From Apilactobacillus micheneri (GTDB lineage: Bacteria; Bacillota; Bacilli; Lactobacillales; Lactobacillaceae): a stretch of DNA of 64,000 nucleotides. The DNA is taken from assembly GCF_002993975.1 (NCBI RefSeq), contig NZ_POSO01000001.1:276611-340610 (forward strand). The letters run 5' to 3'. A program made the translations under genes and the position numbers. Below, piece by piece: positions 1-64,000 of this stretch (the stretch's first letter is position 1; each line of letters opens with the position of its first letter). Below the pieces are notes generated by a model, which did not search any database, was not told the DNA's origin, and saw only the letters and a program-made list of their open reading frames with translations.

Positions 1-29
1 GGATAGTTAAAAATTAACTATCCCTTTTT
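1..29. terminator. Intrinsic terminator at window edge
   Basis: A 10-bp perfect stem (positions 1-10 with 14-23) with a 3-base loop is followed by five T on the + strand. It would end a + strand gene lying left of the window. It also sits directly after the NhaC-family stop codon on the minus strand, but the minus-strand T-run, if any, is outside the window. Confidence 0.7.
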
Positions 30-31
30 CA

Positions 32-1417
32 TTATTTTGTTGTTTTAATATGTTTAATTTTGATTCCAGTAACCGCACTTAAAATTGAGAAAACTGGTGA
101 AAGAATACTTAAAAAGACAAATGGAGCAAAATGACTTGCTGGCACGTTTAAAGTTGCTGAAATAAATGCACCGGCAACCCCCCATGGTACTAAGTAATTA
201 ATTACTGTTCCACCATCTTCTAATGCCCTACTTAATGCGACAGGAGCTAAACCTGCTTTTTTAAAGACTCCTTTAAATGCATTGGCTGGTAAAATTTCTG
301 ATAAGAATTGTTCACCAACGAAGATATTAACACCGATGGCTGTAAAGATTACACTAACAATTAATTTAGCATCAGTATTCAAATGTTTAGCCAAAGGAGT
401 AATTACTGCATCAATAATGCCAAGGTGCATTAATAAACCACCGAAGGCTAAAGCAATCATAATCAATGCTATTGTTCCCATCATTGAACTAATTCCACCA
501 CGTGAAAGTAAAACATCAACTGATTTATTACCTGTTTTAGATACAAAACCATTCAAAATTAAATCATTCAATTTAATAATCCCGAAATGTGGATGTTCAA
601 TGAAAAGTAAAATTGAAGAAACTACGATATTAATAAATAATGTTGGAATAGTTGGAATATGATTCCATGCACAAATTAGAAGTAATGCAATTGGAATCAC
701 AGCCCAAAATGTAATGTTGAAATGGGTATTTAAAGTTGCAACAGTTTTGCTAACGTTCCCTAAATTAGCTGATCCGCTACTATGATTCAAAAATACAAAA
801 ATAATAAATGAACCAACCATTGCTGGAATTGTAGACCACATTAAATTTTTAATATGATCAATTAAATCTGCTCCGGCAACTGCAGAAGCTAAATTAACAG
901 TTGCAGATAATGGTGAAGATTTATCTCCAAAAACAGCTCCAGAAATAACAGCCCCTGCAATCATTGCTGGATTCATCCCCATGGTAATTCCAATTCCCAT
1001 AAAGGCAATTCCTAATGTAGAAATTACTGTAAAGGCACTCCCAATTGCAGTTCCGACTAAAGCACAAACTAGAAAAATTGATGGTAAAAACCAATTAACA
1101 TTAATTAAGTGAAATCCAAAGACCATTAAACTAGGAATAACGCCAGATGCAATCCATACTGCAATTAAACTTCCGATTAAAATGAAGATAAATAATGGAA
1201 CGATTCCATTTTTAACTCCTACAACAAATCCTTCATCAATATCATCCCATGCAAATCCTCTGAACTTTGCCCAAAATACTAATAACAAAATACTTACTAA
1301 TATGGGTAGTTCAGGAGAAATACCCAATCCGATGACTCCAAATGACATCATGACAATCATAATTAACAAAACTATAATGCCTTCTAAAACACTAACTTTT
1401 GGTTTTTCATTTTCCAT
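32..1417 (-). CDS. nhaC: NhaC-family transporter, probably an amino acid (tyrosine?) permease
   Basis: A 461-residue, highly hydrophobic protein with about eleven membrane segments and the typical NhaC pattern (GTAIGSAFTV, GAVISGAVFGDKSSPLS near residues 120-175, VNIFVGEQ near 365). By family it would be a Na+/H+-coupled antiporter or symporter in the cytoplasmic membrane. The T-box leader upstream argues for an amino acid substrate, because T-boxes sense uncharged tRNA and T-box-linked NhaC members are usually considered amino acid transporters. The candidate specifier UAC would make it tyrosine. The ATG start has GGGAG nine bases upstream. The gene is monocistronic apart from a tiny leader ORF. 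Family assignment is firm; substrate is inference. Confidence 0.85.
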   Translation of the reverse strand: MENEKPKVSVLEGIIVLLIMIVMMSFGVIGLGISPELPILVSILLLVFWAKFRGFAWDDIDEGFVVGVKNGIVPLFIFILIGSLIAVWIASGVIPSLMVFGFHLINVNWFLPSIFLVCALVGTAIGSAFTVISTLGIAFMGIGITMGMNPAMIAGAVISGAVFGDKSSPLSATVNLASAVAGADLIDHIKNLMWSTIPAMVGSFIIFVFLNHSSGSANLGNVSKTVATLNTHFNITFWAVIPIALLLICAWNHIPTIPTLFINIVVSSILLFIEHPHFGIIKLNDLILNGFVSKTGNKSVDVLLSRGGISSMMGTIALIMIALAFGGLLMHLGIIDAVITPLAKHLNTDAKLIVSVIFTAIGVNIFVGEQFLSEILPANAFKGVFKKAGLAPVALSRALEDGGTVINYLVPWGVAGAFISATLNVPASHFAPFVFLSILSPVFSILSAVTGIKIKHIKTTK

Positions 1418-1457
1418 GATAAACGCTCCCTTATTTTTTATTCAGTAAATTATGTAA

Positions 1458-1508
1458 TTAAATAGCGTTTATATATCGAGGATTACCTCCACAATTATTT
1501 TTATTCAT
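1458..1508 (-). CDS. 16-residue leader ORF between T-box and transporter
   Basis: After the T-box terminator a short ORF, MNKNNCGGNPRYINAI, starts with ATG seven bases after AGAGGT and ends with TAA 40 bases before the nhaC start. It lies only on the antiterminated transcript. It has one Tyr codon, one Cys and a Gly-Gly. It could be a leader peptide that tunes translation of nhaC or a small protein in its own right. I do not recognise it; a chance ORF cannot be excluded. Confidence 0.4.
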   Translation of the reverse strand: MNKNNCGGNPRYINAI

Positions 1509-1529
1509 AATCAATACCTCTTCTTTCCA

Positions 1530-1795
1530 TAAAAAAAGTCCCTGTTGTTTAAAACAACAGGGACGAATTAATTTTTATTTTACCGTGGTACCACCCAAAT
1601 TAGAAATCTATAATAACAAGATTCCTCACTCTCTAGAAAGTAACGGTTCTAGCTCCGTTCTTGGGTAGACACTATCCAACGTATTTCATCAAATTTAACC
1701 TGATCGACTCGCAGCAACCGTCGACTTCCTGACGCTCAGTTAAATTGTTACTTAAATTTGGAATAACTGTTTTATTAATATTCGATTAAATAAAT
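1530..1795 (-). promoter_or_regulatory. T-box leader (tRNA-sensing riboswitch) upstream of nhaC
   Basis: On the minus strand the T-box sequence GGGTGGTACCACGG (complement of 1583-1597) precedes a strong terminator, an 11-bp stem starting GTCCCTGTTGT followed by seven T (about 1530-1564). Further 5' is a structured region of about 110 bases that can form a Stem I: a basal helix around UUCCAA/UUGGA, an AGUA element on the 5' side, and GAUGAAAUAC on the 3' side. The triplet UAC (complement of 1681-1683) is the best specifier candidate (Tyr), followed by a purine as usual; AUA is the alternative. The T-box identity is clear, the specifier assignment tentative. Confidence 0.9.
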
Positions 1796-1829
1796 ATTAG
1801 CATCTTATATTTTAAAAGTCAATAAGAAA

Positions 1830-2150
1830 CTAAATCTCTGCTAATTTACGCTTTAAGTAATGCGCCATTTGTTTAGCTGAGTAAATTCCAGTTACTTTTT
1901 CAACTGCTTTGCCATTTTTAAACAAGACAATGCTAGGCATACTCATTACTTTATACTGCTTGGCAATATCTTCATTACCATCAACATTCATCTTTCCAAA
2001 GTGAATGTTATCAGCAAATTGTTCTTCCATTTGATTCATAACTGGATCCATTATCTTACATGGACCACACCAAGGAGCCCAAAAATCAATAACGGTTATT
2101 TTATTATCAGTTTCTTGTTTAATATTATTTCTAGTAATTTCGGTTGAAAT
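1830..2150 (-). CDS. trxA: Thioredoxin, apparently initiated at ATT
   Basis: A thioredoxin-fold redox protein with the active site WCGPC in the context DFWAPWCGPCKIM near residue 30 and the cis-Pro motif SMPSIVLFKNG near residue 73. No ATG, GTG or TTG lies between the upstream terC stop and the active site; the first ATG follows the active site and would remove it. AGGAG, embedded in the terC stop region, is eight bases before an in-frame ATT at 2148-2150, giving 106 residues, the normal family length. I therefore place the start at ATT, a rare initiator known from infC. Translation is probably coupled to terC, whose stop is 11 bases upstream. A base-call error at the start is the alternative. 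Confidence 0.85.
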   Translation of the reverse strand: MSTEITRNNIKQETDNKITVIDFWAPWCGPCKIMDPVMNQMEEQFADNIHFGKMNVDGNEDIAKQYKVMSMPSIVLFKNGKAVEKVTGIYSAKQMAHYLKRKLAEI

Positions 2151-2161
2151 ATATATCGCTC

Positions 2162-2899
2162 CTATTTTCTTATCTTACGACGAACAAAATGAATAATAAT
2201 TGTAACTGCAAAAGTAAGTAGCACAATTAACCCAAAGTATACAGGTGGAATTTCAATATCAATTGCTGGAATTGAAAGAACCAATTTCAATGCAATGATT
2301 GCAATTAAGAAGTATGCCATTGATTTAAGCTCAGGAATTTTCTTCATAACAATCATAATAACTTCAGCAATTCCTCGCATACATAAAATGCCAATTAGAC
2401 CACCAATTAATACAACAACTGGATTTGGTGAAATAGCAAGTGCCGCTAATACTGAATCTACAGAAAAAACAACATCCATAAACTCAATTTGTGCAACTGT
2501 CATCCAAAACTGTTTTCGACTACCAGGCTTAGCTTTATTAGAAAAATTCTTCTTTGATTTTTCACGACCAAAGAAATGTTTATAAGCTAAATAAAATAAA
2601 TATAAACCACCTAAAATTTTAATTTCCCACAAGTGAATTAGGAACGTACCTAACCCAATAATTATAAAACGGAAAATATAAGATCCCCAGATACCATAAA
2701 ATAGAGATTCTTCTTGCTCTTTTTTATCTGGTAAAACTTGTGTTTGGGCAGCTAATACAACTGCATTATCAACTGATAATAAACATTCAATTAAAACTAA
2801 TGAAAGAATAACAATCCATGCATCTTCAGATGTAAGGACATTAATCCAATTACTCCCATCAAAAAATGGGCCATATAATTTACCTAATATCGATAACAA
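2162..2899 (-). CDS. TerC-family integral membrane protein
   Basis: A 245-residue protein with about seven membrane segments and the two TerC signatures with conserved acidic residues in the membrane: LIECLLSVDNAVVLA near residue 38 and EFMDVVFSVDSVLAALA near residue 140. Bacterial TerC proteins are linked to Mn2+/metal export and to metalation of secreted enzymes; the substrate here is not shown. GGAGACC precedes the ATG. It forms an operon with trxA, whose ribosome site overlaps this stop codon, which hints at a role at the envelope-redox interface. Confidence 0.85.
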   Translation of the reverse strand: MLSILGKLYGPFFDGSNWINVLTSEDAWIVILSLVLIECLLSVDNAVVLAAQTQVLPDKKEQEESLFYGIWGSYIFRFIIIGLGTFLIHLWEIKILGGLYLFYLAYKHFFGREKSKKNFSNKAKPGSRKQFWMTVAQIEFMDVVFSVDSVLAALAISPNPVVVLIGGLIGILCMRGIAEVIMIVMKKIPELKSMAYFLIAIIALKLVLSIPAIDIEIPPVYFGLIVLLTFAVTIIIHFVRRKIRK

Positions 2900-2971
2900 C
2901 TAAGGTCTCCTTTACTTATATAATATAACTATATTATATATTAAATTAATTAAAAAATGACATAAAATGTC

Positions 2972-3637
2972 TTAATTGTTTATTGCCTCATTGTCATATT
3001 TTTCTAGATTATATTGACGAATTAATTTGATTAACGATTTTGCATAAGTAGGATCTGTCGCATAATTATTCTTTTGTAACATATTGGCTTGATCAACATA
3101 ACTAGTAATATTCTTTTGTTTAATAAAGTTAAGTGCAATTACACGATCATGGTTTTCAACAGCTTCGGTAATACTTGGATATTTTCTAAAGGTTGCAGGA
3201 ACTGACACTTTCTTTTGTGAACCTTCACGAACAACTTTTTCGCCCTTTTTGGTAGGTGTGTCATTACTTACATATTCATCAGTATAGTATCTGATAGATT
3301 GACCTTTGTACTTGCCCTTAATACCAAAAATATTATTAGCTTTCTTATACAATTCAGAAGTTCCCCAATTAGATTCTTGAATTGCTTGGGCAACCACAAT
3401 ACTTGGCAATACTTGATGGTTTTGTTTATAGACCTTAATTGAAGGCTCAGCAATACTTACAGCAAATTTATGCTTGGCTTCAGCTTCTTTTTTTTGTGTT
3501 TCTATAATTTGATTTTGATTATCTTTAGCAACTTGGTTTTGTTCCATATTATTGTAAACAGCTTTAGCACCTTTAAAACCAAAAAAGCCAATAATTAAAA
3601 CAACTATTATTCCAAAAATCCATTTAAAAGTCTTCAT
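2972..3637 (-). CDS. Membrane-anchored GH73 N-acetylglucosaminidase
   Basis: A 221-residue protein with an N-terminal membrane anchor (about residues 5-25), a Gln/Lys-rich linker and a glucosaminidase (GH73/LytG-like) domain over roughly 60-215. The motif VVAQAIQESNWGTSEL places the likely catalytic Glu at residue 88; NIFGIKGKYKG follows as usual. It would cleave GlcNAc-MurNAc bonds in peptidoglycan outside the membrane. It starts 20 bases after the MerR-type gene on the same strand, so the two are probably cotranscribed. No cell-wall binding repeats are present, so the anchor supplies localisation. Confidence 0.85.
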   Translation of the reverse strand: MKTFKWIFGIIVVLIIGFFGFKGAKAVYNNMEQNQVAKDNQNQIIETQKKEAEAKHKFAVSIAEPSIKVYKQNHQVLPSIVVAQAIQESNWGTSELYKKANNIFGIKGKYKGQSIRYYTDEYVSNDTPTKKGEKVVREGSQKKVSVPATFRKYPSITEAVENHDRVIALNFIKQKNITSYVDQANMLQKNNYATDPTYAKSLIKLIRQYNLEKYDNEAINN

Positions 3638-3657
3638 TTAAATATTTCTCCTCAAAA

Positions 3658-4101
3658 TTAGTCATTTTTTAATACTTTATAACTAATATTATTTTCTTCA
3701 TCAATAAATCCATATAGTAATGTTTTCTTTTCTTTATCAAAATATCCCAAATTAACAGCAGGATGATTATTAATATTTTCGATTCCTTGAAACGAGTGTG
3801 TCATAAATTTTCTTATAAACTTCATGTTGTCTAGATTCTTTTTAGCCGATTCATGAGCAACAGCTAGAGTGAAACCCTTATCTAAATAATACTTCATTAG
3901 ATTAGCGCACATGAAATTTTTCATATCAAAAACACGTGATGAATAAGAATTACTACGCATAGATTGAATGTATCCCCTTTGTTCCCAATATCTTAGTTGG
4001 CGAGCAGAGACATTCAATATCTTACTAACTTCACCTATTTTAAATATTAATTGATCTAAATCTAAGGCTTTGGGAAATAAAGGCTTGAAATTATTATCCA
4101 T
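3658..4101 (-). CDS. MerR-family transcriptional regulator
   Basis: A 147-residue protein. Residues about 21-70 carry a MerR winged helix: FKIGEVSKILNVSARQLRYWEQRGYI, then a wing around the conserved region YSSRVFDMKNF. The C-terminal half is short, without the long dimerising coiled coil or cysteines of metal-sensing members, so the ligand is unknown. It precedes the GH73 gene on the minus strand and is divergent from the NlpC/P60 gene, which suggests it controls wall hydrolases; that is inference from position. Confidence 0.8.
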   Translation of the reverse strand: MDNNFKPLFPKALDLDQLIFKIGEVSKILNVSARQLRYWEQRGYIQSMRSNSYSSRVFDMKNFMCANLMKYYLDKGFTLAVAHESAKKNLDNMKFIRKFMTHSFQGIENINNHPAVNLGYFDKEKKTLLYGFIDEENNISYKVLKND

Positions 4102-4273
4102 TGTGTTTTCCTTTCATTGCAATAATATAATTATGAAACCATTTATTAATTTAGCATAATTTTTGTTTAGTTTCATTAATTTTTATATCACAATTAATAT
4201 TAAACAACAAAAATAACTTTATTACACTATTAATTGCATGATTTAATCGGAATGAAACTGCTTTGTTACACTT

Positions 4274-4302
4274 TTGCAACATTCTTTTACTATTATTATA
4301 AG
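4274..4302 (+). promoter_or_regulatory. Promoter of the NlpC/P60 gene
   Basis: TTGCAA (4274-4279) and TATAAG (4297-4302) are separated by 17 bases, upstream of a GAGGAGG ribosome site and the 4333 start. The rest of the 230-base divergent interval is AT-rich with no further structure I can name. Confidence 0.5.
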
Positions 4303-4332
4303 TACAAATAAACGAGGAGGACATTTTTAGAG

Positions 4333-4800
4333 ATGAAAAAGTATTTTACAAAGTTAGCAATGACCATGATTGCATTTACTTCACTATTATTTATGGGGTC
4401 AGCAATCAGCAACAACAATGTACATGCAGATGCAAATGATAATTTTAAACAAGTCTATACAGTTGCCAAATCAAAATTAGGTAGTCCATACATATATGGT
4501 GCAACTGGATCCAATGCATTTGATTGTTCAGGATTTACAGGCTATGTTTATAAGAATTCTCTAGGTGTTAGATTACCAAGAACTGCTCAAGCTCAATACA
4601 ATGCTTCAACTAAGGTTTCACGTAATAACTTACAAAAAGGTGACTTAGTATTTATCGGTGGTTCAACTGCAAGTATCTATCACGTAGGTATGTATATTGG
4701 TCACGGTAAAATGATTGATGCACAAAACCGTGGTGTTGTTAAAGAAAGCATCAAAGCTCCTTGGTGGAACGTTGTCGGTTATGGTCATGTCGACGATTAA
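4333..4800 (+). CDS. Secreted NlpC/P60 endopeptidase
   Basis: A 155-residue protein with a signal peptide ending near residue 32 (VHA|DA) and a single NlpC/P60 domain. The catalytic Cys is C65 in NAFDCSGFTGYV and the His is H117 in IYHVGMYIG; the third polar residue is probably Q131. Such enzymes cleave the D-Glu to L-Lys/DAP bond in peptidoglycan stem peptides. There is no LysM or SH3 targeting domain, so it is a minimal, freely secreted form. GAGGAGG lies 12 bases before the ATG and a strong terminator follows. Confidence 0.9.
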   Translation: MKKYFTKLAMTMIAFTSLLFMGSAISNNNVHADANDNFKQVYTVAKSKLGSPYIYGATGSNAFDCSGFTGYVYKNSLGVRLPRTAQAQYNASTKVSRNNLQKGDLVFIGGSTASIYHVGMYIGHGKMIDAQNRGVVKESIKAPWWNVVGYGHVDD

Positions 4801-4823
4801 AAATCTCTAAAATGTTTATAATT

Positions 4824-4860
4824 AAAAAAGATGTTTCCTAAATTGGGAAACATCTTTTTT
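4824..4860. terminator. Bidirectional terminator
   Basis: AAAGATGTTTCC pairs with GGGAAACATCTTT across a short loop, with A-run before and T-run after, serving the NlpC/P60 gene and the convergent gene ending at 4871. Confidence 0.85.
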
Positions 4861-4870
4861 AATAGATATA

Positions 4871-5131
4871 TTAACTTAGCTCCTCATGATAATACTTAGA
4901 AGCAATTTTGTGATATCTTAATTGGTCTAAGGTTCGATAAATAATCATTCTTAATTCATGTAATTTTATTAAATTGTAGGAGGCTAATTGTACCAAAATC
5001 AAACGTTCAGTTCGATAAACAATTTCTTGATTATTCGTTAAAGATAATAAATCTTTATGAATCATATCAGGCACAAATTGAATGATTTTGCCATCATTCA
5101 ATTGAATATCAAGTTTCTTTTTTGCTTGCAT
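4871..5131 (-). CDS. Hypothetical 86-residue protein
   Basis: A small, mostly soluble protein beginning MQAKKKLDIQLNDGK and ending HEELS. It has no signal peptide, membrane segment or motif that I recognise. AGGGGAGG lies 13 bases before the ATG, somewhat far but usable, and the gene is closed by the shared terminator at 4824-4860. Codon use resembles its neighbours. I treat it as a real but uncharacterised gene. Confidence 0.6.
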   Translation of the reverse strand: MQAKKKLDIQLNDGKIIQFVPDMIHKDLLSLTNNQEIVYRTERLILVQLASYNLIKLHELRMIIYRTLDQLRYHKIASKYYHEELS

Positions 5132-5326
5132 TGTCTAAATAAACCTCCCCTAATAACTAACTTTTATTTTACAACAAATTATATAAATTTCAACTATATA
5201 TAGATTTCAAAAATAAAAAAATCTATATATAGTAGATACTGAAATTTAGATTAAATAAAAGAATGTCATTTTTTTATTTGTCTGTTAATATTAAAACTAT
5301 TATGAATTATCAAAGGAGCTATAAAA

Positions 5327-7456
5327 TTGAAAGCGATGAATTATATTCGTCAAAAATTAAGTACTAGACTGGGATTCTTTAGTCTGTTGTTATTTCTTTT
5401 TTGGCTAAAAACTATATACGCATATTTTTATGATTTTCAGTTAGGATTAAATAGTCCTTTTGAATTCATAGTGGCTTTGATAAACCCTATTGCAACAACT
5501 GCCTTTTTATTTGGTATTGCAATGTATATCAAGCCAAGTCGTTTATTCTATCCTATTATATTAATCCTAGATATCGTAAATACTCTATTATTGTATTTAA
5601 ACGTTATATATTTCCGTGAATTCACTGATTTTATGACGATTAGTACTATGACCGGTTATTCTAAAGTAAATCAAGGACTAAGTGGTTCTTCTTTAGCTTT
5701 AACTATGCCCCATGATATTTTCTTCTGGTTAGACATAGTATTAGTTATATTATTGATGTTATTTAGATTCATTAAAATCGACAAAAGGAATATTGGTTTT
5801 AAGGGATCATTCACAATCACTTCATTATCTATCCTATTGTTTACTGTAAATTTATCACTGGGTGAAATGGATAGACCCCAACTGCTAACAAGAACTTTTG
5901 ATCGAACTTACATAGTAAAATATTTAGGAATTGACTCTTTCACTATGTATGATGCTATTAAACAACAACATAATAATGATTTAAGAGCAATGGCTACTAA
6001 GTCAGAAATGGATGATGTTTTAAAATATACACGTAAACATTATGCTGCTCCTAATAACAAAATGTTTGGTATGGCTAAAGGCAAGAATGTTTTTGTAATT
6101 CATTTAGAGAGTTTTCAGCAATTCTTAATTAATAAAAAGATTAATGGTAAAGAAGTTACTCCCTTTTTAAACAGTTTATACAAAAATAAGTCCACTTATT
6201 CATTCGATAATTTCTTCCATCAAGTTGGTCAAGGAAAAACATCAGATGCTGAGAATATGCTAGAAACCAGTACATTTGGGTTACCACAAGGATCATTATT
6301 CACCCAATTTGGTAGTGATAATATTTTCCAGGCAGCTCCAGCTATTTTAAAACAACAAAAAAATTATTCTAGTGCCGTATTTCATGGAAATGTTGCCAGT
6401 TTTTGGAATCGTAACAGTGTTTACAAAAATATGGGATACCAATATTTCTTTGATTCTAGTTACTATGATACTTCTGGTGATAAATCACTTGGCTATGGAT
6501 TAAAAGATAAGTTATTATTTAAAGACTCAGTAAAATACCTGCAAAGATTACAACAACCTTTTTATGCTAAGTATATAACTGTTACCAATCACTTCCCTTA
6601 TACTTTGGATAATGAAGATTCTAAATTTAAGACTACTAACACTGGTGATAGCAGTGTTGATAATTACTTTAAAACTGCTCATTATTTAGATCAATCTATT
6701 AAAGAATTTTATAGTTATCTTAATAAGGTCGGCTTATTGAAAAAATCTATCATTATGCTTTATGGTGATCATTATGGTATTTCAAATTCTGAAAATCCTA
6801 ATTTAGCCAAAGTTATTGGTAAAAATCCTGATAATTGGAATGATTTTGATAATGCACAATTACAAAGAGTCCCATTGATGTTTAATATTCCTGGCAAAAA
6901 AGGTGGTTATGTTGACCATACTTATGGTGGTGAAATTGATGTGCTGCCTACTTTATTACATTTATTAGGTATTAATACTAAGAATTATGTTCAATTTGGA
7001 ACTGACTTGTTCTCAAAAGAACATGACACAATTGTTGCATTTAGAAATCGAGATTGGGTAAGTACTAAATATACTTCAATTGGTGGTACTATTTACAGCA
7101 ATAAGACTGGTAAAGAATTACAACCATCCCCTAATCAAAGACGAATTTTTAATAAAATGCAAGCACGTGTAAATACTGAATTATCGTTTTCAGATGAATT
7201 AAATGAACAAAACTTACTACGTTTTTACAATCCAAGTGGATTTACACCAATAAATCCTAGTGATTATAATTACACCAATGGATTACAAAAAGAAAAAGGT
7301 AAGGAAACCGAACTAGGTAAAAAATCCACTAGTATCTTTAGTCAAAATAAGAATCATTCTACTAAAGCATTGTATAAAACTGATGCCCCGGAATTAAAAC
7401 ATTATACTAATGGAAATTCTAAGTTAAATAACAAAAAGCAAGACCTTGATAATTAA
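5327..7456 (+). CDS. LtaS-type lipoteichoic acid synthase family protein
   Basis: A 709-residue polytopic sulfatase-fold enzyme. Five membrane segments fill residues 15-180; the extracellular domain has the metal and nucleophile residues of LtaS: E261 (VIHLESFQ), T305 (GQGKTSDAEN) and D481/H482 (MLYGDHYG). It would transfer glycerol phosphate from phosphatidylglycerol to a teichoic acid chain or primer. Residues 640-709 form a polar Lys/Asn-rich tail. I chose the TTG start at 5327 because AGGAG is eight bases upstream; ATG at 5336 is possible. LtaS, the primase LtaP and related paralogues cannot be separated from sequence alone. Confidence 0.9.
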   Translation: MKAMNYIRQKLSTRLGFFSLLLFLFWLKTIYAYFYDFQLGLNSPFEFIVALINPIATTAFLFGIAMYIKPSRLFYPIILILDIVNTLLLYLNVIYFREFTDFMTISTMTGYSKVNQGLSGSSLALTMPHDIFFWLDIVLVILLMLFRFIKIDKRNIGFKGSFTITSLSILLFTVNLSLGEMDRPQLLTRTFDRTYIVKYLGIDSFTMYDAIKQQHNNDLRAMATKSEMDDVLKYTRKHYAAPNNKMFGMAKGKNVFVIHLESFQQFLINKKINGKEVTPFLNSLYKNKSTYSFDNFFHQVGQGKTSDAENMLETSTFGLPQGSLFTQFGSDNIFQAAPAILKQQKNYSSAVFHGNVASFWNRNSVYKNMGYQYFFDSSYYDTSGDKSLGYGLKDKLLFKDSVKYLQRLQQPFYAKYITVTNHFPYTLDNEDSKFKTTNTGDSSVDNYFKTAHYLDQSIKEFYSYLNKVGLLKKSIIMLYGDHYGISNSENPNLAKVIGKNPDNWNDFDNAQLQRVPLMFNIPGKKGGYVDHTYGGEIDVLPTLLHLLGINTKNYVQFGTDLFSKEHDTIVAFRNRDWVSTKYTSIGGTIYSNKTGKELQPSPNQRRIFNKMQARVNTELSFSDELNEQNLLRFYNPSGFTPINPSDYNYTNGLQKEKGKETELGKKSTSIFSQNKNHSTKALYKTDAPELKHYTNGNSKLNNKKQDLDN

Positions 7457-7458
7457 AT

Positions 7459-7495
7459 AAAAGCGAACATTTTAATCATAAGTGTTCGCTTTTTT
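7459..7495 (+). terminator. Terminator after the LtaS-like gene
   Basis: AAGCGAACA pairs with TGTTCGCTT (7461-7469 with 7483-7491) and six T follow. Confidence 0.85.
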
Positions 7496-7563
7496 ATTTG
7501 AATTTTATAATTTTTATTCTAAAATGACTGTAATAAATTTATAGTAATAAGTGAGCGCTAAAA

Positions 7564-8331
7564 ATGAAAAGATTTAAAAACAAAAAGATTGAATTATTAT
7601 ATAGTATTTTTATTGTTACGCTAGCAATTGTATCTGTTTTGCTTGTCATATTTGATTATTTTAATGTTATTAATATTTACCATGGACTTTTATTCAAAAT
7701 ATATTATGGTATTTGGATATTTTATATCATAGATTATGTAACTGGATTCTTTATGGCAAAAAATAAAAAGCAATTTCTTTTAGATACTGCTTTGGACTTA
7801 ATATCATTGATTCCAGCACATCCCATTTTTGTAATTTTTCGCTTATACCGAGTGATAAGAATCGTAAGATATTACAATATCTTTTGGAAATTTGGCTGGG
7901 ATGGTAAATTTACTGGCGGGTTACATCGTTTTATATATGATACTGGATTTATTTATCTATTTTCTGTCAGTATTGTAATTTTAATTTTAAGTGCATTAAT
8001 TTTTGCATTTTTTGAACATTATAATCTATCCACTTCTTTGTGGTGGGCAATTACAACTGCTACCACTGTTGGTTATGGTGATATTGCCCCTCAAACTGGT
8101 GGCGGTAGGTGTATCGCCGTATTCCTAATGTTCGGTGGGGTTGGTTTTATTGGTTTATTAACATCTACCATTACTGATTTTTTCACTCATGATAGTAGTG
8201 ACGCAACTGACGACAAAATTGATAAACTAAGTACACAAATTGAAGAATTAACCAAACAAGTTAACTATCTACAAAAAAACGTCAATAAAAAAAGTGCTCC
8301 TCAAAAAAGGAACACTAAAAATAAAAACTAA
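7564..8331 (+). CDS. Voltage-gated-type potassium channel
   Basis: A 255-residue ion channel with six predicted membrane segments. The selectivity filter TVGYGD is at residues 168-173 between S5 and S6, and an S4-like segment RLYRVIRIVRYY lies near residues 93-104. After S6 a coiled coil (about 215-240, IDKLSTQIEELTKQV) likely drives tetramer assembly, with a basic tail. It would conduct K+ across the cytoplasmic membrane. Its stop codon overlaps the convergent ferredoxin reductase gene by four bases, so there is no room for a terminator between them. Confidence 0.9.
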   Translation: MKRFKNKKIELLYSIFIVTLAIVSVLLVIFDYFNVINIYHGLLFKIYYGIWIFYIIDYVTGFFMAKNKKQFLLDTALDLISLIPAHPIFVIFRLYRVIRIVRYYNIFWKFGWDGKFTGGLHRFIYDTGFIYLFSVSIVILILSALIFAFFEHYNLSTSLWWAITTATTVGYGDIAPQTGGGRCIAVFLMFGGVGFIGLLTSTITDFFTHDSSDATDDKIDKLSTQIEELTKQVNYLQKNVNKKSAPQKRNTKNKN

Positions 8332-9323
8332 TCATTGGTTAGCTGAGTACTATGAATTGGAGTATGATTATCAGGATATAAATCATTCATGATTGCATTA
8401 ACTGCAATAGGAACTTCTCCAAAGCCAGTGGCGATAATAGTTTGTTTACCATTATATTTGGCTTGATCACCTACTGAATATATATTATGAATGTTGGTTT
8501 CTAAAGTTGGGTTAACTTTAGTAGCATGATGATCTTTTTCTAGGTCTAAATTCCAACCTTCCATATCTTTGTTGTTAGAAATAAAACCATAATTTACTAA
8601 AATTTTATCAACGTTAATATTTTTAAAATCATTATCGGTCTTCATCTTTTTAGCAACAACTGTAACTTGGTCATTATCAGCAGCTTTCAATTGTTTAATT
8701 AAATATGGGGTAATTAATTCAACAGAAGATTTTTTCAATAAATCCACCATATGTTCTAATCCTCTAAACTCATTACGACGGTGAAGTAAGTAGACTTTTT
8801 TGGCAGTCTTTTCTAACATTAAAGCTTGATCAATTGCTGAATCGCCACCTCCAGCAACTAAAACTGTCTTATCTTTGAATTGTTGAATATCTTTAGCAGT
8901 ATAAAATAGTTGTTTGCCTTCAAAATCATCGGCACCATCTGCCATTAATTTACGCGGATTAAATGCCCCGTTCCCTACTGCAATAATAATGGCTTTCGAT
9001 TTACTATTACCTTTATTGGTAGTAATATTAAACATATTTTCATCTTTGACTACATTGGTAACCGTCTCATTTAATTTAATATCACCATTCATTGTATCTA
9101 GTTGGCTTTGCAAATTACTTACCAAATCACGACCTTTAATAGCTGCTTGGCCAGGAATATCTAATAAAGTTTTTTCTGGATAAAGAGCATTTACTTGGCC
9201 ACCTAATTCAGATAAGCTTTCAATAATTTGAAACTTAGCATCTCTTAAACCAGCATATAAACCTGCAAACATTCCAACAGGACCACCGCCAATAATTGTG
9301 ATATCATAAGTTGAATCTGTCAT
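8328..9323 (-). CDS. Ferredoxin-NADP+ reductase, thioredoxin-reductase-like type
   Basis: A 331-residue FAD/NADPH flavoprotein. The FAD motif GGGPVGMFAG is at residues 12-21 and the NADPH motif GGGDSAIDQA near 158. It lacks the CxxC redox pair of thioredoxin reductase, which marks the YumC-type ferredoxin/flavodoxin reductase. A second FAD-contact motif, SVGDQAKYNGKQTIIATGFGEV, lies near residue 285. It transfers electrons from NADPH to ferredoxin or flavodoxin in the cytoplasm. The start has AAGGAG upstream. Convergent overlap with the K+ channel gene. Confidence 0.9.
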   Translation of the reverse strand: MTDSTYDITIIGGGPVGMFAGLYAGLRDAKFQIIESLSELGGQVNALYPEKTLLDIPGQAAIKGRDLVSNLQSQLDTMNGDIKLNETVTNVVKDENMFNITTNKGNSKSKAIIIAVGNGAFNPRKLMADGADDFEGKQLFYTAKDIQQFKDKTVLVAGGGDSAIDQALMLEKTAKKVYLLHRRNEFRGLEHMVDLLKKSSVELITPYLIKQLKAADNDQVTVVAKKMKTDNDFKNINVDKILVNYGFISNNKDMEGWNLDLEKDHHATKVNPTLETNIHNIYSVGDQAKYNGKQTIIATGFGEVPIAVNAIMNDLYPDNHTPIHSTQLTND

Positions 9324-9404
9324 TTTAAATTAACTCCTTTTATTTTGGTGTTATTTAATATATTATGTACCATATAGTTATACTTTAGCAAAGGAAGAGC
9401 ACTT

Positions 9405-10199
9405 ATGCACAGCAGAAGAAAAAGAAAGATTATCATCGGAATTGTTTTGTTTCTAGAAGCAATTGCGTTTATTACATCTACCCTTTGGGTTTTTAGAGGA
9501 CGCGTCTTAAATGACGTTAAAGTCGAAAAAAGCAGAACCGCAACCATTTTCATCCCTGGTTATGGTGGAAATGCCGTTTCTACTGATGATTTCATAAACC
9601 AATTTAATGATCATGGAATTGCTAAACGTTCATTACGTATTTATATATCTAATGATGGTAAAGTTTCTACCATGAAACAATATGTTAAAAAGATTAAGAA
9701 AGATAACCCATTAGTGCAATTAATTTTCCAAGATAATACCCATCCTGAAAAACAAGCTGATCAAATGGTTAATGTAATGTCATACCTACATGATAAATAC
9801 AACATTAAATCAGTAAACTTCTTAGGACATTCATCTGGTGGAACAATTGCCTATGAATATATGGTAAAGCATCCACATCAAAAGAATGCTCCAGAGGCTA
9901 ATAAATTTGTAAGTATCGCTAATGATTATGATCCAAATGATAAACGTGTTAAGAATTTACCTCGTACTTTACATGTATTAAACATTGCTGGTGAAATTTA
10001 TAATGTTGGTACTGATGGTGAAGAAGCCGTAAATATTGTTAAGCCTATGGGCAAATTGGTATCTCCATATGTTAAGAGTTATCAATTCTATCTCTATCGA
10101 GCTGATCCACTTTCAGCAGAACATTCAATGCTTCATGAAAACCCTAGCCTTGATAAGACGATTGCTGAATTCTTGTTTAACAAACACCCTAAATTATAA
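9405..10199 (+). CDS. DUF915-type alpha/beta hydrolase, membrane anchored
   Basis: A 264-residue protein: one N-terminal membrane segment (about residues 9-30), then an alpha/beta-hydrolase fold with IFIPGYGGN (oxyanion region) and nucleophile elbow GHSSGG (Ser143). The final AEHSMLHENP supplies the likely catalytic His. Family members in lactobacilli are called DUF915 cell-surface hydrolases, substrate unknown. The Arg/Lys-rich N-terminus before the membrane segment suggests the domain faces outward. GGAAGAG is the ribosome site. Confidence 0.85.
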   Translation: MHSRRKRKIIIGIVLFLEAIAFITSTLWVFRGRVLNDVKVEKSRTATIFIPGYGGNAVSTDDFINQFNDHGIAKRSLRIYISNDGKVSTMKQYVKKIKKDNPLVQLIFQDNTHPEKQADQMVNVMSYLHDKYNIKSVNFLGHSSGGTIAYEYMVKHPHQKNAPEANKFVSIANDYDPNDKRVKNLPRTLHVLNIAGEIYNVGTDGEEAVNIVKPMGKLVSPYVKSYQFYLYRADPLSAEHSMLHENPSLDKTIAEFLFNKHPKL

Positions 10200-10201
10200 T
10201 A

Positions 10202-10234
10202 AAAAGACTGAAGATATATGCTTCAGTCTTTTTT
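10202..10234 (+). terminator. Terminator after DUF915 gene
   Basis: AAAGACTGAAG pairs with CTTCAGTCTTT, followed by a T-run. Confidence 0.85.
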
Positions 10235-10331
10235 ATTGTTCGGATTTAAAATAGTTTATTAAATAAATTGTATTAAAATGGTTTATTTTTTCAGTTTTTA
10301 GCAATATAATGAGTTTATAAATGAAAAATGT

Positions 10332-10353
10332 TCATGAAAAAATAATTTCATGA
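10332..10353 (+). promoter_or_regulatory. Inverted repeat before nucleoside hydrolase gene, possible operator
   Basis: TCATGAAA (10332-10339) and TTTCATGA (10346-10353) form a perfect 8-bp dyad with a 6-base centre, just downstream of a TATAAT box near 10305 and upstream of the ribosome site. Its position suits a repressor operator. No regulator gene is adjacent, so the binding protein is unknown. Confidence 0.4.
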
Positions 10354-10384
10354 GGGGCAAAAAAACTTGGGAGGGTTTTTCATT

Positions 10385-11347
10385 ATGGCAAAAAAGAAAT
10401 TAATTCTTGATTTAGATACTGGTGTAGACGATGCAATGGCTATTGCTTATGCTGTCGCTGCACCTGATGCTGACTTAGTTGGTATCGTTAATTCTTATGG
10501 AAATGTAGTTGTTGAACAAGCGGCTAAAAATTCATTACAGATCCTTGATTTACTAGGTGCAAATGATGTGCCAGTATTTGAAGGTGAAAGTCATTCACAA
10601 ACAAGTGATCATTTTGATGTAATGCCTGTTTCAGCTCACATTCATGGTAAAAATGGAATTGGTGAAGTTCAATTACCAGAAAGTAGCCGTTCAGTAGAAA
10701 AAGAATCTGGTGTTGATTTTATGATTGATGCTGCACATAAATATGGCAAAGATTTAACTATTATTCCTACTGGTCCATTAACCAATTTGGCAGCAGCACT
10801 CCGTAAAGACCCTGAAATTAGTGATTTAATTGGTCATGTTACTTTAATGGGTGGTGCTTTAACCGTTCCCGGTAATGTTTCAGATGCTGCTGAAGCAAAC
10901 ATCAACCAAGATGCTGAAGCTGCAAATGAAGTCTTTACTAACAAAGTTCCCGTTACTATGGTTGGTTTAGATGTTACATTAAGAACATTATTAACTAAAA
11001 AAGAAACTCAACAATGGCGTGATTTAGGTACAACAGCTGGCGAAAAATTTGCTGACATTGTTGATTATTACATTGGCATTTATGATGAAATGTATCCTGA
11101 ATTAGGCGGTTGTTCACTTCATGATCCGCTAGCAGTTGGTGTTGCTTGTGATCCTACCTTTGTTCAAACATTGGATCTTGATATGATTGTACATCATGGT
11201 GAAGAAAATTATGGTCGTACTACTGGTGACACCGCTAAGTTAGATGATCCTAATCCTTCAGACCAAGCAGCAATTCAAGTTGATGACAAACGTTATCTAA
11301 AAACATTTATGCAATACTTAACTAAATTATTCGCTGATAATAAATAA
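10385..11347 (+). CDS. Inosine-uridine-type nucleoside hydrolase
   Basis: A 320-residue cytoplasmic enzyme that hydrolyses ribonucleosides to base and ribose. The N-terminal metal motif DLDTGVDDAMA (about residues 9-19) coordinates Ca2+; TGPLTNLA near residue 130 and the late HDPLAV near 245 complete the active site. I place the start at ATG 10385, nine bases after GGGAGG; an in-frame TTG 18 bases earlier overlaps that ribosome site and is unlikely. Free ribose would feed the phosphoketolase pathway encoded further on. A strong terminator follows. Confidence 0.9.
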   Translation: MAKKKLILDLDTGVDDAMAIAYAVAAPDADLVGIVNSYGNVVVEQAAKNSLQILDLLGANDVPVFEGESHSQTSDHFDVMPVSAHIHGKNGIGEVQLPESSRSVEKESGVDFMIDAAHKYGKDLTIIPTGPLTNLAAALRKDPEISDLIGHVTLMGGALTVPGNVSDAAEANINQDAEAANEVFTNKVPVTMVGLDVTLRTLLTKKETQQWRDLGTTAGEKFADIVDYYIGIYDEMYPELGGCSLHDPLAVGVACDPTFVQTLDLDMIVHHGEENYGRTTGDTAKLDDPNPSDQAAIQVDDKRYLKTFMQYLTKLFADNK

Positions 11348-11348
11348 T

Positions 11349-11391
11349 AAAAAAGTTTCCTACTATAAAATAATTAGTAGGAAACTTTTTT
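11349..11391. terminator. Bidirectional terminator
   Basis: AAAGTTTCCTACTA pairs with TAGTAGGAAACTTT, with A-run before and T-run after, serving the converging nucleoside hydrolase and HAD genes. Confidence 0.85.
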
Positions 11392-11393
11392 AT

Positions 11394-12197
11394 TTAGTCT
11401 TTAAAATATTTTTCTAAATAAGCAGCAACACCATCTTGATCATGATTCAATGTCACATCATCACCAATTGCTTTAATATCATCATTAGCATTGTCCATTA
11501 CTATCCCTAATTGTGCCGCTTTTAACATTTCAATATCGTTTTCCGCATCACCAAATGACATTAGATTATCAAAATCTAAGTCAAAATGTTTCAATAATTG
11601 TTCTAAGCCAACTGATTTATTCATACCGTTTTGAATAAATTCCATAATCTTAGGTTGTGAACGTACGATATGATAATTATTTTGCACCTCTTCAGGCATA
11701 TGGTCACGAGCCCAATCCAATTTAGCTGATTGTTCTGACATAATGGCTTTACTATATTCCTTATCAGATAGGTCATCAAATTTAGCATTAATAAATTCTA
11801 AATCAGAATTTAAAACTTCTTTATAAGTAGACTTAACTAAGTCTGTTAATTCATATACTTTTTCAAAATCTAAAATATCTAATGGTAAATCGTTCTCTTT
11901 AGCAAAGTTATGCACCAAATCAAAATCTTTTAATTTTAAGCCTTTTTTGAATAGTAAGTGCTTATCACGATTTCTAATAACCATTGCTCCATTAAAGGTA
12001 ATGGTGTAGTCTTGTCCTTCTGTTAATCCTAATTGTTCAATATATGGCCACACTGCATTAATTGGACGCCCAGTACATAAAACAATTTTAATGCCTTGGC
12101 TATGTAGTCTTTTCAAAATATCTTCATTTTTTGGGCTAATTTCTTTATGTGAATTTAATAAGGTATTATCTAAATCTAACGCAATCATTTGTATCAT
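11394..12197 (-). CDS. Cof-type HAD phosphatase
   Basis: A 267-residue HAD-superfamily hydrolase of the Cof/YidA type. Motif I is ALDLDNTLLN (about residues 5-14, two catalytic Asp), motif II LCTGRP near 44, and motif IV SFGDAENDIEML near 216; a C2 cap domain lies between. It would dephosphorylate small phosphorylated metabolites in the cytoplasm. I start at ATG 12197, nine bases after GGGGAG; earlier in-frame starts overlap or precede that site. Confidence 0.88.
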   Translation of the reverse strand: MIQMIALDLDNTLLNSHKEISPKNEDILKRLHSQGIKIVLCTGRPINAVWPYIEQLGLTEGQDYTITFNGAMVIRNRDKHLLFKKGLKLKDFDLVHNFAKENDLPLDILDFEKVYELTDLVKSTYKEVLNSDLEFINAKFDDLSDKEYSKAIMSEQSAKLDWARDHMPEEVQNNYHIVRSQPKIMEFIQNGMNKSVGLEQLLKHFDLDFDNLMSFGDAENDIEMLKAAQLGIVMDNANDDIKAIGDDVTLNHDQDGVAAYLEKYFKD

Positions 12198-12285
12198 AAA
12201 ATTCATCTCCCCTGTTAATACCATTCTATACAAAAAAAGCATTAATTCAAATATGAATTAATGCCGTATACTCTAAAAATCAAGC

Positions 12286-12684
12286 TTAAGCTTCGAGTTG
12301 TGATTCGAGTTCCTTCAATTCAGTTTCGCGAATAGAACGTGGTAAGAAACGACGAATTTCTTCTTCGTTATAACCAACTTCTAGACGCTTGTTATCAAAC
12401 ACGATAGGGCGCTTAATTAAATCTGGATATTTAACAACTAAATCAACTAATTTTGATAATGATAGACTATCAAAATCAATGTTTAATTTCTTAAATATTT
12501 TGGAACGAGTTGAAATAATATCTTCACTACCATTTTCAGTTAAACGAAGAATTTGTTTTACTTCGTCTGCATTTAATGGATTAGAATTGATGTTTCTTTC
12601 CTTAAATGAGATATTATGAGCTTTTAACCAAGCTCTGGCTTTACGACTTGAAGCACTACTTGGTGCAACATAAAGATTCAACAT
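12286..12684 (-). CDS. spx: Spx/ArsC-family regulator lacking the CxxC redox switch
   Basis: A 132-residue Spx-family protein (normal length) that would bind the RNA polymerase alpha subunit and redirect transcription under stress. Hallmarks present: SRKARAWL after the redox site, RLTENGSEDI with the conserved Gly, and RPIVFDNKRLEVGYNEEEIRRFLPR. The N-terminal CxxC is replaced: MLNLYVAPSSASSRKA has Ser at both cysteine positions (10 and 13). It therefore cannot form the disulfide and may be constitutively reduced-like or specialised. The start is ATG 12684, eight bases after AGAGG; the upstream GTG is inside the ribosome site. Confidence 0.88.
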   Translation of the reverse strand: MLNLYVAPSSASSRKARAWLKAHNISFKERNINSNPLNADEVKQILRLTENGSEDIISTRSKIFKKLNIDFDSLSLSKLVDLVVKYPDLIKRPIVFDNKRLEVGYNEEEIRRFLPRSIRETELKELESQLEA

Positions 12685-12895
12685 ATCTATCACCTCTAAA
12701 ATCGCTTAATTAACGAAAAAACAAGTATATCTAATTATAAATACTTACTAATAGTAAATATTCATAACTACTTTTATGCTAACACAATAGAATTAGAAAT
12801 CAACAGCATTTAAAAACATATTATAAATTTACACAATCATAAAATAAGATTATAATTTCAATAAATGAACGGAATATATACGGGAGTGAAAAAGA

Positions 12896-14452
12896 ATGAA
12901 AATTAACATTTTAGCAACTAGTGATACTCACGGATTCTTATTCCCTACTAACTATGTAAATTTAAAAGATAATAAACCTTTTGGGCTTTTAAGATGCGCA
13001 TCTTGCTTTAAAGACCAAAAAGAAAAAATGGAAAATACTGTAACTATCGACAATGGTGACTTTATAGAAGGATCGCCTTTAGCGTATTTTATAGCTAAAG
13101 TTAAAAAGCAACCTTCACCCTCTCAAATTAGTAATACCTTCAATATGATGGATTATGATTTTGGAGTTTTAGGTAACCATGAATTTAATTATGGATTGGA
13201 TTATTTACATAAAGCAATTAAAGAATCTGACCGCCAATTTTTATGTGCTAATATTATCGACGAGCACAATAATCATCCACTTGGTAAACCATATGCAATT
13301 AAGAATATCAATGGTATTAAAATTGGCTTTTTAGGCTTAACCACTCAAGGTACTACCAAATGGGAAAATCCCGATAATCTAAAGGGTCTAACATTTTTAT
13401 CAGCAGCTGATACTGCTAAAAAATACATTCCTGAAATGCGTAAACAAACCGACTTAAATGTTATTGTTTATCACGGTGGTATTGAAAAAGATGAATTTGG
13501 CAATCCCACTGAAGAACTAAATGGCGAAAACGAAACCTACGAAATTTTGTCTAACATTGATGGTATTGATGCCATCGTTACTGGTCACCAACATCGCAAA
13601 ATTGCTGGCCACCTATTCAATGTTCCAATCATCCAAGTAGGTCATCGTGGTGAATATGTGGGACACATTGAACTAGATATTGATCAAAAAGACGGCAAAT
13701 ATTTTGTAAAAAATAGTAATGCCGAATTAATCGAAACAAAAGACTATAAAATAGATAACGAAATTGCTAAAACATTATTACCTACACAAAATCAAATTAA
13801 TAATTGGTTAGATGAACCGATGGCAAATATTCAAGGTAATATGGAGTTTAATGATTCTTTTAATGTTCGTTTAAATAAAAATAGTTTTATTCAATTTATC
13901 CAAGAAATTCAAATGACAACTATGGGTGTTGATATTTCAGCTACTGCTCTCTTTAACAATGAAGCGCATGGATTTGAGAACCCAATCACGATGCGTAATA
14001 TTATAACTAATTATGTCTATCCAAATACACTAGCTGTGTTAGAAATAACCGGTGCTGATTTAAAAGCTGCTATTGAAACTAGTGCCAAATATTTTACAGC
14101 TGAAAATGGAAATATAACCATTAATCATGATTATATTTTCCCTAAAGCTAAGCATTATAACTATGATATGTATGAAGGAATTGACTATGTAATCAATGTT
14201 GCCAAACCATTTGGTCAACGTGTTACAAAATTACTGTATCATGGCAAACCAGTTGTTAGTGATCAAAAACTAAAAATTGCTTTAAATATTTATCGAGCTG
14301 TTGGTGGTGGTAATTTTACAATGTTTAATGCTAGTAAAATTATCAAAAAAGATGGTCGTATGATGAGTCAATTAATCGCTGATTATTTAAGAAATCATAA
14401 AAATATTAAAGCCAAAAACAATCATAACTTTAAAGTGATTTATGAACCATAA
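12896..14452 (+). CDS. Bifunctional metallophosphatase / 5'-nucleotidase
   Basis: A 518-residue enzyme of the UshA/YfkN family. The calcineurin-like domain carries ATSDTHG (residues 7-13), DNGDFIEGS near 58, LGNHEFNYG near 95, VYHGGIEKD near 195 and TGHQHRK near 229, which bind two metals. The 5'-nucleotidase C-terminal domain spans about 310-490. It would hydrolyse nucleotides or cyclic nucleotides. No signal peptide is visible, so it is probably cytoplasmic, unlike many relatives. It may feed nucleosides to the hydrolase at 10385. Confidence 0.88.
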   Translation: MKINILATSDTHGFLFPTNYVNLKDNKPFGLLRCASCFKDQKEKMENTVTIDNGDFIEGSPLAYFIAKVKKQPSPSQISNTFNMMDYDFGVLGNHEFNYGLDYLHKAIKESDRQFLCANIIDEHNNHPLGKPYAIKNINGIKIGFLGLTTQGTTKWENPDNLKGLTFLSAADTAKKYIPEMRKQTDLNVIVYHGGIEKDEFGNPTEELNGENETYEILSNIDGIDAIVTGHQHRKIAGHLFNVPIIQVGHRGEYVGHIELDIDQKDGKYFVKNSNAELIETKDYKIDNEIAKTLLPTQNQINNWLDEPMANIQGNMEFNDSFNVRLNKNSFIQFIQEIQMTTMGVDISATALFNNEAHGFENPITMRNIITNYVYPNTLAVLEITGADLKAAIETSAKYFTAENGNITINHDYIFPKAKHYNYDMYEGIDYVINVAKPFGQRVTKLLYHGKPVVSDQKLKIALNIYRAVGGGNFTMFNASKIIKKDGRMMSQLIADYLRNHKNIKAKNNHNFKVIYEP

Positions 14453-14487
14453 AAAATAACCTCTAGAAAAATCTAGAGGTTATTTTT
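14453..14487. terminator. Bidirectional terminator
   Basis: AAATAACCTCTAGA pairs with TCTAGAGGTTATTT, with flanking A and T runs, between the nucleotidase gene and the convergent rny. Confidence 0.85.
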
Positions 14488-16070
14488 TATTTACTACTTG
14501 AATACTGTTTTTTGCGTTTTCCAACATATTGAACTGCTTTTAATGAACGAATAGCTGTCACTTTAATTTTACCAGGATAAGTTAATTCATCTTGAATCTG
14601 ATCTCTAACATGTTGAGTAAGTGCTTTACTCTTGTCATCATTCAGAATTTCTGGATTAACAATAATTCTAATCTCACGACCAGCTTGAATAGCATAACTA
14701 TCTTTAACACCTTTATGTTGATTAGCAATATTTTCAAGATTTCTTAAACGAGTAACATATTCTTCAATTGATTCACTTCTAGCACCAGGTCTAGCTCCTG
14801 ACATTGAATCCGCAGTTGCTACTAAAATGGAAATGGCATTAGTTGGCTCGACATCCCCATGATGAGAAGCAATTGCATTAACAACAACGGGATCTTCATC
14901 AAATGCTTTAGTCAATTTAACTCCTAACTCAACATGCGTCCCATCAACTTCGTGGTCAATGGCTTTTCCAATATCGTGCAACAAACCTGCGCGTTTGGCT
15001 AATTTAACATTCATTCCCAATTCAGCAGCTAACACACCAGTGATTTGAGCAACCTCAATTGAATGATATAAAACATTTTGCCCATAACTAGTTCTAAATT
15101 TTAGTTTTCCAATAATCTTCATTAAATCAGGATGCATTAATCCCACTTTTAATGAACGAACAACATTTTCACCAGTTTCACGCAAACCAGCATGTACATT
15201 TTGTGTTGAAACATTAACTTGGTTTTCAATATTACTATTAGTAAATTGGCGAGAAATAATTAAGTTTTCGATGGTTGTACGAACAATTTCACGACGAAAG
15301 GCGTCATGAGTAACAATATGCAATAATAGCAAATTTTCATCATCAAATATTAATTCAGTTCCCGTCAACGATTCTAATAGTCGAATATGTTGTTCGTCTC
15401 TTCCAATTAACTTAGCTTTTAGATCGCCATTTGGTAAAACTATATTTCTTTCAATGTGTGTCTTGGGTTCATCACGAGCACCACGTTGAATTGATTCAAT
15501 TAATAATGAGTTAGCTCGTTTATTAGCAGAAACCTTACTTTCAGCCAATTGATACTTAACTTCAATATCCATTTCTCGTTTTAACTTTTGCTTAGTATTT
15601 ACTAATACATAATCACGAGCTTGATCAAAATTAAAATCACTAATTTGTTCAAGTTTAGCATGCCGTTGATTTAAAATATCATGGGCATTATCTAAAGTCT
15701 TATCAACATCTGAAGCCAGTGCATCTTGTTGTGACTTACGATTATTTAAGTCGTTGGAAAACCCTAGTAAACGTTCTTTCATTTGATCTAAAAATTCTTC
15801 ATGTTGATCAAGACGTTGATTACGAGTCTCATTTTCATATTTTTGTGTGTCAATTTCATCATTAGAAGTCTTAATATATTGATCAATATCATGCTTTTCT
15901 TTATTAGCGATATTATTACAATATTCTTCAACTTTGCGATTATCATCTTCAAGATAGTATTTTGCCTTTATTTGTGCATTATTTATTTCATTATTCATTT
16001 TAAATTTATTGATAAATACACCAGCGATAATTCCTAATGACAAAAATAACGCAAATAATAAACCAACCAA
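14487..16070 (-). CDS. rny: Ribonuclease Y
   Basis: A 527-residue membrane-anchored endoribonuclease that initiates mRNA decay. Layout: N-terminal membrane segment (residues 1-22), long coiled coil (about 30-200), KH RNA-binding domain (about 210-270) and HD domain with LLHDIGKAID near residue 365. The start is TTG at 16070, eight bases after an unusually G-rich ribosome site (AAAGGGGGG). Length and order match family members. It stands alone between two terminated units. Confidence 0.95.
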   Translation of the reverse strand: MVGLLFALFLSLGIIAGVFINKFKMNNEINNAQIKAKYYLEDDNRKVEEYCNNIANKEKHDIDQYIKTSNDEIDTQKYENETRNQRLDQHEEFLDQMKERLLGFSNDLNNRKSQQDALASDVDKTLDNAHDILNQRHAKLEQISDFNFDQARDYVLVNTKQKLKREMDIEVKYQLAESKVSANKRANSLLIESIQRGARDEPKTHIERNIVLPNGDLKAKLIGRDEQHIRLLESLTGTELIFDDENLLLLHIVTHDAFRREIVRTTIENLIISRQFTNSNIENQVNVSTQNVHAGLRETGENVVRSLKVGLMHPDLMKIIGKLKFRTSYGQNVLYHSIEVAQITGVLAAELGMNVKLAKRAGLLHDIGKAIDHEVDGTHVELGVKLTKAFDEDPVVVNAIASHHGDVEPTNAISILVATADSMSGARPGARSESIEEYVTRLRNLENIANQHKGVKDSYAIQAGREIRIIVNPEILNDDKSKALTQHVRDQIQDELTYPGKIKVTAIRSLKAVQYVGKRKKQYSSSK

Positions 16071-16235
16071 AATGGCATCCCCCCTTTCTAAAATTATTAA
16101 TTACTTTTTATATTAAATTTAATTTAAAGTATCTATATACTCTTATTATCATAACATTTTAAAACCCTTTTTTTATAATAATAAACAATAATTTTATAAA
16201 AAATAAGCTATAAAATCAATTATAGCTTATCTATA

Positions 16236-17189
16236 TTAGTTAAAATAACGATCTAAGAAAGATTTGATTGTTTTAACATATAATTCTGGATTAGTTTGAT
16301 AAGATGCCGCATGTGGAGCATTTTTAACTAATAATAGTTTTTTAGGTCCCTTGGTTGCATTGTAAACAGGATAAACCATTCTAGTAGGTACAAAATTATC
16401 TTTAGATCCATGAATAAATAACATTGGTTTATGATTCTTTTTAACTTGTTTCAAGGCAGAAGCTGTATACAAACTATAACCAGCTCTAATATGGGTAATA
16501 CCACTTAAAATTGGTACTAATGGCCATCTAGGGAAATCTGATAAATGATATAACTGTTTTGCTTCATGATTAATTTCATCTGAAGCACTAGTGTACCCAC
16601 AGTCTTCAATATAAGCCTTCAATTGAGATGGTACAGATTTTTCACCAGATACCATCATGGTAGTAGCACCCCCCATGCTAACTCCAAACATAATCAATTG
16701 AGAATCCTTACCATTTTCTTCAATTATTCGACGCATCCATTTGATATAATCCATACGATCGGGCCAACCATATCCTACGTAATTACCTTGACTTTGACCA
16801 TGGCCACGACTATCAGGAGTTAAAACATTGTATCCCATTTGATGAAAGATATAAGCATATGGAGCCATTAGCTCTTTATTTCCCATATATCCATGTGCAA
16901 TGACTACCGTTTTCTTTGTGGGTTTATCAGCTGGTAAATAGTTAGCAACTAGTTTTAGATGATCAGTTGTCGACATTTGGGTCCAACGATATTTTTTAGC
17001 TGATTTATACCACTGATCACCTGGATAAAGTGGTGATGATTTAGATATTTTTTTGTCCTTCAAGAAATTCTTCTTTCCTGGAACTACTGCCACATGATAG
17101 AAATATAGTCCAGCTCCCAAAAAGCCAAAACACAATAGGAAAAAGAATATGCCTAAAGTAGTTAAGAAAATTTTTATTTTTTTACCCAA
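16236..17189 (-). CDS. Membrane-anchored alpha/beta hydrolase
   Basis: A 317-residue serine hydrolase with one N-terminal membrane segment and an extracytoplasmic domain. Motifs: VIAHGYMGNKE (oxyanion region), nucleophile elbow GVSMGG, acid in FIHGSKDNFVP and His in NAPHAAS. The fold resembles cell-surface esterases of lactobacilli; substrate unknown. ATG at 17204 has no ribosome site in front, whereas TTG 17189 has GGAG nine bases upstream, so I prefer TTG. Confidence 0.82.
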   Translation of the reverse strand: MGKKIKIFLTTLGIFFFLLCFGFLGAGLYFYHVAVVPGKKNFLKDKKISKSSPLYPGDQWYKSAKKYRWTQMSTTDHLKLVANYLPADKPTKKTVVIAHGYMGNKELMAPYAYIFHQMGYNVLTPDSRGHGQSQGNYVGYGWPDRMDYIKWMRRIIEENGKDSQLIMFGVSMGGATTMMVSGEKSVPSQLKAYIEDCGYTSASDEINHEAKQLYHLSDFPRWPLVPILSGITHIRAGYSLYTASALKQVKKNHKPMLFIHGSKDNFVPTRMVYPVYNATKGPKKLLLVKNAPHAASYQTNPELYVKTIKSFLDRYFN

Positions 17190-17305
17190 ATCAAACCACT
17201 CCATTTAATTTAATATTATTTTGATTATATGTTGCATATTACTAAAATACAACTATCTAACAGGATTTATTATTTTAAGTTATACTATTATTAGAGGTGA
17301 TTCAG

Positions 17306-17728
17306 TTGTTTCCAATAAGATTAAAAGCATTAAGAAAAGGCCAAAAAATTAGTTTAAAACAATTGGCAGAAAACTTGAATAAGTATTCAAAGGATAGTAA
17401 ACATCATAATACCCCTGCCCAAATTGGTAATTGGGAACGTGGTGTTAGGTCGCCATCATATTTAGAAATCAAAAAATTATCTTCATATTTTAATGTTAGC
17501 ATGGACTACTTAATTGGTAGAACATCAATTCAACATGTCAATTTAGAGACTGTTTTAATGAGTGAAAATAAAATAACATTTAATGATCAAACATTGACTC
17601 ATCATGATCGTTATGAAATTTTCCAATTAATTAATGGCTATTTGCATGGCAAAGATAACAATAATACAGAAAATAAAAATAATGAATATCAAGAAAGTTT
17701 AAATTTGGATTTAGATGATGATAAATAA
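17306..17728 (+). CDS. XRE-family helix-turn-helix regulator
   Basis: A 140-residue protein with a Cro/C1-type HTH over residues 4-70 (KQLAENLNK, then IGNWERGVRSPSYLEIKKLSSYFNVSMDYLIG) and an acidic, Asn-rich C-terminal tail with no recognised domain. Start TTG 17306 is eight bases after AGAGG; a GTG nine bases earlier overlaps that site. Target unknown; the divergent hydrolase gene is a possible one. Confidence 0.82.
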   Translation: MFPIRLKALRKGQKISLKQLAENLNKYSKDSKHHNTPAQIGNWERGVRSPSYLEIKKLSSYFNVSMDYLIGRTSIQHVNLETVLMSENKITFNDQTLTHHDRYEIFQLINGYLHGKDNNNTENKNNEYQESLNLDLDDDK

Positions 17729-17760
17729 AAAGATGATTTCAAGAAGAAATCATCTTTTTT
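17727..17760. terminator. Bidirectional terminator
   Basis: AAAAGATGATTTC pairs with GAAATCATCTTTT, with T-run on the + side, between the XRE gene and the convergent amt. Confidence 0.85.
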
Positions 17761-17761
17761 G

Positions 17762-19090
17762 TTAATCTTTTGGTAAATTGGGATTATTTAAATGTCCAAC
17801 TTGCCCTTTAAATTCATTAGCATTAACTTCAATATCTTTATTTTTATTAAATGCTCGATCATTAATTGAAACTGTATAGTCTGCGTTTTCACCATGTTCA
17901 GATTGATCTAGGCCACGCATTTCTTCCTGCTTAGTTACACGCATTGGCATAACTAATCTTAATAAAGAAATAATAATTGAACAGGCAATTACAACAAAAA
18001 TAATAGTGCCAAATGTAGCAATTAGTTGAATAAATACCATATGGAAACCACCACCATAAAATAAACCATTGGTAGTTACGGCCGAGTTAACTGATTTAGT
18101 AGCTAAAAATCCGGTTAAAATGCTACCAACAATTCCGCTAACTCCGTGGCAACCAAAAGCATCTAAAACATCATCTACCCCAATTTTAGGCTTCAAATAA
18201 TTTACAAATAAATAACTAGCAAATGTAGCTACAATCCCAATCACAAATGAACCTGTAATAGTGACAAAACCGGCAGCTGGAGTAATACCCACTAATCCAC
18301 ATAATGTTCCAGTACATACGCCATCTAATTGTGGTTTACCGACAAAATACATATCTAATAGCATCCAAACAAGCATTGAAGTGGCTGTTGCAACCGTTGT
18401 TGTCATAGTTGCTTGCATCGCAACATTGTTAACTGCTAATGCAGATCCAGCATTAAATCCATACCATCCAATCCATAAAATAGTCGTACCCAATAAAACC
18501 CAAGGTAAATTATAATGATGGGCATGGCGATTGCCTTTCATTCGCTTACCTAAAAAGATAGATAAAATTAAAGCAGTAATTCCCGCATTAATATGAACAA
18601 CGGTCCCCCCAGCAAAATCTAAAGTTCCTAATTTTGCTAAAATACCATTTGGTGACCAAACCATATGTACCATTGGATAATATAAAACGATTGACCATAA
18701 TATAATAAAAACCAATAGAAATTTAAAATGGATGCGTCCAACAACAGATCCAACAAATAACGCTGGGGTAATCACCGCAAACATCATTTCAAAAATAGCA
18801 TAAACACTGGTTGGAATTTTATTAGGCATCAAAGTCTTTAAGTCAATTCCATGCATCAAAGGATTTGATAAGTTCCCAATAAATCCTCCAATATTACCAG
18901 AAAAAGATAAACTATAACCTAAAATAATCCATAATAAGATTGCCAAACCAGTAATAATAAAAACTGACAGCATCGTGTTAACTACATTTTTCTTTGAAAC
19001 CAGTCCTCCATAGAAAAATGCTAAACCTGGAGTCATAAATAATACCAAAATACTTGATAAAAATACGAATGATGTACTAGCTAAATCCAT
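17762..19090 (-). CDS. amt: Ammonium transporter Amt
   Basis: A 442-residue protein with eleven predicted membrane segments and Amt hallmarks: FFYGGLVSKKNVVNTM near residue 25, FAGGTVVHINAGITAL near 160 and the pore His region FGCHGVSGIVGSIL near 313. It conducts ammonium into the cell. The cytoplasmic C-terminus (about 385-442) is long and acidic. No PII/GlnK gene is adjacent, so post-translational control by GlnK, usual in other bacteria, is not evident here. Confidence 0.93.
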   Translation of the reverse strand: MDLASTSFVFLSSILVLFMTPGLAFFYGGLVSKKNVVNTMLSVFIITGLAILLWIILGYSLSFSGNIGGFIGNLSNPLMHGIDLKTLMPNKIPTSVYAIFEMMFAVITPALFVGSVVGRIHFKFLLVFIILWSIVLYYPMVHMVWSPNGILAKLGTLDFAGGTVVHINAGITALILSIFLGKRMKGNRHAHHYNLPWVLLGTTILWIGWYGFNAGSALAVNNVAMQATMTTTVATATSMLVWMLLDMYFVGKPQLDGVCTGTLCGLVGITPAAGFVTITGSFVIGIVATFASYLFVNYLKPKIGVDDVLDAFGCHGVSGIVGSILTGFLATKSVNSAVTTNGLFYGGGFHMVFIQLIATFGTIIFVVIACSIIISLLRLVMPMRVTKQEEMRGLDQSEHGENADYTVSINDRAFNKNKDIEVNANEFKGQVGHLNNPNLPKD

Positions 19091-19265
19091 TATTATCGCT
19101 TCCCTTATGTTTATGTAATGAATTATAACATTAAAAAGGGATAAATGTTAAAAATATTGAAATTTCGTTATTTTTTCGTAAGATAATGTTATAAGTTATT
19201 ACATAAAATGTATTTTGCATCATTTGTTTTTTTCAAATACAATTAAATAGTTAAAGGTGGTTATT

Positions 19266-20108
19266 ATGAATAAAAAACAGCTAATAAAAAAATTACGTAA
19301 AAATAAAAAAAAAGTCAAAAAGCCCTCATATATTGAAAGAATGAAAAAATATAGAAAAATCTTCAGTGATTTTCCTGCCATCATTTTTTTAGTTAATAAT
19401 ATATTGGAAGCTGATCGACTTTTAAGATCAAATCAATTACCACAAGATTTGCCAGAATTAATTTTACCCGATAATATTCAAGATGAAATTTTCCAGTTTG
19501 TTAATAATCAATACTCAATGAATGATCGTGAAGGTGACAAGGTATGGAATAAATATGTAGATCAATTGCCTATCTTAGATAAAGATTTAAGGTCATTTCG
19601 TGATTATTTAGAAGCTGAGTATGGCATGTGGGCATATATATCAGCTCCATTTACAAATGGTATTGCTAAATATCTAAATGGTAAAAAAACACTTGAAGTC
19701 ATGGCTGGGAATGGTTATATTTCGAAGGGTTTGCGTGATGCCAGAGCAGATGTTATTTGTACTGATAGTATGAGCTGGCAAAAAGAAAATGAAACTGGCC
19801 ATCATTTAGTAACTAATATTGAAAAATTAGATGCTAATGCCGCCTTTGATAAATATAAACATGAAATTGACGTTGTCATTATGTGTTGGTCGCCTGATGG
19901 TGTGGATATCGATTGGCAATTACTACAAAAAATTCGTGAATATAATAAAGATATTCATCTAATAGTAATTGGTGAAAAGTATGGTGCTACTGATTCCAAA
20001 TCATTCTGGGATAATGCAAAAATTATTAATTCAGACATCGCAAATGAATTAAATAAACATCATCGCCCGTTTGACTTAATTAAAGATCAATTATATTTTG
20101 TAAATTAA
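19266..20108 (+). CDS. SAM-dependent-methyltransferase-like protein
   Basis: A 280-residue protein. A very basic N-terminus (Lys-rich, residues 1-30) precedes a helical region and a Rossmann-like domain with LEVMAGNGYISKGLRDARADVICTD (about 140-165), a good SAM-binding motif I with an acidic residue ending strand 2, then VIMCWSPDG near 206. The catalytic NPPY-type motif of DNA methylases is absent. The substrate is unknown. The start is ATG 19266 after AGGTGG. The basic start could bind nucleic acid. Confidence 0.7.
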   Translation: MNKKQLIKKLRKNKKKVKKPSYIERMKKYRKIFSDFPAIIFLVNNILEADRLLRSNQLPQDLPELILPDNIQDEIFQFVNNQYSMNDREGDKVWNKYVDQLPILDKDLRSFRDYLEAEYGMWAYISAPFTNGIAKYLNGKKTLEVMAGNGYISKGLRDARADVICTDSMSWQKENETGHHLVTNIEKLDANAAFDKYKHEIDVVIMCWSPDGVDIDWQLLQKIREYNKDIHLIVIGEKYGATDSKSFWDNAKIINSDIANELNKHHRPFDLIKDQLYFVN

Positions 20109-20111
20109 AAT

Positions 20112-20147
20112 AAAAAAATCCCCCAACTTAATAGTTGGGGGATTTTT
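20112..20147. terminator. Strong bidirectional terminator
   Basis: An 11-bp stem ATCCCCCAACT/AGTTGGGGGAT (20118-20128 with 20133-20143) with a seven-A run before and T-run after. It ends the methyltransferase gene on + and the candidate RNA on minus. Confidence 0.85.
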
Positions 20148-20304
20148 GTGGCATTTATCAAATAAATGGATAAGTGGTGTTCACATCACCAACATTATCA
20201 AACACGCTACAATACGGTAGCATTATGTGTCCCACATCAAAAACGTCACTTAATCATCATCTGATGAAAACAACACAAGTTGCGTGACCTTCTCGACTCA
20301 TCGC
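20112..20304 (-). ncRNA. Candidate structured non-coding RNA of about 190 nt
   Basis: On the minus strand TATAAT (complement of 20311-20316) precedes a 170-base stretch that is visibly less AT-rich than other intergenic DNA and has no plausible ORF. It ends in the G/C-rich terminator at 20112-20147. Internal stems include GCTAC/GTAGC closed by ACAC/GTGT, GTCAC/GTGAC, TGGTG/CACCA and a possible long pairing of CATCA with TGATG. It has no matching closing stem I could confirm, so I cannot call it 6S RNA, and it lacks SRP, RNase P or tmRNA signatures. It may instead be a long 3' UTR of the 20329 gene. Confidence 0.5.
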
Positions 20305-20328
20305 AAATTAATTATAACATGTTTTGAA

Positions 20329-20862
20329 TTATTTTTTGCTAGATTTTTTCTTTTTAGTCGTTTTCTTTTTGCCTTTAGAATCTTGAGCCAATTCTTTTTC
20401 AGCTTTAAGACGTTTTTCTGTATTTTCATCAATTGATGCCAACTGATCTTTAGACCAATCAGCTATTTTTTGTTCTAGCTTAGCGTTATCAGAAAAATCA
20501 TCTTGAGAAGATAATTCATCAATACGTAATTTAGAACGATTAACATCTGGTGATTCCACAATCATGTATATATTTAAGTCGCAATCTCCATCGCCAGACA
20601 TCATTTTACTAATATTTTTAGAATAACGATACGGTAAGTTAACAATACAATTTTGCAAGAAAAAGCTGGTTTCTTCACCTTTTACATGTAGCATTGCAGA
20701 CGCTAAGTGGCCCAAATTAACTTGTTCTTCCATAAATTTTAAAAGTGGTTGAAATGACTTAACTGGATTATTAGCTAAGTCGGCAGAGGTTACTTCAACA
20801 GTTTGCACCTCAAATTGTTCATCATTAATCTTATCAATGAATTCTTGTACATCCATTTTCAT
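20329..20862 (-). CDS. Hypothetical protein with lysine-rich tail
   Basis: A 177-residue soluble protein with an alpha/beta-looking body (about 1-125) and an acidic helix followed by a Lys-rich C-terminus (KKKTTKKKKSSKK). No enzyme motif is visible. AGGTG lies six bases before the ATG. It lies nine bases after the small membrane gene on the same strand and is probably cotranscribed. The tail may bind nucleic acid or acidic surfaces; this is speculation. Confidence 0.72.
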   Translation of the reverse strand: MKMDVQEFIDKINDEQFEVQTVEVTSADLANNPVKSFQPLLKFMEEQVNLGHLASAMLHVKGEETSFFLQNCIVNLPYRYSKNISKMMSGDGDCDLNIYMIVESPDVNRSKLRIDELSSQDDFSDNAKLEQKIADWSKDQLASIDENTEKRLKAEKELAQDSKGKKKTTKKKKSSKK

Positions 20863-20871
20863 TTTTTACAC

Positions 20872-21261
20872 CTATTTTTTCTTTATATTTCGTTTTACAA
20901 TTCTTACATAGTCATTTTTTATACGTGGCCATGCAAGACGATACCAAAAGAGATTTACAATTACACCAATGATAGCAATTAAAATGGCACCAAAACGATG
21001 TAAAGCAGGCACATCAGAGCTTCTAAACATAGTATTGATAATTACAAATAAACTAAGTGTATAGATACCAATAATGACCCCTAAAAAATGATATGCAAAC
21101 TTCCATCTAATGTAGCCTAAAACATTAAAACCAACATATAAAATAATTGCAATAATAATTGTTTTAAGTAAATCAGCACTATTTCCACTCATTAAAATAT
21201 CGCATATAATAAATATTATTAATGATAATGCACTGACTAACGCAATTTTATGTTTATTCAT
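20872..21261 (-). CDS. Hypothetical membrane protein
   Basis: A 129-residue protein with four predicted membrane segments (about 8-28, 33-52, 57-77, 88-107) and a basic C-terminus ending KRNIKKK. I recognise no family with confidence; the pattern of DUF3021-like or small four-helix membrane proteins is similar. GGAGGAG precedes the ATG. It is first in a two-gene unit with the Lys-tailed protein. Confidence 0.72.
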   Translation of the reverse strand: MNKHKIALVSALSLIIFIICDILMSGNSADLLKTIIIAIILYVGFNVLGYIRWKFAYHFLGVIIGIYTLSLFVIINTMFRSSDVPALHRFGAILIAIIGVIVNLFWYRLAWPRIKNDYVRIVKRNIKKK

Positions 21262-21346
21262 ATTCTCCTCCAGTACATTTTACTCATTTACACCTTATCA
21301 CAACTTATTATATTTTACTAAAAAATTTTCAGAAAGCAGGCCTGAA

Positions 21347-22233
21347 ATGCATAAGTGGATGTATCAAATAATAGTTCAAAATCTTAAATCGACTATTAGC
21401 ATTAGAGAATATTTAAGCCAATATTTATTAATACCTAAACATTTAATTTTTTCATTAAGAAAAGATAAAAGAGTAACTGTTAATAAAAAATATTTACCCA
21501 TGAATTTTACCGTCAAAAATGATGATCATATTAAAATTACATTTATTGATAATGATTTCAACTTGCCAACCCAAAATTTATTTCCTGATAATAGTCAAAG
21601 TATCAAAATATTATTTGAAAATAACGATTTATTAGTAGTAAATAAAAAACGTGGTATCAAGACCCATCCTAACAAGCCTCAGGAAATTGGAACTCTTTTG
21701 AACTTTTGTGAAGGATACCTAAATAAGTTCAATCAACACGCTTATATGATTCATCGCTTAGATCAAGAAACTTCAGGAGCCATTATAGTTGGTAAGAATC
21801 CTGCTGTTGTTCCAATTTTAGTAAGATTAATTAAGGACAAGACAATCCATCGTACATATTTAGCATGGGTTAATGGAATCTTCCATCAAAAATGGGTAAA
21901 ATTAATTTACCCATTGGTTATGACCAAACAGATAAAAGAAAAAGAGCAATAAACGGTCCAAATGCCAAAAAAGCATTAACTGAATATCAAGTTATAAAAG
22001 AATACAAAAACAAATCTCTAGTCGAAATTAATATCCAAACAGGACGCACCCATCAAATTAGAGTTCATATGCAAGCAATGGGACATCCTATTATTGGTGA
22101 TCCATTATATAATGAAAAAAACAACGTCGATAACATGTTATTACATTCTTGGAAACTAAAGTTGATCACACCATATTATATGCAAACAAAAATTATAGTA
22201 TCGCCTATTCCAGAAGAATTTAAAATTGTATAA
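21347..22233 (+). pseudogene. RluA-family 23S rRNA pseudouridine synthase, frameshifted
   Basis: Two overlapping frames encode the halves of one RluA/RluD-type enzyme of about 295 residues. Frame one (21347..21952) has an S4-like N-terminus and the catalytic motif MIHRLDQETSGAIIVGKN with the nucleophile Asp. Frame two continues with GKINLPIGYD, the TGRTHQIRVHMQAMGHPIIGDPLY motif, and the C-terminus. Adding one A to the five-A run at 21888-21892 joins them (FHQKMGKINLPI). Without it the product ends at residue 201. Reads should decide between assembly error and true mutation; four other loci here show the same one-A defect. Confidence 0.85.
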
Positions 22234-22234
22234 C

Positions 22235-22270
22235 AAAAGAGCCGCATCCAAATGGATACGGCTCTTTTTA
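22235..22270. terminator. Bidirectional terminator
   Basis: AAAAGAGCCG and CGGCTCTTTT form a stem extended by ATCC/GGAT, between the pseudouridine synthase and convergent xfp. Confidence 0.85.
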
Positions 22271-22296
22271 GGTTTTAAAAGTTAATTATTATCTAA

Positions 22297-24687
22297 TTAC
22301 TTTAATGGTTTCCATTGCCAATCATTTACTTCTGGTAAGTCAGTACCAACTTCACGGATGTAAGCATTGTGCTTGTCAACCATGTCATTCATACGTTGTA
22401 CGAATGAAGCACCCTTAACAGAGTATTCTGGAATATCATTTACAACTTCCTTAGCTAAGTCGTAACGATCTAATTGGTTCAATACACGCATGTCGAATGG
22501 TGTAGTAATGTCACCATTTTCACGGTAACCATGAACATGTAAGTTATGGTTGTGACGATCGAAGAATACATCTTTAACTAGACCTTCGAAGCCGTGGAAT
22601 GCAAATACAACTGGCTTGTCAGTAGTAAATAGACGATCAAATTCTTCATCAGTTAAACCACGAGGGTCAACCTTAGGTGAACGTAACTTCAAGAAGTCAA
22701 CAACGTTGATGTATCTAATCTTCATTTCTGGGAATTCATCGTGTAATAATGAAATTGCAGCAAGACTTTCCCAAGTTGGTTCAGTACCAGCTGAAGCGAT
22801 AACAACATCAGGTTCTTGACCTTGGTCAGTTGAAGCCCAGTCAATGTAACCTAAACCATTGTTTACAAGGTTAGTTGCTTCTTCAATTGAGAACCATTGT
22901 GGACGTGGGTGTTTTGAAGTAACAATTAAGTTAATCTTTTCTTCACTTGCGAATGCAACTTTACCAACAGCTAATAATGAGTTAGCGTCAGCTGGTAAGT
23001 ATTCACGAATGAATTCAGGTTTCTTTTCAGATAAGTGAGTTAACATACCTGGATCTTGGTGAGTGTAACCATTGTGATCTTGTTGGAATACAGTTGAAGT
23101 ATCAACAAAGTTCAATGATGGATAACGTTTTCTCCATGGTTGGTCAGCTGCTTTACGTAACCACTTGAAGTGTTGAGTTAACATTGAGTCAACTACACGA
23201 CCAAATGATTCATAAGTAGCAAAGAAACCATGACGACCAGTTAGAACGTAACCTTCTAACCAACCTTCGTCTTGATGTTCAGATAATTGTGAATCAATTA
23301 AACGACCATCATGAGCGATGTATTGGTCATTTGGTTCCATAATGTCTTCCATCCATTGACGGTTAGTTTCATTGAACACACCGTATAGACGGTTTGACAT
23401 TGATTCATCAGGACCAAAGGCACGGAAGTTGTTAGGGTTTGCATCCATAACAGCACCTAACCAGTTTGACCATACACTCATATCTTCAGCGACTGTTTCA
23501 CCTGGAGTTTTAACATCAACAGCAAATTTCTTTACGTCTGGTAAAACTAGAGGCTTAGGATCGATACCACCATTAGTGATAGGGTTTACTGACATACGAC
23601 GGTCACCCTTAGGTGCTAATGCCTTAATGTCATCCTTGATAGTACCATCATCGTTAAATAATTCTTCTGGCTTGTATGACTTCATCCAATCTACAAGTAG
23701 ATCAGCATGTTCCATATTGTTTGAAGAAATTGGTAGTGGAACTTGGTGAGCACGGAATGAGTTTTCGATAGGTTCACCATCAAGACTCTTCTTAGGACCA
23801 GTCCAACCTTTTGGTGTTCTAACAACAATCATTGGCCATACAGGTTCAGTTGCTGTGTCAGCAGTTTCGTTTTCACGAGCATTCTTTTGAATGTCTTTGA
23901 TTTCTGGAATAACTTCATCCATAACTTTAGCCATTTTTTCATGGTAAGCCATGTGATCGTCAAAGTCTTCTTCGTTTTCAACGAAGTAAGCTTTCCAGCC
24001 CATACCCTTGAAGTAGTCAGATAATTCTTCATCTGACATACGTGACATGATAGTTGGGTTTGAAATCTTGAAACCATTCATGTTAATGATAGGCAATACA
24101 GCACCATCTTTAACAGGGTTGATGAATTTGTCTGAGAACCAACCAGCAGCTAGTGGGCCAGTTTCAGCTTCACCATCACCAATTTCAACAGCAGCAATTA
24201 CGTCAGGGTTATCTAGGATAGCACCAACACCATGTGATAGTGAGTAACCTAGTTCTCCACCTTCGTGAATTGAACCTGGAGTTTCAGGGGCAGCATGTGA
24301 TGCAACTCCACCAGGGAATGAGAATTGTTTGAATAATTTAGCCATACCCTTTTCATCTTGTGAAATGTTTGGGTAAATGTCTGAGTAACTACCATCAATG
24401 TATGAGTTAGATACCATAACTTGGCCACCGTGACCTGAACCTTCAATGTAGAACATGTTTAGGTCATATTTATTGATTGCACGGTTTAAATGTGCATAAA
24501 TAAAGTTTTGAGATACGATAGTACCCCAGTGTCCAATTGGTTTAACTTTAACATCGTCTGATGTTAACTTGTTCTTTAATAATGGGTTATCTCTTAGATA
24601 TAATTGACCTACTGATAAGTAGTTAGCAGTACGCCAGTATTTGTCTAATTCTTCCAAATATTGTTTGGAATCGAAATCTTGTGCCAT
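22297..24687 (-). CDS. xfp: Xylulose-5-phosphate/fructose-6-phosphate phosphoketolase
   Basis: A 796-residue thiamine-diphosphate enzyme that splits xylulose 5-phosphate (and often fructose 6-phosphate) with phosphate to acetyl phosphate and glyceraldehyde 3-phosphate (or erythrose 4-phosphate). It is the key enzyme of heterolactic fermentation. Visible: [21 protein letters not shown] near residue 63, [34 protein letters not shown] near 126, the ThDP motif GDGEAETG near 170, and [12 protein letters not shown] near 545. Codons are strongly biased to preferred forms, as expected for a highly expressed gene. AAGGAG lies before the ATG. The 241-base leader region carries a promoter and an inverted repeat. 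Confidence 0.97.
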
Positions 24688-24799
24688 TAATTAACACTCC
24701 TTTTTAATAAAAAACTATTGAAATTAATAATGGTTTACATAAAAAATCATCAACAAAATGGTTAATAATTTTTAATACAATGAATATAATAACTGGTTT

Positions 24800-24824
24800 T
24801 TATAAAAAGTCAACCTTTTTATAA
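24800..24824 (-). promoter_or_regulatory. Inverted repeat over the xfp promoter, candidate GntR operator
   Basis: A 25-base dyad with 9-bp perfect arms TTATAAAAA and TTTTTATAA around a 7-base centre. The centre contains TTGAC of a probable -35 box (minus strand TTGACT), with TATTAT 16 bases on. Binding here would block RNA polymerase. The adjacent GntR-type gene is the obvious candidate regulator, though the arms do not match the usual GT-N-TA-N-AC core. Confidence 0.45.
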
Positions 24825-24929
24825 TTGATACGGTCCAATTAATATAATTGTAATAAATCATTATTAATATCGTCATTATTATGAACGATTTATTGGTAAT
24901 AGTCCAATATTTCTCACAAATTTTAACAA

Positions 24930-25658
24930 TTAATCATCATTTAACATGACAAAGGTATTATACCTTAAATATTGATAATGAAGACGCATATTTGAAACTT
25001 CAAATGGCGTTCCATCGTCTAAGAAAAAGATTCCTTCCATCAATCCAACCGGTTCATTAGGCTTCAAATGAAGCAATTTTTGGTCTTGTTCATTTGAGGG
25101 ACTAGCTAATATTGATAAAAATGATTGTGTTACACGTTTATTAATCTTGTCTTCAACATAATTAAAAATAGAACCTGAAACAATTTGTTTACTTAGTTCT
25201 GGTGCAATCTTAATTGGAATGTAACCTGTTTCAATCATAAATGGCTTATCATCGAACAAGCGAAGCCGTTGAATCTCATAAACAAAATCACCCTCAGATA
25301 AGAAAAGATCTTGCTGGATTTCTTTACTTGCTGGAATCACTTTAAAATCTAACAATTTAATCTTAGGTGTTTTCCCCTGACTTTTTAAACTATCAGTAAT
25401 TCCTAGATTAGAACCTTCGTAGTGAAAAATAGTTTGGTTCTTCATATATAATGGATTAATAAAAGTTCCAGAACCACGTTTCTTAAAAATAATTCCATCA
25501 TCAGCTAATAGTTTCAGAGCTCGTTTTATGGAACTACGACTTACATCATATTCTTCACTTAGGCTACGTTCATCAGGAAGACGTTTATTAGGAAATTTAT
25601 TGTTCACAATTTTTTGTTTCAAATCGTGCATAACTTTACGATAAACTAAATCAGCCAT
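24930..25658 (-). CDS. GntR-family regulator (HutC/UTRA type)
   Basis: A 242-residue regulator with an N-terminal winged HTH (about 5-72: LPDERSLSEEYDVSRSSIKRALKLLADDGIIFKKRGSGTFI) and a UTRA effector domain (about 95-235), which usually binds a sugar phosphate or small acid. It lies directly upstream of xfp on the same strand and probably controls it, perhaps sensing a pentose- or hexose-phosphate. The 100 bases between it and ybaK are AT-rich, divergent promoter DNA. Confidence 0.88.
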   Translation of the reverse strand: MADLVYRKVMHDLKQKIVNNKFPNKRLPDERSLSEEYDVSRSSIKRALKLLADDGIIFKKRGSGTFINPLYMKNQTIFHYEGSNLGITDSLKSQGKTPKIKLLDFKVIPASKEIQQDLFLSEGDFVYEIQRLRLFDDKPFMIETGYIPIKIAPELSKQIVSGSIFNYVEDKINKRVTQSFLSILASPSNEQDQKLLHLKPNEPVGLMEGIFFLDDGTPFEVSNMRLHYQYLRYNTFVMLNDD

Positions 25659-25761
25659 TGTTTACTCCTAACTCGAACAAATTTATTAAAATAAGTATAA
25701 CAGATTTGTACATTAAATTTTAAACAAATAATATGCTAAAATATCCATTGAGGTGATTTGA

Positions 25762-26265
25762 ATGTCAAAAAAGAAAAAAAAGAACAGCATTCATAAAACT
25801 TTAGTTGAACAAATTCTAGATAAAAATAAAATTCCATATAAACAATATACTTTTGCTACTCACGAAGAAGGTGACGTTAGACAAATGGATATTGAAGAAG
25901 GTGTTGACCAACATCGCGTTTATAAAACTTTAGTCCTAAATGGTAAAAATACTGGACCGGTTGTTGGCGTTGTCCCAATGGATGAACGTTTAGATGAAAA
26001 AAAATTAGCTAAAGAATCCGGGAATAAAAAAGTAAATATGGTGCCACTTAAAGATTTACTAAAGACTACCGGATATGTGCATGGTGCTAACACCCCAATT
26101 GGAATTTATGAAAAATTTCATTATCCAGTTTATATTGATCAAGAAGCTAAGAAACAAGAAAATATTCTAGTTTCTTCTGGTCAAGTTGGTCGTTCAGTTG
26201 AAGTTAATGCTGAACAAATGATTAATTTAGTTAAAGGAAATTTTGTTGATATTCGTCAAAAATAG
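25762..26265 (+). CDS. ybaK: YbaK-type Cys-tRNA(Pro) deacylase
   Basis: A 167-residue editing protein of the YbaK/EbsC family that hydrolyses Cys mischarged on tRNA-Pro. It has the typical KTLVLNG near residue 54, the invariant Lys in that segment, GVVPMDERLDEKKLAK near 72 and TGYVHGANTPIG near 105. The first ten residues are very basic (SKKKKKNSIHK). It is divergent from the GntR gene. Its stop abuts the convergent HD-domain gene, leaving one base between them. Confidence 0.9.
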   Translation: MSKKKKKNSIHKTLVEQILDKNKIPYKQYTFATHEEGDVRQMDIEEGVDQHRVYKTLVLNGKNTGPVVGVVPMDERLDEKKLAKESGNKKVNMVPLKDLLKTTGYVHGANTPIGIYEKFHYPVYIDQEAKKQENILVSSGQVGRSVEVNAEQMINLVKGNFVDIRQK

Positions 26266-26266
26266 T

Positions 26267-26899
26267 TTATTGCCATTCATTTTTAAATTCATTTACAAAA
26301 TTTTCCATATATTTTTTTCTTGGAGCCGCAAGTTTTCTTGCGGCTTTTGTATTCATTAAATCTGGTAATTTAAATAATTTTTCATAAAAATGATTAATCA
26401 CAGTCGTATGCTTACGATATTCTTTTTTATCCATATTAGTGCGCGGTAATTGATCAGGATCATACATATTATCACCAAAATGGCCGCCAAAATAAAATGC
26501 TCGTGCAATTCCAATGGCTCCGATTGCATCTAGTCGATCAGCATCTTGAACAATTTGGCCATTAATATCTAACTGATAACGGTTAGTTAGATTTTGGCTA
26601 TAAGACATATGTTCAATAATATTCATAATTTGATTAATATATTCAGAAGAAAAATCCAATTCAGATAATTTATCAATTACCAAATTTTTCTGTTTATTAG
26701 TGTCTTTAACCAACTTATCATCAATCACATCATGTAAATAAGCAGCGGCTAAAACAATCATTTGATTAGAGCTAGGAATCATATCTGATAACTTTTCTGA
26801 TAGTCTAACGACACGCTTAATATGTGAAAAATCATGCCCTGTTTGATCATCGGCTAATTGTCTTTTTACGAAATCAGCGATTTCTTTTATCTCATTCAT
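26267..26899 (-). CDS. HD-domain phosphohydrolase
   Basis: A 210-residue metal-dependent phosphohydrolase. HD residues: H of GHDFSHIKRV (near 21), HD in YLHDVIDD (near 51) and D in QDADRLDAIGAIG (near 113). It matches the small HD hydrolases of the YpgQ/YedJ type that act on nucleotides. Start ATG 26899 is nine bases after GAGGG; an in-frame ATG nine bases earlier overlaps the ribosome site. It is probably cotranscribed with the DUF1836 gene upstream. Confidence 0.85.
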   Translation of the reverse strand: MNEIKEIADFVKRQLADDQTGHDFSHIKRVVRLSEKLSDMIPSSNQMIVLAAAYLHDVIDDKLVKDTNKQKNLVIDKLSELDFSSEYINQIMNIIEHMSYSQNLTNRYQLDINGQIVQDADRLDAIGAIGIARAFYFGGHFGDNMYDPDQLPRTNMDKKEYRKHTTVINHFYEKLFKLPDLMNTKAARKLAAPRKKYMENFVNEFKNEWQ

Positions 26900-26949
26900 A
26901 AATAACATCCCTCTTCATAAATAAAAAAGAGTGATATGAAATTATCACA

Positions 26950-27450
26950 TCACTCTTCATGCATCATATCTGAATAAATTTCATTCGCAATTAAACGATT
27001 GATAATTGTATCAGCAATTGCGTTTAATAAATGATCTGTATCATTATCACTAACTGGTTTTTCACCCTCATCAGCAATATGGTGTAGTTTTTTGGCTAAC
27101 ATCTTAATAAACTCATCATATGCTTGTTTTGGGAATTGATTCTTAGTAATCTCGTCAATTCCTTGTCGAATATCCTTAATTGAGAAAACTGGTTTTAATA
27201 AACTAATAATAATAATATCAGCAACATGTACAGTTTGATACTTTTTCTTTACTGGTGAAAAAGTAGCTTTTTGTTTTACATAATTATTCACCATCGATCT
27301 AGTAACTGTATCCATACCTAATGGCCCAATAGCTTCATTCACAACGGCAATTAATTGATCCATGTACAAATCAAACTTTGGTAAGTCTTCCCATTTAGGC
27401 AAACTTACACTTTTCATTTGCGTTTGCCATTTATTATATTGCTTATTCAT
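26950..27450 (-). CDS. DUF1836 protein
   Basis: A 166-residue protein that matches the DUF1836 pattern: KWEDLPKFDLYMDQLIAVVNEAI, then VTRSMVNNYVKQK, resembling a MerR/HTH-like recognition helix, then TVHVADIIIISLLKPVFSIKDIRQGI. It is probably a DNA-binding regulator of unknown target. Start ATG 27450 follows AGAGGTGG; the upstream TTG is in the ribosome site. It lies between the P-type ATPase and HD genes on the same strand. A small terminator-like repeat (GAGTGATATG/CATATCACTC pattern) sits just downstream near 26930-26955. Confidence 0.8.
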   Translation of the reverse strand: MNKQYNKWQTQMKSVSLPKWEDLPKFDLYMDQLIAVVNEAIGPLGMDTVTRSMVNNYVKQKATFSPVKKKYQTVHVADIIIISLLKPVFSIKDIRQGIDEITKNQFPKQAYDEFIKMLAKKLHHIADEGEKPVSDNDTDHLLNAIADTIINRLIANEIYSDMMHEE

Positions 27451-27502
27451 ATAACCACCTCTTTGCAATGATTATATCATATTATCTAGTCTTTAGAACT
27501 AC

Positions 27503-29854
27503 TTAACCTAATTTACGTTTCCGATATTGGCTACAAAATTTAACTATTTTCGTAACTATTAATGTAACAACAAAGAACACTGGAATTGAAGTTCCTACAA
27601 CCAGAAGAGCGTGTAAATTAATTGGATAATTTAATATTGATACCAATGAGAATACTTTATTAAAGAAGATAAAAATCATCGCAAAAATAACGATTGTTGG
27701 AACAATGATGGCTAACTTAGTTCGATTAAATGGCTTTGAAACCATAAATAATGCTAACCAATAAATAAATCCAGTTACAAGAACACTTAATGTTGCTCGT
27801 TGTAGATAAGTAAAATCAACCCATTCTCCAATTAGCATAATCAATAAGACATAACCAACAATGGTAATTGCTGCTGGTAATGCCACTTCATATATCTTCC
27901 GATAAAATTGATTAGTTACTCGTTGATAATTTGGTGAAAGTGCTAATAAGAAAGAAGGTAATCCTACCATAAATGTATTAATTGGTGTTAATTGAATTGG
28001 TTGAAATGGATAACTATATGCACTGAACATAAATAACACTGTTAATGCTAATGAGAACATCGTTTTAATTAAATATAGTGATGCCACACTGCTGATATTA
28101 TTAATCACTCGACGTCCTTCGCCTAAAACATTAACCATTGCTGAAAAATTAGAGTTAATCAAAACAAAATCAGCAATTCCTTTAGTACTTTCACTACCAG
28201 AGGCCATCGCAACTCCACAATTTGCTTGTTTCATAGCTAGCATATCGTTAACTCCATCACCAGTCATCGCCACAGTATGACCATTGGATTGATAAGCTTG
28301 AATTAAGCGTTTCTTTTGCTTAGGGGTCACTCTACCAAAAATAGTATATTTCTTTACTAACGCTTGATAATCAGCGTTGTCTGATACTGTAGACATATCC
28401 ACCAAAGAGCTACTATTGGGCAGTCCTACACGCTGACCAATATTGCTAACGGTTTTAGGATCATCACCTGAAATAATATTTAAATCAGTATCTTGATTTC
28501 TAAAGTAAGCTAGTGTATCACGTGCATCAAAACGAATCTCATCACTGATTAAGACTAATCCTAGTAAATTAACATTATCTAGTGGTTGCTTTAATTCACC
28601 ATTTACTTTTGCTAAGCATAATACTCGATAGCCACTCAAAGTATAACTATCAACTGTTTGTTGCAATTTATTATCCATCTTTTTTATAACGAACTGTGGC
28701 GCACCCATTACATAATTACCATTATCAAATTTAGCCCCACTCCACTTTTTATCAGAAGAAAATGGAACACTTTCCACTAAATTCCAATTTGGATTATCAA
28801 TGGATTTTTTGATCGCTAAAGAAGTTTCATTGTCATCCTCACTAGAGTAAACAATGCCTCCCAAAGCTGATTTCATATTTTCTTTTGAAATTTTACCAAT
28901 AGGCACAACATCCTCAAATTTGAGATTACCGGTGGTGATAGTCCCAGTTTTATCCAGACAAATCGTGTCTACTCGTGCCAATGTTTCAATCGCTGATAAA
29001 TCTCTTACCAGCACATTTTTCTTCGCTAATTTCATCGCCGATACTGCTAATGTAACTGAGGATAAAAGTACCAGGCCTTCAGGAATCATCCCAATAATGG
29101 AAGCAACTGTTCCTAGCAGAGCTTTATTAATATCATCGCCTGATAATAATTTGATTGCTAATAAAGCACTGCCTAAAGGAACAATAATAAAGGTAAGAAT
29201 CTTAATAATACGGTTGATAGTATGGAGCATCTTACTATCAGACTTTTTATCAGTTTGGTTAACTTCTGATTCCATCCGATTAACAAATGTATCATCACCA
29301 ACTTTAGCTGCTAAGATCCGTGCACTCCCACTTAGAACAAAACTACCAGAAGTAATATGGTCTGAAGCTTGTTTAGCAATTGAATTGGTTTCACCCGTAA
29401 TTTGTGATTCATCTACTTGTAACCCAGTTGCCGTTAAGATTTCACCATCAACTGGCACTTGGTCACCGTGACTAAGCAAAATTACATCTCCCAAAACAAT
29501 TTGTTCAGGATCTATCTCCTGCACATTGCCATCGCGAACGACCTTAATCTTACTTTCAGATAAAATGGCCATCTTATCTAGTTGTCTTTTAGAACGAATT
29601 TCTTGAATACTACCAATTATAGTATTTGCCACGGCAATTATTAAGAACAATAAGTTTTTATAATCACCTGTATATAAAACCATTAACGCTAACACAATGT
29701 TAATTAAATTAAATAATGTAAATGTATTGTTTTTTAAGATTTGTGAAATGCTTAATGTAAAATCATGACTTTTATTATTGTGAAGACCTTTTGCATATAA
29801 TTTACTTACTTCAGACTGGGTTAAACCCTTCTGGCTGTTTACTTGTTCTGCCAA
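27503..29854 (-). CDS. P-type cation-transporting ATPase (CtpE-like)
   Basis: A 783-residue P-type ATPase. Actuator motif TGET near residue 155, the phosphorylation site CLDKTGTI near 298 and the hinge MTGDGVNDMLAMK near 526 are present. TM4 reads IPEGL, which fits Ca2+/Mg2+-type (P2-like) rather than heavy-metal (CPC) pumps, and there is no N-terminal metal-binding domain. The C-terminal half has about six membrane segments. The shape resembles CtpE-type calcium importers of actinobacteria and their lactobacillus homologues; ion specificity is inference. Confidence 0.9.
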   Translation of the reverse strand: MAEQVNSQKGLTQSEVSKLYAKGLHNNKSHDFTLSISQILKNNTFTLFNLINIVLALMVLYTGDYKNLLFLIIAVANTIIGSIQEIRSKRQLDKMAILSESKIKVVRDGNVQEIDPEQIVLGDVILLSHGDQVPVDGEILTATGLQVDESQITGETNSIAKQASDHITSGSFVLSGSARILAAKVGDDTFVNRMESEVNQTDKKSDSKMLHTINRIIKILTFIIVPLGSALLAIKLLSGDDINKALLGTVASIIGMIPEGLVLLSSVTLAVSAMKLAKKNVLVRDLSAIETLARVDTICLDKTGTITTGNLKFEDVVPIGKISKENMKSALGGIVYSSEDDNETSLAIKKSIDNPNWNLVESVPFSSDKKWSGAKFDNGNYVMGAPQFVIKKMDNKLQQTVDSYTLSGYRVLCLAKVNGELKQPLDNVNLLGLVLISDEIRFDARDTLAYFRNQDTDLNIISGDDPKTVSNIGQRVGLPNSSSLVDMSTVSDNADYQALVKKYTIFGRVTPKQKKRLIQAYQSNGHTVAMTGDGVNDMLAMKQANCGVAMASGSESTKGIADFVLINSNFSAMVNVLGEGRRVINNISSVASLYLIKTMFSLALTVLFMFSAYSYPFQPIQLTPINTFMVGLPSFLLALSPNYQRVTNQFYRKIYEVALPAAITIVGYVLLIMLIGEWVDFTYLQRATLSVLVTGFIYWLALFMVSKPFNRTKLAIIVPTIVIFAMIFIFFNKVFSLVSILNYPINLHALLVVGTSIPVFFVVTLIVTKIVKFCSQYRKRKLG

Positions 29855-29941
29855 TATCTCACCTCATTTATGTTTTTTTGATTGATTTTATTTATCAAAT
29901 TGTCTTACTATTAAATTACTCTAAATCCAAGGAGGATTATT

Positions 29942-30796
29942 ATGCCTAATTCAATTAAAGATACAATCAAATTAGCAGATGGTAACCAAATGCCAATGGA
30001 AGGCTTTGGAACCTATAAATTAACAGATCAAGATACCATGGATGCAGCAATTAAAACTGCATTTGAAAGTGGTTATCGTTTGTTTGATACTGCACAGTTC
30101 TATAATAATGAAGAACTACTAGGTAATTCAATTAAAAAGCTAAAAATTAACAGAAAAGAAATATTTCTTACTACTAAGATTCCTGAACCAAAACAAGGCT
30201 ATCAATCAACTTTAGATGCAATTGATGAATCATTGGAAAAATTACAAACTGACTATATTGATTTACTATTGGTACATTGGCCAATTCACTCTCAATTTTT
30301 TGATACTTGGCGTGCCTTTGAAAAAGCAAAAGCAGAAGGTAAAGTTAAATCAATTGGAGTAAGTAATTATCATCAAACACACCTTGATTTATTATCAACT
30401 ACAGCTGATGAAATGCCCGTAGTTAATCAAATTGAAGATCACCCATATCTTACTCAAGAACCAATGATTGAAGCTAATAAGCAAAGAAATATATTAACTC
30501 AAGCATGGAGTCCAATGGGTCGTGGAGCAACCTTAAACGATGCTACGATAAAGGACATTGCTGAAAATCATGGTAAATCTACTGCTCAAATTATTTTGAG
30601 ATGGCATTTACAACGTGGAATTGCAATTATTCCAAAATCCAGTAATCCTGAAAGAATCAAACAAAATGCTGATATCTATGATTTCAACTTATCAGATGAA
30701 GAAATGAAACAAATTAGTGCATTGGATAAGCAACAACGTACTGGTGATGATCCAGAAATCGTATATGAAATTGAACACCAATATCCTACTCATTAA
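29942..30796 (+). CDS. Aldo/keto reductase
   Basis: A 284-residue NADPH-dependent TIM-barrel reductase. The catalytic tetrad is visible: Asp in LFDTAQFYNNEELLG with Tyr a few residues on, Lys in LTTKIPEP and His in LLLVHWPIH; the cofactor motif IPKSSNPERIKQN lies near residue 232. It reduces aldehydes or ketones, and in heterofermenters it may serve NAD(P)H balance. AAGGAGG precedes the ATG. Confidence 0.92.
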   Translation: MPNSIKDTIKLADGNQMPMEGFGTYKLTDQDTMDAAIKTAFESGYRLFDTAQFYNNEELLGNSIKKLKINRKEIFLTTKIPEPKQGYQSTLDAIDESLEKLQTDYIDLLLVHWPIHSQFFDTWRAFEKAKAEGKVKSIGVSNYHQTHLDLLSTTADEMPVVNQIEDHPYLTQEPMIEANKQRNILTQAWSPMGRGATLNDATIKDIAENHGKSTAQIILRWHLQRGIAIIPKSSNPERIKQNADIYDFNLSDEEMKQISALDKQQRTGDDPEIVYEIEHQYPTH

Positions 30797-30855
30797 TTTA
30801 ACCATTTGCATTATTAAAAATTAATGATAACATTATAAATGTAAATTAAATATAT

Positions 30856-31106
30856 CTAAGGAAGAGGCGCAATTATTATCAGTAGACTTAAGTAATGGTT
30901 TAAGACATGTTGATATAAGTTGAAAGGAATAATTGCCGAAACTATTAATTTGCTTAAAGAATTAATTTGTTGGGGCTTAGCTCAATAAGCTAAGAACTGT
31001 CGTAAGTAAGCAACTTACGGGGTGCTTTTAAGGTAAAATAACGATAAAATAAAGCGTTGATAATACTTTAAGGGGACTATTCCAATTTGAATAGTTCCCT
31101 TTATTT
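30856..31106 (+). promoter_or_regulatory. Lysine riboswitch (L box) with terminator
   Basis: The + strand RNA contains the L-box landmarks in order: GAAGAGGCGC (30861), CAGTAGA, AAAGGAA..TTGCCGAAA, GGGGCTTAGC, CTGTCGTAAG and TTACGGGGTGCTTTT (to about 31029). An intrinsic terminator follows at 31069-31106, a 13-bp stem from AAGGGGACTATTC with T-run. Lysine binding should favour termination before the APC permease. This accounts for the 400-base gap after the aldo/keto reductase. Confidence 0.92.
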
Positions 31107-31198
31107 ATTAACTTGGCAATTTATACCTGTGAATTATAAATATTCCAATTTATTTTATCAATTAAAAGTATCTTCCTCATTGAAGGGAGTAATGTTTC

Positions 31199-32701
31199 AT
31201 GGAAAACATGCAGAGTCAAAAGAAGATTTCTACAATGGGATTAGTATTAATTATCTTTTCCACCATTTTTGGAATCTCCAATTCACAAACAGCCTTTTAT
31301 CAAATGGGCTATTCAAGTATTATTTGGTACATATTAGGGGCAATTTTATTCTTCATCCCCACTAGTTTAATGTTTGCTGAATATGGTTCAACTTTTAAAG
31401 ATGCTCATGGTGGTATCTACTCATGGTTGGAACAAACTATTGGTAAGCGTTGGGCATTTATAGGTAGTTTTACTTGGCTAGCTGGTTGGGTTATCACATT
31501 AGTTTCATTAGTTACTAACATGTGGATTCCTTTAGCCGTTACCATCTCTGGTAAAGATACTACTGGAAGTTGGCATTTATTTGGTTTAGATTCAACCGCT
31601 ACTATTGGGGTGCTAGGAATTTTAGTTATTATGTTTGTAACTTGGTTAGCTTCTCGTGGTATGAAATCTATTGCCGGATTATCATATGTTAGTGGAATTA
31701 TTGGGATTGTTGATTTAGTTATTTTTGTTGGATTATCAATCTTAGTATTAATGGCTAATCATGGACAATTTGCTGAACCAATTAATATGCACACCTTGGC
31801 AGTTTCACCTAATCCTGCCTTTCAATCACCAGTTTCAATGTTTTCTTTCTTAGTTTATGCAATCTTTGCATATGCCGGAATGGAAACACTAGGTAGTATT
31901 ACCGATAATACTAAGAATCCTAAGAAGACATTCCCTCGTGCTGTTATCATTGCTACTGTTGTAATGACTGTTGGTTACCTTCTAGGAATTCTAATGTGTG
32001 GGATTAGTGCTAATTGGCTTCGTGATTTAGGCCATAGTGATATTAATTTAGGAAATGTTCGTTTCGCCCTACTAACTAATTTAGGGGTTGAATTTGGACA
32101 TAACTTACTCCACTTAAACACCGGTCAATCATTATTAATGGGACAATGGGTTGCTAGATTTACTAGTTTAACTGGTTTCATCAGTTATTTAGGTGAATTT
32201 ATCTTCTTAACTTATGCTCCAATTAAGTCATTTATTGAAGGTTCACCAAAGAAGTTATGGCCTAAGACTATGACTAAGCTTAATAAATTCGATGTTCCTG
32301 CCCATGCACTTTGGGTTCAATGTTTGGTCATTTGCTTAATTATTGCCGGAGTTTCATTTGGTGGATCATCAGCTCAAGCCTTTTACACAATTTTAACTGA
32401 TATGAATAATATGACTACTGCGGTTCCATACTTATTCTTAGTTATCGCCTTCCCACTATTTAAGAAGAAAATTACACAAAACAAAGATGGCTTTATTTTC
32501 TATCAAAATAAGACATTTACGAATGTAACTACTGTAATTACAATTTTTACTTTAGCATTTGCTATCATTTTCACCACCATTCAACCTTTGATGGATCATG
32601 ATATTCAAACTGCATTCTGGACTTTGTTTGGACCAGTCTTCTTCATCATTGTGGCATGGTTATTCTATTCACATGGTGTTAAAAAATTAAATCAAGAATA
32701 A
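31199..32701 (+). CDS. APC-family amino acid permease, likely lysine transporter
   Basis: A 500-residue membrane protein with about twelve to thirteen membrane segments and the APC opening pattern (IIFSTIFGISNSQTAFYQMGYSSI, then SLMFAEYGS and GGIYSWLEQTIG). It resembles the YjeM/glutamate-GABA antiporter branch. The upstream lysine riboswitch assigns it to lysine supply; import is the expected direction for a gene shut off by lysine. GGGAG is nine bases before the ATG. It is monocistronic with a terminator after it. Confidence 0.9.
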   Translation: MENMQSQKKISTMGLVLIIFSTIFGISNSQTAFYQMGYSSIIWYILGAILFFIPTSLMFAEYGSTFKDAHGGIYSWLEQTIGKRWAFIGSFTWLAGWVITLVSLVTNMWIPLAVTISGKDTTGSWHLFGLDSTATIGVLGILVIMFVTWLASRGMKSIAGLSYVSGIIGIVDLVIFVGLSILVLMANHGQFAEPINMHTLAVSPNPAFQSPVSMFSFLVYAIFAYAGMETLGSITDNTKNPKKTFPRAVIIATVVMTVGYLLGILMCGISANWLRDLGHSDINLGNVRFALLTNLGVEFGHNLLHLNTGQSLLMGQWVARFTSLTGFISYLGEFIFLTYAPIKSFIEGSPKKLWPKTMTKLNKFDVPAHALWVQCLVICLIIAGVSFGGSSAQAFYTILTDMNNMTTAVPYLFLVIAFPLFKKKITQNKDGFIFYQNKTFTNVTTVITIFTLAFAIIFTTIQPLMDHDIQTAFWTLFGPVFFIIVAWLFYSHGVKKLNQE

Positions 32702-32712
32702 AATTTCTTAAG

Positions 32713-32749
32713 AAAGCCCAACTTACTGCAATGTAAGTTGGGCTTTTTT
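32713..32749 (+). terminator. Terminator after the APC permease
   Basis: AAAGCCCAACTTAC pairs with GTAAGTTGGGCTTT, then T-run. Confidence 0.88.
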
Positions 32750-32887
32750 GGTGTTTACACTTTTGTTATTATTAGTCGCAAAAGAAAGGAATTAATGTAT
32801 GAAAATAAAGAAGACTAATCATTTGCATTATAGTTGGGTATAAGGTTTATTATAAATGAACTTAATCAAATAAAGGAGTGTTTTATA

Positions 32888-33631
32888 ATGACTTTACAAA
32901 ACAAGGTAATTGTTATCACAGGTGCTAGTTCTGGTATGGGAGCTGCAACTACCAAAAAGGCAGTTGCTAAAGGTGCCAAAGTTGTAATCGGAGCTAGAAA
33001 TGAAGAAAAACTAAAAGCAATTGCTGATAGCACTGAAAATCCAGCCAATGTTGTTTACCAAAAAACTGATGTTACTAATTTAGAAGACGTTAAAGCTTTA
33101 GTAAAAACTGCCATTGATAAGTTCGAAAAAGTAGACATAATTTATAATAATGCTGGTATTATGCCACAAGATAAGTTAGTAGATAGTGATCCAGAATCTT
33201 GGAAAGCAATGTTTAATACTAACGTTATTGGTGTTCTAAATGGAATTAAAGCTACTTTACCAATTATGCAAAAACAAGGTAAAGGTTTAATCATGGCTAC
33301 TGATTCAGTTGCTGGTCATGTTGTTTACCCTGGTTCTGCTGTATATAACAGTACTAAATTTGCTGTTCGTGCAATTATGGAAGGCTTACGCCAAGAAGAA
33401 CATGGAAATGGTATTAAGACTGGTATTGTATCTCCAGGCGCTGTTAATACTAACTTAGTTTCAACTATCGGTAATAAACAAATCCAAGATGCTATTGCAA
33501 AAATGTCACAAGATTCAAATATGGCATTATCAGCTGAAGATGTTGCTAACTCAGCTATCTTTATGATGGAACAACCTGATAATGTTAATATGAATGAAAT
33601 CTTAGTTCGCCCTACTGGTCAAAACGTTTAA
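32888..33631 (+). CDS. Short-chain dehydrogenase/reductase
   Basis: A 247-residue classical SDR. The cofactor motif TGASSGMG is at about residues 12-19, NNAG near 90, catalytic Ser in ATDSVAG and YNSTK near 155-159. The Arg at GARNEEK after strand 2 suggests NADP preference. I start at ATG 32888 after AAAGGAG. Its stop shares a base with the MerR gene start (TAATG), so translation of the two is coupled and the regulator probably controls this operon. Confidence 0.9.
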   Translation: MTLQNKVIVITGASSGMGAATTKKAVAKGAKVVIGARNEEKLKAIADSTENPANVVYQKTDVTNLEDVKALVKTAIDKFEKVDIIYNNAGIMPQDKLVDSDPESWKAMFNTNVIGVLNGIKATLPIMQKQGKGLIMATDSVAGHVVYPGSAVYNSTKFAVRAIMEGLRQEEHGNGIKTGIVSPGAVNTNLVSTIGNKQIQDAIAKMSQDSNMALSAEDVANSAIFMMEQPDNVNMNEILVRPTGQNV

Positions 33632-34008
33632 TGCAAATTTCAGAAGTAACTCAAAAATATAACATTTCTAAGCAAACATTATATTATTGGGAGCGAATTG
33701 GTTTACTTTATAAAATAGCTAAAGATAGTAACGGTTATCGCAACTATAACGAAGAGAATTTAAAACAAATTGAATTCGTTTCTTGTATGCGTAATGCCGG
33801 CATGACTATCAATAAATTACAAAAATATATGATTTTATATAATTCTGGTGAACAGACTTTTGAACAAAGAAAGCAACTAATTGCCGATCAATTAGATGAA
33901 ATTAAATATCAAGTCTTAAAATATAAAAATGCTCAACAAGTTTTAGAATATAAACTGAATCATTATAAAGAACTAAGCAATCAGTTTAAGCAAAAGGATG
34001 CTAAATAA
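33631..34008 (+). CDS. MerR-family regulator
   Basis: A 125-residue MerR protein: HTH YNISKQTLYYWERIGLLYK (residues 9-27), wing YRNYNEENLKQIEFV, then a dimerising coiled coil (about 75-115). No cysteines are placed for metal binding. It belongs to the YfmP/NmlR-like size class that senses small electrophiles or drugs; the adjacent SDR fits aldehyde stress. It begins on the last base of the SDR stop. Its last codons form half of a perfect palindrome that is also the terminator. Confidence 0.88.
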   Translation: MQISEVTQKYNISKQTLYYWERIGLLYKIAKDSNGYRNYNEENLKQIEFVSCMRNAGMTINKLQKYMILYNSGEQTFEQRKQLIADQLDEIKYQVLKYKNAQQVLEYKLNHYKELSNQFKQKDAK

Positions 34009-34025
34009 TTATTTAGCATCCTTTT
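33992..34025. terminator. 34-bp perfect palindrome, terminator inside two coding ends
   Basis: The 34 bases are their own reverse complement, centred between 34008 and 34009, with the left arm AAAAGGATGCTAAATAA. Both converging genes end in it and both encode the C-terminus Lys-Asp-Ala-Lys followed by a TAA stop. The T-runs make it a bidirectional terminator with no non-coding space. Confidence 0.85.
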
Positions 34026-34620
34026 TGTATTGTTTAATTAATGGATAATATTTTGTCATTAACGCATGATGATATTCTGATAATCTGTAATCACGTACAG
34101 CTTTCCACAAAGTCGCAGCAACCTTTATTGGGGTATTAAAATCTTTGTATGCATCATCTTTATAAAAATCTCGTAAAAAATGATTCCATTGATATGTATG
34201 TTCTTCAGAATTATTTATAACCTTACTAGGATTATTTAATATTGCAATCAAATCTTTAACCGTTGCCCTATCATCATTATTTTTTTGCACAGCGCGCATT
34301 TTAATAGCCATCGACTTTTTAAAATGAAAGTTACTAAGATGAAAATAATTAGCAAAATATTTTCGAGCTTCATTATTTAATTTAAATCCTGAATGCAAAA
34401 GTTTAGTATCTAAATTAATCTCTGAAAACTGCAAAGATCTTTGCTTATTCAATTTTCTTAATGGCTTAATATCTTTCGGCAACACACCATGTAGCATTTT
34501 TAAGATATAATCGTTTAATTCCGCTTTAGTCCCATTTGCAGGCAATCCATATTTTCTGCAAAGATTTTGCAAATCCTTTTTATAAAAATAATGATTATTA
34601 AAATATTCGATAGTTAGCAT
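34009..34620 (-). CDS. SAP-domain protein
   Basis: A 203-residue basic protein. The N-terminus (YFNNHYFYKKDLQNLCRKYGLPANGTKAELNDYILKML, about 5-43) is a SAP-like nucleic-acid-binding helix-extended-loop-helix; the remainder is helical and lysine-rich, without an enzyme motif. SAP proteins of this size in lactobacilli are uncharacterised. It converges with the MerR gene at a shared palindromic terminator. Confidence 0.78.
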   Translation of the reverse strand: MLTIEYFNNHYFYKKDLQNLCRKYGLPANGTKAELNDYILKMLHGVLPKDIKPLRKLNKQRSLQFSEINLDTKLLHSGFKLNNEARKYFANYFHLSNFHFKKSMAIKMRAVQKNNDDRATVKDLIAILNNPSKVINNSEEHTYQWNHFLRDFYKDDAYKDFNTPIKVAATLWKAVRDYRLSEYHHALMTKYYPLIKQYKKDAK

Positions 34621-34642
34621 TCATATATTCAACTCTTTTCAC

Positions 34643-34679
34643 AAAAAAATGTACATGCTAAGTATAGCATGTACATTTT
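34643..34679 (-). terminator. Terminator after the small repetitive stress protein
   Basis: A 14-bp perfect stem AAATGTACATGCTA/TAGCATGTACATTT with seven T on the minus strand. Confidence 0.85.
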
Positions 34680-34697
34680 AGTAATTTGTTATTGATA

Positions 34698-34862
34698 TTA
34701 TTTATCTGAGTCGGCTTTGTTAGTCATTTCAGACATTTTACCTTTAGCTTTACCAGTCATTTCAGAAGCCTTACCTTTGGCTTTGCCAGCTGCTTCTGAA
34801 GCTTTGCCCTTTAAGTCACTAGCAGTTTCGCTAGCCTTATTCTTGATATCATCAAAATCCAT
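34698..34862 (-). CDS. Small CsbD/LEA-like stress protein (54 residues)
   Basis: A 54-residue, charged, low-complexity protein too short for ordinary ORF cut-offs. It begins MDFDDIKNKASETASDLKGK and repeats an 8-residue theme, GKAKGKASE then GKAKGKMSE, with alternating Lys, Ala and Glu/Asp. This is the look of CsbD-like or LEA-type hydrophilic stress proteins. GAAGGAG is seven bases before the ATG and a strong terminator follows, so it is a separate, well-expressed unit. Confidence 0.8.
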   Translation of the reverse strand: MDFDDIKNKASETASDLKGKASEAAGKAKGKASEMTGKAKGKMSEMTNKADSDK

Positions 34863-34928
34863 AATATCATCTCCTTCAACTATGTTGTAACACTCACATA
34901 TGTTGAATTCAAAGAATACGACTTTTAG

Positions 34929-35612
34929 CTAAATTTCATCCCTAAGTTTTTGAGCTTTTTCAAAATCATTAGTAAAAATACCTTGGATTCCAATTTTACA
35001 TAATTGATGGATTTCCATATCATCATCAACTGTCCAAATTCTTTCATGATCTTCAATACCTGGGATATATGTACCGGGGTGTAAACTATTAAGATGTTCA
35101 CTTTCCATAAACATTTTAGGATCTACATTCATTCTTTTATCAAATAAAAAGTTATAGTCTTGATCAGGATCAATTCTTTGTGCCACTTTAATGCTATCAA
35201 TATTAAATGAAGAATAAATCACTGGATACATTAAGTCAGTATCGTTAACCATGTTCATAACTTTTTCTTCGATATCTTGATAATGAATTTTATTAGTTTT
35301 AAATTCAAGATTTAATCTGATATCTTTACCGGCAAATAAATCTAAGAATTCAGCTAAACTTGGAATAGGTTCCCCATTAGCTAATTTAAATTTACGTAAA
35401 TCTTTAAAATTATAAGAATTAATTAATCCTTTACCATCAGTAGTGCGATCAATCTTTTCATCATGCATAATCACTGGTGTTCCATCCTTGGTTAAATGAA
35501 CATCAAATTCAACTGCATCAGCATTATTATCGATACAATATTTGAAGCCTTCTAAAGAATTTTCAGGGCATTTAACCGGAATACCACGATGTGCAAAAAT
35601 CATTGTTTTCAT
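34929..35612 (-). CDS. Glycerophosphodiester phosphodiesterase
   Basis: A 227-residue GDPD-family enzyme hydrolysing glycerophosphodiesters to glycerol 3-phosphate and an alcohol. Conserved: FAHRGIPVKCPENSLEGF (about 5-22, catalytic His and metal Glu), EFDVHLTKDGTPVIMHDEKIDRTTDGKG (about 38-66, second His) and LEFKTN near 103. There is no signal peptide, so it is cytosolic. GAGGAG precedes the ATG. Confidence 0.92.
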   Translation of the reverse strand: MKTMIFAHRGIPVKCPENSLEGFKYCIDNNADAVEFDVHLTKDGTPVIMHDEKIDRTTDGKGLINSYNFKDLRKFKLANGEPIPSLAEFLDLFAGKDIRLNLEFKTNKIHYQDIEEKVMNMVNDTDLMYPVIYSSFNIDSIKVAQRIDPDQDYNFLFDKRMNVDPKMFMESEHLNSLHPGTYIPGIEDHERIWTVDDDMEIHQLCKIGIQGIFTNDFEKAQKLRDEI

Positions 35613-35698
35613 AATATATTATCTCCTCACTATATACTTCATTTTAGACCAAATGTGCTATATAATAAAATCAATTAGTTTATATGGGAGATAGAAAC

Positions 35699-36379
35699 AT
35701 GAAAAAAATCCTAGTAGTGCTAACAAATACCACCAGATATAGGCATACAAATGAGCCAACTGGACTTTGGCTAGGTGAAGCCACAGAATTTGTCGACATC
35801 ATTCATGAAGCTGGATATTCAGTTGATTATGTTAGCCCTAAAGGTGGATTTGTACCAATTGATCCACGTAGTATGAAATACGTAAATAAAAATATTATGG
35901 AAAGTTATGAAATCGGTGATTTTCAACAACGAGCACTGTGTAAATCTTTAAAACCTAACGAAATTAACCCCGATGATTATGTCGCTATTTATTATACTGG
36001 CGGACATGGAGTTATGTGGGACTTTCCAAATAATGTAGAATTACAAATGATTGCAAAAGAAATTTATAATAACAATGGTTTTATTACTTCAGTTTGCCAC
36101 GGTATTGCTGGTTTAATAAATATCAAGGATGCTGATGGTAAATATATAATTGAAGGTCGTAACATTACTGGTTTTACTAAATCAGAAGAAATGTTAGCTG
36201 GGAAAATGCGATTTATTCCATTCTTAAATCAAGAAATTACTGAAAAACGTGGCGCTATTTTTCAAAAACGTCGTGCTTATAGAGAATTTGTTGTCCAAGA
36301 TGGTCATATTATTACCGGACAAAATCCTTTTTCCGCTAAAGCTGTTGCTAAAATGTTAATTAGTAATTTAAGTCATTAA
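35699..36379 (+). CDS. DJ-1/PfpI (Hsp31-like) family protein
   Basis: A 226-residue class-I-amidotransferase-fold protein. The nucleophile elbow TSVCHGIAGL holds the Cys near residue 136, a Glu is in GLWLGEATEF near 26, and the linker region YYTGGHGVMWDF matches Hsp31-like glyoxalase III or deglycase/chaperone members. It probably detoxifies methylglyoxal or protects proteins. Start ATG 35699 follows GGGAG; an ATG 15 bases earlier lies in the ribosome site. Confidence 0.88.
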   Translation: MKKILVVLTNTTRYRHTNEPTGLWLGEATEFVDIIHEAGYSVDYVSPKGGFVPIDPRSMKYVNKNIMESYEIGDFQQRALCKSLKPNEINPDDYVAIYYTGGHGVMWDFPNNVELQMIAKEIYNNNGFITSVCHGIAGLINIKDADGKYIIEGRNITGFTKSEEMLAGKMRFIPFLNQEITEKRGAIFQKRRAYREFVVQDGHIITGQNPFSAKAVAKMLISNLSH

Positions 36380-36383
36380 AACC

Positions 36384-36415
36384 AAAAGCAGACTCATTTG
36401 AGTCTGCTTTTTATT
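36384..36415. terminator. Bidirectional terminator
   Basis: AAAGCAGACTC pairs with GAGTCTGCTTT across three bases, with T-run, between the Hsp31-like gene and convergent bioY. Confidence 0.82.
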
Positions 36416-36953
36416 TTATAATTTTATTTAATCTTTGTGCTAAAAAGACAGCAATGACTGCTTTTAAAATGTCCCCCGGAATAAATAAAAAGTTAGCATA
36501 AAATGCATTAAGAATTGAAATGTGACTTTGCCAACTTAACCATAAAATGGCTAACACATAAGTAAATATAATGGATGTAAATATGGTTGCAATCAACAAT
36601 GAGCCAAAATTATTTTTCCAATGAGTATATTTACTAATTAAATTATTAATCAATGCAATCAACATTGGTGTAAAAAGCCATGCGAATAAATAGCCTGCTG
36701 TTGGTCCAATAAAGACGGCCATGCCACCTTGAAATCCAGATAAAAATGGTAGTCCCATCATTACTAACAACATAAAAATTAGCACTGAAAAAGTTCCCTT
36801 TTTACCACCTAATAAAATTCCTGCCAGCATAATCCCAAAATTTTGTAGCACAATGGGCACTGGGATTAATAAAACCGGGATTCCAGGAAACATCCCTAAA
36901 ACAATAATTAAAGCCGTCATTAAAGCAATCTGGGTTAAATCTTTAGTTTTCAT
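36411..36953 (-). CDS. bioY: Biotin ECF transporter substrate-binding protein BioY
   Basis: A 180-residue membrane protein with six segments and BioY signature regions: ALIIVLGMFPGIPVLLIPVPIVLQNFGIMLAG near the start and GPTAGYLFAWLF near residue 86. It is the S component that captures biotin and couples to the shared EcfAAT energy module encoded elsewhere. It has its own promoter with two BirA operators and follows birA. No biotin synthesis gene is in the window, consistent with a biotin scavenger. Confidence 0.95.
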   Translation of the reverse strand: MKTKDLTQIALMTALIIVLGMFPGIPVLLIPVPIVLQNFGIMLAGILLGGKKGTFSVLIFMLLVMMGLPFLSGFQGGMAVFIGPTAGYLFAWLFTPMLIALINNLISKYTHWKNNFGSLLIATIFTSIIFTYVLAILWLSWQSHISILNAFYANFLFIPGDILKAVIAVFLAQRLNKIIK

Positions 36954-36973
36954 AACTTACCTCACATATGTAT

Positions 36974-37053
36974 TAGTTAACCTAAAATATAAAACAAGTT
37001 AACAATTAACTATAATATATTTAGTTAACCGATAAGTCAATTCAAGTTAACAA
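36974..37053 (-). promoter_or_regulatory. bioY promoter with two BirA operators
   Basis: Two copies of GTTAAC-N16-GTTAAC occur: 36976-37003 and 37024-37051. A promoter on the minus strand, TTGACT (37035-37040), 17 bases, TATTAT (37012-37017), lies so that operator two covers the -35 region and operator one the early transcribed region. This is the classic form of biotin-dependent repression by BirA. Confidence 0.85.
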
Positions 37054-37078
37054 AAAAGCACATAAGAATATGTGCTTT
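37052..37078 (-). terminator. birA terminator
   Basis: AAAGCACATA pairs with TATGTGCTTT on the minus strand, then six T. It overlaps the birA stop codon and abuts the distal BirA operator, separating birA from bioY transcription. Confidence 0.8.
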
Positions 37079-38030
37079 AAAAATGAACTTTAACTACTTC
37101 ACCAGTCATAATAGCCTTTGTTTCATTACCATTATCTAAAATTAATCTGCCATGGTGATCAAAATCAATAACTTTACCAGCAATTAAGCCTCTATGCGTT
37201 TCAATTTGCACTTGATGATTAATCAACATTGATAACTGACGATATTCATCCATAAATTCACCCTTTTGATAATTAGGATATAATTTATAAAATGCATTCA
37301 AAATATCAGCAACTACTTTATTCTTATCAACCTGATTATTACTAATGGCACCGATTGGTCGCCCCATATCTTTAGGAAAATTATTGGAATTAAGATTAAT
37401 CCCAATGCCAATAACTAATGCAGATGGATGCATTAATTCAACGTCCATGACCGATTCAGTTAAAATCCCTGAAACCTTTTTATTATTTACATAAATGTCA
37501 TTAACCCATTTTAATTGGAAATTAACGTTCGGATATGATTTTTTTAAACCATGGACTGTCGCAACTGCTGTCATAGTAGTTATCAAGCCACCATCAAAAA
37601 CTGCATTATCATTAATTGGTAAAATCATGCTCATATAAATTCCTGTATCTTTAGGTGAATAAAATTCACGCCCACGACGCCCATGACCAGCAGTTTGTTT
37701 ATCAGCTACAATAACTATCGGATCGGATATCTTACTTTGACTTAATATTTTTTTGGCATAAGTATTAGTGGAATCAATTTCATTAAAAGTTTGAATTTCA
37801 AATGGTGCATGTAAATTTTGTTGAATCAATAATCGATCAAAATTATTAGATCCAACATATTTATACCCAGCATTTTTCTTACTTTCGATTTGATGACCTA
37901 ATTGTTTTAAATTACGAATCATCTTCCAAATCATCGTTCGACTAATTGATAATTTATCGGCTAATTCATTTCCTGATAACCATTCATCTTTATGCTTAAT
38001 AAATAAATTTAATAATTGATCAGTTTGCAT
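37077..38030 (-). CDS. birA: Bifunctional biotin-protein ligase and repressor BirA
   Basis: A 317-residue group II BirA. Residues about 1-60 form a winged HTH (LSGNELADKLSISRTMIWKMIRNLKQLGHQIESKKNAGYKY). The ligase domain has the biotinyl-AMP loop GHGRRGREFYSPKDTGIYMSM near 112 and LKWVNDIYVNNKKVSGIL near 172; a C-terminal SH3-like domain completes it. It biotinylates carboxylases and, as biotinyl-AMP dimer, should repress bioY through the two operators next door. Confidence 0.95.
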   Translation of the reverse strand: MQTDQLLNLFIKHKDEWLSGNELADKLSISRTMIWKMIRNLKQLGHQIESKKNAGYKYVGSNNFDRLLIQQNLHAPFEIQTFNEIDSTNTYAKKILSQSKISDPIVIVADKQTAGHGRRGREFYSPKDTGIYMSMILPINDNAVFDGGLITTMTAVATVHGLKKSYPNVNFQLKWVNDIYVNNKKVSGILTESVMDVELMHPSALVIGIGINLNSNNFPKDMGRPIGAISNNQVDKNKVVADILNAFYKLYPNYQKGEFMDEYRQLSMLINHQVQIETHRGLIAGKVIDFDHHGRLILDNGNETKAIMTGEVVKVHF

Positions 38031-38113
38031 AATTTTCTCCTTGCTATATCTTTAATACAAATCATATCACAAAATTAAAATGTTGATATAACAATGATTC
38101 ATCGAACATCTTA

Positions 38114-38151
38114 AAAAAATAAAGCGGCTACTAAAAAGTAGTCGCTTTTTT
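38114..38151 (-). terminator. Terminator after adh
   Basis: AAAGCG-CTACT stem with AGTAG-CGCTTT at 38121-38148, with A- and T-runs on both sides; ends the Zn-alcohol dehydrogenase gene on the minus strand. Confidence 0.8.
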
Positions 38152-38164
38152 AATCTATTTTTAA

Positions 38165-39205
38165 TTAGTCAATTGTAATTGCAGCCTTGATAACTTCACG
38201 GTTAGTCATAGCTTGGTATGCATCGTCAATATTATCTAGGTCAAAGCTCTTAGTAAAGACTTTTCCGGGATGAATTTCTCCATCTAAAACAGCCTTTAAT
38301 AGAACATTTTTATCATAAGTTGTTACTGAAGCAATTCCACCGGATAATGCAACATTCTTAATGAATGGGGTAACAACATCTGGGTTCTTAACGTGTGGAA
38401 GACCAACACGACCAACACTTGCACCTGGACGAGCAACCTTAAGTGCAGTTTCAGTTGATAATTCAGTACCAACACATTCAAGTACAGCATCAGCACCTTG
38501 GTTATTAGTTAATTGCATAACCTTTTCCACAGCTTCGTCACCACGTTCAGCAACAGCGTCAGTTGCACCAAATTCAAAGGCTAATTTTTGACGATCTTCA
38601 TGACGACTCATGATGATAATCTTTTTAGCACCCATCATTTGTGCAGAAATAACTCCACATAGACCAACGGCACCATCACCAACAACGACAACTGTATCAC
38701 CCTTGCTTACTTCAGCAGCATGAGCAGCGTGATAACCAGTAGCCATAACATCAGATAATGCTAGTAATGAATCTAACATTGCATCACTGTAATCATCAGG
38801 ATTACCGGGAACCTTAACTAATGACCATTCAGCGTGTTGATAACGTAGGAATTCAGCTTGAGCACCGGAAGTAGTATTATCTTTGTGGTTCAAACAGTTA
38901 CCATCGTATCCAGCACGACATGCAGCACATTTACCACAACCATGGGTAAATGGAGCAATCACAAAGTCACCAGGTTTTACAGTAGTAATATCTTTACCAA
39001 CTGATTCAACAACTCCGATAGCTTCATGACCACCATTTTGTGAATTCTTTTCCTTATCAGACAATCCACGATATGCCCATAAATCAGAACCACAAACACA
39101 AGTACGAACAACACGAAGAATTACATCATCGTCAGCTTGAATTTGAGGTTTGTCAACATTTTCAATCTTAACTTTGCCTGGTTCAACAAATAAAGTATTT
39201 TTCAT
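38165..39205 (-). CDS. Zinc-dependent alcohol dehydrogenase family protein
   Basis: A 346-residue MDR-family dehydrogenase. Catalytic Zn ligands: Cys in RTCVCGSDLWAY (near 37-39) and GGHEAIGVVESVG (near 58); the structural zinc cluster HGCGKCAACRAGYDGNC has four Cys (about 89-106). The cofactor motif VVGDGAVGLCGV is near 173. It would reduce or oxidise alcohols or aldehydes with NAD(P). A MerR-type promoter upstream suggests induction by aldehydes or other electrophiles. Confidence 0.92.
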   Translation of the reverse strand: MKNTLFVEPGKVKIENVDKPQIQADDDVILRVVRTCVCGSDLWAYRGLSDKEKNSQNGGHEAIGVVESVGKDITTVKPGDFVIAPFTHGCGKCAACRAGYDGNCLNHKDNTTSGAQAEFLRYQHAEWSLVKVPGNPDDYSDAMLDSLLALSDVMATGYHAAHAAEVSKGDTVVVVGDGAVGLCGVISAQMMGAKKIIIMSRHEDRQKLAFEFGATDAVAERGDEAVEKVMQLTNNQGADAVLECVGTELSTETALKVARPGASVGRVGLPHVKNPDVVTPFIKNVALSGGIASVTTYDKNVLLKAVLDGEIHPGKVFTKSFDLDNIDDAYQAMTNREVIKAAITID

Positions 39206-39302
39206 TTTATGCGCTCCTTAGTTAAATTATTATGTAAATACATTCTCTTATATCAAAATTTTAAATACAAATAATTTGTTTGCTAAATTATTTATTAATA
39301 CT

Positions 39303-39333
39303 AATGTACTACCTATAGTGAACTATAGGTCAA
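39303..39333 (-). promoter_or_regulatory. MerR-type promoter of adh
   Basis: A minus-strand promoter, TTGACC (39328-39333) and TACATT (39303-39308), has an overlong 19-base spacer filled by the perfect dyad ACCTATAGTGAACTATAGGT (39311-39330). Long spacer plus dyad is the signature of MerR-family activation, as known for AdhR/NmlR-controlled alcohol dehydrogenase genes. Confidence 0.7.
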
Positions 39334-39408
39334 AGATTATGCATCATTGGTTGTAAATATAATCTAACTTTTCTATACTAGTTATAAATACATAAGGTGG
39401 CGTTTAAT

Positions 39409-39996
39409 ATGGCTCTAGGCGAAAGATTAAAAGATATTCGAGATGATAAAGACATATCAATTCAAGAATTGGCTGCTAATACTAAGATTTCAGCAGACAA
39501 ACTTTATAATTTTGAAATTAATAATGAAAAACCTAACATAATACAAGTCAACAAAATTAGTAATTATTATGGCATCCCAATTGATGAAATTGCTAATAAA
39601 GAAGATTTTAAAGATGAAATGAAAAAGCGCTATTTAATTAATAATATTGCATTTATTCCTTTAATGACTGCATTTATTTGGAATTGGCAAAAATTATTTT
39701 TCATTTCATATATTTTCTTAATAATTAGTGGAATTTTGTTAAACTATGCTAATCATTTTGGTAAAGCAAATGAAATTGCCAATAAATTAGGTTTTGAAAA
39801 TCCCCTGGCTAAATGGATTAGAAGTAAATTCACAAGAGTTGTTTCATATACATTATCAGTTGCTTTATTATTAGCGGGTGTTTTATTAATGATTATCAAT
39901 TTTGATAAATTAGGTGCATTCGGTGCGATGTTCTTAGACGTAGGAATTGTTGCTGTTTTAGCTTCTGTAATGGTATGGGATGCAAATAAAAATTAG
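39409..39996 (+). CDS. Membrane-anchored XRE regulator A
   Basis: A 195-residue protein: N-terminal Cro/C1 HTH (about 3-58, LGERLKDIRDDKDISIQELAANTKISADKLYNFE) joined to four predicted membrane segments (about 80-190). This architecture suggests a regulator that senses a membrane state or ligand. Start ATG 39409 after AAGGTGG. It has a partner of identical length at 40908. Confidence 0.82.
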   Translation: MALGERLKDIRDDKDISIQELAANTKISADKLYNFEINNEKPNIIQVNKISNYYGIPIDEIANKEDFKDEMKKRYLINNIAFIPLMTAFIWNWQKLFFISYIFLIISGILLNYANHFGKANEIANKLGFENPLAKWIRSKFTRVVSYTLSVALLLAGVLLMIINFDKLGAFGAMFLDVGIVAVLASVMVWDANKN

Positions 39997-40000
39997 TATA

Positions 40001-40034
40001 AAAAATAAGCATCATTATTGATGCTTATTTTTAT
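40001..40034. terminator. Bidirectional terminator
   Basis: AAATAAGCATCA pairs with TGATGCTTATTT, between XRE regulator A and the convergent secreted protein; it overlaps the latter's stop region. Confidence 0.82.
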
Positions 40035-40395
40035 TGTTAATATTTACTAATTTTCTTACATGTTTTGTTGAATGAATTTTCTTAGGTTTGTCATTATTAC
40101 ATGGCATATCGACAAAATTCATTTTCTTTAATGGTGCTTTAGGGGATCCTCCTGGTAAAATCATTGAAACATGAACCTTGCCATGACTTACATAAACATT
40201 TGTATTACGATCAGTTCTTTTCATTTCATAGAATTGTTTTAAAGTCTTTTTACTAACTTTTTTCAAATTATATGTAGCAACTAATTCAATGCGTGGCTTA
40301 AGCTGACTCTTTGCATTAACATTCAAGTTAGTCATAGTAATTAAAGACAAACAAGCAGTAATAAGCAATAATATGTTTAAAAATTTATTTTTCAA
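40015..40395 (-). CDS. Secreted basic hypothetical protein
   Basis: A 126-residue protein with a clear signal peptide (cleavage near NVNA|KS, residue 28). The mature part is rich in Lys, has one Cys, and contains SMILPGGSPKAPLKKMNFVDMPCNNDKPKK. I recognise no family. AAGGAGG precedes the ATG. It lies downstream of the acidic 95-residue gene with a terminator between them, so it is probably transcribed from its own promoter. Confidence 0.65.
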   Translation of the reverse strand: MKNKFLNILLLITACLSLITMTNLNVNAKSQLKPRIELVATYNLKKVSKKTLKQFYEMKRTDRNTNVYVSHGKVHVSMILPGGSPKAPLKKMNFVDMPCNNDKPKKIHSTKHVRKLVNINNKNKHQ

Positions 40396-40426
40396 AATAC
40401 ACCCTCCTTAACAATTAATATAACAT

Positions 40427-40461
40427 AAAAAAGATTGCCCAAAATTGGGCAATCTTTTTTA
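40427..40461 (-). terminator. Terminator of the 95-residue gene
   Basis: AAAAGATTGCCC pairs with GGGCAATCTTTT, with T-run on both strands. Confidence 0.85.
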
Positions 40462-40746
40462 TACGTTCCAAGTAGAACCGCTTTTAACAAATTTAGGTGC
40501 TTTATGCTTTTTGATGTCTTCTTCAGCATCGCTAACTGCTTGTTCACGAATTGATTCAGTATAATTAGATACCAATTCGATGAAATCATCATCTGATAAA
40601 TTAGTATCATTTTGATCATTGTATTCTTTAGCATATTTTGCTTGAAGTGCTTGACCAATCTCTTCTACTTCTGCGTCTTTTAAATCAGAAATAACTGCAA
40701 CCCATAAATTGTACATGTAATTAAAAACAATTTTATCGTTAAACAT
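40459..40746 (-). CDS. Hypothetical acidic 95-residue protein
   Basis: An acidic cytosolic protein with a long amphipathic region (DLKDAEVEEIGQALQAKYAKEYNDQN) and a WNV terminus. GGGGAG is seven bases before the ATG and a terminator overlaps its stop, which supports this frame over the overlapping 40392..40658 frame. Function unknown. Confidence 0.7.
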   Translation of the reverse strand: MFNDKIVFNYMYNLWVAVISDLKDAEVEEIGQALQAKYAKEYNDQNDTNLSDDDFIELVSNYTESIREQAVSDAEEDIKKHKAPKFVKSGSTWNV

Positions 40747-40907
40747 TTAGACATCTCCCCAGATATATTCGTATTATTATAACTACAATTTTACTATACA
40801 TATTAGGCAATTTGTATGAAGAATTTAAATTTGTTGGCACCAAGTGGTCTTGTATTCACCCAAAAATTATCTTAGAATTTGCAATAACAGTTAGGAGATG
40901 TGACATT

Positions 40908-41495
40908 ATGAGACTAATTGGTCAAAGATTAAGAGTCATTAGATTGTCAAAAGATATTAGCATTGAAAGTACTGCTCAAAATACTGGTCTTACAGAAAAA
41001 GCCATTAAACAATTTGAATCTGGCTATAACATCCCCCAAATTCAAGATTTATATCAGTTTAGTCAATACTATCAAGTTCCATTAAACTCCTTGGTACCAG
41101 AAAAGAAACTCAAATCGCAAATGCTAACATATGATATTTTTACTACCTTACTTATAATTTTTTATCTATTAGTAACCTCATTTGGTAACTTAGATGTTAT
41201 AGATTTTCTCTTACCAATCGGATTATCTGGTATATTTATAGATCCTATTAAAATACATAATATCGCTAAAAGTATAAATATAGAAGATCCCGTCTTTTCG
41301 TTTATCGCAAAATACACTAATCATAAATTTGCTAAAGCATTAATTTGGATTTTATCAATCATATCTATATTAATTTTCATAGTAAATGCTGTGAAATTTT
41401 TATTTATCAAACCTATTATTACTACTATCGTATTATTAATATACTTAGCCTTTTTTACAGCGCTTTATTTTAAGAAATTCAAAAAAGAAGCATAA
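40908..41495 (+). CDS. Membrane-anchored XRE regulator B
   Basis: A 195-residue protein with the same plan and exact length as the 39409 gene: HTH (about 4-58, IGQRLRVIRLSKDISIESTAQNTGLTEKAIKQFE) then four membrane segments. Sequence similarity to A is clear in the HTH (KDIS..E..A..T...), weak in the membrane part, so they are old paralogues. Start ATG 40908 follows TTAGGAG; the longer upstream extension has no ribosome site. Confidence 0.82.
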   Translation: MRLIGQRLRVIRLSKDISIESTAQNTGLTEKAIKQFESGYNIPQIQDLYQFSQYYQVPLNSLVPEKKLKSQMLTYDIFTTLLIIFYLLVTSFGNLDVIDFLLPIGLSGIFIDPIKIHNIAKSINIEDPVFSFIAKYTNHKFAKALIWILSIISILIFIVNAVKFLFIKPIITTIVLLIYLAFFTALYFKKFKKEA

Positions 41496-41522
41496 TGGAT
41501 ATCCTCCACTATGCTTCTTTTT
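41482..41522. terminator. Bidirectional terminator over two stop codons
   Basis: AAAGAAGCATA pairs with TATGCTTCTTT with an extended TGGA/TCCA centre. It overlaps the end of XRE regulator B and abuts the YdcF-like gene. Confidence 0.8.
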
Positions 41523-42651
41523 ATCTCTGAATACCTGGTAATAACCAAAAACCAGCGACTCTCAATACATCATTAATAATTTTAGGAATATCACGTGAAT
41601 TATTTTCTAATGCTTTAAATTCATCTTTGGATTCAAAGACCACATACTGATCTAACAAATATTTACCGCCAGTAATTAGCCGAGCAGTTTTAAATAAAGT
41701 GTATGAACGTTTCATATGTGAGGCATTAGAAATAATGGTGACTGTTTTAGCACCATTTTCATTCAAAATATCAGTTGAATTAACAGTATTCTGAACAGTA
41801 TCTCTCGAATAAGTTTCTTCAAAAATGCGCTTAGCTTTAATGCCATGATTAATTAGCCATTGTTTCATTACCTTCGCTTCAAAATCTGGTTCGCGAGGCA
41901 ATTTTCCTCCACTCACTAAGATTCTTGTATTAGGCATTCTTTTAGCTAATTTTAATCCCGCACGTAGACGTTTCTTAAGTTTTAACTTCATCTGACCTTC
42001 CGCCGTTAAAGAAGCGCCTAAGATCACGATGAAATGTTTACTATTATTATCATCGTAAACACGATTCAAATTGGTCGTGAGACGAATTGTTTTGAGTTCT
42101 TCTAAATATTTTAGCCACCCTGCAACTTGCTTCGTCTGTTGACTATCAATTTGATTTAATCGTGACAACGAGTGTTTAAATGCCTTATGATTCTTATTAA
42201 ATTGCGTATAAACAGCCAAACTTAATAAGGCTTGATAGTTATTAGGATTAATCCGCAAAATTTTTTGCCAAATATCGGTAGCTAAATTTAAATGTTTGCT
42301 TAATCGATACATGGAGGCTAATCCTAATAGATATTTCTCATTATTAGGTGAAATCTTTAAAGCATCTTTAAATAACTTAATTAAAGTTTCATTATTGTAT
42401 GATTTATTCATATTGTCATGATTAACTGATAATAATACCGGCTTGTACCAGTAGTTATAGCGAATAACGGCATCTAAGAAATTCAATTTTTCAGGATTAC
42501 TAATAATTCGTTTTAAATACTCCTGAACTGAACTATAAGAATAGTTAGAATCATATTCTTGGATATGCTTACCATTGATTGAAAAGCTGGAAATCTTGTT
42601 CACCGCTTTTGGCAATACCTTAGTCGCAGCATTTGATTTTAATAATTTCAT
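41521..42651 (-). CDS. YdcF/ElyC-type DUF218 protein with TPR-like repeats
   Basis: A 376-residue protein. Residues about 75-180 look like tetratricopeptide repeats (SPNNEKYLLGLASMYRLSKHLNLATDIWQKILRINPNNYQALLSLAVYTQFNKN). The DUF218 domain follows (about 205-360: HFIVILGASLTAEGQMKLKLKKRL, ILVSGGKLPREPDFEAKVMKQWL, ETYSRDTVQNTVNS, ISNASHMKRS). DUF218 proteins such as ElyC and SanA are tied to envelope biogenesis. No signal peptide is seen. The TPR fusion is common in lactobacilli. Confidence 0.85.
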   Translation of the reverse strand: MKLLKSNAATKVLPKAVNKISSFSINGKHIQEYDSNYSYSSVQEYLKRIISNPEKLNFLDAVIRYNYWYKPVLLSVNHDNMNKSYNNETLIKLFKDALKISPNNEKYLLGLASMYRLSKHLNLATDIWQKILRINPNNYQALLSLAVYTQFNKNHKAFKHSLSRLNQIDSQQTKQVAGWLKYLEELKTIRLTTNLNRVYDDNNSKHFIVILGASLTAEGQMKLKLKKRLRAGLKLAKRMPNTRILVSGGKLPREPDFEAKVMKQWLINHGIKAKRIFEETYSRDTVQNTVNSTDILNENGAKTVTIISNASHMKRSYTLFKTARLITGGKYLLDQYVVFESKDEFKALENNSRDIPKIINDVLRVAGFWLLPGIQR

Positions 42652-42751
42652 TATTAAATCACCTCAGTTTCAAAAACTAACGTCTATGAATTAAATCGAT
42701 TATAAGACTATTTATGCAAAAAAGTAATTATTTTGAATGTATAATTAAAAA

Positions 42752-43291
42752 TTAATCTTCGTAGTAACTATAGTGTGGATAACGTTTATGCATGAATTGT
42801 TTTGCTAACTTAAAGCTACGGTAATAATGTTGAGTTCCCCATATACCCACACCATAAGCAGTACTCAACACTTGATGCCCATTATGCTTAGAAAAATTAT
42901 AAAAAGTACCATCTCCAGCACCTGAATTCCAAACAAGTGCATTAATCCAATTCATACCATGATACTTAAATTGATATGCATACAACCAGTTAATGGTAGG
43001 ACTTTTTTTAGATAAGGAAGCATTTCCAATTGGATATTTCTTTTGTTGATGCAAATTATGTAAATATGATTTCTGTACATGTTTACCATTATTATATTCA
43101 AATACCTTTTTACCCATATAATACTTAGACTTGCCATCTGAAGCATACCAATAACCGCGCATTTGTTTTGGAAAAATGTTAATACTTGATGGCTTGGTAG
43201 ATGCTTTACTCGTTAAAGTACTATTCTCACTCCAAATAAAAAGTGCTATAAAAAATAAAAATGTTAAATAGAAAAATTTTTTCAATTTCAT
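42752..43291 (-). CDS. Secreted MRGYWY-type protein of lactobacilli
   Basis: A 179-residue protein with a signal peptide (cleavage near residue 31) and a mature domain starting FPKQMRGYWYASDGKSKYYMGKKVF. This opening resembles the many small lactobacillus secreted proteins with MRGTWY starts. Aromatic and His/Tyr-rich; C-terminus HKRYPHYSYYED. Function unknown. Start ATG 43291 after GGGGG; the earlier ATG precedes that site. Confidence 0.7.
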   Translation of the reverse strand: MKLKKFFYLTFLFFIALFIWSENSTLTSKASTKPSSINIFPKQMRGYWYASDGKSKYYMGKKVFEYNNGKHVQKSYLHNLHQQKKYPIGNASLSKKSPTINWLYAYQFKYHGMNWINALVWNSGAGDGTFYNFSKHNGHQVLSTAYGVGIWGTQHYYRSFKLAKQFMHKRYPHYSYYED

Positions 43292-43480
43292 TATATAATC
43301 CCCCATCTACTTCAACTATAGTGCCAAGTTATTTCAAATTAAAGAATAACTACCTTAATCATTTTAAATTGGCATTTTTCAGTCAGTATCTTTACAATAG
43401 ACTTACTGAGTTTTTAATCTAAAGTTAAGTAATAAAAACTATAATCTAAATAAATTCTTAAATATGGAGTTATGTAAATT

Positions 43481-44506
43481 ATGAATAATGAAGAAATGGA
43501 AAATCACAATTTAATTACTGCATTTAAAAAAATGTGGTCAAACATGTTTTATATTGAGGGAAAAACAGAACGTGTTGATTTCTGGTTAGGCTATGTCACT
43601 ATAGCCATTATCGATCTACTATTTTTCACCCTTGTTTTAGGAACTAATAATAGTTTATGGTCAGTCATTTTATTTTCAATTGTTAGCGCTTTTGGCTTAA
43701 TCATGACTTTTACCGCAGCTATTCGTCGTCTACATGATGCTAATTTTTCAGCACACTTTTTATGGCTATTATTGATTCCCATTTTTGGGGTAGTGATTGT
43801 TTTTGTTTTATTGGTAACACCTAAGTCTGATGAAAATCGACACGCTCCTTCTACGAAACCAGCGGGGATGAAATGGGAAAGTAGTATTTTAAATTGGTTA
43901 ATTATTATTGTTACTGCATTAGCATTATTTGGAATTAATGAATTGATTTCAAATGCTGCTAATAGTTCTAATAATAAAATTGATGTTACTAATACTTCTG
44001 ATAATGACGATTCCAGTAGTAGTGACAGTAGTTCTTCTTCACAAAGTAGTAGTTCTTCTTCTGAGTCATCTAGTGAATCTAGTTCTAGTGAAGAAAGCTC
44101 CTCTTCTTCATCGGATGAAGATAATGATAAACATGATGACGATAACAATGATGACCAAGATCAATCTGATGATAATCAAGATGAAGACAAAGACAAAAAT
44201 AATGATGATCAAGATCAAGAAGAGCAAAATTCAGCTAGTGAACAAAGTTCTTCATCTGAAGATAATAATAAAGAAAATGCAGATAAACATGATGATCAAG
44301 ATAAGTCTGATAATCAATCAAATGATGACAATAATAAGCAAGATAATAACGATCAACCAAAGCAAGAAGATAACAAGCAAACCAATAACCAAAGTAATGA
44401 ACAAAGTAAACCTAACGATGATCAAAATAAGCAACAAAACCAAAATGAATCATCAAATCAACAAGAAAATCAGAATAGTAATGCAAGTAGTTCAAGTTCA
44501 AAATAA
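43481..44506 (+). CDS. DUF805 membrane protein with long low-complexity tail
   Basis: A 341-residue protein. The DUF805 domain (about 10-120) includes FYIEGKTERVDFWLGY, three membrane segments and TAAIRRLHDANFSAHFLWLLLIPIFG; a fourth segment lies near 137-155. Residues 165-341 are low-complexity: first a Ser-rich block (S/SS/SE), then Asp/Asn/Gln/Lys-rich sequence. The tail is probably disordered and extracytoplasmic, acting as a spacer or glycosylated stalk. DUF805 function is unknown. The repetitive DNA could vary in length by slippage. Confidence 0.82.
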   Translation: MNNEEMENHNLITAFKKMWSNMFYIEGKTERVDFWLGYVTIAIIDLLFFTLVLGTNNSLWSVILFSIVSAFGLIMTFTAAIRRLHDANFSAHFLWLLLIPIFGVVIVFVLLVTPKSDENRHAPSTKPAGMKWESSILNWLIIIVTALALFGINELISNAANSSNNKIDVTNTSDNDDSSSSDSSSSSQSSSSSSESSSESSSSEESSSSSSDEDNDKHDDDNNDDQDQSDDNQDEDKDKNNDDQDQEEQNSASEQSSSSEDNNKENADKHDDQDKSDNQSNDDNNKQDNNDQPKQEDNKQTNNQSNEQSKPNDDQNKQQNQNESSNQQENQNSNASSSSSK

Positions 44507-44514
44507 TTGAAAAA

Positions 44515-44554
44515 TAAGGCCAGCTAAAAATATAATTGTTTTAGCTGGCCTTTT
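44515..44554 (+). terminator. Terminator after the DUF805 gene
   Basis: AGGCCAGCTAAAA pairs with TTTTAGCTGGCCT, then T-run. Confidence 0.88.
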
Positions 44555-44641
44555 ATATATCCTAAAAAAAGTAATTGTTTAATAATTTACTTATGATAAA
44601 ATAATTAAATCACAAAAATACATATTATAGGAGTTTACCAA

Positions 44642-45922
44642 TTGAAAAAATTTAATAAAGCATCACTAGTAATTGCCCCTATGGCATTAATGTTATTTAG
44701 TAGTTCATTAAACATCCCTAAGGTTATGGCAGATAATAATGGTAGTTGGTCAGAACAAGAACAAATTAATCAACAAAATAAATATAATCAAGAATTAGTT
44801 AATAAGTATAAAAATTATACGACTAAAGAACTATATGAATATTTATCTAAAGTTGAGTCAACAATTCCAAGCATTATTAATGGTGCAAATGATGGGTTCA
44901 AAAAAGCATTAGATAGTAATTATAATAATGAAAAAAATACATTTAATAGTTGTAAATCAGATATTAATAACTTTGATTTAGATAATAAAAGCAAAGTTTA
45001 CTCTACAAATAGTCTTAATAATTGGATAATACATTATCATGGAAACAATGATATTAATAATAGAATAAAAGATTTAACTAAAGTAATAGATTCAAGTAAT
45101 AACGATTCAATTAATGATGAACAATTAGAACAAATAAAAAATATTAAATCAGACTATTTAAATTTCTTAGACAGTTCAATAAATAATTTAGATAATAAAT
45201 ATCAATCAGATTTAAATAATTTAAATAAAGAAATAGATAAAGATAAAGAATATTCAAATAATGCCTTATCATATGCAACAAAATATCAACAGATTTCAAA
45301 ATTAAGTAATGATATTATTTCTACAAAAAACATTGATGATATCAAAAACGTTTTATCTGATTATAACTTTGCTACTAATAATATAAAAAGTTATCAATAC
45401 GCAAAAAACGACATAAATACTACTAATAATTTAAGAGAATTAGAATCATACTTAATGAGAACTTATATTGATGAGTCTAATAAATCATCTATAAGTTTGG
45501 ATGATGAAATTGATAATCTTAAGAACCAAATAAATTCAATAAATAATAAATCAAATAATTCATACATTCCAGTATCAAACAATTCGAATGTTAATAACAA
45601 CAATGATGCATTAAAAAATGAACTAAACAATGCCAAAAATAATATTAACAATATAATTAACAAAAATGTTGAGTTAAGTAATACTACAAGTTCACTTAAA
45701 AATGAAATTGAAACTTTAAAAAAACAAGTTCACGAATTAAAGAACAATAAAAGGTCAAAAAATAAAAACACTAAGGCAAATAAAAGAACTTTAAACCAAA
45801 AGAAAAAAGAATTGAATAAAGTAAATAAAGAGCTTAAAAAACATATTAGAAAAAGTAATAAAAAGAAATTAATTCAAAAAAGAAACTCTATTTTAAAAAG
45901 TATTAAAAAATTAAACAAATAA
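44642..45922 (+). CDS. Secreted Asn-rich coiled-coil protein
   Basis: A 426-residue protein starting at TTG 44642 after TAGGAG. The signal peptide cleaves near VMA|DN (residue 31). The mature protein is extremely Asn/Lys/Ser-rich and helical, with a long coiled coil near residues 320-375 (LKNELNNAKNNINNIINKNVELS) and a strongly basic C-terminus (KKKLIQKRNSILKSIKKLNK). No LPxTG or anchor motif is present, so the basic tail may hold it on teichoic acids. I recognise no family. Confidence 0.72.
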   Translation: MKKFNKASLVIAPMALMLFSSSLNIPKVMADNNGSWSEQEQINQQNKYNQELVNKYKNYTTKELYEYLSKVESTIPSIINGANDGFKKALDSNYNNEKNTFNSCKSDINNFDLDNKSKVYSTNSLNNWIIHYHGNNDINNRIKDLTKVIDSSNNDSINDEQLEQIKNIKSDYLNFLDSSINNLDNKYQSDLNNLNKEIDKDKEYSNNALSYATKYQQISKLSNDIISTKNIDDIKNVLSDYNFATNNIKSYQYAKNDINTTNNLRELESYLMRTYIDESNKSSISLDDEIDNLKNQINSINNKSNNSYIPVSNNSNVNNNNDALKNELNNAKNNINNIINKNVELSNTTSSLKNEIETLKKQVHELKNNKRSKNKNTKANKRTLNQKKKELNKVNKELKKHIRKSNKKKLIQKRNSILKSIKKLNK

Positions 45923-45925
45923 ATT

Positions 45926-45954
45926 AAAAACACATCCAAATTGGATGTGTTTTA
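45926..45954. terminator. Bidirectional terminator ending the defence operon
   Basis: AAACACATCCAA pairs with TTGGATGTGTTT, with runs on both sides; shared by the Asn-rich protein gene and the GIY-YIG gene. Confidence 0.82.
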
Positions 45955-46845
45955 TTTATCTAAATATTCTTTTAATGTTTTTCCACTCTTATCTTTCCAC
46001 AGTGTATTCCCATTAGCTGAAGACTTATAAATCATTCTAGCAGCAGTTGATGGACTATCAAAAACATAATCTTTTTGAAATACATTATCTTTAATAACCC
46101 CACTATCAACTAATGATTGATAACTACGTAAGTTAGCAGTATTAAAACTACTACTAAAATATTTTGGTGACAATTTGGAACCTTTTAAGACTTTGAAGTC
46201 ATTTTTAATAACAGCCTTGGCATCACTATCTCGACCATTCATATAAAAGATGGTCTTAGATATATCCAATGATGCATTGTTTGTATTATCAGTCACTAAT
46301 TTTACAGGTTTAGCTTTCTGCATATGAAAAATGGGTAATCCCAATATTCTTAATAGTGTATCAAGGTCAGCAAAATCGTTTTTAAAGTTTTCTTTATCAC
46401 GTAAACTAATCATTGAATTTCCACTAGGTTGATGTTCAGAAAATAGTGAGATTCTTTCTTTTTTATTAATTAGCTGATAAATATAACGTTCAAGATATAA
46501 GATTTCATCTTGAGTAAATGATGTGTCATTATTCTTAATAAATAAGATTGCTAAATTCCACCAGTTTTCTTTATCAACATTATGCTCATAAGTTCTTTTA
46601 GTAATATTTTTAGCTTGTCCTATATAAATTTTAGTTTCATTAGTAATTGAATGATTTGCATCAACATTCATTAATAAATAAACCCCAGAATGTTTTAATT
46701 CATCATGTCTATTTAATACATCATTAACTTCATTCCTGGGAACATAATAGGCAATAATACTACCACCATTATTATATCCACAATATTTAAAACTAAAATA
46801 ATCATCTTCATTTGATAAGAATGTGTAAATGTCTTTTGATCTCAT
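45952..46845 (-). CDS. GIY-YIG nuclease with DUF4357 domain
   Basis: A 297-residue protein, last in the hsdRMS-SIR2 operon. The GIY-YIG domain (about 50-140) shows GVYLLMNVDA, KIYIGQAKNITKRTYEHN (Tyr, Gly and Arg of the active site) and a later Glu-rich helix DEILYLERYIYQLI. The C-terminal DUF4357 (about 235-297) contains SPSTAARMIYKSSANGNTLWKD, seen in many defence-associated nucleases. It may cut foreign or damaged DNA. Starts 19 bases after the SIR2 stop. Confidence 0.85.
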   Translation of the reverse strand: MRSKDIYTFLSNEDDYFSFKYCGYNNGGSIIAYYVPRNEVNDVLNRHDELKHSGVYLLMNVDANHSITNETKIYIGQAKNITKRTYEHNVDKENWWNLAILFIKNNDTSFTQDEILYLERYIYQLINKKERISLFSEHQPSGNSMISLRDKENFKNDFADLDTLLRILGLPIFHMQKAKPVKLVTDNTNNASLDISKTIFYMNGRDSDAKAVIKNDFKVLKGSKLSPKYFSSSFNTANLRSYQSLVDSGVIKDNVFQKDYVFDSPSTAARMIYKSSANGNTLWKDKSGKTLKEYLDK

Positions 46846-46864
46846 AAAACACCTCTTAAATGTA

Positions 46865-49381
46865 TTAATTATTTAAAGATTCTTTATAAACGTCAACTCC
46901 CATTTTCATCAATATATAAATAGTCTCTTGATCAAGTTTCCCAGATTTTAATTTATTTTTTAGTTTGCTATTAAATATAATATTTCTATTTTTCTTAAGA
47001 TATTTCAAAAATTTATTTTTTCCATTTAAAAAATCAAAAAATATGGATCTTAACCAAACATAACTATCTAAATTTACTAAGGAATAATCAAAATTTTCAG
47101 GATCATATAAAAAGTTAATTATAGGATATTTATTTTTGATAGGTTCTATACTTTTTTTCTTAAAATTATATCCACTTGATTTTAAAATCATAATCAACAA
47201 TAATCTATTTTCAGGATCAAAAGAACTAGTTTTAATATTTTTATTATCGTTTTGAATTTCTTCTACTATTTTTTTAAACATTTTTTGTAAATTTTTACCA
47301 TATATATATCCGTTAATATAAAGTTCACATAATATATAAACATCTTCATTAACATATTTATCAACAAATCTTTTAGAAAATCTTTTATTGAAATATGCTT
47401 TATTAATAGTAAATCTAAATAAATAAACGTAATATAAATCTATATTATTATAATATAAAATATTATTTTTAACTTTTAAAAACAATTCATCGTTATTGCT
47501 ATATTTATACCATAAATTAACAAATTCATAATTTAGAAAATATTTGTGAGGAAGTTTATTAAAAAGCTCTATATTAGAAAAAATATTCAATAAATATAAA
47601 TCTGATTTAAGAAAATTGTTCTTATTAAAAAGAACTTGGTTATTAACAAAATAATTGAAAAAATTTCTAACTAAATTTACTGAAGTGTATAAATGATCAA
47701 ATATTATATCTGTAATCTTTTTATAAATAGTCAATATATTATCTTCTGTTAAATTTTTACTATAAGAAAATAGAATTAAAAAATTCGATATATAACTAAG
47801 CATCTTATTAATTATATATCTATTAAATTTATTTTTTAGCATAAAATTATAAGAATCACAAAGCATGACAAAAGATTTAATTATTTCATCAATGTTGTCA
47901 AATAATATATATTTAATATTAGAATCATTTATAATATTTTTTAAATGTTCTTCATCTAATTTTTTGATAATAATATCAATATCCAATAAGTTCAATTTAT
48001 AATCATTATCATAATGATTACCGAATATTCCATTATTGGTATTAATATAAGTAATTAATATCAGTTTTAAATACAATTCATATAAGTCTTCATTTGCATT
48101 ATTTTCAAACATTCTATTAATAATAGAATAATTATAAATATCATAAACAATAGGTTGCAAATAATCCAACTTAAAATATGTCTTTTTAAGTTTTATTGTA
48201 TCCCCAACATCAAATCCAAAAGATATTCCCTCGTATCTATTAAGCTGCTCTTTATAAAAATCTGATAGTTTATCTCTTTTAATAATTGAACCATTTAATA
48301 TTTCTTTATTAAATTTGGAATATTTGTCCTGTAGAGTGGTTTCGTTAATATAAGAATTATTTCGTCCATTAAAAGTTATTATATTTTTTTTGTTAATAAA
48401 ATAATTAATATAGTTATTTTCCTTATTGAATGAAACATCATCTAATTCTTTTGAAATAACATTTCTATTATCGTCTTTAAAGAAAGGATCCTTCGAACAA
48501 AAAATATATCTAATATAAATTAAATCAACCTTGAAAATATCTTTTGCATACATTTTTTTATATAAGTTTATATAATCATTGAATTTTAAACTATTATAAA
48601 TATAATCACGAATTTTATTTTCTTTTACATTAAACGTCTTACCATTTTTACATACAATATAAAATTCGGAAATTTTATTAACAACATCTTTTAATAAATT
48701 ACTTAAATCATCATTATTAGAAATAATTTTAATAAGTTTATCGAATATAGGTTCAGAAACAATGATGATGTTATTTTTCACTCTAGTTTCATTAGAAGAT
48801 TCATCGAGTAATGGAAATATAATATCTAATAAGTATTTATATGAAACATAATTTAATTTATGAATTTGCTGTAAGGATGTTTTTAAATCAAAATCATCGC
48901 CATTATATAAATATTTCATGACTGAATAAATAGGAACCGCATGTTTTTGGTCTAATAAACAATTATAATTATATTTTGATATTAAAGAATCAACATCATT
49001 TAGATCAATAAGATCAATATTATTATTATTAAAGTATTTTTTCTGAATATCATATCCATACCTATCTTTTTCAGATACATTAATAAGTAAAACGTTGTTC
49101 TTATAATCATTAATTGATAATTTTTGTTTTAAATAATTATACCAATTCATAATTAATTTTAGATTATTATCACTTATGGAATAACCAATAAATAAAAAAG
49201 TATGCGTTGCTAATAAACTTTTTATAAAATTAGAAATTAATAAGTGATCATTTTCGTAGTTCAAGTAATCTTTATCTTTCAAAACTATAGATTCAAGATG
49301 ATTAATATCGCCATGCATTTTAATTATAAAGTGATTACTTTTAGAAGAATTGTTTATAAAAGAACTATCATCATAAATCAT
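46865..49381 (-). CDS. SIR2 protein, C-terminal ORF (838 residues)
   Basis: The second part of a SIR2-domain protein. Its first 100 residues complete the SIR2 fold: catalytic His in IIKMHGDINHLESIV (H23) and FLFIGYSISDNN near 62. The following 700 residues are a helical, Asn/Lys/Tyr-rich region with no motif I recognise; its size and position resemble the sensor half of DSR-type anti-phage SIR2 proteins. It starts on ATGA overlapping the stop of the N-terminal ORF, and adding one A to the six-A run (complement of 49389-49394) makes a single 966-residue protein. Very AT-rich compared with hsdR/hsdM, suggesting separate acquisition. Confidence 0.8.
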   Translation of the reverse strand: MIYDDSSFINNSSKSNHFIIKMHGDINHLESIVLKDKDYLNYENDHLLISNFIKSLLATHTFLFIGYSISDNNLKLIMNWYNYLKQKLSINDYKNNVLLINVSEKDRYGYDIQKKYFNNNNIDLIDLNDVDSLISKYNYNCLLDQKHAVPIYSVMKYLYNGDDFDLKTSLQQIHKLNYVSYKYLLDIIFPLLDESSNETRVKNNIIIVSEPIFDKLIKIISNNDDLSNLLKDVVNKISEFYIVCKNGKTFNVKENKIRDYIYNSLKFNDYINLYKKMYAKDIFKVDLIYIRYIFCSKDPFFKDDNRNVISKELDDVSFNKENNYINYFINKKNIITFNGRNNSYINETTLQDKYSKFNKEILNGSIIKRDKLSDFYKEQLNRYEGISFGFDVGDTIKLKKTYFKLDYLQPIVYDIYNYSIINRMFENNANEDLYELYLKLILITYINTNNGIFGNHYDNDYKLNLLDIDIIIKKLDEEHLKNIINDSNIKYILFDNIDEIIKSFVMLCDSYNFMLKNKFNRYIINKMLSYISNFLILFSYSKNLTEDNILTIYKKITDIIFDHLYTSVNLVRNFFNYFVNNQVLFNKNNFLKSDLYLLNIFSNIELFNKLPHKYFLNYEFVNLWYKYSNNDELFLKVKNNILYYNNIDLYYVYLFRFTINKAYFNKRFSKRFVDKYVNEDVYILCELYINGYIYGKNLQKMFKKIVEEIQNDNKNIKTSSFDPENRLLLIMILKSSGYNFKKKSIEPIKNKYPIINFLYDPENFDYSLVNLDSYVWLRSIFFDFLNGKNKFLKYLKKNRNIIFNSKLKNKLKSGKLDQETIYILMKMGVDVYKESLNN

Positions 49382-49764
49382 TTTATAATTTTTTCAGACC
49401 CTACATTGTTTATAGATTGTTCTATTAATGTGTCATAATTAGTTGTGATAATATGATCAGGTTGTAATTTGATTATTAGATCGTCCAATTGATTAGTTTC
49501 ATAATCATTATTTAAGACTTCGTTTAATACCTTTTTATATTCATCTGGGCTTTTATCAAATAACATTTGAGGTATCTTTAGATAATCATCACTACTTAAA
49601 TCATCTACATTTATTTCAAGACTTTCTCCCATTTTTTTAACAAGATAACCCCAACCTGGAATATTAGAATTCCTAGATATACCTGATCCCACAAATATCA
49701 CTAATTTTGAATCATTGTTAGCATTAATAATTTTGTTTAAAATATTTTTATAATTACTATTCAT
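49378..49764 (-). CDS. SIR2 protein, N-terminal ORF (128 residues)
   Basis: The NAD-binding half of the SIR2 domain: LVIFVGSGISRNSNIPGWGYLV (GSGIS at residues 26-30) and IITTNYDTLIEQ (catalytic Asn at 109). The matching His is in the next ORF, so neither part alone can hydrolyse NAD. The gene begins at ATG 49764 after GATGAGG, 19 bases behind hsdS. With the frame restored the junction reads EKNYKMIYDDSSF, a natural SIR2 sequence, so I regard the split as a one-base defect rather than two genes. Confidence 0.82.
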   Translation of the reverse strand: MNSNYKNILNKIINANNDSKLVIFVGSGISRNSNIPGWGYLVKKMGESLEINVDDLSSDDYLKIPQMLFDKSPDEYKKVLNEVLNNDYETNQLDDLIIKLQPDHIITTNYDTLIEQSINNVGSEKIIK

Positions 49765-49783
49765 TTAGTACCTCATCAAAATA

Positions 49784-51006
49784 TCATATAAATAATCTTT
49801 GAAAATATGATTGCTTTATTTTTCTTAAATTATATTCTTTTTGTGATTGTAAATTAATTAGTTGATCTAGTTTATTGAAAAATAAACCCATTTTTTGTTG
49901 TTCTTGTTTTTGAGGAATATTCAATAATAAAGAATTTATTATTTTTCCGGAAAGATTGCCCTGTCCACCTTGTAAATATTTTCTAACAATATAATTTTTT
50001 TTATAAGACAATAAATTATATATATAAATATTATTACAATAATCATTTACCTTAATTGCTAGTATAGCCTGATTAATAGCACCATTAATTTTAGATATAC
50101 TTACCTCACCACTATTGGCACCATATAAGGCATATAATATAGTTCCTTTATCGACTAATTTAGCAGATGAGTTCTTTAGTCCTTCTTCTGATATATTTAT
50201 CTTAGTATTCTTAGAATCTATCTCTCCTGATCTAATAAAAGGAATTTCTCCATTGTAATAAGAAGTTACTGAAATATTAGGTGTACCTCCAGAAAAGGAT
50301 ACTGAAATATCTGATATTTTTTTATACTCCCATTCTCCACTAAATCCATAAAATCTTAATCTAGGAACACTTTCACCTTTTTGTGGAAACATTTTTTGTA
50401 AATATCCATGTTTTAACTTTTTAAGTTGTTCAACTTTTTTAGATTGAAGATCAATTAATTGATCTAATTTAGCAAAGAATGATCCTATTTTTTCTTGTTC
50501 ATTTATTTTAGGTAAAATTAAGGGCATATTTTGAAATGTTACATCTTTAACTGCAATTCTATCTGATCTAGCTCCTGAATTACCATTTTGATAAATAAAT
50601 TTATGCCATTTGGAAGAAATAAAATAATTATCTAAAAAATTATAATCATTATTATTAATATTAAATACATAATACAAAGGTGAAACTATTCCTTTAATTC
50701 CAGTTTTATTTCTTCTTATAGGTCCATATTTAGCAAATTTAGAAACCCTAGGATTATATATATAGTCATTTGGATTAACTTTATAATAACCATTTATATT
50801 TTTAGAATTAGCAATTTTTTTATCAAAAAAATTTTTTTGAGTAATAACACCAAATTCAGCAGAATCTGTTAATACATTTTTTATAGATTTCTTTTCATTT
50901 TTATAAACCCTTTTTTCTGATACATCACCTAATCTTTTCTCTTCCCATTCACCTTCAAATCCCTTAAATCTTAAACGAGGGATTTTTTTATACTATTTTT
51001 TGTCAT
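49784..51006 (-). pseudogene. hsdS: Type I restriction specificity subunit HsdS, frame broken near its start
   Basis: The reading frame encodes a full two-TRD HsdS of about 407 residues: IPRLRFKGFEGEWE at the start, first conserved repeat FFAKLDQLIDLQSKKVEQLKKLKHGYLQKMFP, a second PRLRFYGFSGEWE, and the closing FFNKLDQLINLQSQKEYNLRKIKQSYFQRLF. But this frame runs straight from the hsdM stop without any start. The expected ATG (51004-51006, inside the hsdM end) reads MTKNSIKK and joins only if the seven-A run (complement of 50983-50989) had eight A. As written it stops after 11 codons. Either assembly error or an A-tract on/off switch. Confidence 0.85.
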
Positions 51007-52588
51007 CAGATTTCACATCCGTTTCAACTAAATCTGCTGCCATGGCATCGAAGTCTTTTTGCACTTGGGCAATTTGAGCATCTAAGTCCTTAATATTATT
51101 TTTAACTTCATCGATATCAATATCTGGTTCGGGTTCAAAAGTATCGACATAGCGTGGAATATTTAAATTAAAGTCATTTTCTTTAATTTCATCATATGAT
51201 GCAACATGGGCATACTTATTCACATCTTGATGTTCTTTATATGTTTTAACGATTTTAGCGATATTATCAGGCGTAATATTATTTTGATTCTTCCCTTTTT
51301 CAAATTCACGTGAAGCATCAATGAACATAATGTCTGAATTATCTTTATCTTTTTTCAATACCATAATTAAAGTTGGAATACTTGTAGAATGGAAAATATT
51401 AGCAGGCAAACCAATTATGGCATCAATGCGATTATCTTCGATTAATTTTTGTCTGATTTTACCTTCTTTGGCACCTCTAAATAAGACTCCATGAGGTAAA
51501 ACAATCCCCATTGTTCCATTTTCTTTTAGATGGTATAAACCATGTAATAAGAACGCATAATCAGCTTTCGACTTAGGAGGTAACACTCCATAATCTCTGA
51601 AACGAGGATCCGATAAGCGTTCATTACTGTTATCCCAATGTGCTGAATATGGTGGATTCATTACCACAGCATCAAATTGATATGGTTCTTCAACTGGCCA
51701 ATCTTTGTCTAAAGTATCGCCATTACGTAAATCCATATCTTCATAAGACACATTATGCAACATCAAGTTCATACGCGCTAAGTTATAAGTGGTAGTATTT
51801 AGTTCTTGTCCATGATATTGAATTAAACTAGGATCTTGTACATGTTGTCCGACATTCAATAGTAAGGAACCAGAACCAACGGCTGGATCATAGATAGTTC
51901 TAATTTGATTATCACCAGCATTACGCTTATAAGTTACAATTTGTGAAATGATATCAGAAACTTGGCGTGGAGTGTAGAATTCACCAGCTTTTTTACCAGA
52001 ATCACTAGCAAATTGGGCAATTAAATATTCATAAGCATCACCTAGAACATCTCCATTATGACCTAATAAATCAATATCATTTAAGGCCAACATGGTATCA
52101 CTAATCACTTGATTACGTTGACGTAAGTTACCGCCTAATTTATTACTGTGTAAATCAACATCATCGAATAAGCCTTCAAAATCTTGTTGGGAAGTTTGTC
52201 CATTTGTAGAAACTTCTAGTTCATGCAAAGCCTTTTCTAGGTTTTCTAACTCAAAATCTCCGGAATTAATTTCAGCGATTAGATTACTATATAAATATTT
52301 AGGTTCAATGTAGTAACCAACTTTGCTTAATAATGAGTTATATATAAATTTACTAGTATCATCTTCAGCTGATAAATATTTTTCATAGGCATCCTTAATC
52401 ATTTGAATATCTTGATCTTGAATATCAGTACTTTCGGCAAACGCTTGCAGTGATTTAATTGATAGAAAGCGGTAAAAGATTAAGCCTAATAAATAGTTTT
52501 TGTATTCAGAAGCATCCATTTTACCTCTTAAGACATCGGCTGCATTCCATAATGAACTTTCTAAGTTGCTTGATTGTTGATTAGCCAT
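50993..52588 (-). CDS. hsdM: Type I restriction-modification methyltransferase HsdM
   Basis: A 531-residue N6-adenine methyltransferase subunit. N-terminal helical domain (about 10-160); SAM motif I TIYDPAVGSGSLLLNVGQ near 225 and catalytic NPPYS near 305; FYTPRQVSDIISQ near 200 is typical of HsdM; a C-terminal coiled coil (about 490-525). It methylates host DNA with HsdS and supplies the scaffold for HsdR. It starts 14 bases after hsdR; its last codons overlap the proposed hsdS start. Confidence 0.96.
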   Translation of the reverse strand: MANQQSSNLESSLWNAADVLRGKMDASEYKNYLLGLIFYRFLSIKSLQAFAESTDIQDQDIQMIKDAYEKYLSAEDDTSKFIYNSLLSKVGYYIEPKYLYSNLIAEINSGDFELENLEKALHELEVSTNGQTSQQDFEGLFDDVDLHSNKLGGNLRQRNQVISDTMLALNDIDLLGHNGDVLGDAYEYLIAQFASDSGKKAGEFYTPRQVSDIISQIVTYKRNAGDNQIRTIYDPAVGSGSLLLNVGQHVQDPSLIQYHGQELNTTTYNLARMNLMLHNVSYEDMDLRNGDTLDKDWPVEEPYQFDAVVMNPPYSAHWDNSNERLSDPRFRDYGVLPPKSKADYAFLLHGLYHLKENGTMGIVLPHGVLFRGAKEGKIRQKLIEDNRIDAIIGLPANIFHSTSIPTLIMVLKKDKDNSDIMFIDASREFEKGKNQNNITPDNIAKIVKTYKEHQDVNKYAHVASYDEIKENDFNLNIPRYVDTFEPEPDIDIDEVKNNIKDLDAQIAQVQKDFDAMAADLVETDVKSDDKK

Positions 52589-52602
52589 TTCAATTCTCCT
52601 TA

Positions 52603-55600
52603 TTAATAATCATTCATTTCACGAATGAATCGTTCTAGTTCTGGTTGTAAAGCTTGATTATAGCTTAATTTGTTCTTAATTAGTACATTTACTAATTTAC
52701 TAAATTCACTATCTGGTTGTTGTTTGGCCGCTGCTTGGTAGTCTCCAGCATCCATTAAGTCTTGAATATGTGGAAAGTCATCATTAGCGGCATCATAATC
52801 TTCAGTTATCTGTTTTAGTTCATTGGTTGGTAATCCCCATTTTGTGGCAAATTTTTCATAAGATTGATGCTTTTTGTTTTCTTCATAATGGGCAACAAAA
52901 GCATCAAATTTATCTGGAGCAACGTAATTATGTTTTAAATATCCTAACATTTCTCGCAATAATGTAGCTTGCTTAGCATGACCAGATTGATCGTACTCAT
53001 TAATTTTGGTTTGAACTTCTGCTTCTTTTTGCAGATATTCAGGCATGTTTTCTTGATATTCTGTATCAGTTTTATATTGAGGGGTTAAATCAACTAATTC
53101 CTTAATTAAATTAGTAATGTAATCATAGTCAACTAATGTCGTTGAACCAACTGATAATGAGAAATCTAGATTATCTAATTCATCGTCTTTATCAGTATCA
53201 TTATCTGGCTTATCTTTAACTTCTTGTTTAATCCGTTCATATTTACCAACATAATGTTGCACTTCATCTTCAGCTAAACCAAATTCTTGTTCACTATTAT
53301 TCCAAGAAAAATCATTATACATAGATAGTGAATTCAATTTGTTAATTACTTTTCTAAATGTTTTTACAAAACTAACTTTAGCATTATCGCCCTTTAAATC
53401 ATCAGCTGCATTAGCATTCGGAGCAACTGCTTTTAAGTCAGCCACCAAGCCACTAAATTCTTTAACGGCATCTTGATAATCAGGACGAATCAATTCCTTG
53501 TAAGAACCACCTTCACCGTATAATTGATAAGCATCAATTTCATTTTGTTCTGTAGTTGCTGGTCTTCTAAAAGTAACGATTTGTCCTTCACGTTTATAGT
53601 CATTATTCTCTAAACGATTAGTTCTGGAATAAGCTTGAATTAAGTCTGCATATTCAAAATTTCGATCAACAAATAACGTATTTAATTTAGGAGCATCAAA
53701 ACCAGTTAATAAACGACGAACTACAATTACAATATTGATTTCTTTATCCTTATCTAAATGTGCATAATAAGATTCACGACGTGCAGCACGTTTAGCGACA
53801 TCTTCATTATATAAATTAATTTCTTCATTATTATTATGGAAGTTTGTCCCATATTGCTCGTTATAGTCTTTAAGGATTGTTGTCATTTCATCTTGGTTCT
53901 TTTGACTATCATCATTATTTTCAGTTAATGAATAAGTAATGGCAACACGAGGCCAACCGCTATCTTTTTTATTAACAATATTTTGCTTTTGCGCTTTAAA
54001 TTTTTGATAGTATCGCATGGCCATTTCAATGGAGCTCGTAGTTAGAATAGCATTGTAATTACCATGACCTAAACTAGTCTTACGTGGTCCTTGCTTTAAG
54101 ATATAATTAACAACTTGATTTAAATGATCATCTTTTTCATACATCTTACTAGTTAGGTATTTTTCTTTATCAATTTTTTTCATTGAATGAACATCAGATA
54201 TAATTTTTGCTTTGTCATCTTCAGTCACAATTTTACCGTGATTTGATTTTTTCTTAGCTTCCTTATCTTCCACTTTTTGAATGACAATGTCATCTAAATT
54301 ATCAATTGTATCAACATGTTCAACATTGAATGGTAAAACCGCATGATCTTCTAAAGCATCCCGCAAATTATAAGTATGACAACACTTACCAAATAATTCT
54401 TCGGTAGTAACTCCAATATCACCTTTAAATTTTTTCTTGTTTTCATTGAAGATTGGAGTTCCGGTATAGCCATACCAATTACTATTAGTAAAAGCTTGTT
54501 TAATACTTTGACGCATTTTACCAAATTGTGAACGGTGTGCTTCATCAACAAAGAAGCATACTCGTTTCTTAAGGATCTTGCTAATTTTGGTATTACGACC
54601 ATCTGCTTGTGCCTGTTGCTCATCACTAACTAAGTTGGCCATTTTTTGAATTGATGATACTAAGATTTTACTGTCATTTTTCAAAAGTTCACGTTTTAAG
54701 CTACCTGTATTTTTAGCATCTTTAATTTGCATATCATCATTATATGCATATGCATTAAAATTGTTAGTAGTTTGGTCATCTAAAGCTTTACGATCAACTA
54801 AGAATACTACTCGATCAACTGCTGGTAATTGAGCTGCTAACTTAGCAGTTTTATATGAAGTTAGGGTTTTTCCAGAACCAGTTGTATGCCATACATAACC
54901 ATTTTCATGTTCTTTTATTCTTTTCATAACAGCTTCAATCGCATAAATTTGATATGGTCTTAGCAATAATAATTTTTTACGTTCTTCATCTAAGGCTGTA
55001 TATTCACTAACAATTTTATGTGCCATTGGAATATTCAATGCTTGTTTAGTAAAGTCCATCCCATTTTCAATCAACTTATTGTTGGCATCACGCCATTTAA
55101 AAATAAATGACTTATTAAATTCATCAGGCTTACAATTAGCAAAATAGGCGGTACTGTCAGGACTCATAATGACAAACATTTGTAGTAATGAATAAATATC
55201 ACTATATTTATTTTCTTTGGAATATTTTTTAATTTGGTTAAATGCTTGATTAATTTCGACAGTAGATTTCTTTAACTCTAATTGAATTAATGGCAGTCCG
55301 TTAATTAATAAAGTGACATCAAAGCGACGATCTTTGGTATCCCCCATGGATGAATTACCTGGTCGAATTGCTTGGCGTACAATTTCATAGCTAGAATTGC
55401 CACCTGCCACATCAGCTTTCCAAAAAATACTAAGTGTAACCTGCTTGCCCAAGCTTACATCATCACGTTCAATTTCAATCTTACCGATACCATTTTCAGA
55501 ATCTAATAATTGTGCAGCTTCATATGGACTTTTAACATTACTAATTTTGTTTTGCACTCTTTTAAATTCTTCATCAGTTAATGGCTTTTGTTTTAAAGCT

Positions 55601-55764
55601 GCCATATTATTATGATTTAATTTATTGCGAAAATTATCCCATAATTGTTCAGGAGTAGCTTCATACAAATCTTTTCTCTCCGTCCATTGATTACTATCAG
55701 TGGAAAGTTGTTTAACAACTTGTTTTTCAAAGTCTAGTTCACCTTGAGTTTTATAATTAGTCAT
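52603..55764 (-). CDS. hsdR: Type I restriction endonuclease HsdR
   Basis: A 1053-residue restriction and translocation subunit. The N-terminal nuclease carries RRFDVTLLINGLPLIQLELKK (PD-(D/E)xK type, about 125-145). The SF2 motor has HTTGSGKTLTS near 293 (Walker A), FFVDEAHRSQFG near 403 (DEAH box), YTGTP, and VVRRLLTGFDAPKLNTLFVD near 680. The C-terminus is helical for HsdM contact. It cuts unmodified DNA after translocation. First gene of the operon; GAAAGGA precedes the ATG. Confidence 0.96.
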   Translation of the reverse strand: MTNYKTQGELDFEKQVVKQLSTDSNQWTERKDLYEATPEQLWDNFRNKLNHNNMAALKQKPLTDEEFKRVQNKISNVKSPYEAAQLLDSENGIGKIEIERDDVSLGKQVTLSIFWKADVAGGNSSYEIVRQAIRPGNSSMGDTKDRRFDVTLLINGLPLIQLELKKSTVEINQAFNQIKKYSKENKYSDIYSLLQMFVIMSPDSTAYFANCKPDEFNKSFIFKWRDANNKLIENGMDFTKQALNIPMAHKIVSEYTALDEERKKLLLLRPYQIYAIEAVMKRIKEHENGYVWHTTGSGKTLTSYKTAKLAAQLPAVDRVVFLVDRKALDDQTTNNFNAYAYNDDMQIKDAKNTGSLKRELLKNDSKILVSSIQKMANLVSDEQQAQADGRNTKISKILKKRVCFFVDEAHRSQFGKMRQSIKQAFTNSNWYGYTGTPIFNENKKKFKGDIGVTTEELFGKCCHTYNLRDALEDHAVLPFNVEHVDTIDNLDDIVIQKVEDKEAKKKSNHGKIVTEDDKAKIISDVHSMKKIDKEKYLTSKMYEKDDHLNQVVNYILKQGPRKTSLGHGNYNAILTTSSIEMAMRYYQKFKAQKQNIVNKKDSGWPRVAITYSLTENNDDSQKNQDEMTTILKDYNEQYGTNFHNNNEEINLYNEDVAKRAARRESYYAHLDKDKEINIVIVVRRLLTGFDAPKLNTLFVDRNFEYADLIQAYSRTNRLENNDYKREGQIVTFRRPATTEQNEIDAYQLYGEGGSYKELIRPDYQDAVKEFSGLVADLKAVAPNANAADDLKGDNAKVSFVKTFRKVINKLNSLSMYNDFSWNNSEQEFGLAEDEVQHYVGKYERIKQEVKDKPDNDTDKDDELDNLDFSLSVGSTTLVDYDYITNLIKELVDLTPQYKTDTEYQENMPEYLQKEAEVQTKINEYDQSGHAKQATLLREMLGYLKHNYVAPDKFDAFVAHYEENKKHQSYEKFATKWGLPTNELKQITEDYDAANDDFPHIQDLMDAGDYQAAAKQQPDSEFSKLVNVLIKNKLSYNQALQPELERFIREMNDY

Positions 55765-55784
55765 ATTGTTCCTTTCAAAAATAA

Positions 55785-55829
55785 AAACACCTTAACCAAA
55801 ATAATGGTTGAGATGTTTTGTTTGGTTAA
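55785..55829 (-). promoter_or_regulatory. Attenuator-like leader of the defence operon
   Basis: Between the operon promoter region and hsdR, the minus strand can form a hairpin from AACCA/TGGTT extended by ACATCTC/GGTGT, followed by TTTTTATTTTT, which is a terminator shape. The segment TTAACCAAA just upstream (complement of 55821-55829) can instead pair with TTTGGTTAA (complement of 55792-55800), which would break that hairpin. Competing structures are typical of transcription attenuation; no ligand is suggested. Confidence 0.45.
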
Positions 55830-55915
55830 TCATTAATTCATATATGTATAATATTTATTGTATCATATATGAAAAATTATAATATGTTAATATATGATTT
55901 AAGGATGGTGATTAT

Positions 55916-56163
55916 ATGCAAACTCAAGATGATAAATCATATAGTGCTTATATTAGCTTTCAATCAATATTATTATTTCTTTACATAATGACAATTAACA
56001 ATATGGGTATGATACTGCGAATTATATCTGCTTTAATATTACTAGGTATGTATTTTTTGGAATATACAAGTTCCCTAATCATTTTCATAAAAATACCAAA
56101 ATAATAACTACATTTTCAATAATTATAGGTTTGTTTTTAATGGTTCTTGCTTCAAGCATGTAA
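55916..56163 (+). pseudogene. Small three-helix membrane protein, frameshifted
   Basis: The frame starting at 55916 (AAGGATGG ribosome site) gives two membrane helices and stops after 62 residues. Adding one A to the five-A run at 56089-56093 continues it as KNTKIITTFSIIIGLFLM, a third helix, to a stop at 56161-56163, for about 82 residues. The gene is divergent from hsdR. I recognise no family. The natural third helix argues that the current stop is artefactual or recent. Confidence 0.6.
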
Positions 56164-56164
56164 A

Positions 56165-56437
56165 CTATTTAATCGCGTTCATAGCCCAAAAAGCAAAAAC
56201 AATCATTAATATAAACAATAAACCACTTACAGCTGAAATAATTGTTCCTGCGATAGCAAATCCTTTAGGCTTTTGGAATAATCCAATTATTGAAAAAATA
56301 ATTCCCAGTATCCAAAAAATGACACTAAAAAGAGACGTAAATGATACCACAACTGAAACAATCGATAATACAAATCCAGCAATTCCAATTCCATTAGATA
56401 CTTTAACGTTTTTAACTCTACTATAATTTTCATCCAT
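56165..56437 (-). CDS. DUF4190-like small membrane protein
   Basis: A 90-residue protein with two or three membrane segments and glycine-rich turns (GIGIAGFVLSIVSVVVSF, ILGIIFSIIGLFQKPKGFAIAGTIISAVSG), as in DUF4190 proteins. A short polar N-terminus precedes. Function unknown. Its start has AGGAGCAATC upstream. It converges with the small frameshifted membrane gene with one base between stops, and no terminator fits there. Confidence 0.72.
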   Translation of the reverse strand: MDENYSRVKNVKVSNGIGIAGFVLSIVSVVVSFTSLFSVIFWILGIIFSIIGLFQKPKGFAIAGTIISAVSGLLFILMIVFAFWAMNAIK

Positions 56438-56537
56438 AATGATTGCTCCTAAATTGAAAAACTAATATATAAACAAATTATTAATAGTCAATAAACATAT
56501 GTGTTAGCATTATCCAGTATATAGGAGGTGTTGAAAA

Positions 56538-56861
56538 ATGAAAAATAAACTATCAATTAACAGATGGATTGGTTTCTTAAACATCGTATTTATTATTTCT
56601 CAATCCATCTTAGGTGTTATGGAATATAAACACTCCATTTCAATTTCTGAACTTTCAATGATAACAATCATCTCAGCAATTATTTTAATTATTTTAGATA
56701 TTATTTCATTGATCAAGAGTAAAAGTGCTGGAATTTCTATATCTGGTTCTATTATCGGAATTATCGGAAGTTTAGCATCTATTCATTTTGGAATTATTGG
56801 ATGGATTATCTTAATAATCTCATCTGTTCAATTATTCAGACAAAAATCTACAAAAAATTAA
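56538..56861 (+). CDS. Hypothetical membrane protein (107 residues)
   Basis: Three or four predicted membrane segments; polar N-terminus MKNKLSINRW and C-terminus RQKSTKN. The glycine-rich segment SGSIIGIIGSLASIHFGIIGW resembles the neighbouring DUF4190-like gene, from which it diverges. AGGAGGTG precedes the ATG. Function unknown. Confidence 0.7.
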   Translation: MKNKLSINRWIGFLNIVFIISQSILGVMEYKHSISISELSMITIISAIILIILDIISLIKSKSAGISISGSIIGIIGSLASIHFGIIGWIILIISSVQLFRQKSTKN

Positions 56862-56866
56862 TAATA

Positions 56867-56910
56867 TAAAAAGTACCATTCAGATTTTATATCCTGAATG
56901 GTACTTTTTT
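56867..56910. terminator. Bidirectional terminator
   Basis: A 15-bp stem AAAAGTACCATTCAG/CTGAATGGTACTTTT with flanking runs; shared with the convergent 58-residue gene. Confidence 0.88.
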
Positions 56911-57085
56911 AATGTCTTTTACGCATGAAATTAACGATCAAACTGATTACAGCTTCTAATAACATCCCAACTGCCATCATTTTCATCGCAATCATTTGTG
57001 CTCCCATATCATTATTAAATGCAAAATATAATAAAACTAAATAAAAGATCACAAAAAATAATGAGATAATTTTAGAATTGCACAT
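56909..57085 (-). CDS. Small two-helix membrane protein (58 residues)
   Basis: A short gene below usual ORF cut-offs. It begins MCNSKIISLFFVIFYLVLLY and ends NFMRKRH, with two membrane helices joined by a Met-rich turn (GAQMIAMKMMAVGM). AAGAAGG lies eight bases before the ATG and the terminator at 56867-56910 closes it. Function unknown. Confidence 0.65.
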   Translation of the reverse strand: MCNSKIISLFFVIFYLVLLYFAFNNDMGAQMIAMKMMAVGMLLEAVISLIVNFMRKRH

Positions 57086-57156
57086 TTAAATCGCCTTCTT
57101 ATAACTTTATATATACAGTTTATAACAATTACAAAGTAATAACAAGTACATATTAT

Positions 57157-58644
57157 TTATTTGGGGCCATTAACTAAATTCCAAGTAGCCGTTCCCCTAT
57201 AATTTCCAGAATGTAATCTTATATTATTAGGAATCTTAATAGATATATTATTTAAAGAAATATCTTTAACCCCATCTTTACCAGAAAAATTAAAAGTTTT
57301 ATTTTTATTATTATAGGAAGAATTATTGCCTTGGAAATATTTAGAACTTATTGTATCTTTTCCATCAGTCATATCAGATAATGATAAATTCATACGCCAG
57401 TTACTATTATTAAAACTTCTGATCTTAAAAACAGGAGAATTTTGTATCCTAGCAATTGTATTTCCCATATAAGATAAGCTTTGCGTTCCAAAATTGAGGT
57501 TAGGAATACTATCTATCGATAAGACTTTCTTACTTAAAAGATCTTTCATTTCTTGAATTGTATTAAATTTTTGGTCATTAAGATTTGATAAAATATCATT
57601 ACTATAATTTCTGCTACGGTGAACAATTTGTTGTACATAATGATTGATATGATCCTCATTTTTGTTACATATATCTCTTACTTGCTTATCTAAATAATTT
57701 TGCGTATTAGAATCATACTGTTGATCATTGTTGATTTGCTTTTGTAAATTAGATAATTCTTCATTTAAGTCTTTGCTTACTTTTTGTTCTCTATTTTCTA
57801 AGACGGCTGCATTATGTTGATCTCCATGAAGATCATGGTAGCTTAGTATTCTAAGCACTTCAAAAACAGGAGAATTCATATACCAACTTATAGGAACTTT
57901 TCCATTTAAAGTATTACGAATTAAATAAAAATAAATTTTTGAATCTTTGCTGATAAAATGATTTTCATAATTATTATTAAAATTAATGGATACTTTAAAA
58001 TTACTTAATGAATTATTATTCAAGTAAAAATTAGATATATCATATCCATCTTTACTGGAATCATTTTTCTTTTGAAAGTTATTATCTATTCCATAAATGG
58101 AATTATAAGCAAATCTATCGGCTTCTTTAGATAATGAAAAACCATTATCCTCACTAATACCATAATATTTTGTGTTACTTCCATTAAAATAATTGCTAAT
58201 TGAACCTTCTGTTCTAACTCTGGTATCAATGTAAGCATCATTATCCTTTAAATTTGGAATATTAACTTCATAAGATATATTGTTAATATTGTTAATAATA
58301 TTATTTAAAGTAATATTTCTAGGATTATAACCATCATAAGGATTATATTTATATAAAATAGTATATGGGTTGTCAGAAAATCTATTATAATCTATTTTGG
58401 GTCCTACTCCATAGTAATCGGGGTTAAAATAATCCCCTTTACTAATAAAATATCCAGATGGCTTTGGTTCAAAAAAGCTTCTGCTATGTAAAGTATTATA
58501 AAATTTTCCATCATTAAAATTATAATAATTCCCCGCATCACTACCATCACCCTTAGCACTTACAGGAAGAAAATAGACTAAACATAAACAAAAAATTAAA
58601 AAAAGCATCAATTTTGATGCAAAAATTAATTGATTTATTTTCAT
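57157..58644 (-). CDS. Secreted WxL-domain-like surface protein
   Basis: A 495-residue protein with signal peptide (cleavage near VSA|KG, residue 31). The C-terminal 110 residues match a WxL domain: VFKIRSFNNSNWRMNLSLSDM, then NIRLHSGNYRGTATWNLVNGPK, the usual closing Y.GT.TW.L...P. WxL domains bind peptidoglycan non-covalently. The middle is Asn/Tyr-rich, with a helical region near 290-380 (LNEELSNLQKQINNDQQYDS). No other WxL or DUF916 gene is nearby, unlike typical WxL clusters. Confidence 0.75.
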   Translation of the reverse strand: MKINQLIFASKLMLFLIFCLCLVYFLPVSAKGDGSDAGNYYNFNDGKFYNTLHSRSFFEPKPSGYFISKGDYFNPDYYGVGPKIDYNRFSDNPYTILYKYNPYDGYNPRNITLNNIINNINNISYEVNIPNLKDNDAYIDTRVRTEGSISNYFNGSNTKYYGISEDNGFSLSKEADRFAYNSIYGIDNNFQKKNDSSKDGYDISNFYLNNNSLSNFKVSINFNNNYENHFISKDSKIYFYLIRNTLNGKVPISWYMNSPVFEVLRILSYHDLHGDQHNAAVLENREQKVSKDLNEELSNLQKQINNDQQYDSNTQNYLDKQVRDICNKNEDHINHYVQQIVHRSRNYSNDILSNLNDQKFNTIQEMKDLLSKKVLSIDSIPNLNFGTQSLSYMGNTIARIQNSPVFKIRSFNNSNWRMNLSLSDMTDGKDTISSKYFQGNNSSYNNKNKTFNFSGKDGVKDISLNNISIKIPNNIRLHSGNYRGTATWNLVNGPK

Positions 58645-58675
58645 CTAATATCCCTCCTATCCAAAATAATTATAG

Positions 58676-58713
58676 TACAAAAAAAGACCCGAGCACAAAG
58701 TCTCGAGTCTTTT
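58676..58713 (-). terminator. Terminator after hsp20 genes
   Basis: AAGACTCGAG pairs with CTCGGGTCTT on the minus strand (one G-U pair), then seven T. Confidence 0.82.
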
Positions 58714-58725
58714 CTTATTTAGAAA

Positions 58726-59142
58726 TTAATCAATGTTAATTTCATGTTTTGCTTTATCTTTTGCTTCTTTTGGTAATGTAATCTTTAAGATTCCACCATC
58801 ATATGATGCTGAAATTTTATCACTTTCAACATTAGGAAGGTAAAATGCACGACTAACATTACTAGATGAACGTTCACTTCTAATTAATTGTCCATCCTTA
58901 TCCTTTTGATCTTTATTCAAATCATGAACAGCATGGATACTTAAAGTATCGTTACGATAATCTAAGTCAATATCATTCTTCTTGAAACCAGGTAATTCAG
59001 CATTTACTTCAAAGTTATTATCATTTTCAATAACATCGGTCTTCATTTTAGAAGTATTAGTAAAATTCTTACCAAAGTCACCAAAGAAACTTTCCATTGG
59101 ATCCAACATATCAAAAGCACCATTTCTTAATTCATTAGCCAT
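58726..59142 (-). CDS. hsp20: Small heat shock protein Hsp20
   Basis: A 138-residue alpha-crystallin chaperone: AELPGFKKNDIDLDYRNDTLSI, RSSSNVSRAFYLPNV and the closing YDGGILKITLPKEAK with the I/V-x-I/V-type groove motif. It holds unfolding proteins in the cytoplasm. It lies 40 bases after a second hsp20 copy on the same strand, very similar at both ends (MANELRN, FGDFGKNF, ASYDGGILKITLPKEAKD), so it is a tandem duplication. Transcription probably comes from the CIRCE/CtsR promoter upstream of the first copy. Confidence 0.95.
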   Translation of the reverse strand: MANELRNGAFDMLDPMESFFGDFGKNFTNTSKMKTDVIENDNNFEVNAELPGFKKNDIDLDYRNDTLSIHAVHDLNKDQKDKDGQLIRSERSSSNVSRAFYLPNVESDKISASYDGGILKITLPKEAKDKAKHEINID

Positions 59143-59182
59143 AATACAATCCCCCTATATTTTTATATTATTTAATTTAAAA

Positions 59183-59607
59183 TTAGTCGATATTAATCTT
59201 GTGTTTATTATTATCTTTTGCTTCTTTTGGCAATGTAATCTTCAAGATTCCACCATCATATGATGCTGAAATTTGATCATTTTCAACATCAGGTAGATAG
59301 AATGAACGTGAAGTATTACGAGCTGTACGTTCTTTTCTAATGACACGTCCAGCTTGGTCATTATTTTCTTTCTTCAAATCGTGAGTTGCACGAATATTTA
59401 AATTATCATTTGCGTAATCAATATGAATATTATCTTTTTTAAATCCAGGTAATTCAGAGGTTACTACGTAATTATCTTTATTTTCAGTAACGTCAGTTTC
59501 ATTTGATTACTAGCAATTGAATTGAAGAAATTCTTACCAAAGTCACCAAAGAAATCATCGGTTGGTTCGAATACACCTAAATCACTGTTTCTTAATTCGT
59601 TAGCCAT
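59183..59607 (-). pseudogene. hsp20: Second Hsp20 copy, frameshifted
   Basis: The gene begins MANELRNSDLGVFEPTDDFF at 59607 and runs out of frame after SNQMK to a stop. Adding one A to the three-A run (complement of 59497-59499) gives SNQMKTDVTENKDNYVVTSELPGF, which aligns with the intact paralogue (SKMKTDVIEN...) and rejoins the frame ending KEAKDNNKHKINID, for 141 residues. The close match to the paralogue makes a one-base loss or call error certain. It is the promoter-proximal copy and thus should be the main heat shock gene. Confidence 0.9.
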
Positions 59608-59673
59608 AATCAAAAACCCCTTTCAAAAGTCTTTATTATTTGTTGATTTGTTATTTCCTTATCAACAGTTTCT

Positions 59674-59736
59674 ATATTAGTCAGTAATGGTCAGATAGTC
59701 AAGAGAAAAGTAGCACTCTTTTGATGAGAGTGCTAA
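59674..59736 (-). promoter_or_regulatory. hsp20 promoter with CIRCE and CtsR-like operator
   Basis: A minus-strand promoter TTGACT (59697-59702), 17 bases, TAATAT (59674-59679). CIRCE, the HrcA operator, is at 59710-59736: TAGCACTC, nine bases, GAGTGCTAA. Within the promoter spacer AGTCAGTAATGGTCAGA (59679-59695) fits the CtsR direct repeat RGTCAAA-N3-RGTCAAA with both RGTCA cores. This implies dual HrcA and CtsR control. It fills the 207-base gap before the lysozyme gene. Confidence 0.78.
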
Positions 59737-59777
59737 AAAGTGTGTATAAACATTGATATCAAAGCATTTATGATAAT

Positions 59778-59806
59778 AAAAAAAGTAGTAATTAAATTAC
59801 TACTTT
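59778..59806 (-). terminator. Terminator of the lysozyme gene
   Basis: AAAGTAGTAATT pairs with AATTACTACTTT with a T-run on the minus strand. Confidence 0.82.
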
Positions 59807-59814
59807 AATAAATA

Positions 59815-61158
59815 TTATTTAAATGCACTTTGATAAATCCAACCAACTAGCTTACCTCGATAATAAGCTTGATAATAATAACTATGCCAGCCATCTTTGT
59901 TAGCACGACGAGTAATAGTCATTTTCTTATTAGCATAATCAGAACCATTAGCAGTAGTTACAGTCCTAGCAAAACCACTATTGTTAACATGATTATGGAA
60001 AGCTACTTTAGGGTTATTTTTCATTACTTTAGTAGTTGAATATTTAGAATACTTAACATTAGGAACTAATGCGTTCGTATTCACCCAACCCATAGCATGA
60101 CCATTAGAATACATACGATAGTATGTCCTTCCATTAATAGTTGCGATGGAATTGATATACATACGTTTACGAGTATTCTCACTTACACTGGAAAGTGCAT
60201 AAGTTTTACCGATAAATTTATTATCACCGGGAACATGATTATAAAATTTATAATTATAACCAGCCTTAACAGTCATAGTTTTATTTTGTTGAACATATTG
60301 TGTATTTCTTGTTTGTTGTTGTGATTGATCTGAATTGTTTTTTTGATCTTGGTTTGATGAATTATCATTATCTTGTGATTGATTGTCATTATTTTGATTA
60401 TCATCAGCTGGTTGAAGTTGTGAACTGTTATCAGAACTATTACCAATAAACCAATTAGCATCTTTCGAAGTTAATAAATTAGCATCAATTCTTTGACCTA
60501 AAGAATTTGAATAAAATTTACTAGAGAATTGCCATAAAACATGTTCTCTGCTAGGTTCTTGGTTTTGATAAGCAGCCAACCAATAACCATCATAATTACT
60601 AACAGCTGAAGCAGCATGGGCCTGCATAAAGCTAACATAAGAATAGAATAAAATCTTACGTTGCCCAACTAGTGGACGCAATGCATCAACCCAAGCTTTA
60701 GTAGCATTGTTAGTTCCACCAGATTTAACTGTTTGTGATTCATAATCATTTACATAGAATTTTGCATTAGGCGCACGGCGATATAAAGTTTTAGCTTCAT
60801 CCGCAGCATCCGATGGACTTTCATATTGACTAAATGAATATACTCCATATGGAACGCCATACTTTTCTAATAAATCACGATTATGGTTAAAGGTCTTATC
60901 ATAATATTGACTACCATATTGAACTCGCAAAATAACAAATGGCACTTCATTTTTTAATTGTTGCACTTGTGCATCAGTAAAATTATGTTGCCATTCAGAT
61001 AAATCATAAACTGTATTGCTAGCATTAGCATCACTAGCGCTTGCAGCATGAACATTACTCTTAATTGAACCAAAACTAACCAATAATAGCGCCATTGCTA
61101 CAATGGTTAATAAGACATTTTTTATTTTCATACACTGATAGTGAATATTATTCAACAT
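59815..61158 (-). CDS. Secreted GH25 lysozyme with SH3-like repeats
   Basis: A 447-residue wall hydrolase. The signal peptide (after a 9-residue extension) cleaves near VHA|AS, residue 39. The GH25 domain (about 48-240) has VYDLSEWQ (catalytic Asp) and KFYVNDYESQ (Asp and Glu). An Asn/Gln/Ser/Asp-rich linker (about 242-288) joins two SH3/GW-like repeats (about 295-447, both with YYR/YY... and GW(V/I)) for wall binding. It cleaves MurNAc-GlcNAc bonds. Start could be ATG 61158 or the ATG nine codons later. Three 11-bp repeats upstream tie it to the nearby two-component system. Confidence 0.9.
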   Translation of the reverse strand: MLNNIHYQCMKIKNVLLTIVAMALLLVSFGSIKSNVHAASASDANASNTVYDLSEWQHNFTDAQVQQLKNEVPFVILRVQYGSQYYDKTFNHNRDLLEKYGVPYGVYSFSQYESPSDAADEAKTLYRRAPNAKFYVNDYESQTVKSGGTNNATKAWVDALRPLVGQRKILFYSYVSFMQAHAASAVSNYDGYWLAAYQNQEPSREHVLWQFSSKFYSNSLGQRIDANLLTSKDANWFIGNSSDNSSQLQPADDNQNNDNQSQDNDNSSNQDQKNNSDQSQQQTRNTQYVQQNKTMTVKAGYNYKFYNHVPGDNKFIGKTYALSSVSENTRKRMYINSIATINGRTYYRMYSNGHAMGWVNTNALVPNVKYSKYSTTKVMKNNPKVAFHNHVNNSGFARTVTTANGSDYANKKMTITRRANKDGWHSYYYQAYYRGKLVGWIYQSAFK

Positions 61159-61226
61159 AATACCCTATATCTTTTACACCTTCCTTCTATTGATAATATT
61201 TTAATTGTAACAAAGAGCAGTATGAA

Positions 61227-61259
61227 AATAGGTTAAATAGAGTTTAAGTTTTCTTTACA
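61227..61259 (-). promoter_or_regulatory. 11-bp direct repeats upstream of the lysozyme gene
   Basis: Read on the minus strand, three contiguous 11-base units at 61249-61259, 61238-61248 and 61227-61237 share a TAAA/TTAAAC/TTAACC core at the same place in each. The 11-base (one helical turn) period is the mode of OmpR/PhoB-type regulators. The middle unit begins CTTAAACT, as does a unit in the array before the response regulator gene. Confidence 0.55.
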
Positions 61260-61274
61260 AATATAACAGTTCAA

Positions 61275-62576
61275 TTAAAGACTAATATTTACAATGAAGA
61301 CAGTCCCTGTAGGATGATTATCACGTACCGAAATTTTTCCATGGTGTTGATTAACAATCCATTGGGCGATGGATAATCCTAGTCCATTACCACCAGTTTT
61401 GGAATTCCTCGATTTATCGGTTCGATAAAACCTTTCAAAAATATGCGCTTTGTCTGCATCTGAAATACCATTTCCTGTATCGGAAATTAAAAGTTTTAAG
61501 TTGTTATGATTATTAGATATTTTTACGTTTACACTACCACCAGTAGGAGTATATTTAATCGCATTATCCATTAAAATTACCATTAATTGTTTAATTAAAT
61601 CACCATCTAAATTACCATGCCCACTGACATTAATGTCACTTAATAACACTTTTTGTTGACTATTAGTAATTTCAAAAAATGGTTGCACGATCTGATCAAA
61701 AAATGGTTTTAGTTCCACATTTTGTTTATTAGATTGAATGATATTGGAATCCGAACGTGCTAATGTTAACAATCTTTGCGTCAATGTTTTTAGATGTTTA
61801 GATTCCTCTAAAGTGGTTGAAATGGGTTGAATTTGATCAATGATTTTATCATTGGGCTTCGTTAATAAAAATTCCATTTGATTCTGAATCACCGTTAATG
61901 GGGTTCTTAATTCATGTGCAGCATTCGCACTAAATTCTTTTTGTTTATGCCAAGCCTTCATTACTGGTTTCATACTAGATTTAGATAGATAATAAGCAAT
62001 CAAAATTGCGATAATCCAAAAGAAAATTAAGGTAATAATTAATGCTTCAATAAAACTGTGCAGTGCTAATAAATCGGCATCAATATTCTGTAAAATCAAT
62101 ACATAGTTGCCCGCATAATCTGGATTATCATTATACTTATCAACTTTTATTAATAATGAGCGAAAGTGCGTCGTAAAATCACGAGCGTTTAAATTAACAT
62201 CCTGAGTTTCATTAATATTATGTTTACTTAAAGTGATTTTATTTAATAGGGTATAAGAACGTTGTCCCAACATATTTTTGTTTAAAATTTTACCATCTTT
62301 ATTAAAAACAATGATATTAGTTTGAAAGGCTGCATTCTTATCAGGATTGAATGGCGTTGGACGATTACTAGGTTGTACCGACAAAGGTCCTTGATTGACA
62401 TTTCTTTCAATATGATGTTTTTGACTATAAAGCCCAGCATCAATATTAGAATAAATCGAATGTTGAAAGAAAAAATAAACAATAAATCCTAGTGATGCAA
62501 ATAAAATAGCAAAACCAATTAATTCTTTAATAAAGAATTTTAACTGTTGTTTATGTTCTAAAACTTTTTCTTTCAC
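61275..62576 (-). CDS. Sensor histidine kinase
   Basis: A 433-residue class I kinase: membrane segments near 17-38 and 182-202 flank an extracytoplasmic sensor of about 140 residues; the H-box is FSANAAHELRTPLTVIQNQ (near 227), N-box LMDNAIKYTPTGG, then DTGNGISDADKAHIFERFYR and GNGLGLSIAQWIV. It autophosphorylates and passes phosphate to the adjacent regulator, with whose gene it overlaps by four bases. Sensor sequence gives no ligand. Confidence 0.94.
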   Translation of the reverse strand: MKEKVLEHKQQLKFFIKELIGFAILFASLGFIVYFFFQHSIYSNIDAGLYSQKHHIERNVNQGPLSVQPSNRPTPFNPDKNAAFQTNIIVFNKDGKILNKNMLGQRSYTLLNKITLSKHNINETQDVNLNARDFTTHFRSLLIKVDKYNDNPDYAGNYVLILQNIDADLLALHSFIEALIITLIFFWIIAILIAYYLSKSSMKPVMKAWHKQKEFSANAAHELRTPLTVIQNQMEFLLTKPNDKIIDQIQPISTTLEESKHLKTLTQRLLTLARSDSNIIQSNKQNVELKPFFDQIVQPFFEITNSQQKVLLSDINVSGHGNLDGDLIKQLMVILMDNAIKYTPTGGSVNVKISNNHNNLKLLISDTGNGISDADKAHIFERFYRTDKSRNSKTGGNGLGLSIAQWIVNQHHGKISVRDNHPTGTVFIVNISL

Positions 62577-63262
62577 TGTTCAGCACCCTCTAGCATATAG
62601 CCAACATTCCGCAATGTTTTAATTGGATTCTCTCCTGAAACTTGTTTAATTTTCTTTCTTAAATTACTCATATAAACTTCAACTACTGTTAATGAAGTCT
62701 CTGATTCAAAGCCCCATAAGCGATCAAAGATCTGATCTTTAGTGATAATAGTTGAAGGATTTTGCAAGAAATAAACCAATAAATCATATTCCTTACCATT
62801 TAATTGCAAGTGTCGGTCTTTATATTCCACCTCATGGCGATTAAATTCCACTGTAAAACCAGCATATGTTAATTGATTATTATTACCAATGCGACCTGCT
62901 CGTTTTAGCAATGCTTTTACTCGCATCACTAGTTCTTCACGGTGAAATGGTTTGGTTAAATAATCGTCCGCACCTAGTTCAAAACCTCTTACTTTATCAC
63001 TTAAGGTATCTTTAGCAGTTAAAATCAATACTGGCATGTCAATTTCATCAACATTGCGCCAATGTTTTAAAATGTCATAACCACCAATTTCTGGCAACAT
63101 TAAATCTAAAATAGCAATATCATAAATACCATCTTGACCAAGCATCTGGCCTTCAAAACCATCATGTACAACTTTAGTTTTTCCAATTGGTTTTAAAAAT
63201 TGTTCCACACTATCAGCAAGTGCTTCGTCATCTTCTACAATTAAAATATTTAAATCTTCCAT
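62573..63262 (-). CDS. OmpR-family response regulator
   Basis: A 229-residue regulator: receiver domain (acid pocket EDDEA, phosphoacceptor Asp in AILDLMLPE near 55, Lys in LTKPF near 105) and winged-helix output (about 130-227, LLVYFLQNPSTIITKDQIFDRLWGFESETSLTVVEVYMSNLRKKI). It begins the operon with its kinase. Four 11-bp repeats directly upstream suggest autoregulation; related repeats precede the lysozyme gene, and gtrA starts divergently from the same region. Confidence 0.95.
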   Translation of the reverse strand: MEDLNILIVEDDEALADSVEQFLKPIGKTKVVHDGFEGQMLGQDGIYDIAILDLMLPEIGGYDILKHWRNVDEIDMPVLILTAKDTLSDKVRGFELGADDYLTKPFHREELVMRVKALLKRAGRIGNNNQLTYAGFTVEFNRHEVEYKDRHLQLNGKEYDLLVYFLQNPSTIITKDQIFDRLWGFESETSLTVVEVYMSNLRKKIKQVSGENPIKTLRNVGYMLEGAEQ

Positions 63263-63281
63263 TTAAATACCCCCAAAAATT

Positions 63282-63325
63282 TTATTTTTAAGTTTTCTTT
63301 ATGATTAGTTTAAGTTTAGTTTATG
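63282..63325. promoter_or_regulatory. Four 11-bp direct repeats between response regulator and gtrA
   Basis: Read on the minus strand, four contiguous units (63315-63325, 63304-63314, 63293-63303, 63282-63292) each begin C[AT]TAAA and are exactly 11 bases. This is a textbook layout for an OmpR-family dimer array. It sits in the divergent region and could control both the two-component operon and gtrA-GT39. Confidence 0.65.
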
Positions 63326-63372
63326 TCGCTTAAATTATACTTAAAATATTCAAAAGAAAGGAATTGGTCAAT

Positions 63373-63771
63373 ATGATGTTATGGATTAAGCAACTTTTTA
63401 AGTTCGGTATCATTGGCTTAATTAATACCATTTTAACTTATCTTATTTATACATTATTATGGCACATAACTAATCCGACAATTGCAATGGCAATTGGGTA
63501 TGGGATCACTTCAGTTATTGGTCTGACTATTAATAAGCAATGGGTATTTAAGTCCAATAATAATTTAAGTAAAATTGCTGTTAAATACTATACAACTTAT
63601 CTATTAACATGGCTATTAAGCGTTACGATAACGTATTTAATAAGCACTCAATCTACAATTAATGAACAAATCATTCCATTAATTGCTTTAATTATTACCA
63701 TACCGACAAACTTTTGCTTAAGCAAATATTGGGTCTTTTCTAATCATCAAAATAAGGAGGAATACGAATGA
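63373..63771 (+). CDS. GtrA-family membrane protein
   Basis: A 132-residue protein with four membrane helices and the GtrA pattern FGIIGLINTILTYLIYTLLW, GYGITSVIGLTINKQWVFK and NFCLSKYWVFSN. GtrA proteins are thought to flip or handle polyprenyl-linked sugars for surface glycosylation. The start is ATG 63373, ten bases after AAGGA. Its stop overlaps the next gene start (ATGA), so it works with the GT39 enzyme that follows. Confidence 0.88.
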   Translation: MMLWIKQLFKFGIIGLINTILTYLIYTLLWHITNPTIAMAIGYGITSVIGLTINKQWVFKSNNNLSKIAVKYYTTYLLTWLLSVTITYLISTQSTINEQIIPLIALIITIPTNFCLSKYWVFSNHQNKEEYE

Positions 63772-64000
63772 AAAGTAAAAATCGATCACAAGCTCGTCAT
63801 TATAGATTTCATATTGATTGGATTTTAACGATTATTTTAGTAATCGCATTAGTTCTGTATGGCTATGGGACTTGGAAAACTGGTTCCGCCAATGATTTTT
63901 ATACTTCTGCAATTACTAGCATGACACAAAGTTTTAAGAACTTCTGGTATGCCAGTTTTGACCCTGCTGGATATATTACGGTGGATAAACCGCCAGTTGC
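63768..64000 (+). CDS. GT39/ArnT-type membrane glycosyltransferase, partial
   Basis: The first 77 residues of a longer protein cut by the window end. After a basic N-terminus there is one membrane helix (about 17-37), then SANDFYTSAITSMTQSFKNFWYASFDPAGYITVDKPPV. The FDPAGY..VDKPP motif is the first-loop signature of PMT/ArnT-like transferases of the YkcB type. Such enzymes move a sugar from a polyprenyl carrier to a surface acceptor. AAGGAGG precedes the ATG. Confidence 0.85.
   Translation, partial: MKSKNRSQARHYRFHIDWILTIILVIALVLYGYGTWKTGSANDFYTSAITSMTQSFKNFWYASFDPAGYITVDKPPV

Follow-up and report, generated by a model that had tools for sequence, protein, structure and literature searches.

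A type IC restriction-modification operon of Apilactobacillus micheneri that probably took up a remote DSR2-type sirtuin gene and a candidate GIY-YIG nuclease gene at its 3′ end

The window, the whole stretch of 64,000 nucleotides of Apilactobacillus micheneri DNA that was analysed (contig NZ_POSO01000001.1), carries on its minus strand hsdR, hsdM and hsdS, followed by a gene for a SIR2 protein (sirtuin), present as two open reading frames (ORFs), and a GIY-YIG/DUF4357 gene. The features are, in this order:

52603..55764, minus strand: hsdR, type I restriction subunit of the EcoR124 (type IC) class, 1053 amino acids; HSDR_N, SWI2_SNF2, T1R_D3-like and EcoR124_C (Pfam), TIGR00348
50993..52588, minus strand: hsdM, type I methyltransferase subunit, 531 amino acids; N6_Mtase and HsdM_N (Pfam), TIGR00497
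49784..51006, minus strand: hsdS, specificity subunit, frame-broken within its first codons; Methylase_S in two stretches (Pfam)
49378..49764, minus strand: N-terminal ORF of the SIR2 gene, 128 amino acids; GSGIS and TTNYD motifs (found by eye)
46865..49381, minus strand: C-terminal ORF of the SIR2 gene, 838 amino acids; KMHGD motif, the remaining SIR2 domain and a long C-terminal part, SIR2_2 at 59.5 bits
45952..46845, minus strand: predicted GIY-YIG/DUF4357 nuclease gene, 297 amino acids; PADLOC candidate PDC-S14, DUF4357 at 53.5 bits
45927..45953, no strand assigned: bidirectional terminator-like stem ending the operon and the convergent gene at 44642-45922

With hsdS counted by its open frame (see below), no intergenic gap exceeds 19 bases: hsdR and hsdM are separated by 14 bases, hsdS and the first SIR2 ORF by 19, and the second SIR2 ORF and the GIY-YIG gene also by 19, and the two SIR2 ORFs overlap by 4 bases. 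The stem has 12 pairs, with T-runs both ways; the terminator scan found 4 terminator-like sites against 2.6 expected from shuffles. Promoter-like sites were no commoner than chance in the promoter scan (74 found, 84 in shuffles) and so speak neither for nor against a separate promoter for the SIR2 gene. A preliminary description of this DNA had proposed a minus-strand operon of six ORFs with tight spacing and one shared terminator, and the ORF list, the gaps and the stem agreed with it. It had also counted the SIR2 gene as two ORFs. Two ORFs are indeed present, but they are not separate units: they form one broken gene, the 838-residue ORF beginning inside the catalytic domain.

HsdR scored 336 bits against TIGR00348 (cut-off 284.6) and HsdM 406 bits against the hsdM family TIGR00497 (cut-off 243). 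An EcoR124-class HsdR, an HsdM and an HsdS with two target domains are thus encoded in one operon, as expected of type IC, the class name that we take to apply to operons with an EcoR124-class HsdR. An intact hsdS would also be expected, but the frame was broken at the N-terminus of HsdS. The listed hsdS ORF (49784-50677) starts at an internal TTG, 315 bases past hsdM. Upstream of this TTG the main frame runs on without interruption as far as the hsdM stop, so that hsdS abuts hsdM when counted by open frame, but this stretch holds no ATG, GTG or TTG. An ATG at 51006, inside the end of hsdM, lies in a different frame, which meets a stop after 11 codons, and a run of seven A separates this ATG from the main frame. 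In one congener (G012), hsdS is intact and starts inside hsdM. Because the break lies at the seven-A run, in a slip-prone frame, HsdS may still be made, and a programmed frameshift is conceivable for hsdS.

The SIR2 gene, as assembled, is broken inside its catalytic domain and is not the single intact ORF expected of DSR2; its predicted catalytic Asn and His motifs sit on two separate ORFs. For this gene a programmed frameshift was unsupported, since most of the relatives found were single ORFs. Barring sequencing errors or ribosome slippage, the breaks in the sirtuin gene and in hsdS probably leave the strain with little or no full-length sirtuin and perhaps with little HsdS.

There is nearly an even chance, in our estimate, that the breaks are genuine and that the sirtuin gene, and perhaps hsdS, is a decayed remnant without function in this strain. 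The genes of the operon hold two frame breaks. Outside it, 61 ORFs of genome G010 could be placed on the window; three of them were flagged, of which two are tandem paralogues, and one break was taken as genuine. An exploratory Fisher test with approximate counts gave p 0.024. Other SIR2 genes were also broken, in Gemmiger (L205, an in-frame stop), in genome G187 (L143) and on an L. brevis plasmid, where a relic adjoins a transposase. However, runs of at least six A/T occurred at 10.8 per kb in hsdS and 7.2 per kb in the C-terminal part of the SIR2 gene, as opposed to 1.1 to 2.5 in the GIY-YIG gene, hsdM and hsdR. This richness of both broken genes counts against decay, because sequencing errors gather in such runs. 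At 93.4%, the genome is also less complete than 14 of the 15 congeners listed, which reach 94 to 99%. Homopolymer sequencing error alone, with both genes intact in the living strain, could explain why each break is found within or close to an A-run in a gene rich in A/T (judged partly by eye). Against this, syntenic conserved genes that span about 50 kb outside the island showed one break taken as genuine. We place this explanation, too, just below even probability.

The SIR2 protein proved to be remotely related to Bacillus subtilis DSR2, in the SIR2 domain and, in profile comparison, in the C-terminal part. When the SIR2 C-part and its three closest homologues were searched as a profile in the PDB, the best solved relative was DSR2 (58.6 bits), followed by a chain named deacetylase (30.7 bits) and ThsA (28.6 bits). 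The middle and C-terminal part appears to be homologous to that of DSR2, remotely and in two steps above shuffles. The window C-terminal part reached 39.1 bits (E 6e-12) against a profile built from the C-parts of five relatives, with the best decoy at 3.7 bits; the composition bias of this match is large, 105 bits. The joint alignment of C-parts matched a DSR2-type pair with probability 93 and score 65 over 348 columns (13 to 22.2 for eight column shuffles), and the first member of that pair was DSR2-like at 282 bits. Against a Paenibacillus DSR2-like C-part, the five-relative profile reached only 5.5 bits (E 0.088), and three C-part profiles (A3, A8, A9) searched in the PDB found no DSR2 chain. 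The 392 bits of another profile (A7) to DSR2 were discounted for the window protein, because C-part profiles without Paenibacillus rows find no DSR2 and Paenibacillus rows alone do.

The catalytic residues of DSR2, N133 and H171 (PMC11087589), have predicted counterparts in TTNYD (49378-49764), assigned by eye and also present in relatives, and in KMHGD (46865-49381), which aligned with relatives. The NCBIfam Dsr2 cut-off of 1400 was missed, with 22.1 bits for the N-part and no match for the C-part; intact relatives also stayed under it (L203, L206, L208 and L211, 39 to 66 bits), and one relative (L202) matched Dsr1 rather than Dsr2 (29.6 bits). The guess in the preliminary description of a DSR-type layout was therefore a good one, given this kinship in both parts and DSR2 as the best solved relative. 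The C-part has a GC content of 18.6%, as compared with 33% in hsdM, 31% in hsdR, 27% in the GIY-YIG gene and 29.9% in the window.

Other identities of the SIR2 gene were rejected. Its N-part matched the PADLOC ThsA and Dsr2 profiles weakly, the ThsA profile was confined to the SIR2 part (without SLOG/STALD), and no ThsB family was among the PADLOC matches of the operon, which spoke against Thoeris. Matches to PDC-S25 were weak and limited to the N-part. A 915-residue SIR2 gene (L145) behind hsdR-hsdM-hsdS in genome G157 is a parallel and not the same gene, because the alignment was limited to the SIR2 domain.

The GIY-YIG gene matched the PADLOC profile PDC-S14 at 222.7 bits over residues 1-294 of 297, while its GIY-YIG domain was under the Pfam cut-off (16.9 versus 22.6 bits). 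In 11 aligned rows of relatives, G54, Y74, G76 and H88 were invariant and Y56, R84 and E119 nearly so, and we presume the catalytic positions to be among these. A full-length match with the GIY-YIG residues kept is what is expected of a PDC-S14 member. PDC families are candidates obtained by embedding, most of which still await experimental validation (PMC12988326).

Within the family, the window-type SIR2 C-terminus turned up in 4 of 397 genomes, its own included, and within the class in 1 of 398 genomes, its own alone. The other three family genomes had no match to the window Hsd proteins in the flanking stretches examined. Three plasmid records were found, two with a C-terminal relic only and one with a SIR2 domain match; the L. 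brevis relic and an hsdS gene are 7 kb apart, separated by a transposase and a toxin-antitoxin pair. The 146 pattern matches in viral contigs included no relative. One congener has hsdR-hsdM-hsdS-GIY without SIR2, two further congeners have the RM genes with neither SIR2 nor GIY, and in another the GIY gene adjoins a type II system. Four RM operons of the same genus have four different 3′ tails.

These variable tails, and the finding of the parts separately, suggest separate add-ons rather than one new system. The preliminary description had raised a constant link of the parts, should it recur, as a single new system and had named SIR2 homologues elsewhere, with no RM link, as evidence against it; such homologues are largely what we found, and with so rare a C-terminus and with congeners that keep RM without SIR2 the constant link did not hold. 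One three-part system of RM, sirtuin and GIY nuclease is very unlikely in our judgement. It could account for the common transcription unit in the window genome and has a looser version in genome G070, where hsdR (itself two ORFs), a GIY-YIG gene and a SIR2 gene lie in a row, followed by a second SIR2 gene; genome G060 pairs GIY-YIG and SIR2 genes about 3 kb apart, with no hsdR in the 19 kb examined. However, the exact combination was seen in one genome only and each part occurs without the others. The G070 parts belong to other subfamilies than those of the window, the GIY genes of G070 and G060 match the profile in its nuclease part alone, and the SIR2 genes of both genomes differ in kind from that of the window.

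What did recur is the position. Within the family, 8 of 53 SIR2 genes (8 genes, 7 loci), of kinds other than that of the window, lie just downstream of type I RM genes, all co-directional, versus 0.2 to 0.33 expected from gene density (exploratory estimate). A PDC-S25-type SIR2 gene follows hsdR in genome G042, and ThsB with a full-length ThsA follows hsdR in genome G302. Recurrence of SIR2 genes downstream of type I RM genes is thus supported, for other kinds of SIR2; the constant link of the window parts is not. This recurrence downstream and on the same strand suggests that type I RM operons offer, at their 3′ end, a landing site for SIR2 effectors and, with G070, leaves room for functional coupling.

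One form of coupling would be a guard like PrrC: the type IC enzyme would hold the sirtuin inactive, a phage block of restriction would free it, and NAD loss would be a second line. PrrC, as described in PMC3874165, sits in the same kind of operon, type IC, and is freed when T4 Stp inhibits the enzyme, and the downstream, co-directional SIR2 genes fit this picture. But a guard would predict a constant association of effector and type I RM genes, and this was not seen. The closest SIR2 homologues, including that of L. diolivorans, were not seen beside type I RM, in 12 of 12 further contig loci the flanks examined (some of them short) gave no match to a type I gene, and congeners retain the RM operon without SIR2. 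The sirtuin C-terminal part appears remotely related to the DSR2 sensor region, and DSR2 itself senses phage tail tube (PMC11087589); the second line on failed restriction put forward earlier was unsupported. PrrC-like coupling is possible but unsupported; for this operon we regard it as unlikely. Even less probable is a broader PrrC-like principle for Lactobacillaceae, in which co-directional SIR2 genes of various subfamilies downstream in type I RM operons would encode exchangeable NADases as fail-safes with NAD as target, silenced by RM and freed when a phage blocks restriction.

We consider it likely instead that two independent defence genes were acquired at the 3′ end of a type IC RM operon, a remote DSR2-type sirtuin gene and a PDC-S14 GIY-YIG nuclease gene, which would form one transcription unit with hsdRMS. 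By analogy with DSR2, an intact sirtuin would be idle until its C-terminal part binds a phage protein (the tail tube in DSR2); it would then destroy NAD, and the infected cell would stop before phage release. The GIY-YIG nuclease would cut DNA that it recognises by itself. Being transcribed as one unit would bring in RM, sirtuin and nuclease together, and physical coupling to HsdRMS would be unneeded.

Our results point to the existence of a remote DSR2 superfamily branch in Lactobacillaceae, Trichococcus and Clostridia. With the sirtuin, they also extend the set of defence genes within type I RM operons, from which PrrC, DarTG2 and TgvAB are already known. Intact relatives make the question of coupling testable.

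DSR2 (B. subtilis; PDB 8k98 and others) shares with the window sirtuin an N-terminal SIR2 domain bearing the catalytic Asn and His motifs, a C-terminal part of about 600 residues and the motif D-P-x-x-F-D-Y in that part. The window gene differs in being very remote (Dsr2 22 bits, cut-off 1400), with a C-part related by profile comparison only, in being frame-broken and in its place in a type I RM operon. EcoprrI (prrABCD) likewise has a suicide-type effector gene, for the anticodon nuclease PrrC, in a type IC operon (PMC3874165). The window effector would target NAD whereas PrrC targets tRNA, and in the window the link is not constant and RM coupling is unsupported. Extra defence modules have also been inserted as DarTG2 in the type I RM operon of EPEC (RRDM island; PMC12255303) and as TgvAB in the type I operon of V. 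cholerae VPI-2 (PMC11411939). The window genes belong to other families, and DarTG2 lies between hsdS and hsdR, while the window insert lies after hsdS and before the last gene. In another lactic acid bacterium, an island of S. thermophilus CR3 has a SIR2 effector (SIR2/HerA, GAO_19) between or downstream of RM systems (PMC11514479). There, unlike in the window, SIR2 has a HerA partner, and S. thermophilus SIR2/HerA pairs cloned alone were protective according to the same report.

By ORF listing and Pfam, the operon and its parts are as follows:

55764-45952, minus strand: operon of hsdR, hsdM, hsdS, SIR2 in two ORFs and a GIY-YIG/DUF4357 gene (GIY)
52603-55764, minus strand: hsdR
50993-52588, minus strand: hsdM
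49784-51006, minus strand: hsdS
49378-49764, minus strand: SIR2, N-terminal part (128 aa)
46865-49381, minus strand: SIR2, C-terminal part (838 aa)
45952-46845, minus strand: GIY
45927-45953: terminator-like stem of 12 pairs, with T-runs on both sides, at the end of the operon

Intergenic gaps were 19 bases or less, or were replaced by overlaps, when hsdS was measured over its whole open frame instead of from the internal TTG given as its start in the ORF list. HsdR carried the EcoR124 C-terminal domain (Pfam), the mark of a type IC system. Elsewhere in this genome, one further, weaker match to the HsdM family was found, on another contig. The ORFs, the gaps and the 12-pair stem bear out the preliminary description of a cluster of RM, SIR2 and GIY genes with a common terminator; the cluster is real and well seen.

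Pfam detected SIR2-type domains alone in the SIR2 protein. The ThsA, Dsr1 and Dsr2 profiles (PADLOC, NCBIfam) matched its N-terminal part weakly, and the ThsA profile also matched the SIR2 region of the C-terminal part. For a profile of the C-terminal part and its three closest homologues, the best solved relative was DSR2 (defence-associated sirtuin 2) of B. subtilis (58.6 bits), followed by a chain named deacetylase (30.7 bits) and ThsA (28.6 bits); the DSR2 match was located in and directly after the SIR2 domain.

The C-terminal part was compared with DSR2 in two profile steps. The profile of step one, made from five C-terminal parts (L203, L204 and L206-L208, from Trichococcus, Lachnoclostridium and three Clostridia MAGs), matched that of the window with 39.1 bits (E = 6e-12, bias term 105 bits); the highest score among 287 decoys (each of 7 targets shuffled 40 times and reversed once) was 3.7 bits. 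It gave 77.7 bits for locus L202, 69.3 bits for a relic in L. brevis, and 5.5 bits (E = 0.088) for the C-terminal part of a DSR2-like Paenibacillus protein; the C-terminal parts of L145, L210 and L212 were absent from its best 20 matches. The joint alignment A9 of C-terminal parts (8 rows) matched those of two Paenibacillus dauci proteins with a probability of 93 and a score of 65 over 348 columns, against scores of 13 to 22.2 for eight column shuffles as a control. The first of these two Paenibacillus proteins resembles DSR2 (282 bits to DSR2 in PDB), and the aligned stretch closes with a motif common to both sides, D-P-x-x-F-D-Y, that is also present in DSR2. The DSR-type layout suggested earlier thus stands for the SIR2 domain and, by profile comparison, for the C-terminal part, but the homology of the latter is remote because one-step PDB searches with C-terminal profiles found no DSR2. 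We regard the protein as a putative new, remote member of the DSR2 type. Passages of one paper report that Asn133 and His171 of DSR2 cleave NAD and that its middle and C-terminal domains bind the phage tail tube (PMC11087589).

As assembled, the two SIR2 parts lie in different frames, and their junction falls in A-rich sequence near 49380-49400 (by eye). The C-terminal part begins midway through the catalytic domain, with GSGIS and TTNYD in the N-terminal part and KMHGD in the C-terminal part. Two ORFs are indeed seen, as the preliminary description had it, but we read them as one gene broken inside its catalytic domain. The hsdS frame is open as far as the hsdM stop, with no start codon in that interval; an ATG overlapping the hsdM end belongs to a different frame, which is closed by a stop after 11 codons. 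The congener G012 has an intact hsdS, whose start is likewise inside hsdM.

Of the ORFs of another congener, G010, 61 mapped on the window with at least 50% identity, some of them antisense or overlapping, and in three of these more than one frame was flagged. We take two as tandem paralogues and one as a genuine break, the only other such break in the window: an ORF pair in two frames (21347-22230) facing a single 295-aa ORF of G010. The island seems to hold a disproportionate share of the breaks (exploratory Fisher p = 0.024, counts approximate). Among the operon genes, hsdS and SIR2 are the richest in A/T runs, so the breaks could be sequencing errors. The sirtuin is probably off in this A. 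micheneri strain, by decay or by assembly error. Broken RM genes recur in the genus: the hsdR-hsdM-hsdS locus of the congener G013 has hsdM in two ORFs (L215, 5375-6985). Two further SIR2 genes are split or internally stopped (L143 in G187, 10922-12489; L205, 9533-11755), and such genes may often be inactivated.

The SIR2 C-terminal part was present in 4 of 397 Lactobacillaceae genomes, own included, and in the own genome alone among 398 of Bacilli. The other family carriers were G422 (identical to Lentilactobacillus diolivorans), G394 and G237, the last with a weak match holding three stops; in the stretches examined around these three, the window's Hsd proteins had no match. The SIR2 gene of G422 has a hydrolase-like gene (by eye) next to its start and stops close to a contig end, and a piece matching its tail lies at the end of another contig. 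Locus L067 (G422:C22, 7298-10190) shows the SIR2 tail at a contig end with two genes converging on it, one MazG-like (by eye) and the other of 585 aa and containing a GIY-YIG part. The L. brevis relic, of the C-terminal part, adjoins a transposase on a plasmid that has an hsdS gene 7 kb off and two GIY-YIG genes. A genome_contigs scan found relatives at 12 loci, none with a type I gene match in its flanks, some of which were short. The 1072-aa SIR2 gene of L211 (Bacilli MAG, 1291-7481) follows, with a 4-base overlap, a methylase-type gene of 991 aa that weakly matches PglX/BREX methylases; that of L208 is 1.6 kb ahead of a gene encoding, in part, a Dam-type methylase. The link between this SIR2 gene and type I RM is not constant.

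The congeners contradict a constant link of RM, SIR2 and GIY from the operon side. G012 has hsdR-hsdM-hsdS-GIY without SIR2 (identity to the window 70%, 78%, 50% and 57%, respectively), and G004 has hsdR-hsdM-hsdS and a second hsdS with neither GIY nor SIR2. G010, which by flanking genes shares the window's chromosomal site, has there GIY (76%) with a C5 methylase, a MutH-type enzyme, Vsr and an HTH gene (L048, 9046-14513), and no type I match. This site is a defence hotspot with a swapped RM type. From the layouts in G012, G004, G013 and G010, the operon tail is variable and GIY can be kept while the RM type changes. GC content was 18.6% in the SIR2 C-terminal part, 31 to 33% in hsdR and hsdM, and 24% in hsdS; the contrast fits a separate entry of SIR2 without proving it, as hsdS is low too.

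GIY matched the PADLOC defence candidate (PDC) S14 with 222.7 bits, and no solved relative of its protein was found. DUF4357 occurs in proteins with GIY-YIG domains, according to a passage of a 2015 paper (PMC4619093). The A2 profile matched in 76 of 301 family genomes, mostly partially, and at E < 1e-35 detected 16 genes in 15 genomes. Flanks were examined for 13 of the 14 other genomes with strong matches (all except G273): those of G012 and G235 contained type I gene matches, those of G010 a type II system, and housekeeping genes were among the neighbours of other GIY genes. Weaker or partial matches lay within about 5 kb of hsdR in G057 (a second gene), G070 and G339, and G129, outside the family, has hsdM-hsdS-hsdR-GIY. 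In the type I locus of G235 (L217, 687-7880), hsdS pieces are oppositely oriented with integrase-like ORFs (by eye) in between, a layout that suggests specificity switching by inversion.

A SIR2_2 search listed 55 rows in 42 of 301 family genomes, and 53 were examined with flanks (left out were the own row and one below the family cut-off). For eight of these genes, at seven loci, there was an HsdR match within 7 kb, and in every case the SIR2 gene was downstream of it and co-directional; two of the eight are in G070 and one each in G302, G187, G211, G042, G157 and G208. Gene density predicts 0.2 to 0.33 such neighbours (exploratory; assuming 150 to 240 HsdR genes and 2.2-Mb genomes, the HsdR matches listed being a lower bound). 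The flanks of the remaining 45, a few of which end at contig ends, had no HsdR match; one (G254) had a weak HsdM-type match 6.5 kb off.

The genes near HsdR are diverse: G302 has ThsA after ThsB, G042 has PDC-S25, G211 has a PADLOC SIR2 type, G187 has a split gene beginning like that of G042, and G208 and G070 have short genes followed by an ORF that we take, by eye, to be HerA. The C-terminal parts of the 915-aa (G157) and 916-aa (G070) proteins did not align to the window's. G070 is a looser recurrence of RM, GIY and SIR2 with other subfamilies: L069 (G070:C1:199000-218900, 6537-18616) has on one strand hsdR in two ORFs, GIY-YIG, SIR2, the HerA-like ORF, two genes and the 916-aa SIR2. L145 (G157:C1:984000-1003900, 5667-15384) is a parallel case of SIR2 after hsdS: hsdR-hsdM-hsdS, a 261-aa gene with no Pfam or PADLOC match, then the 915-aa SIR2 of another subfamily; genes resembling a conjugative element adjoin (by eye). 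In L201 (G060:C6, 3972-8996), about 3 kb separates a GIY-YIG gene from a SIR2 gene of 529 aa, and the 19 kb examined contained no hsdR match.

In our reading, SIR2 genes near RM reflect the clustering of defence genes at the 3' end of RM operons rather than one system; in some loci the two might be coupled. Going beyond gene content, we infer that RM would cut unmodified DNA early in infection, that an intact sirtuin would respond to a later phage protein with NAD loss, and that the GIY nuclease would act separately.

In the literature covered, mostly titles and passages, we found no DSR2-type gene inside a type I operon; the embedding preprint 10.1101/2024.01.29.577857 lies outside that scope. 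The cluster is of a known kind. As passages of the respective papers describe, PrrC sits in the type IC operon EcoprrI (PMC3874165); DarTG2 lies in a type I operon, in a paper that also uses the notion of guilt by embedding (PMC12255303); and V. cholerae has TgvAB in its type I operon, protective without HsdR (PMC11411939). PDCs are described as candidates found by embedding, most yet to be tested (PMC12988326). In S. thermophilus, SIR2/HerA is reported between or downstream of RM systems and was protective when cloned (PMC11514479).
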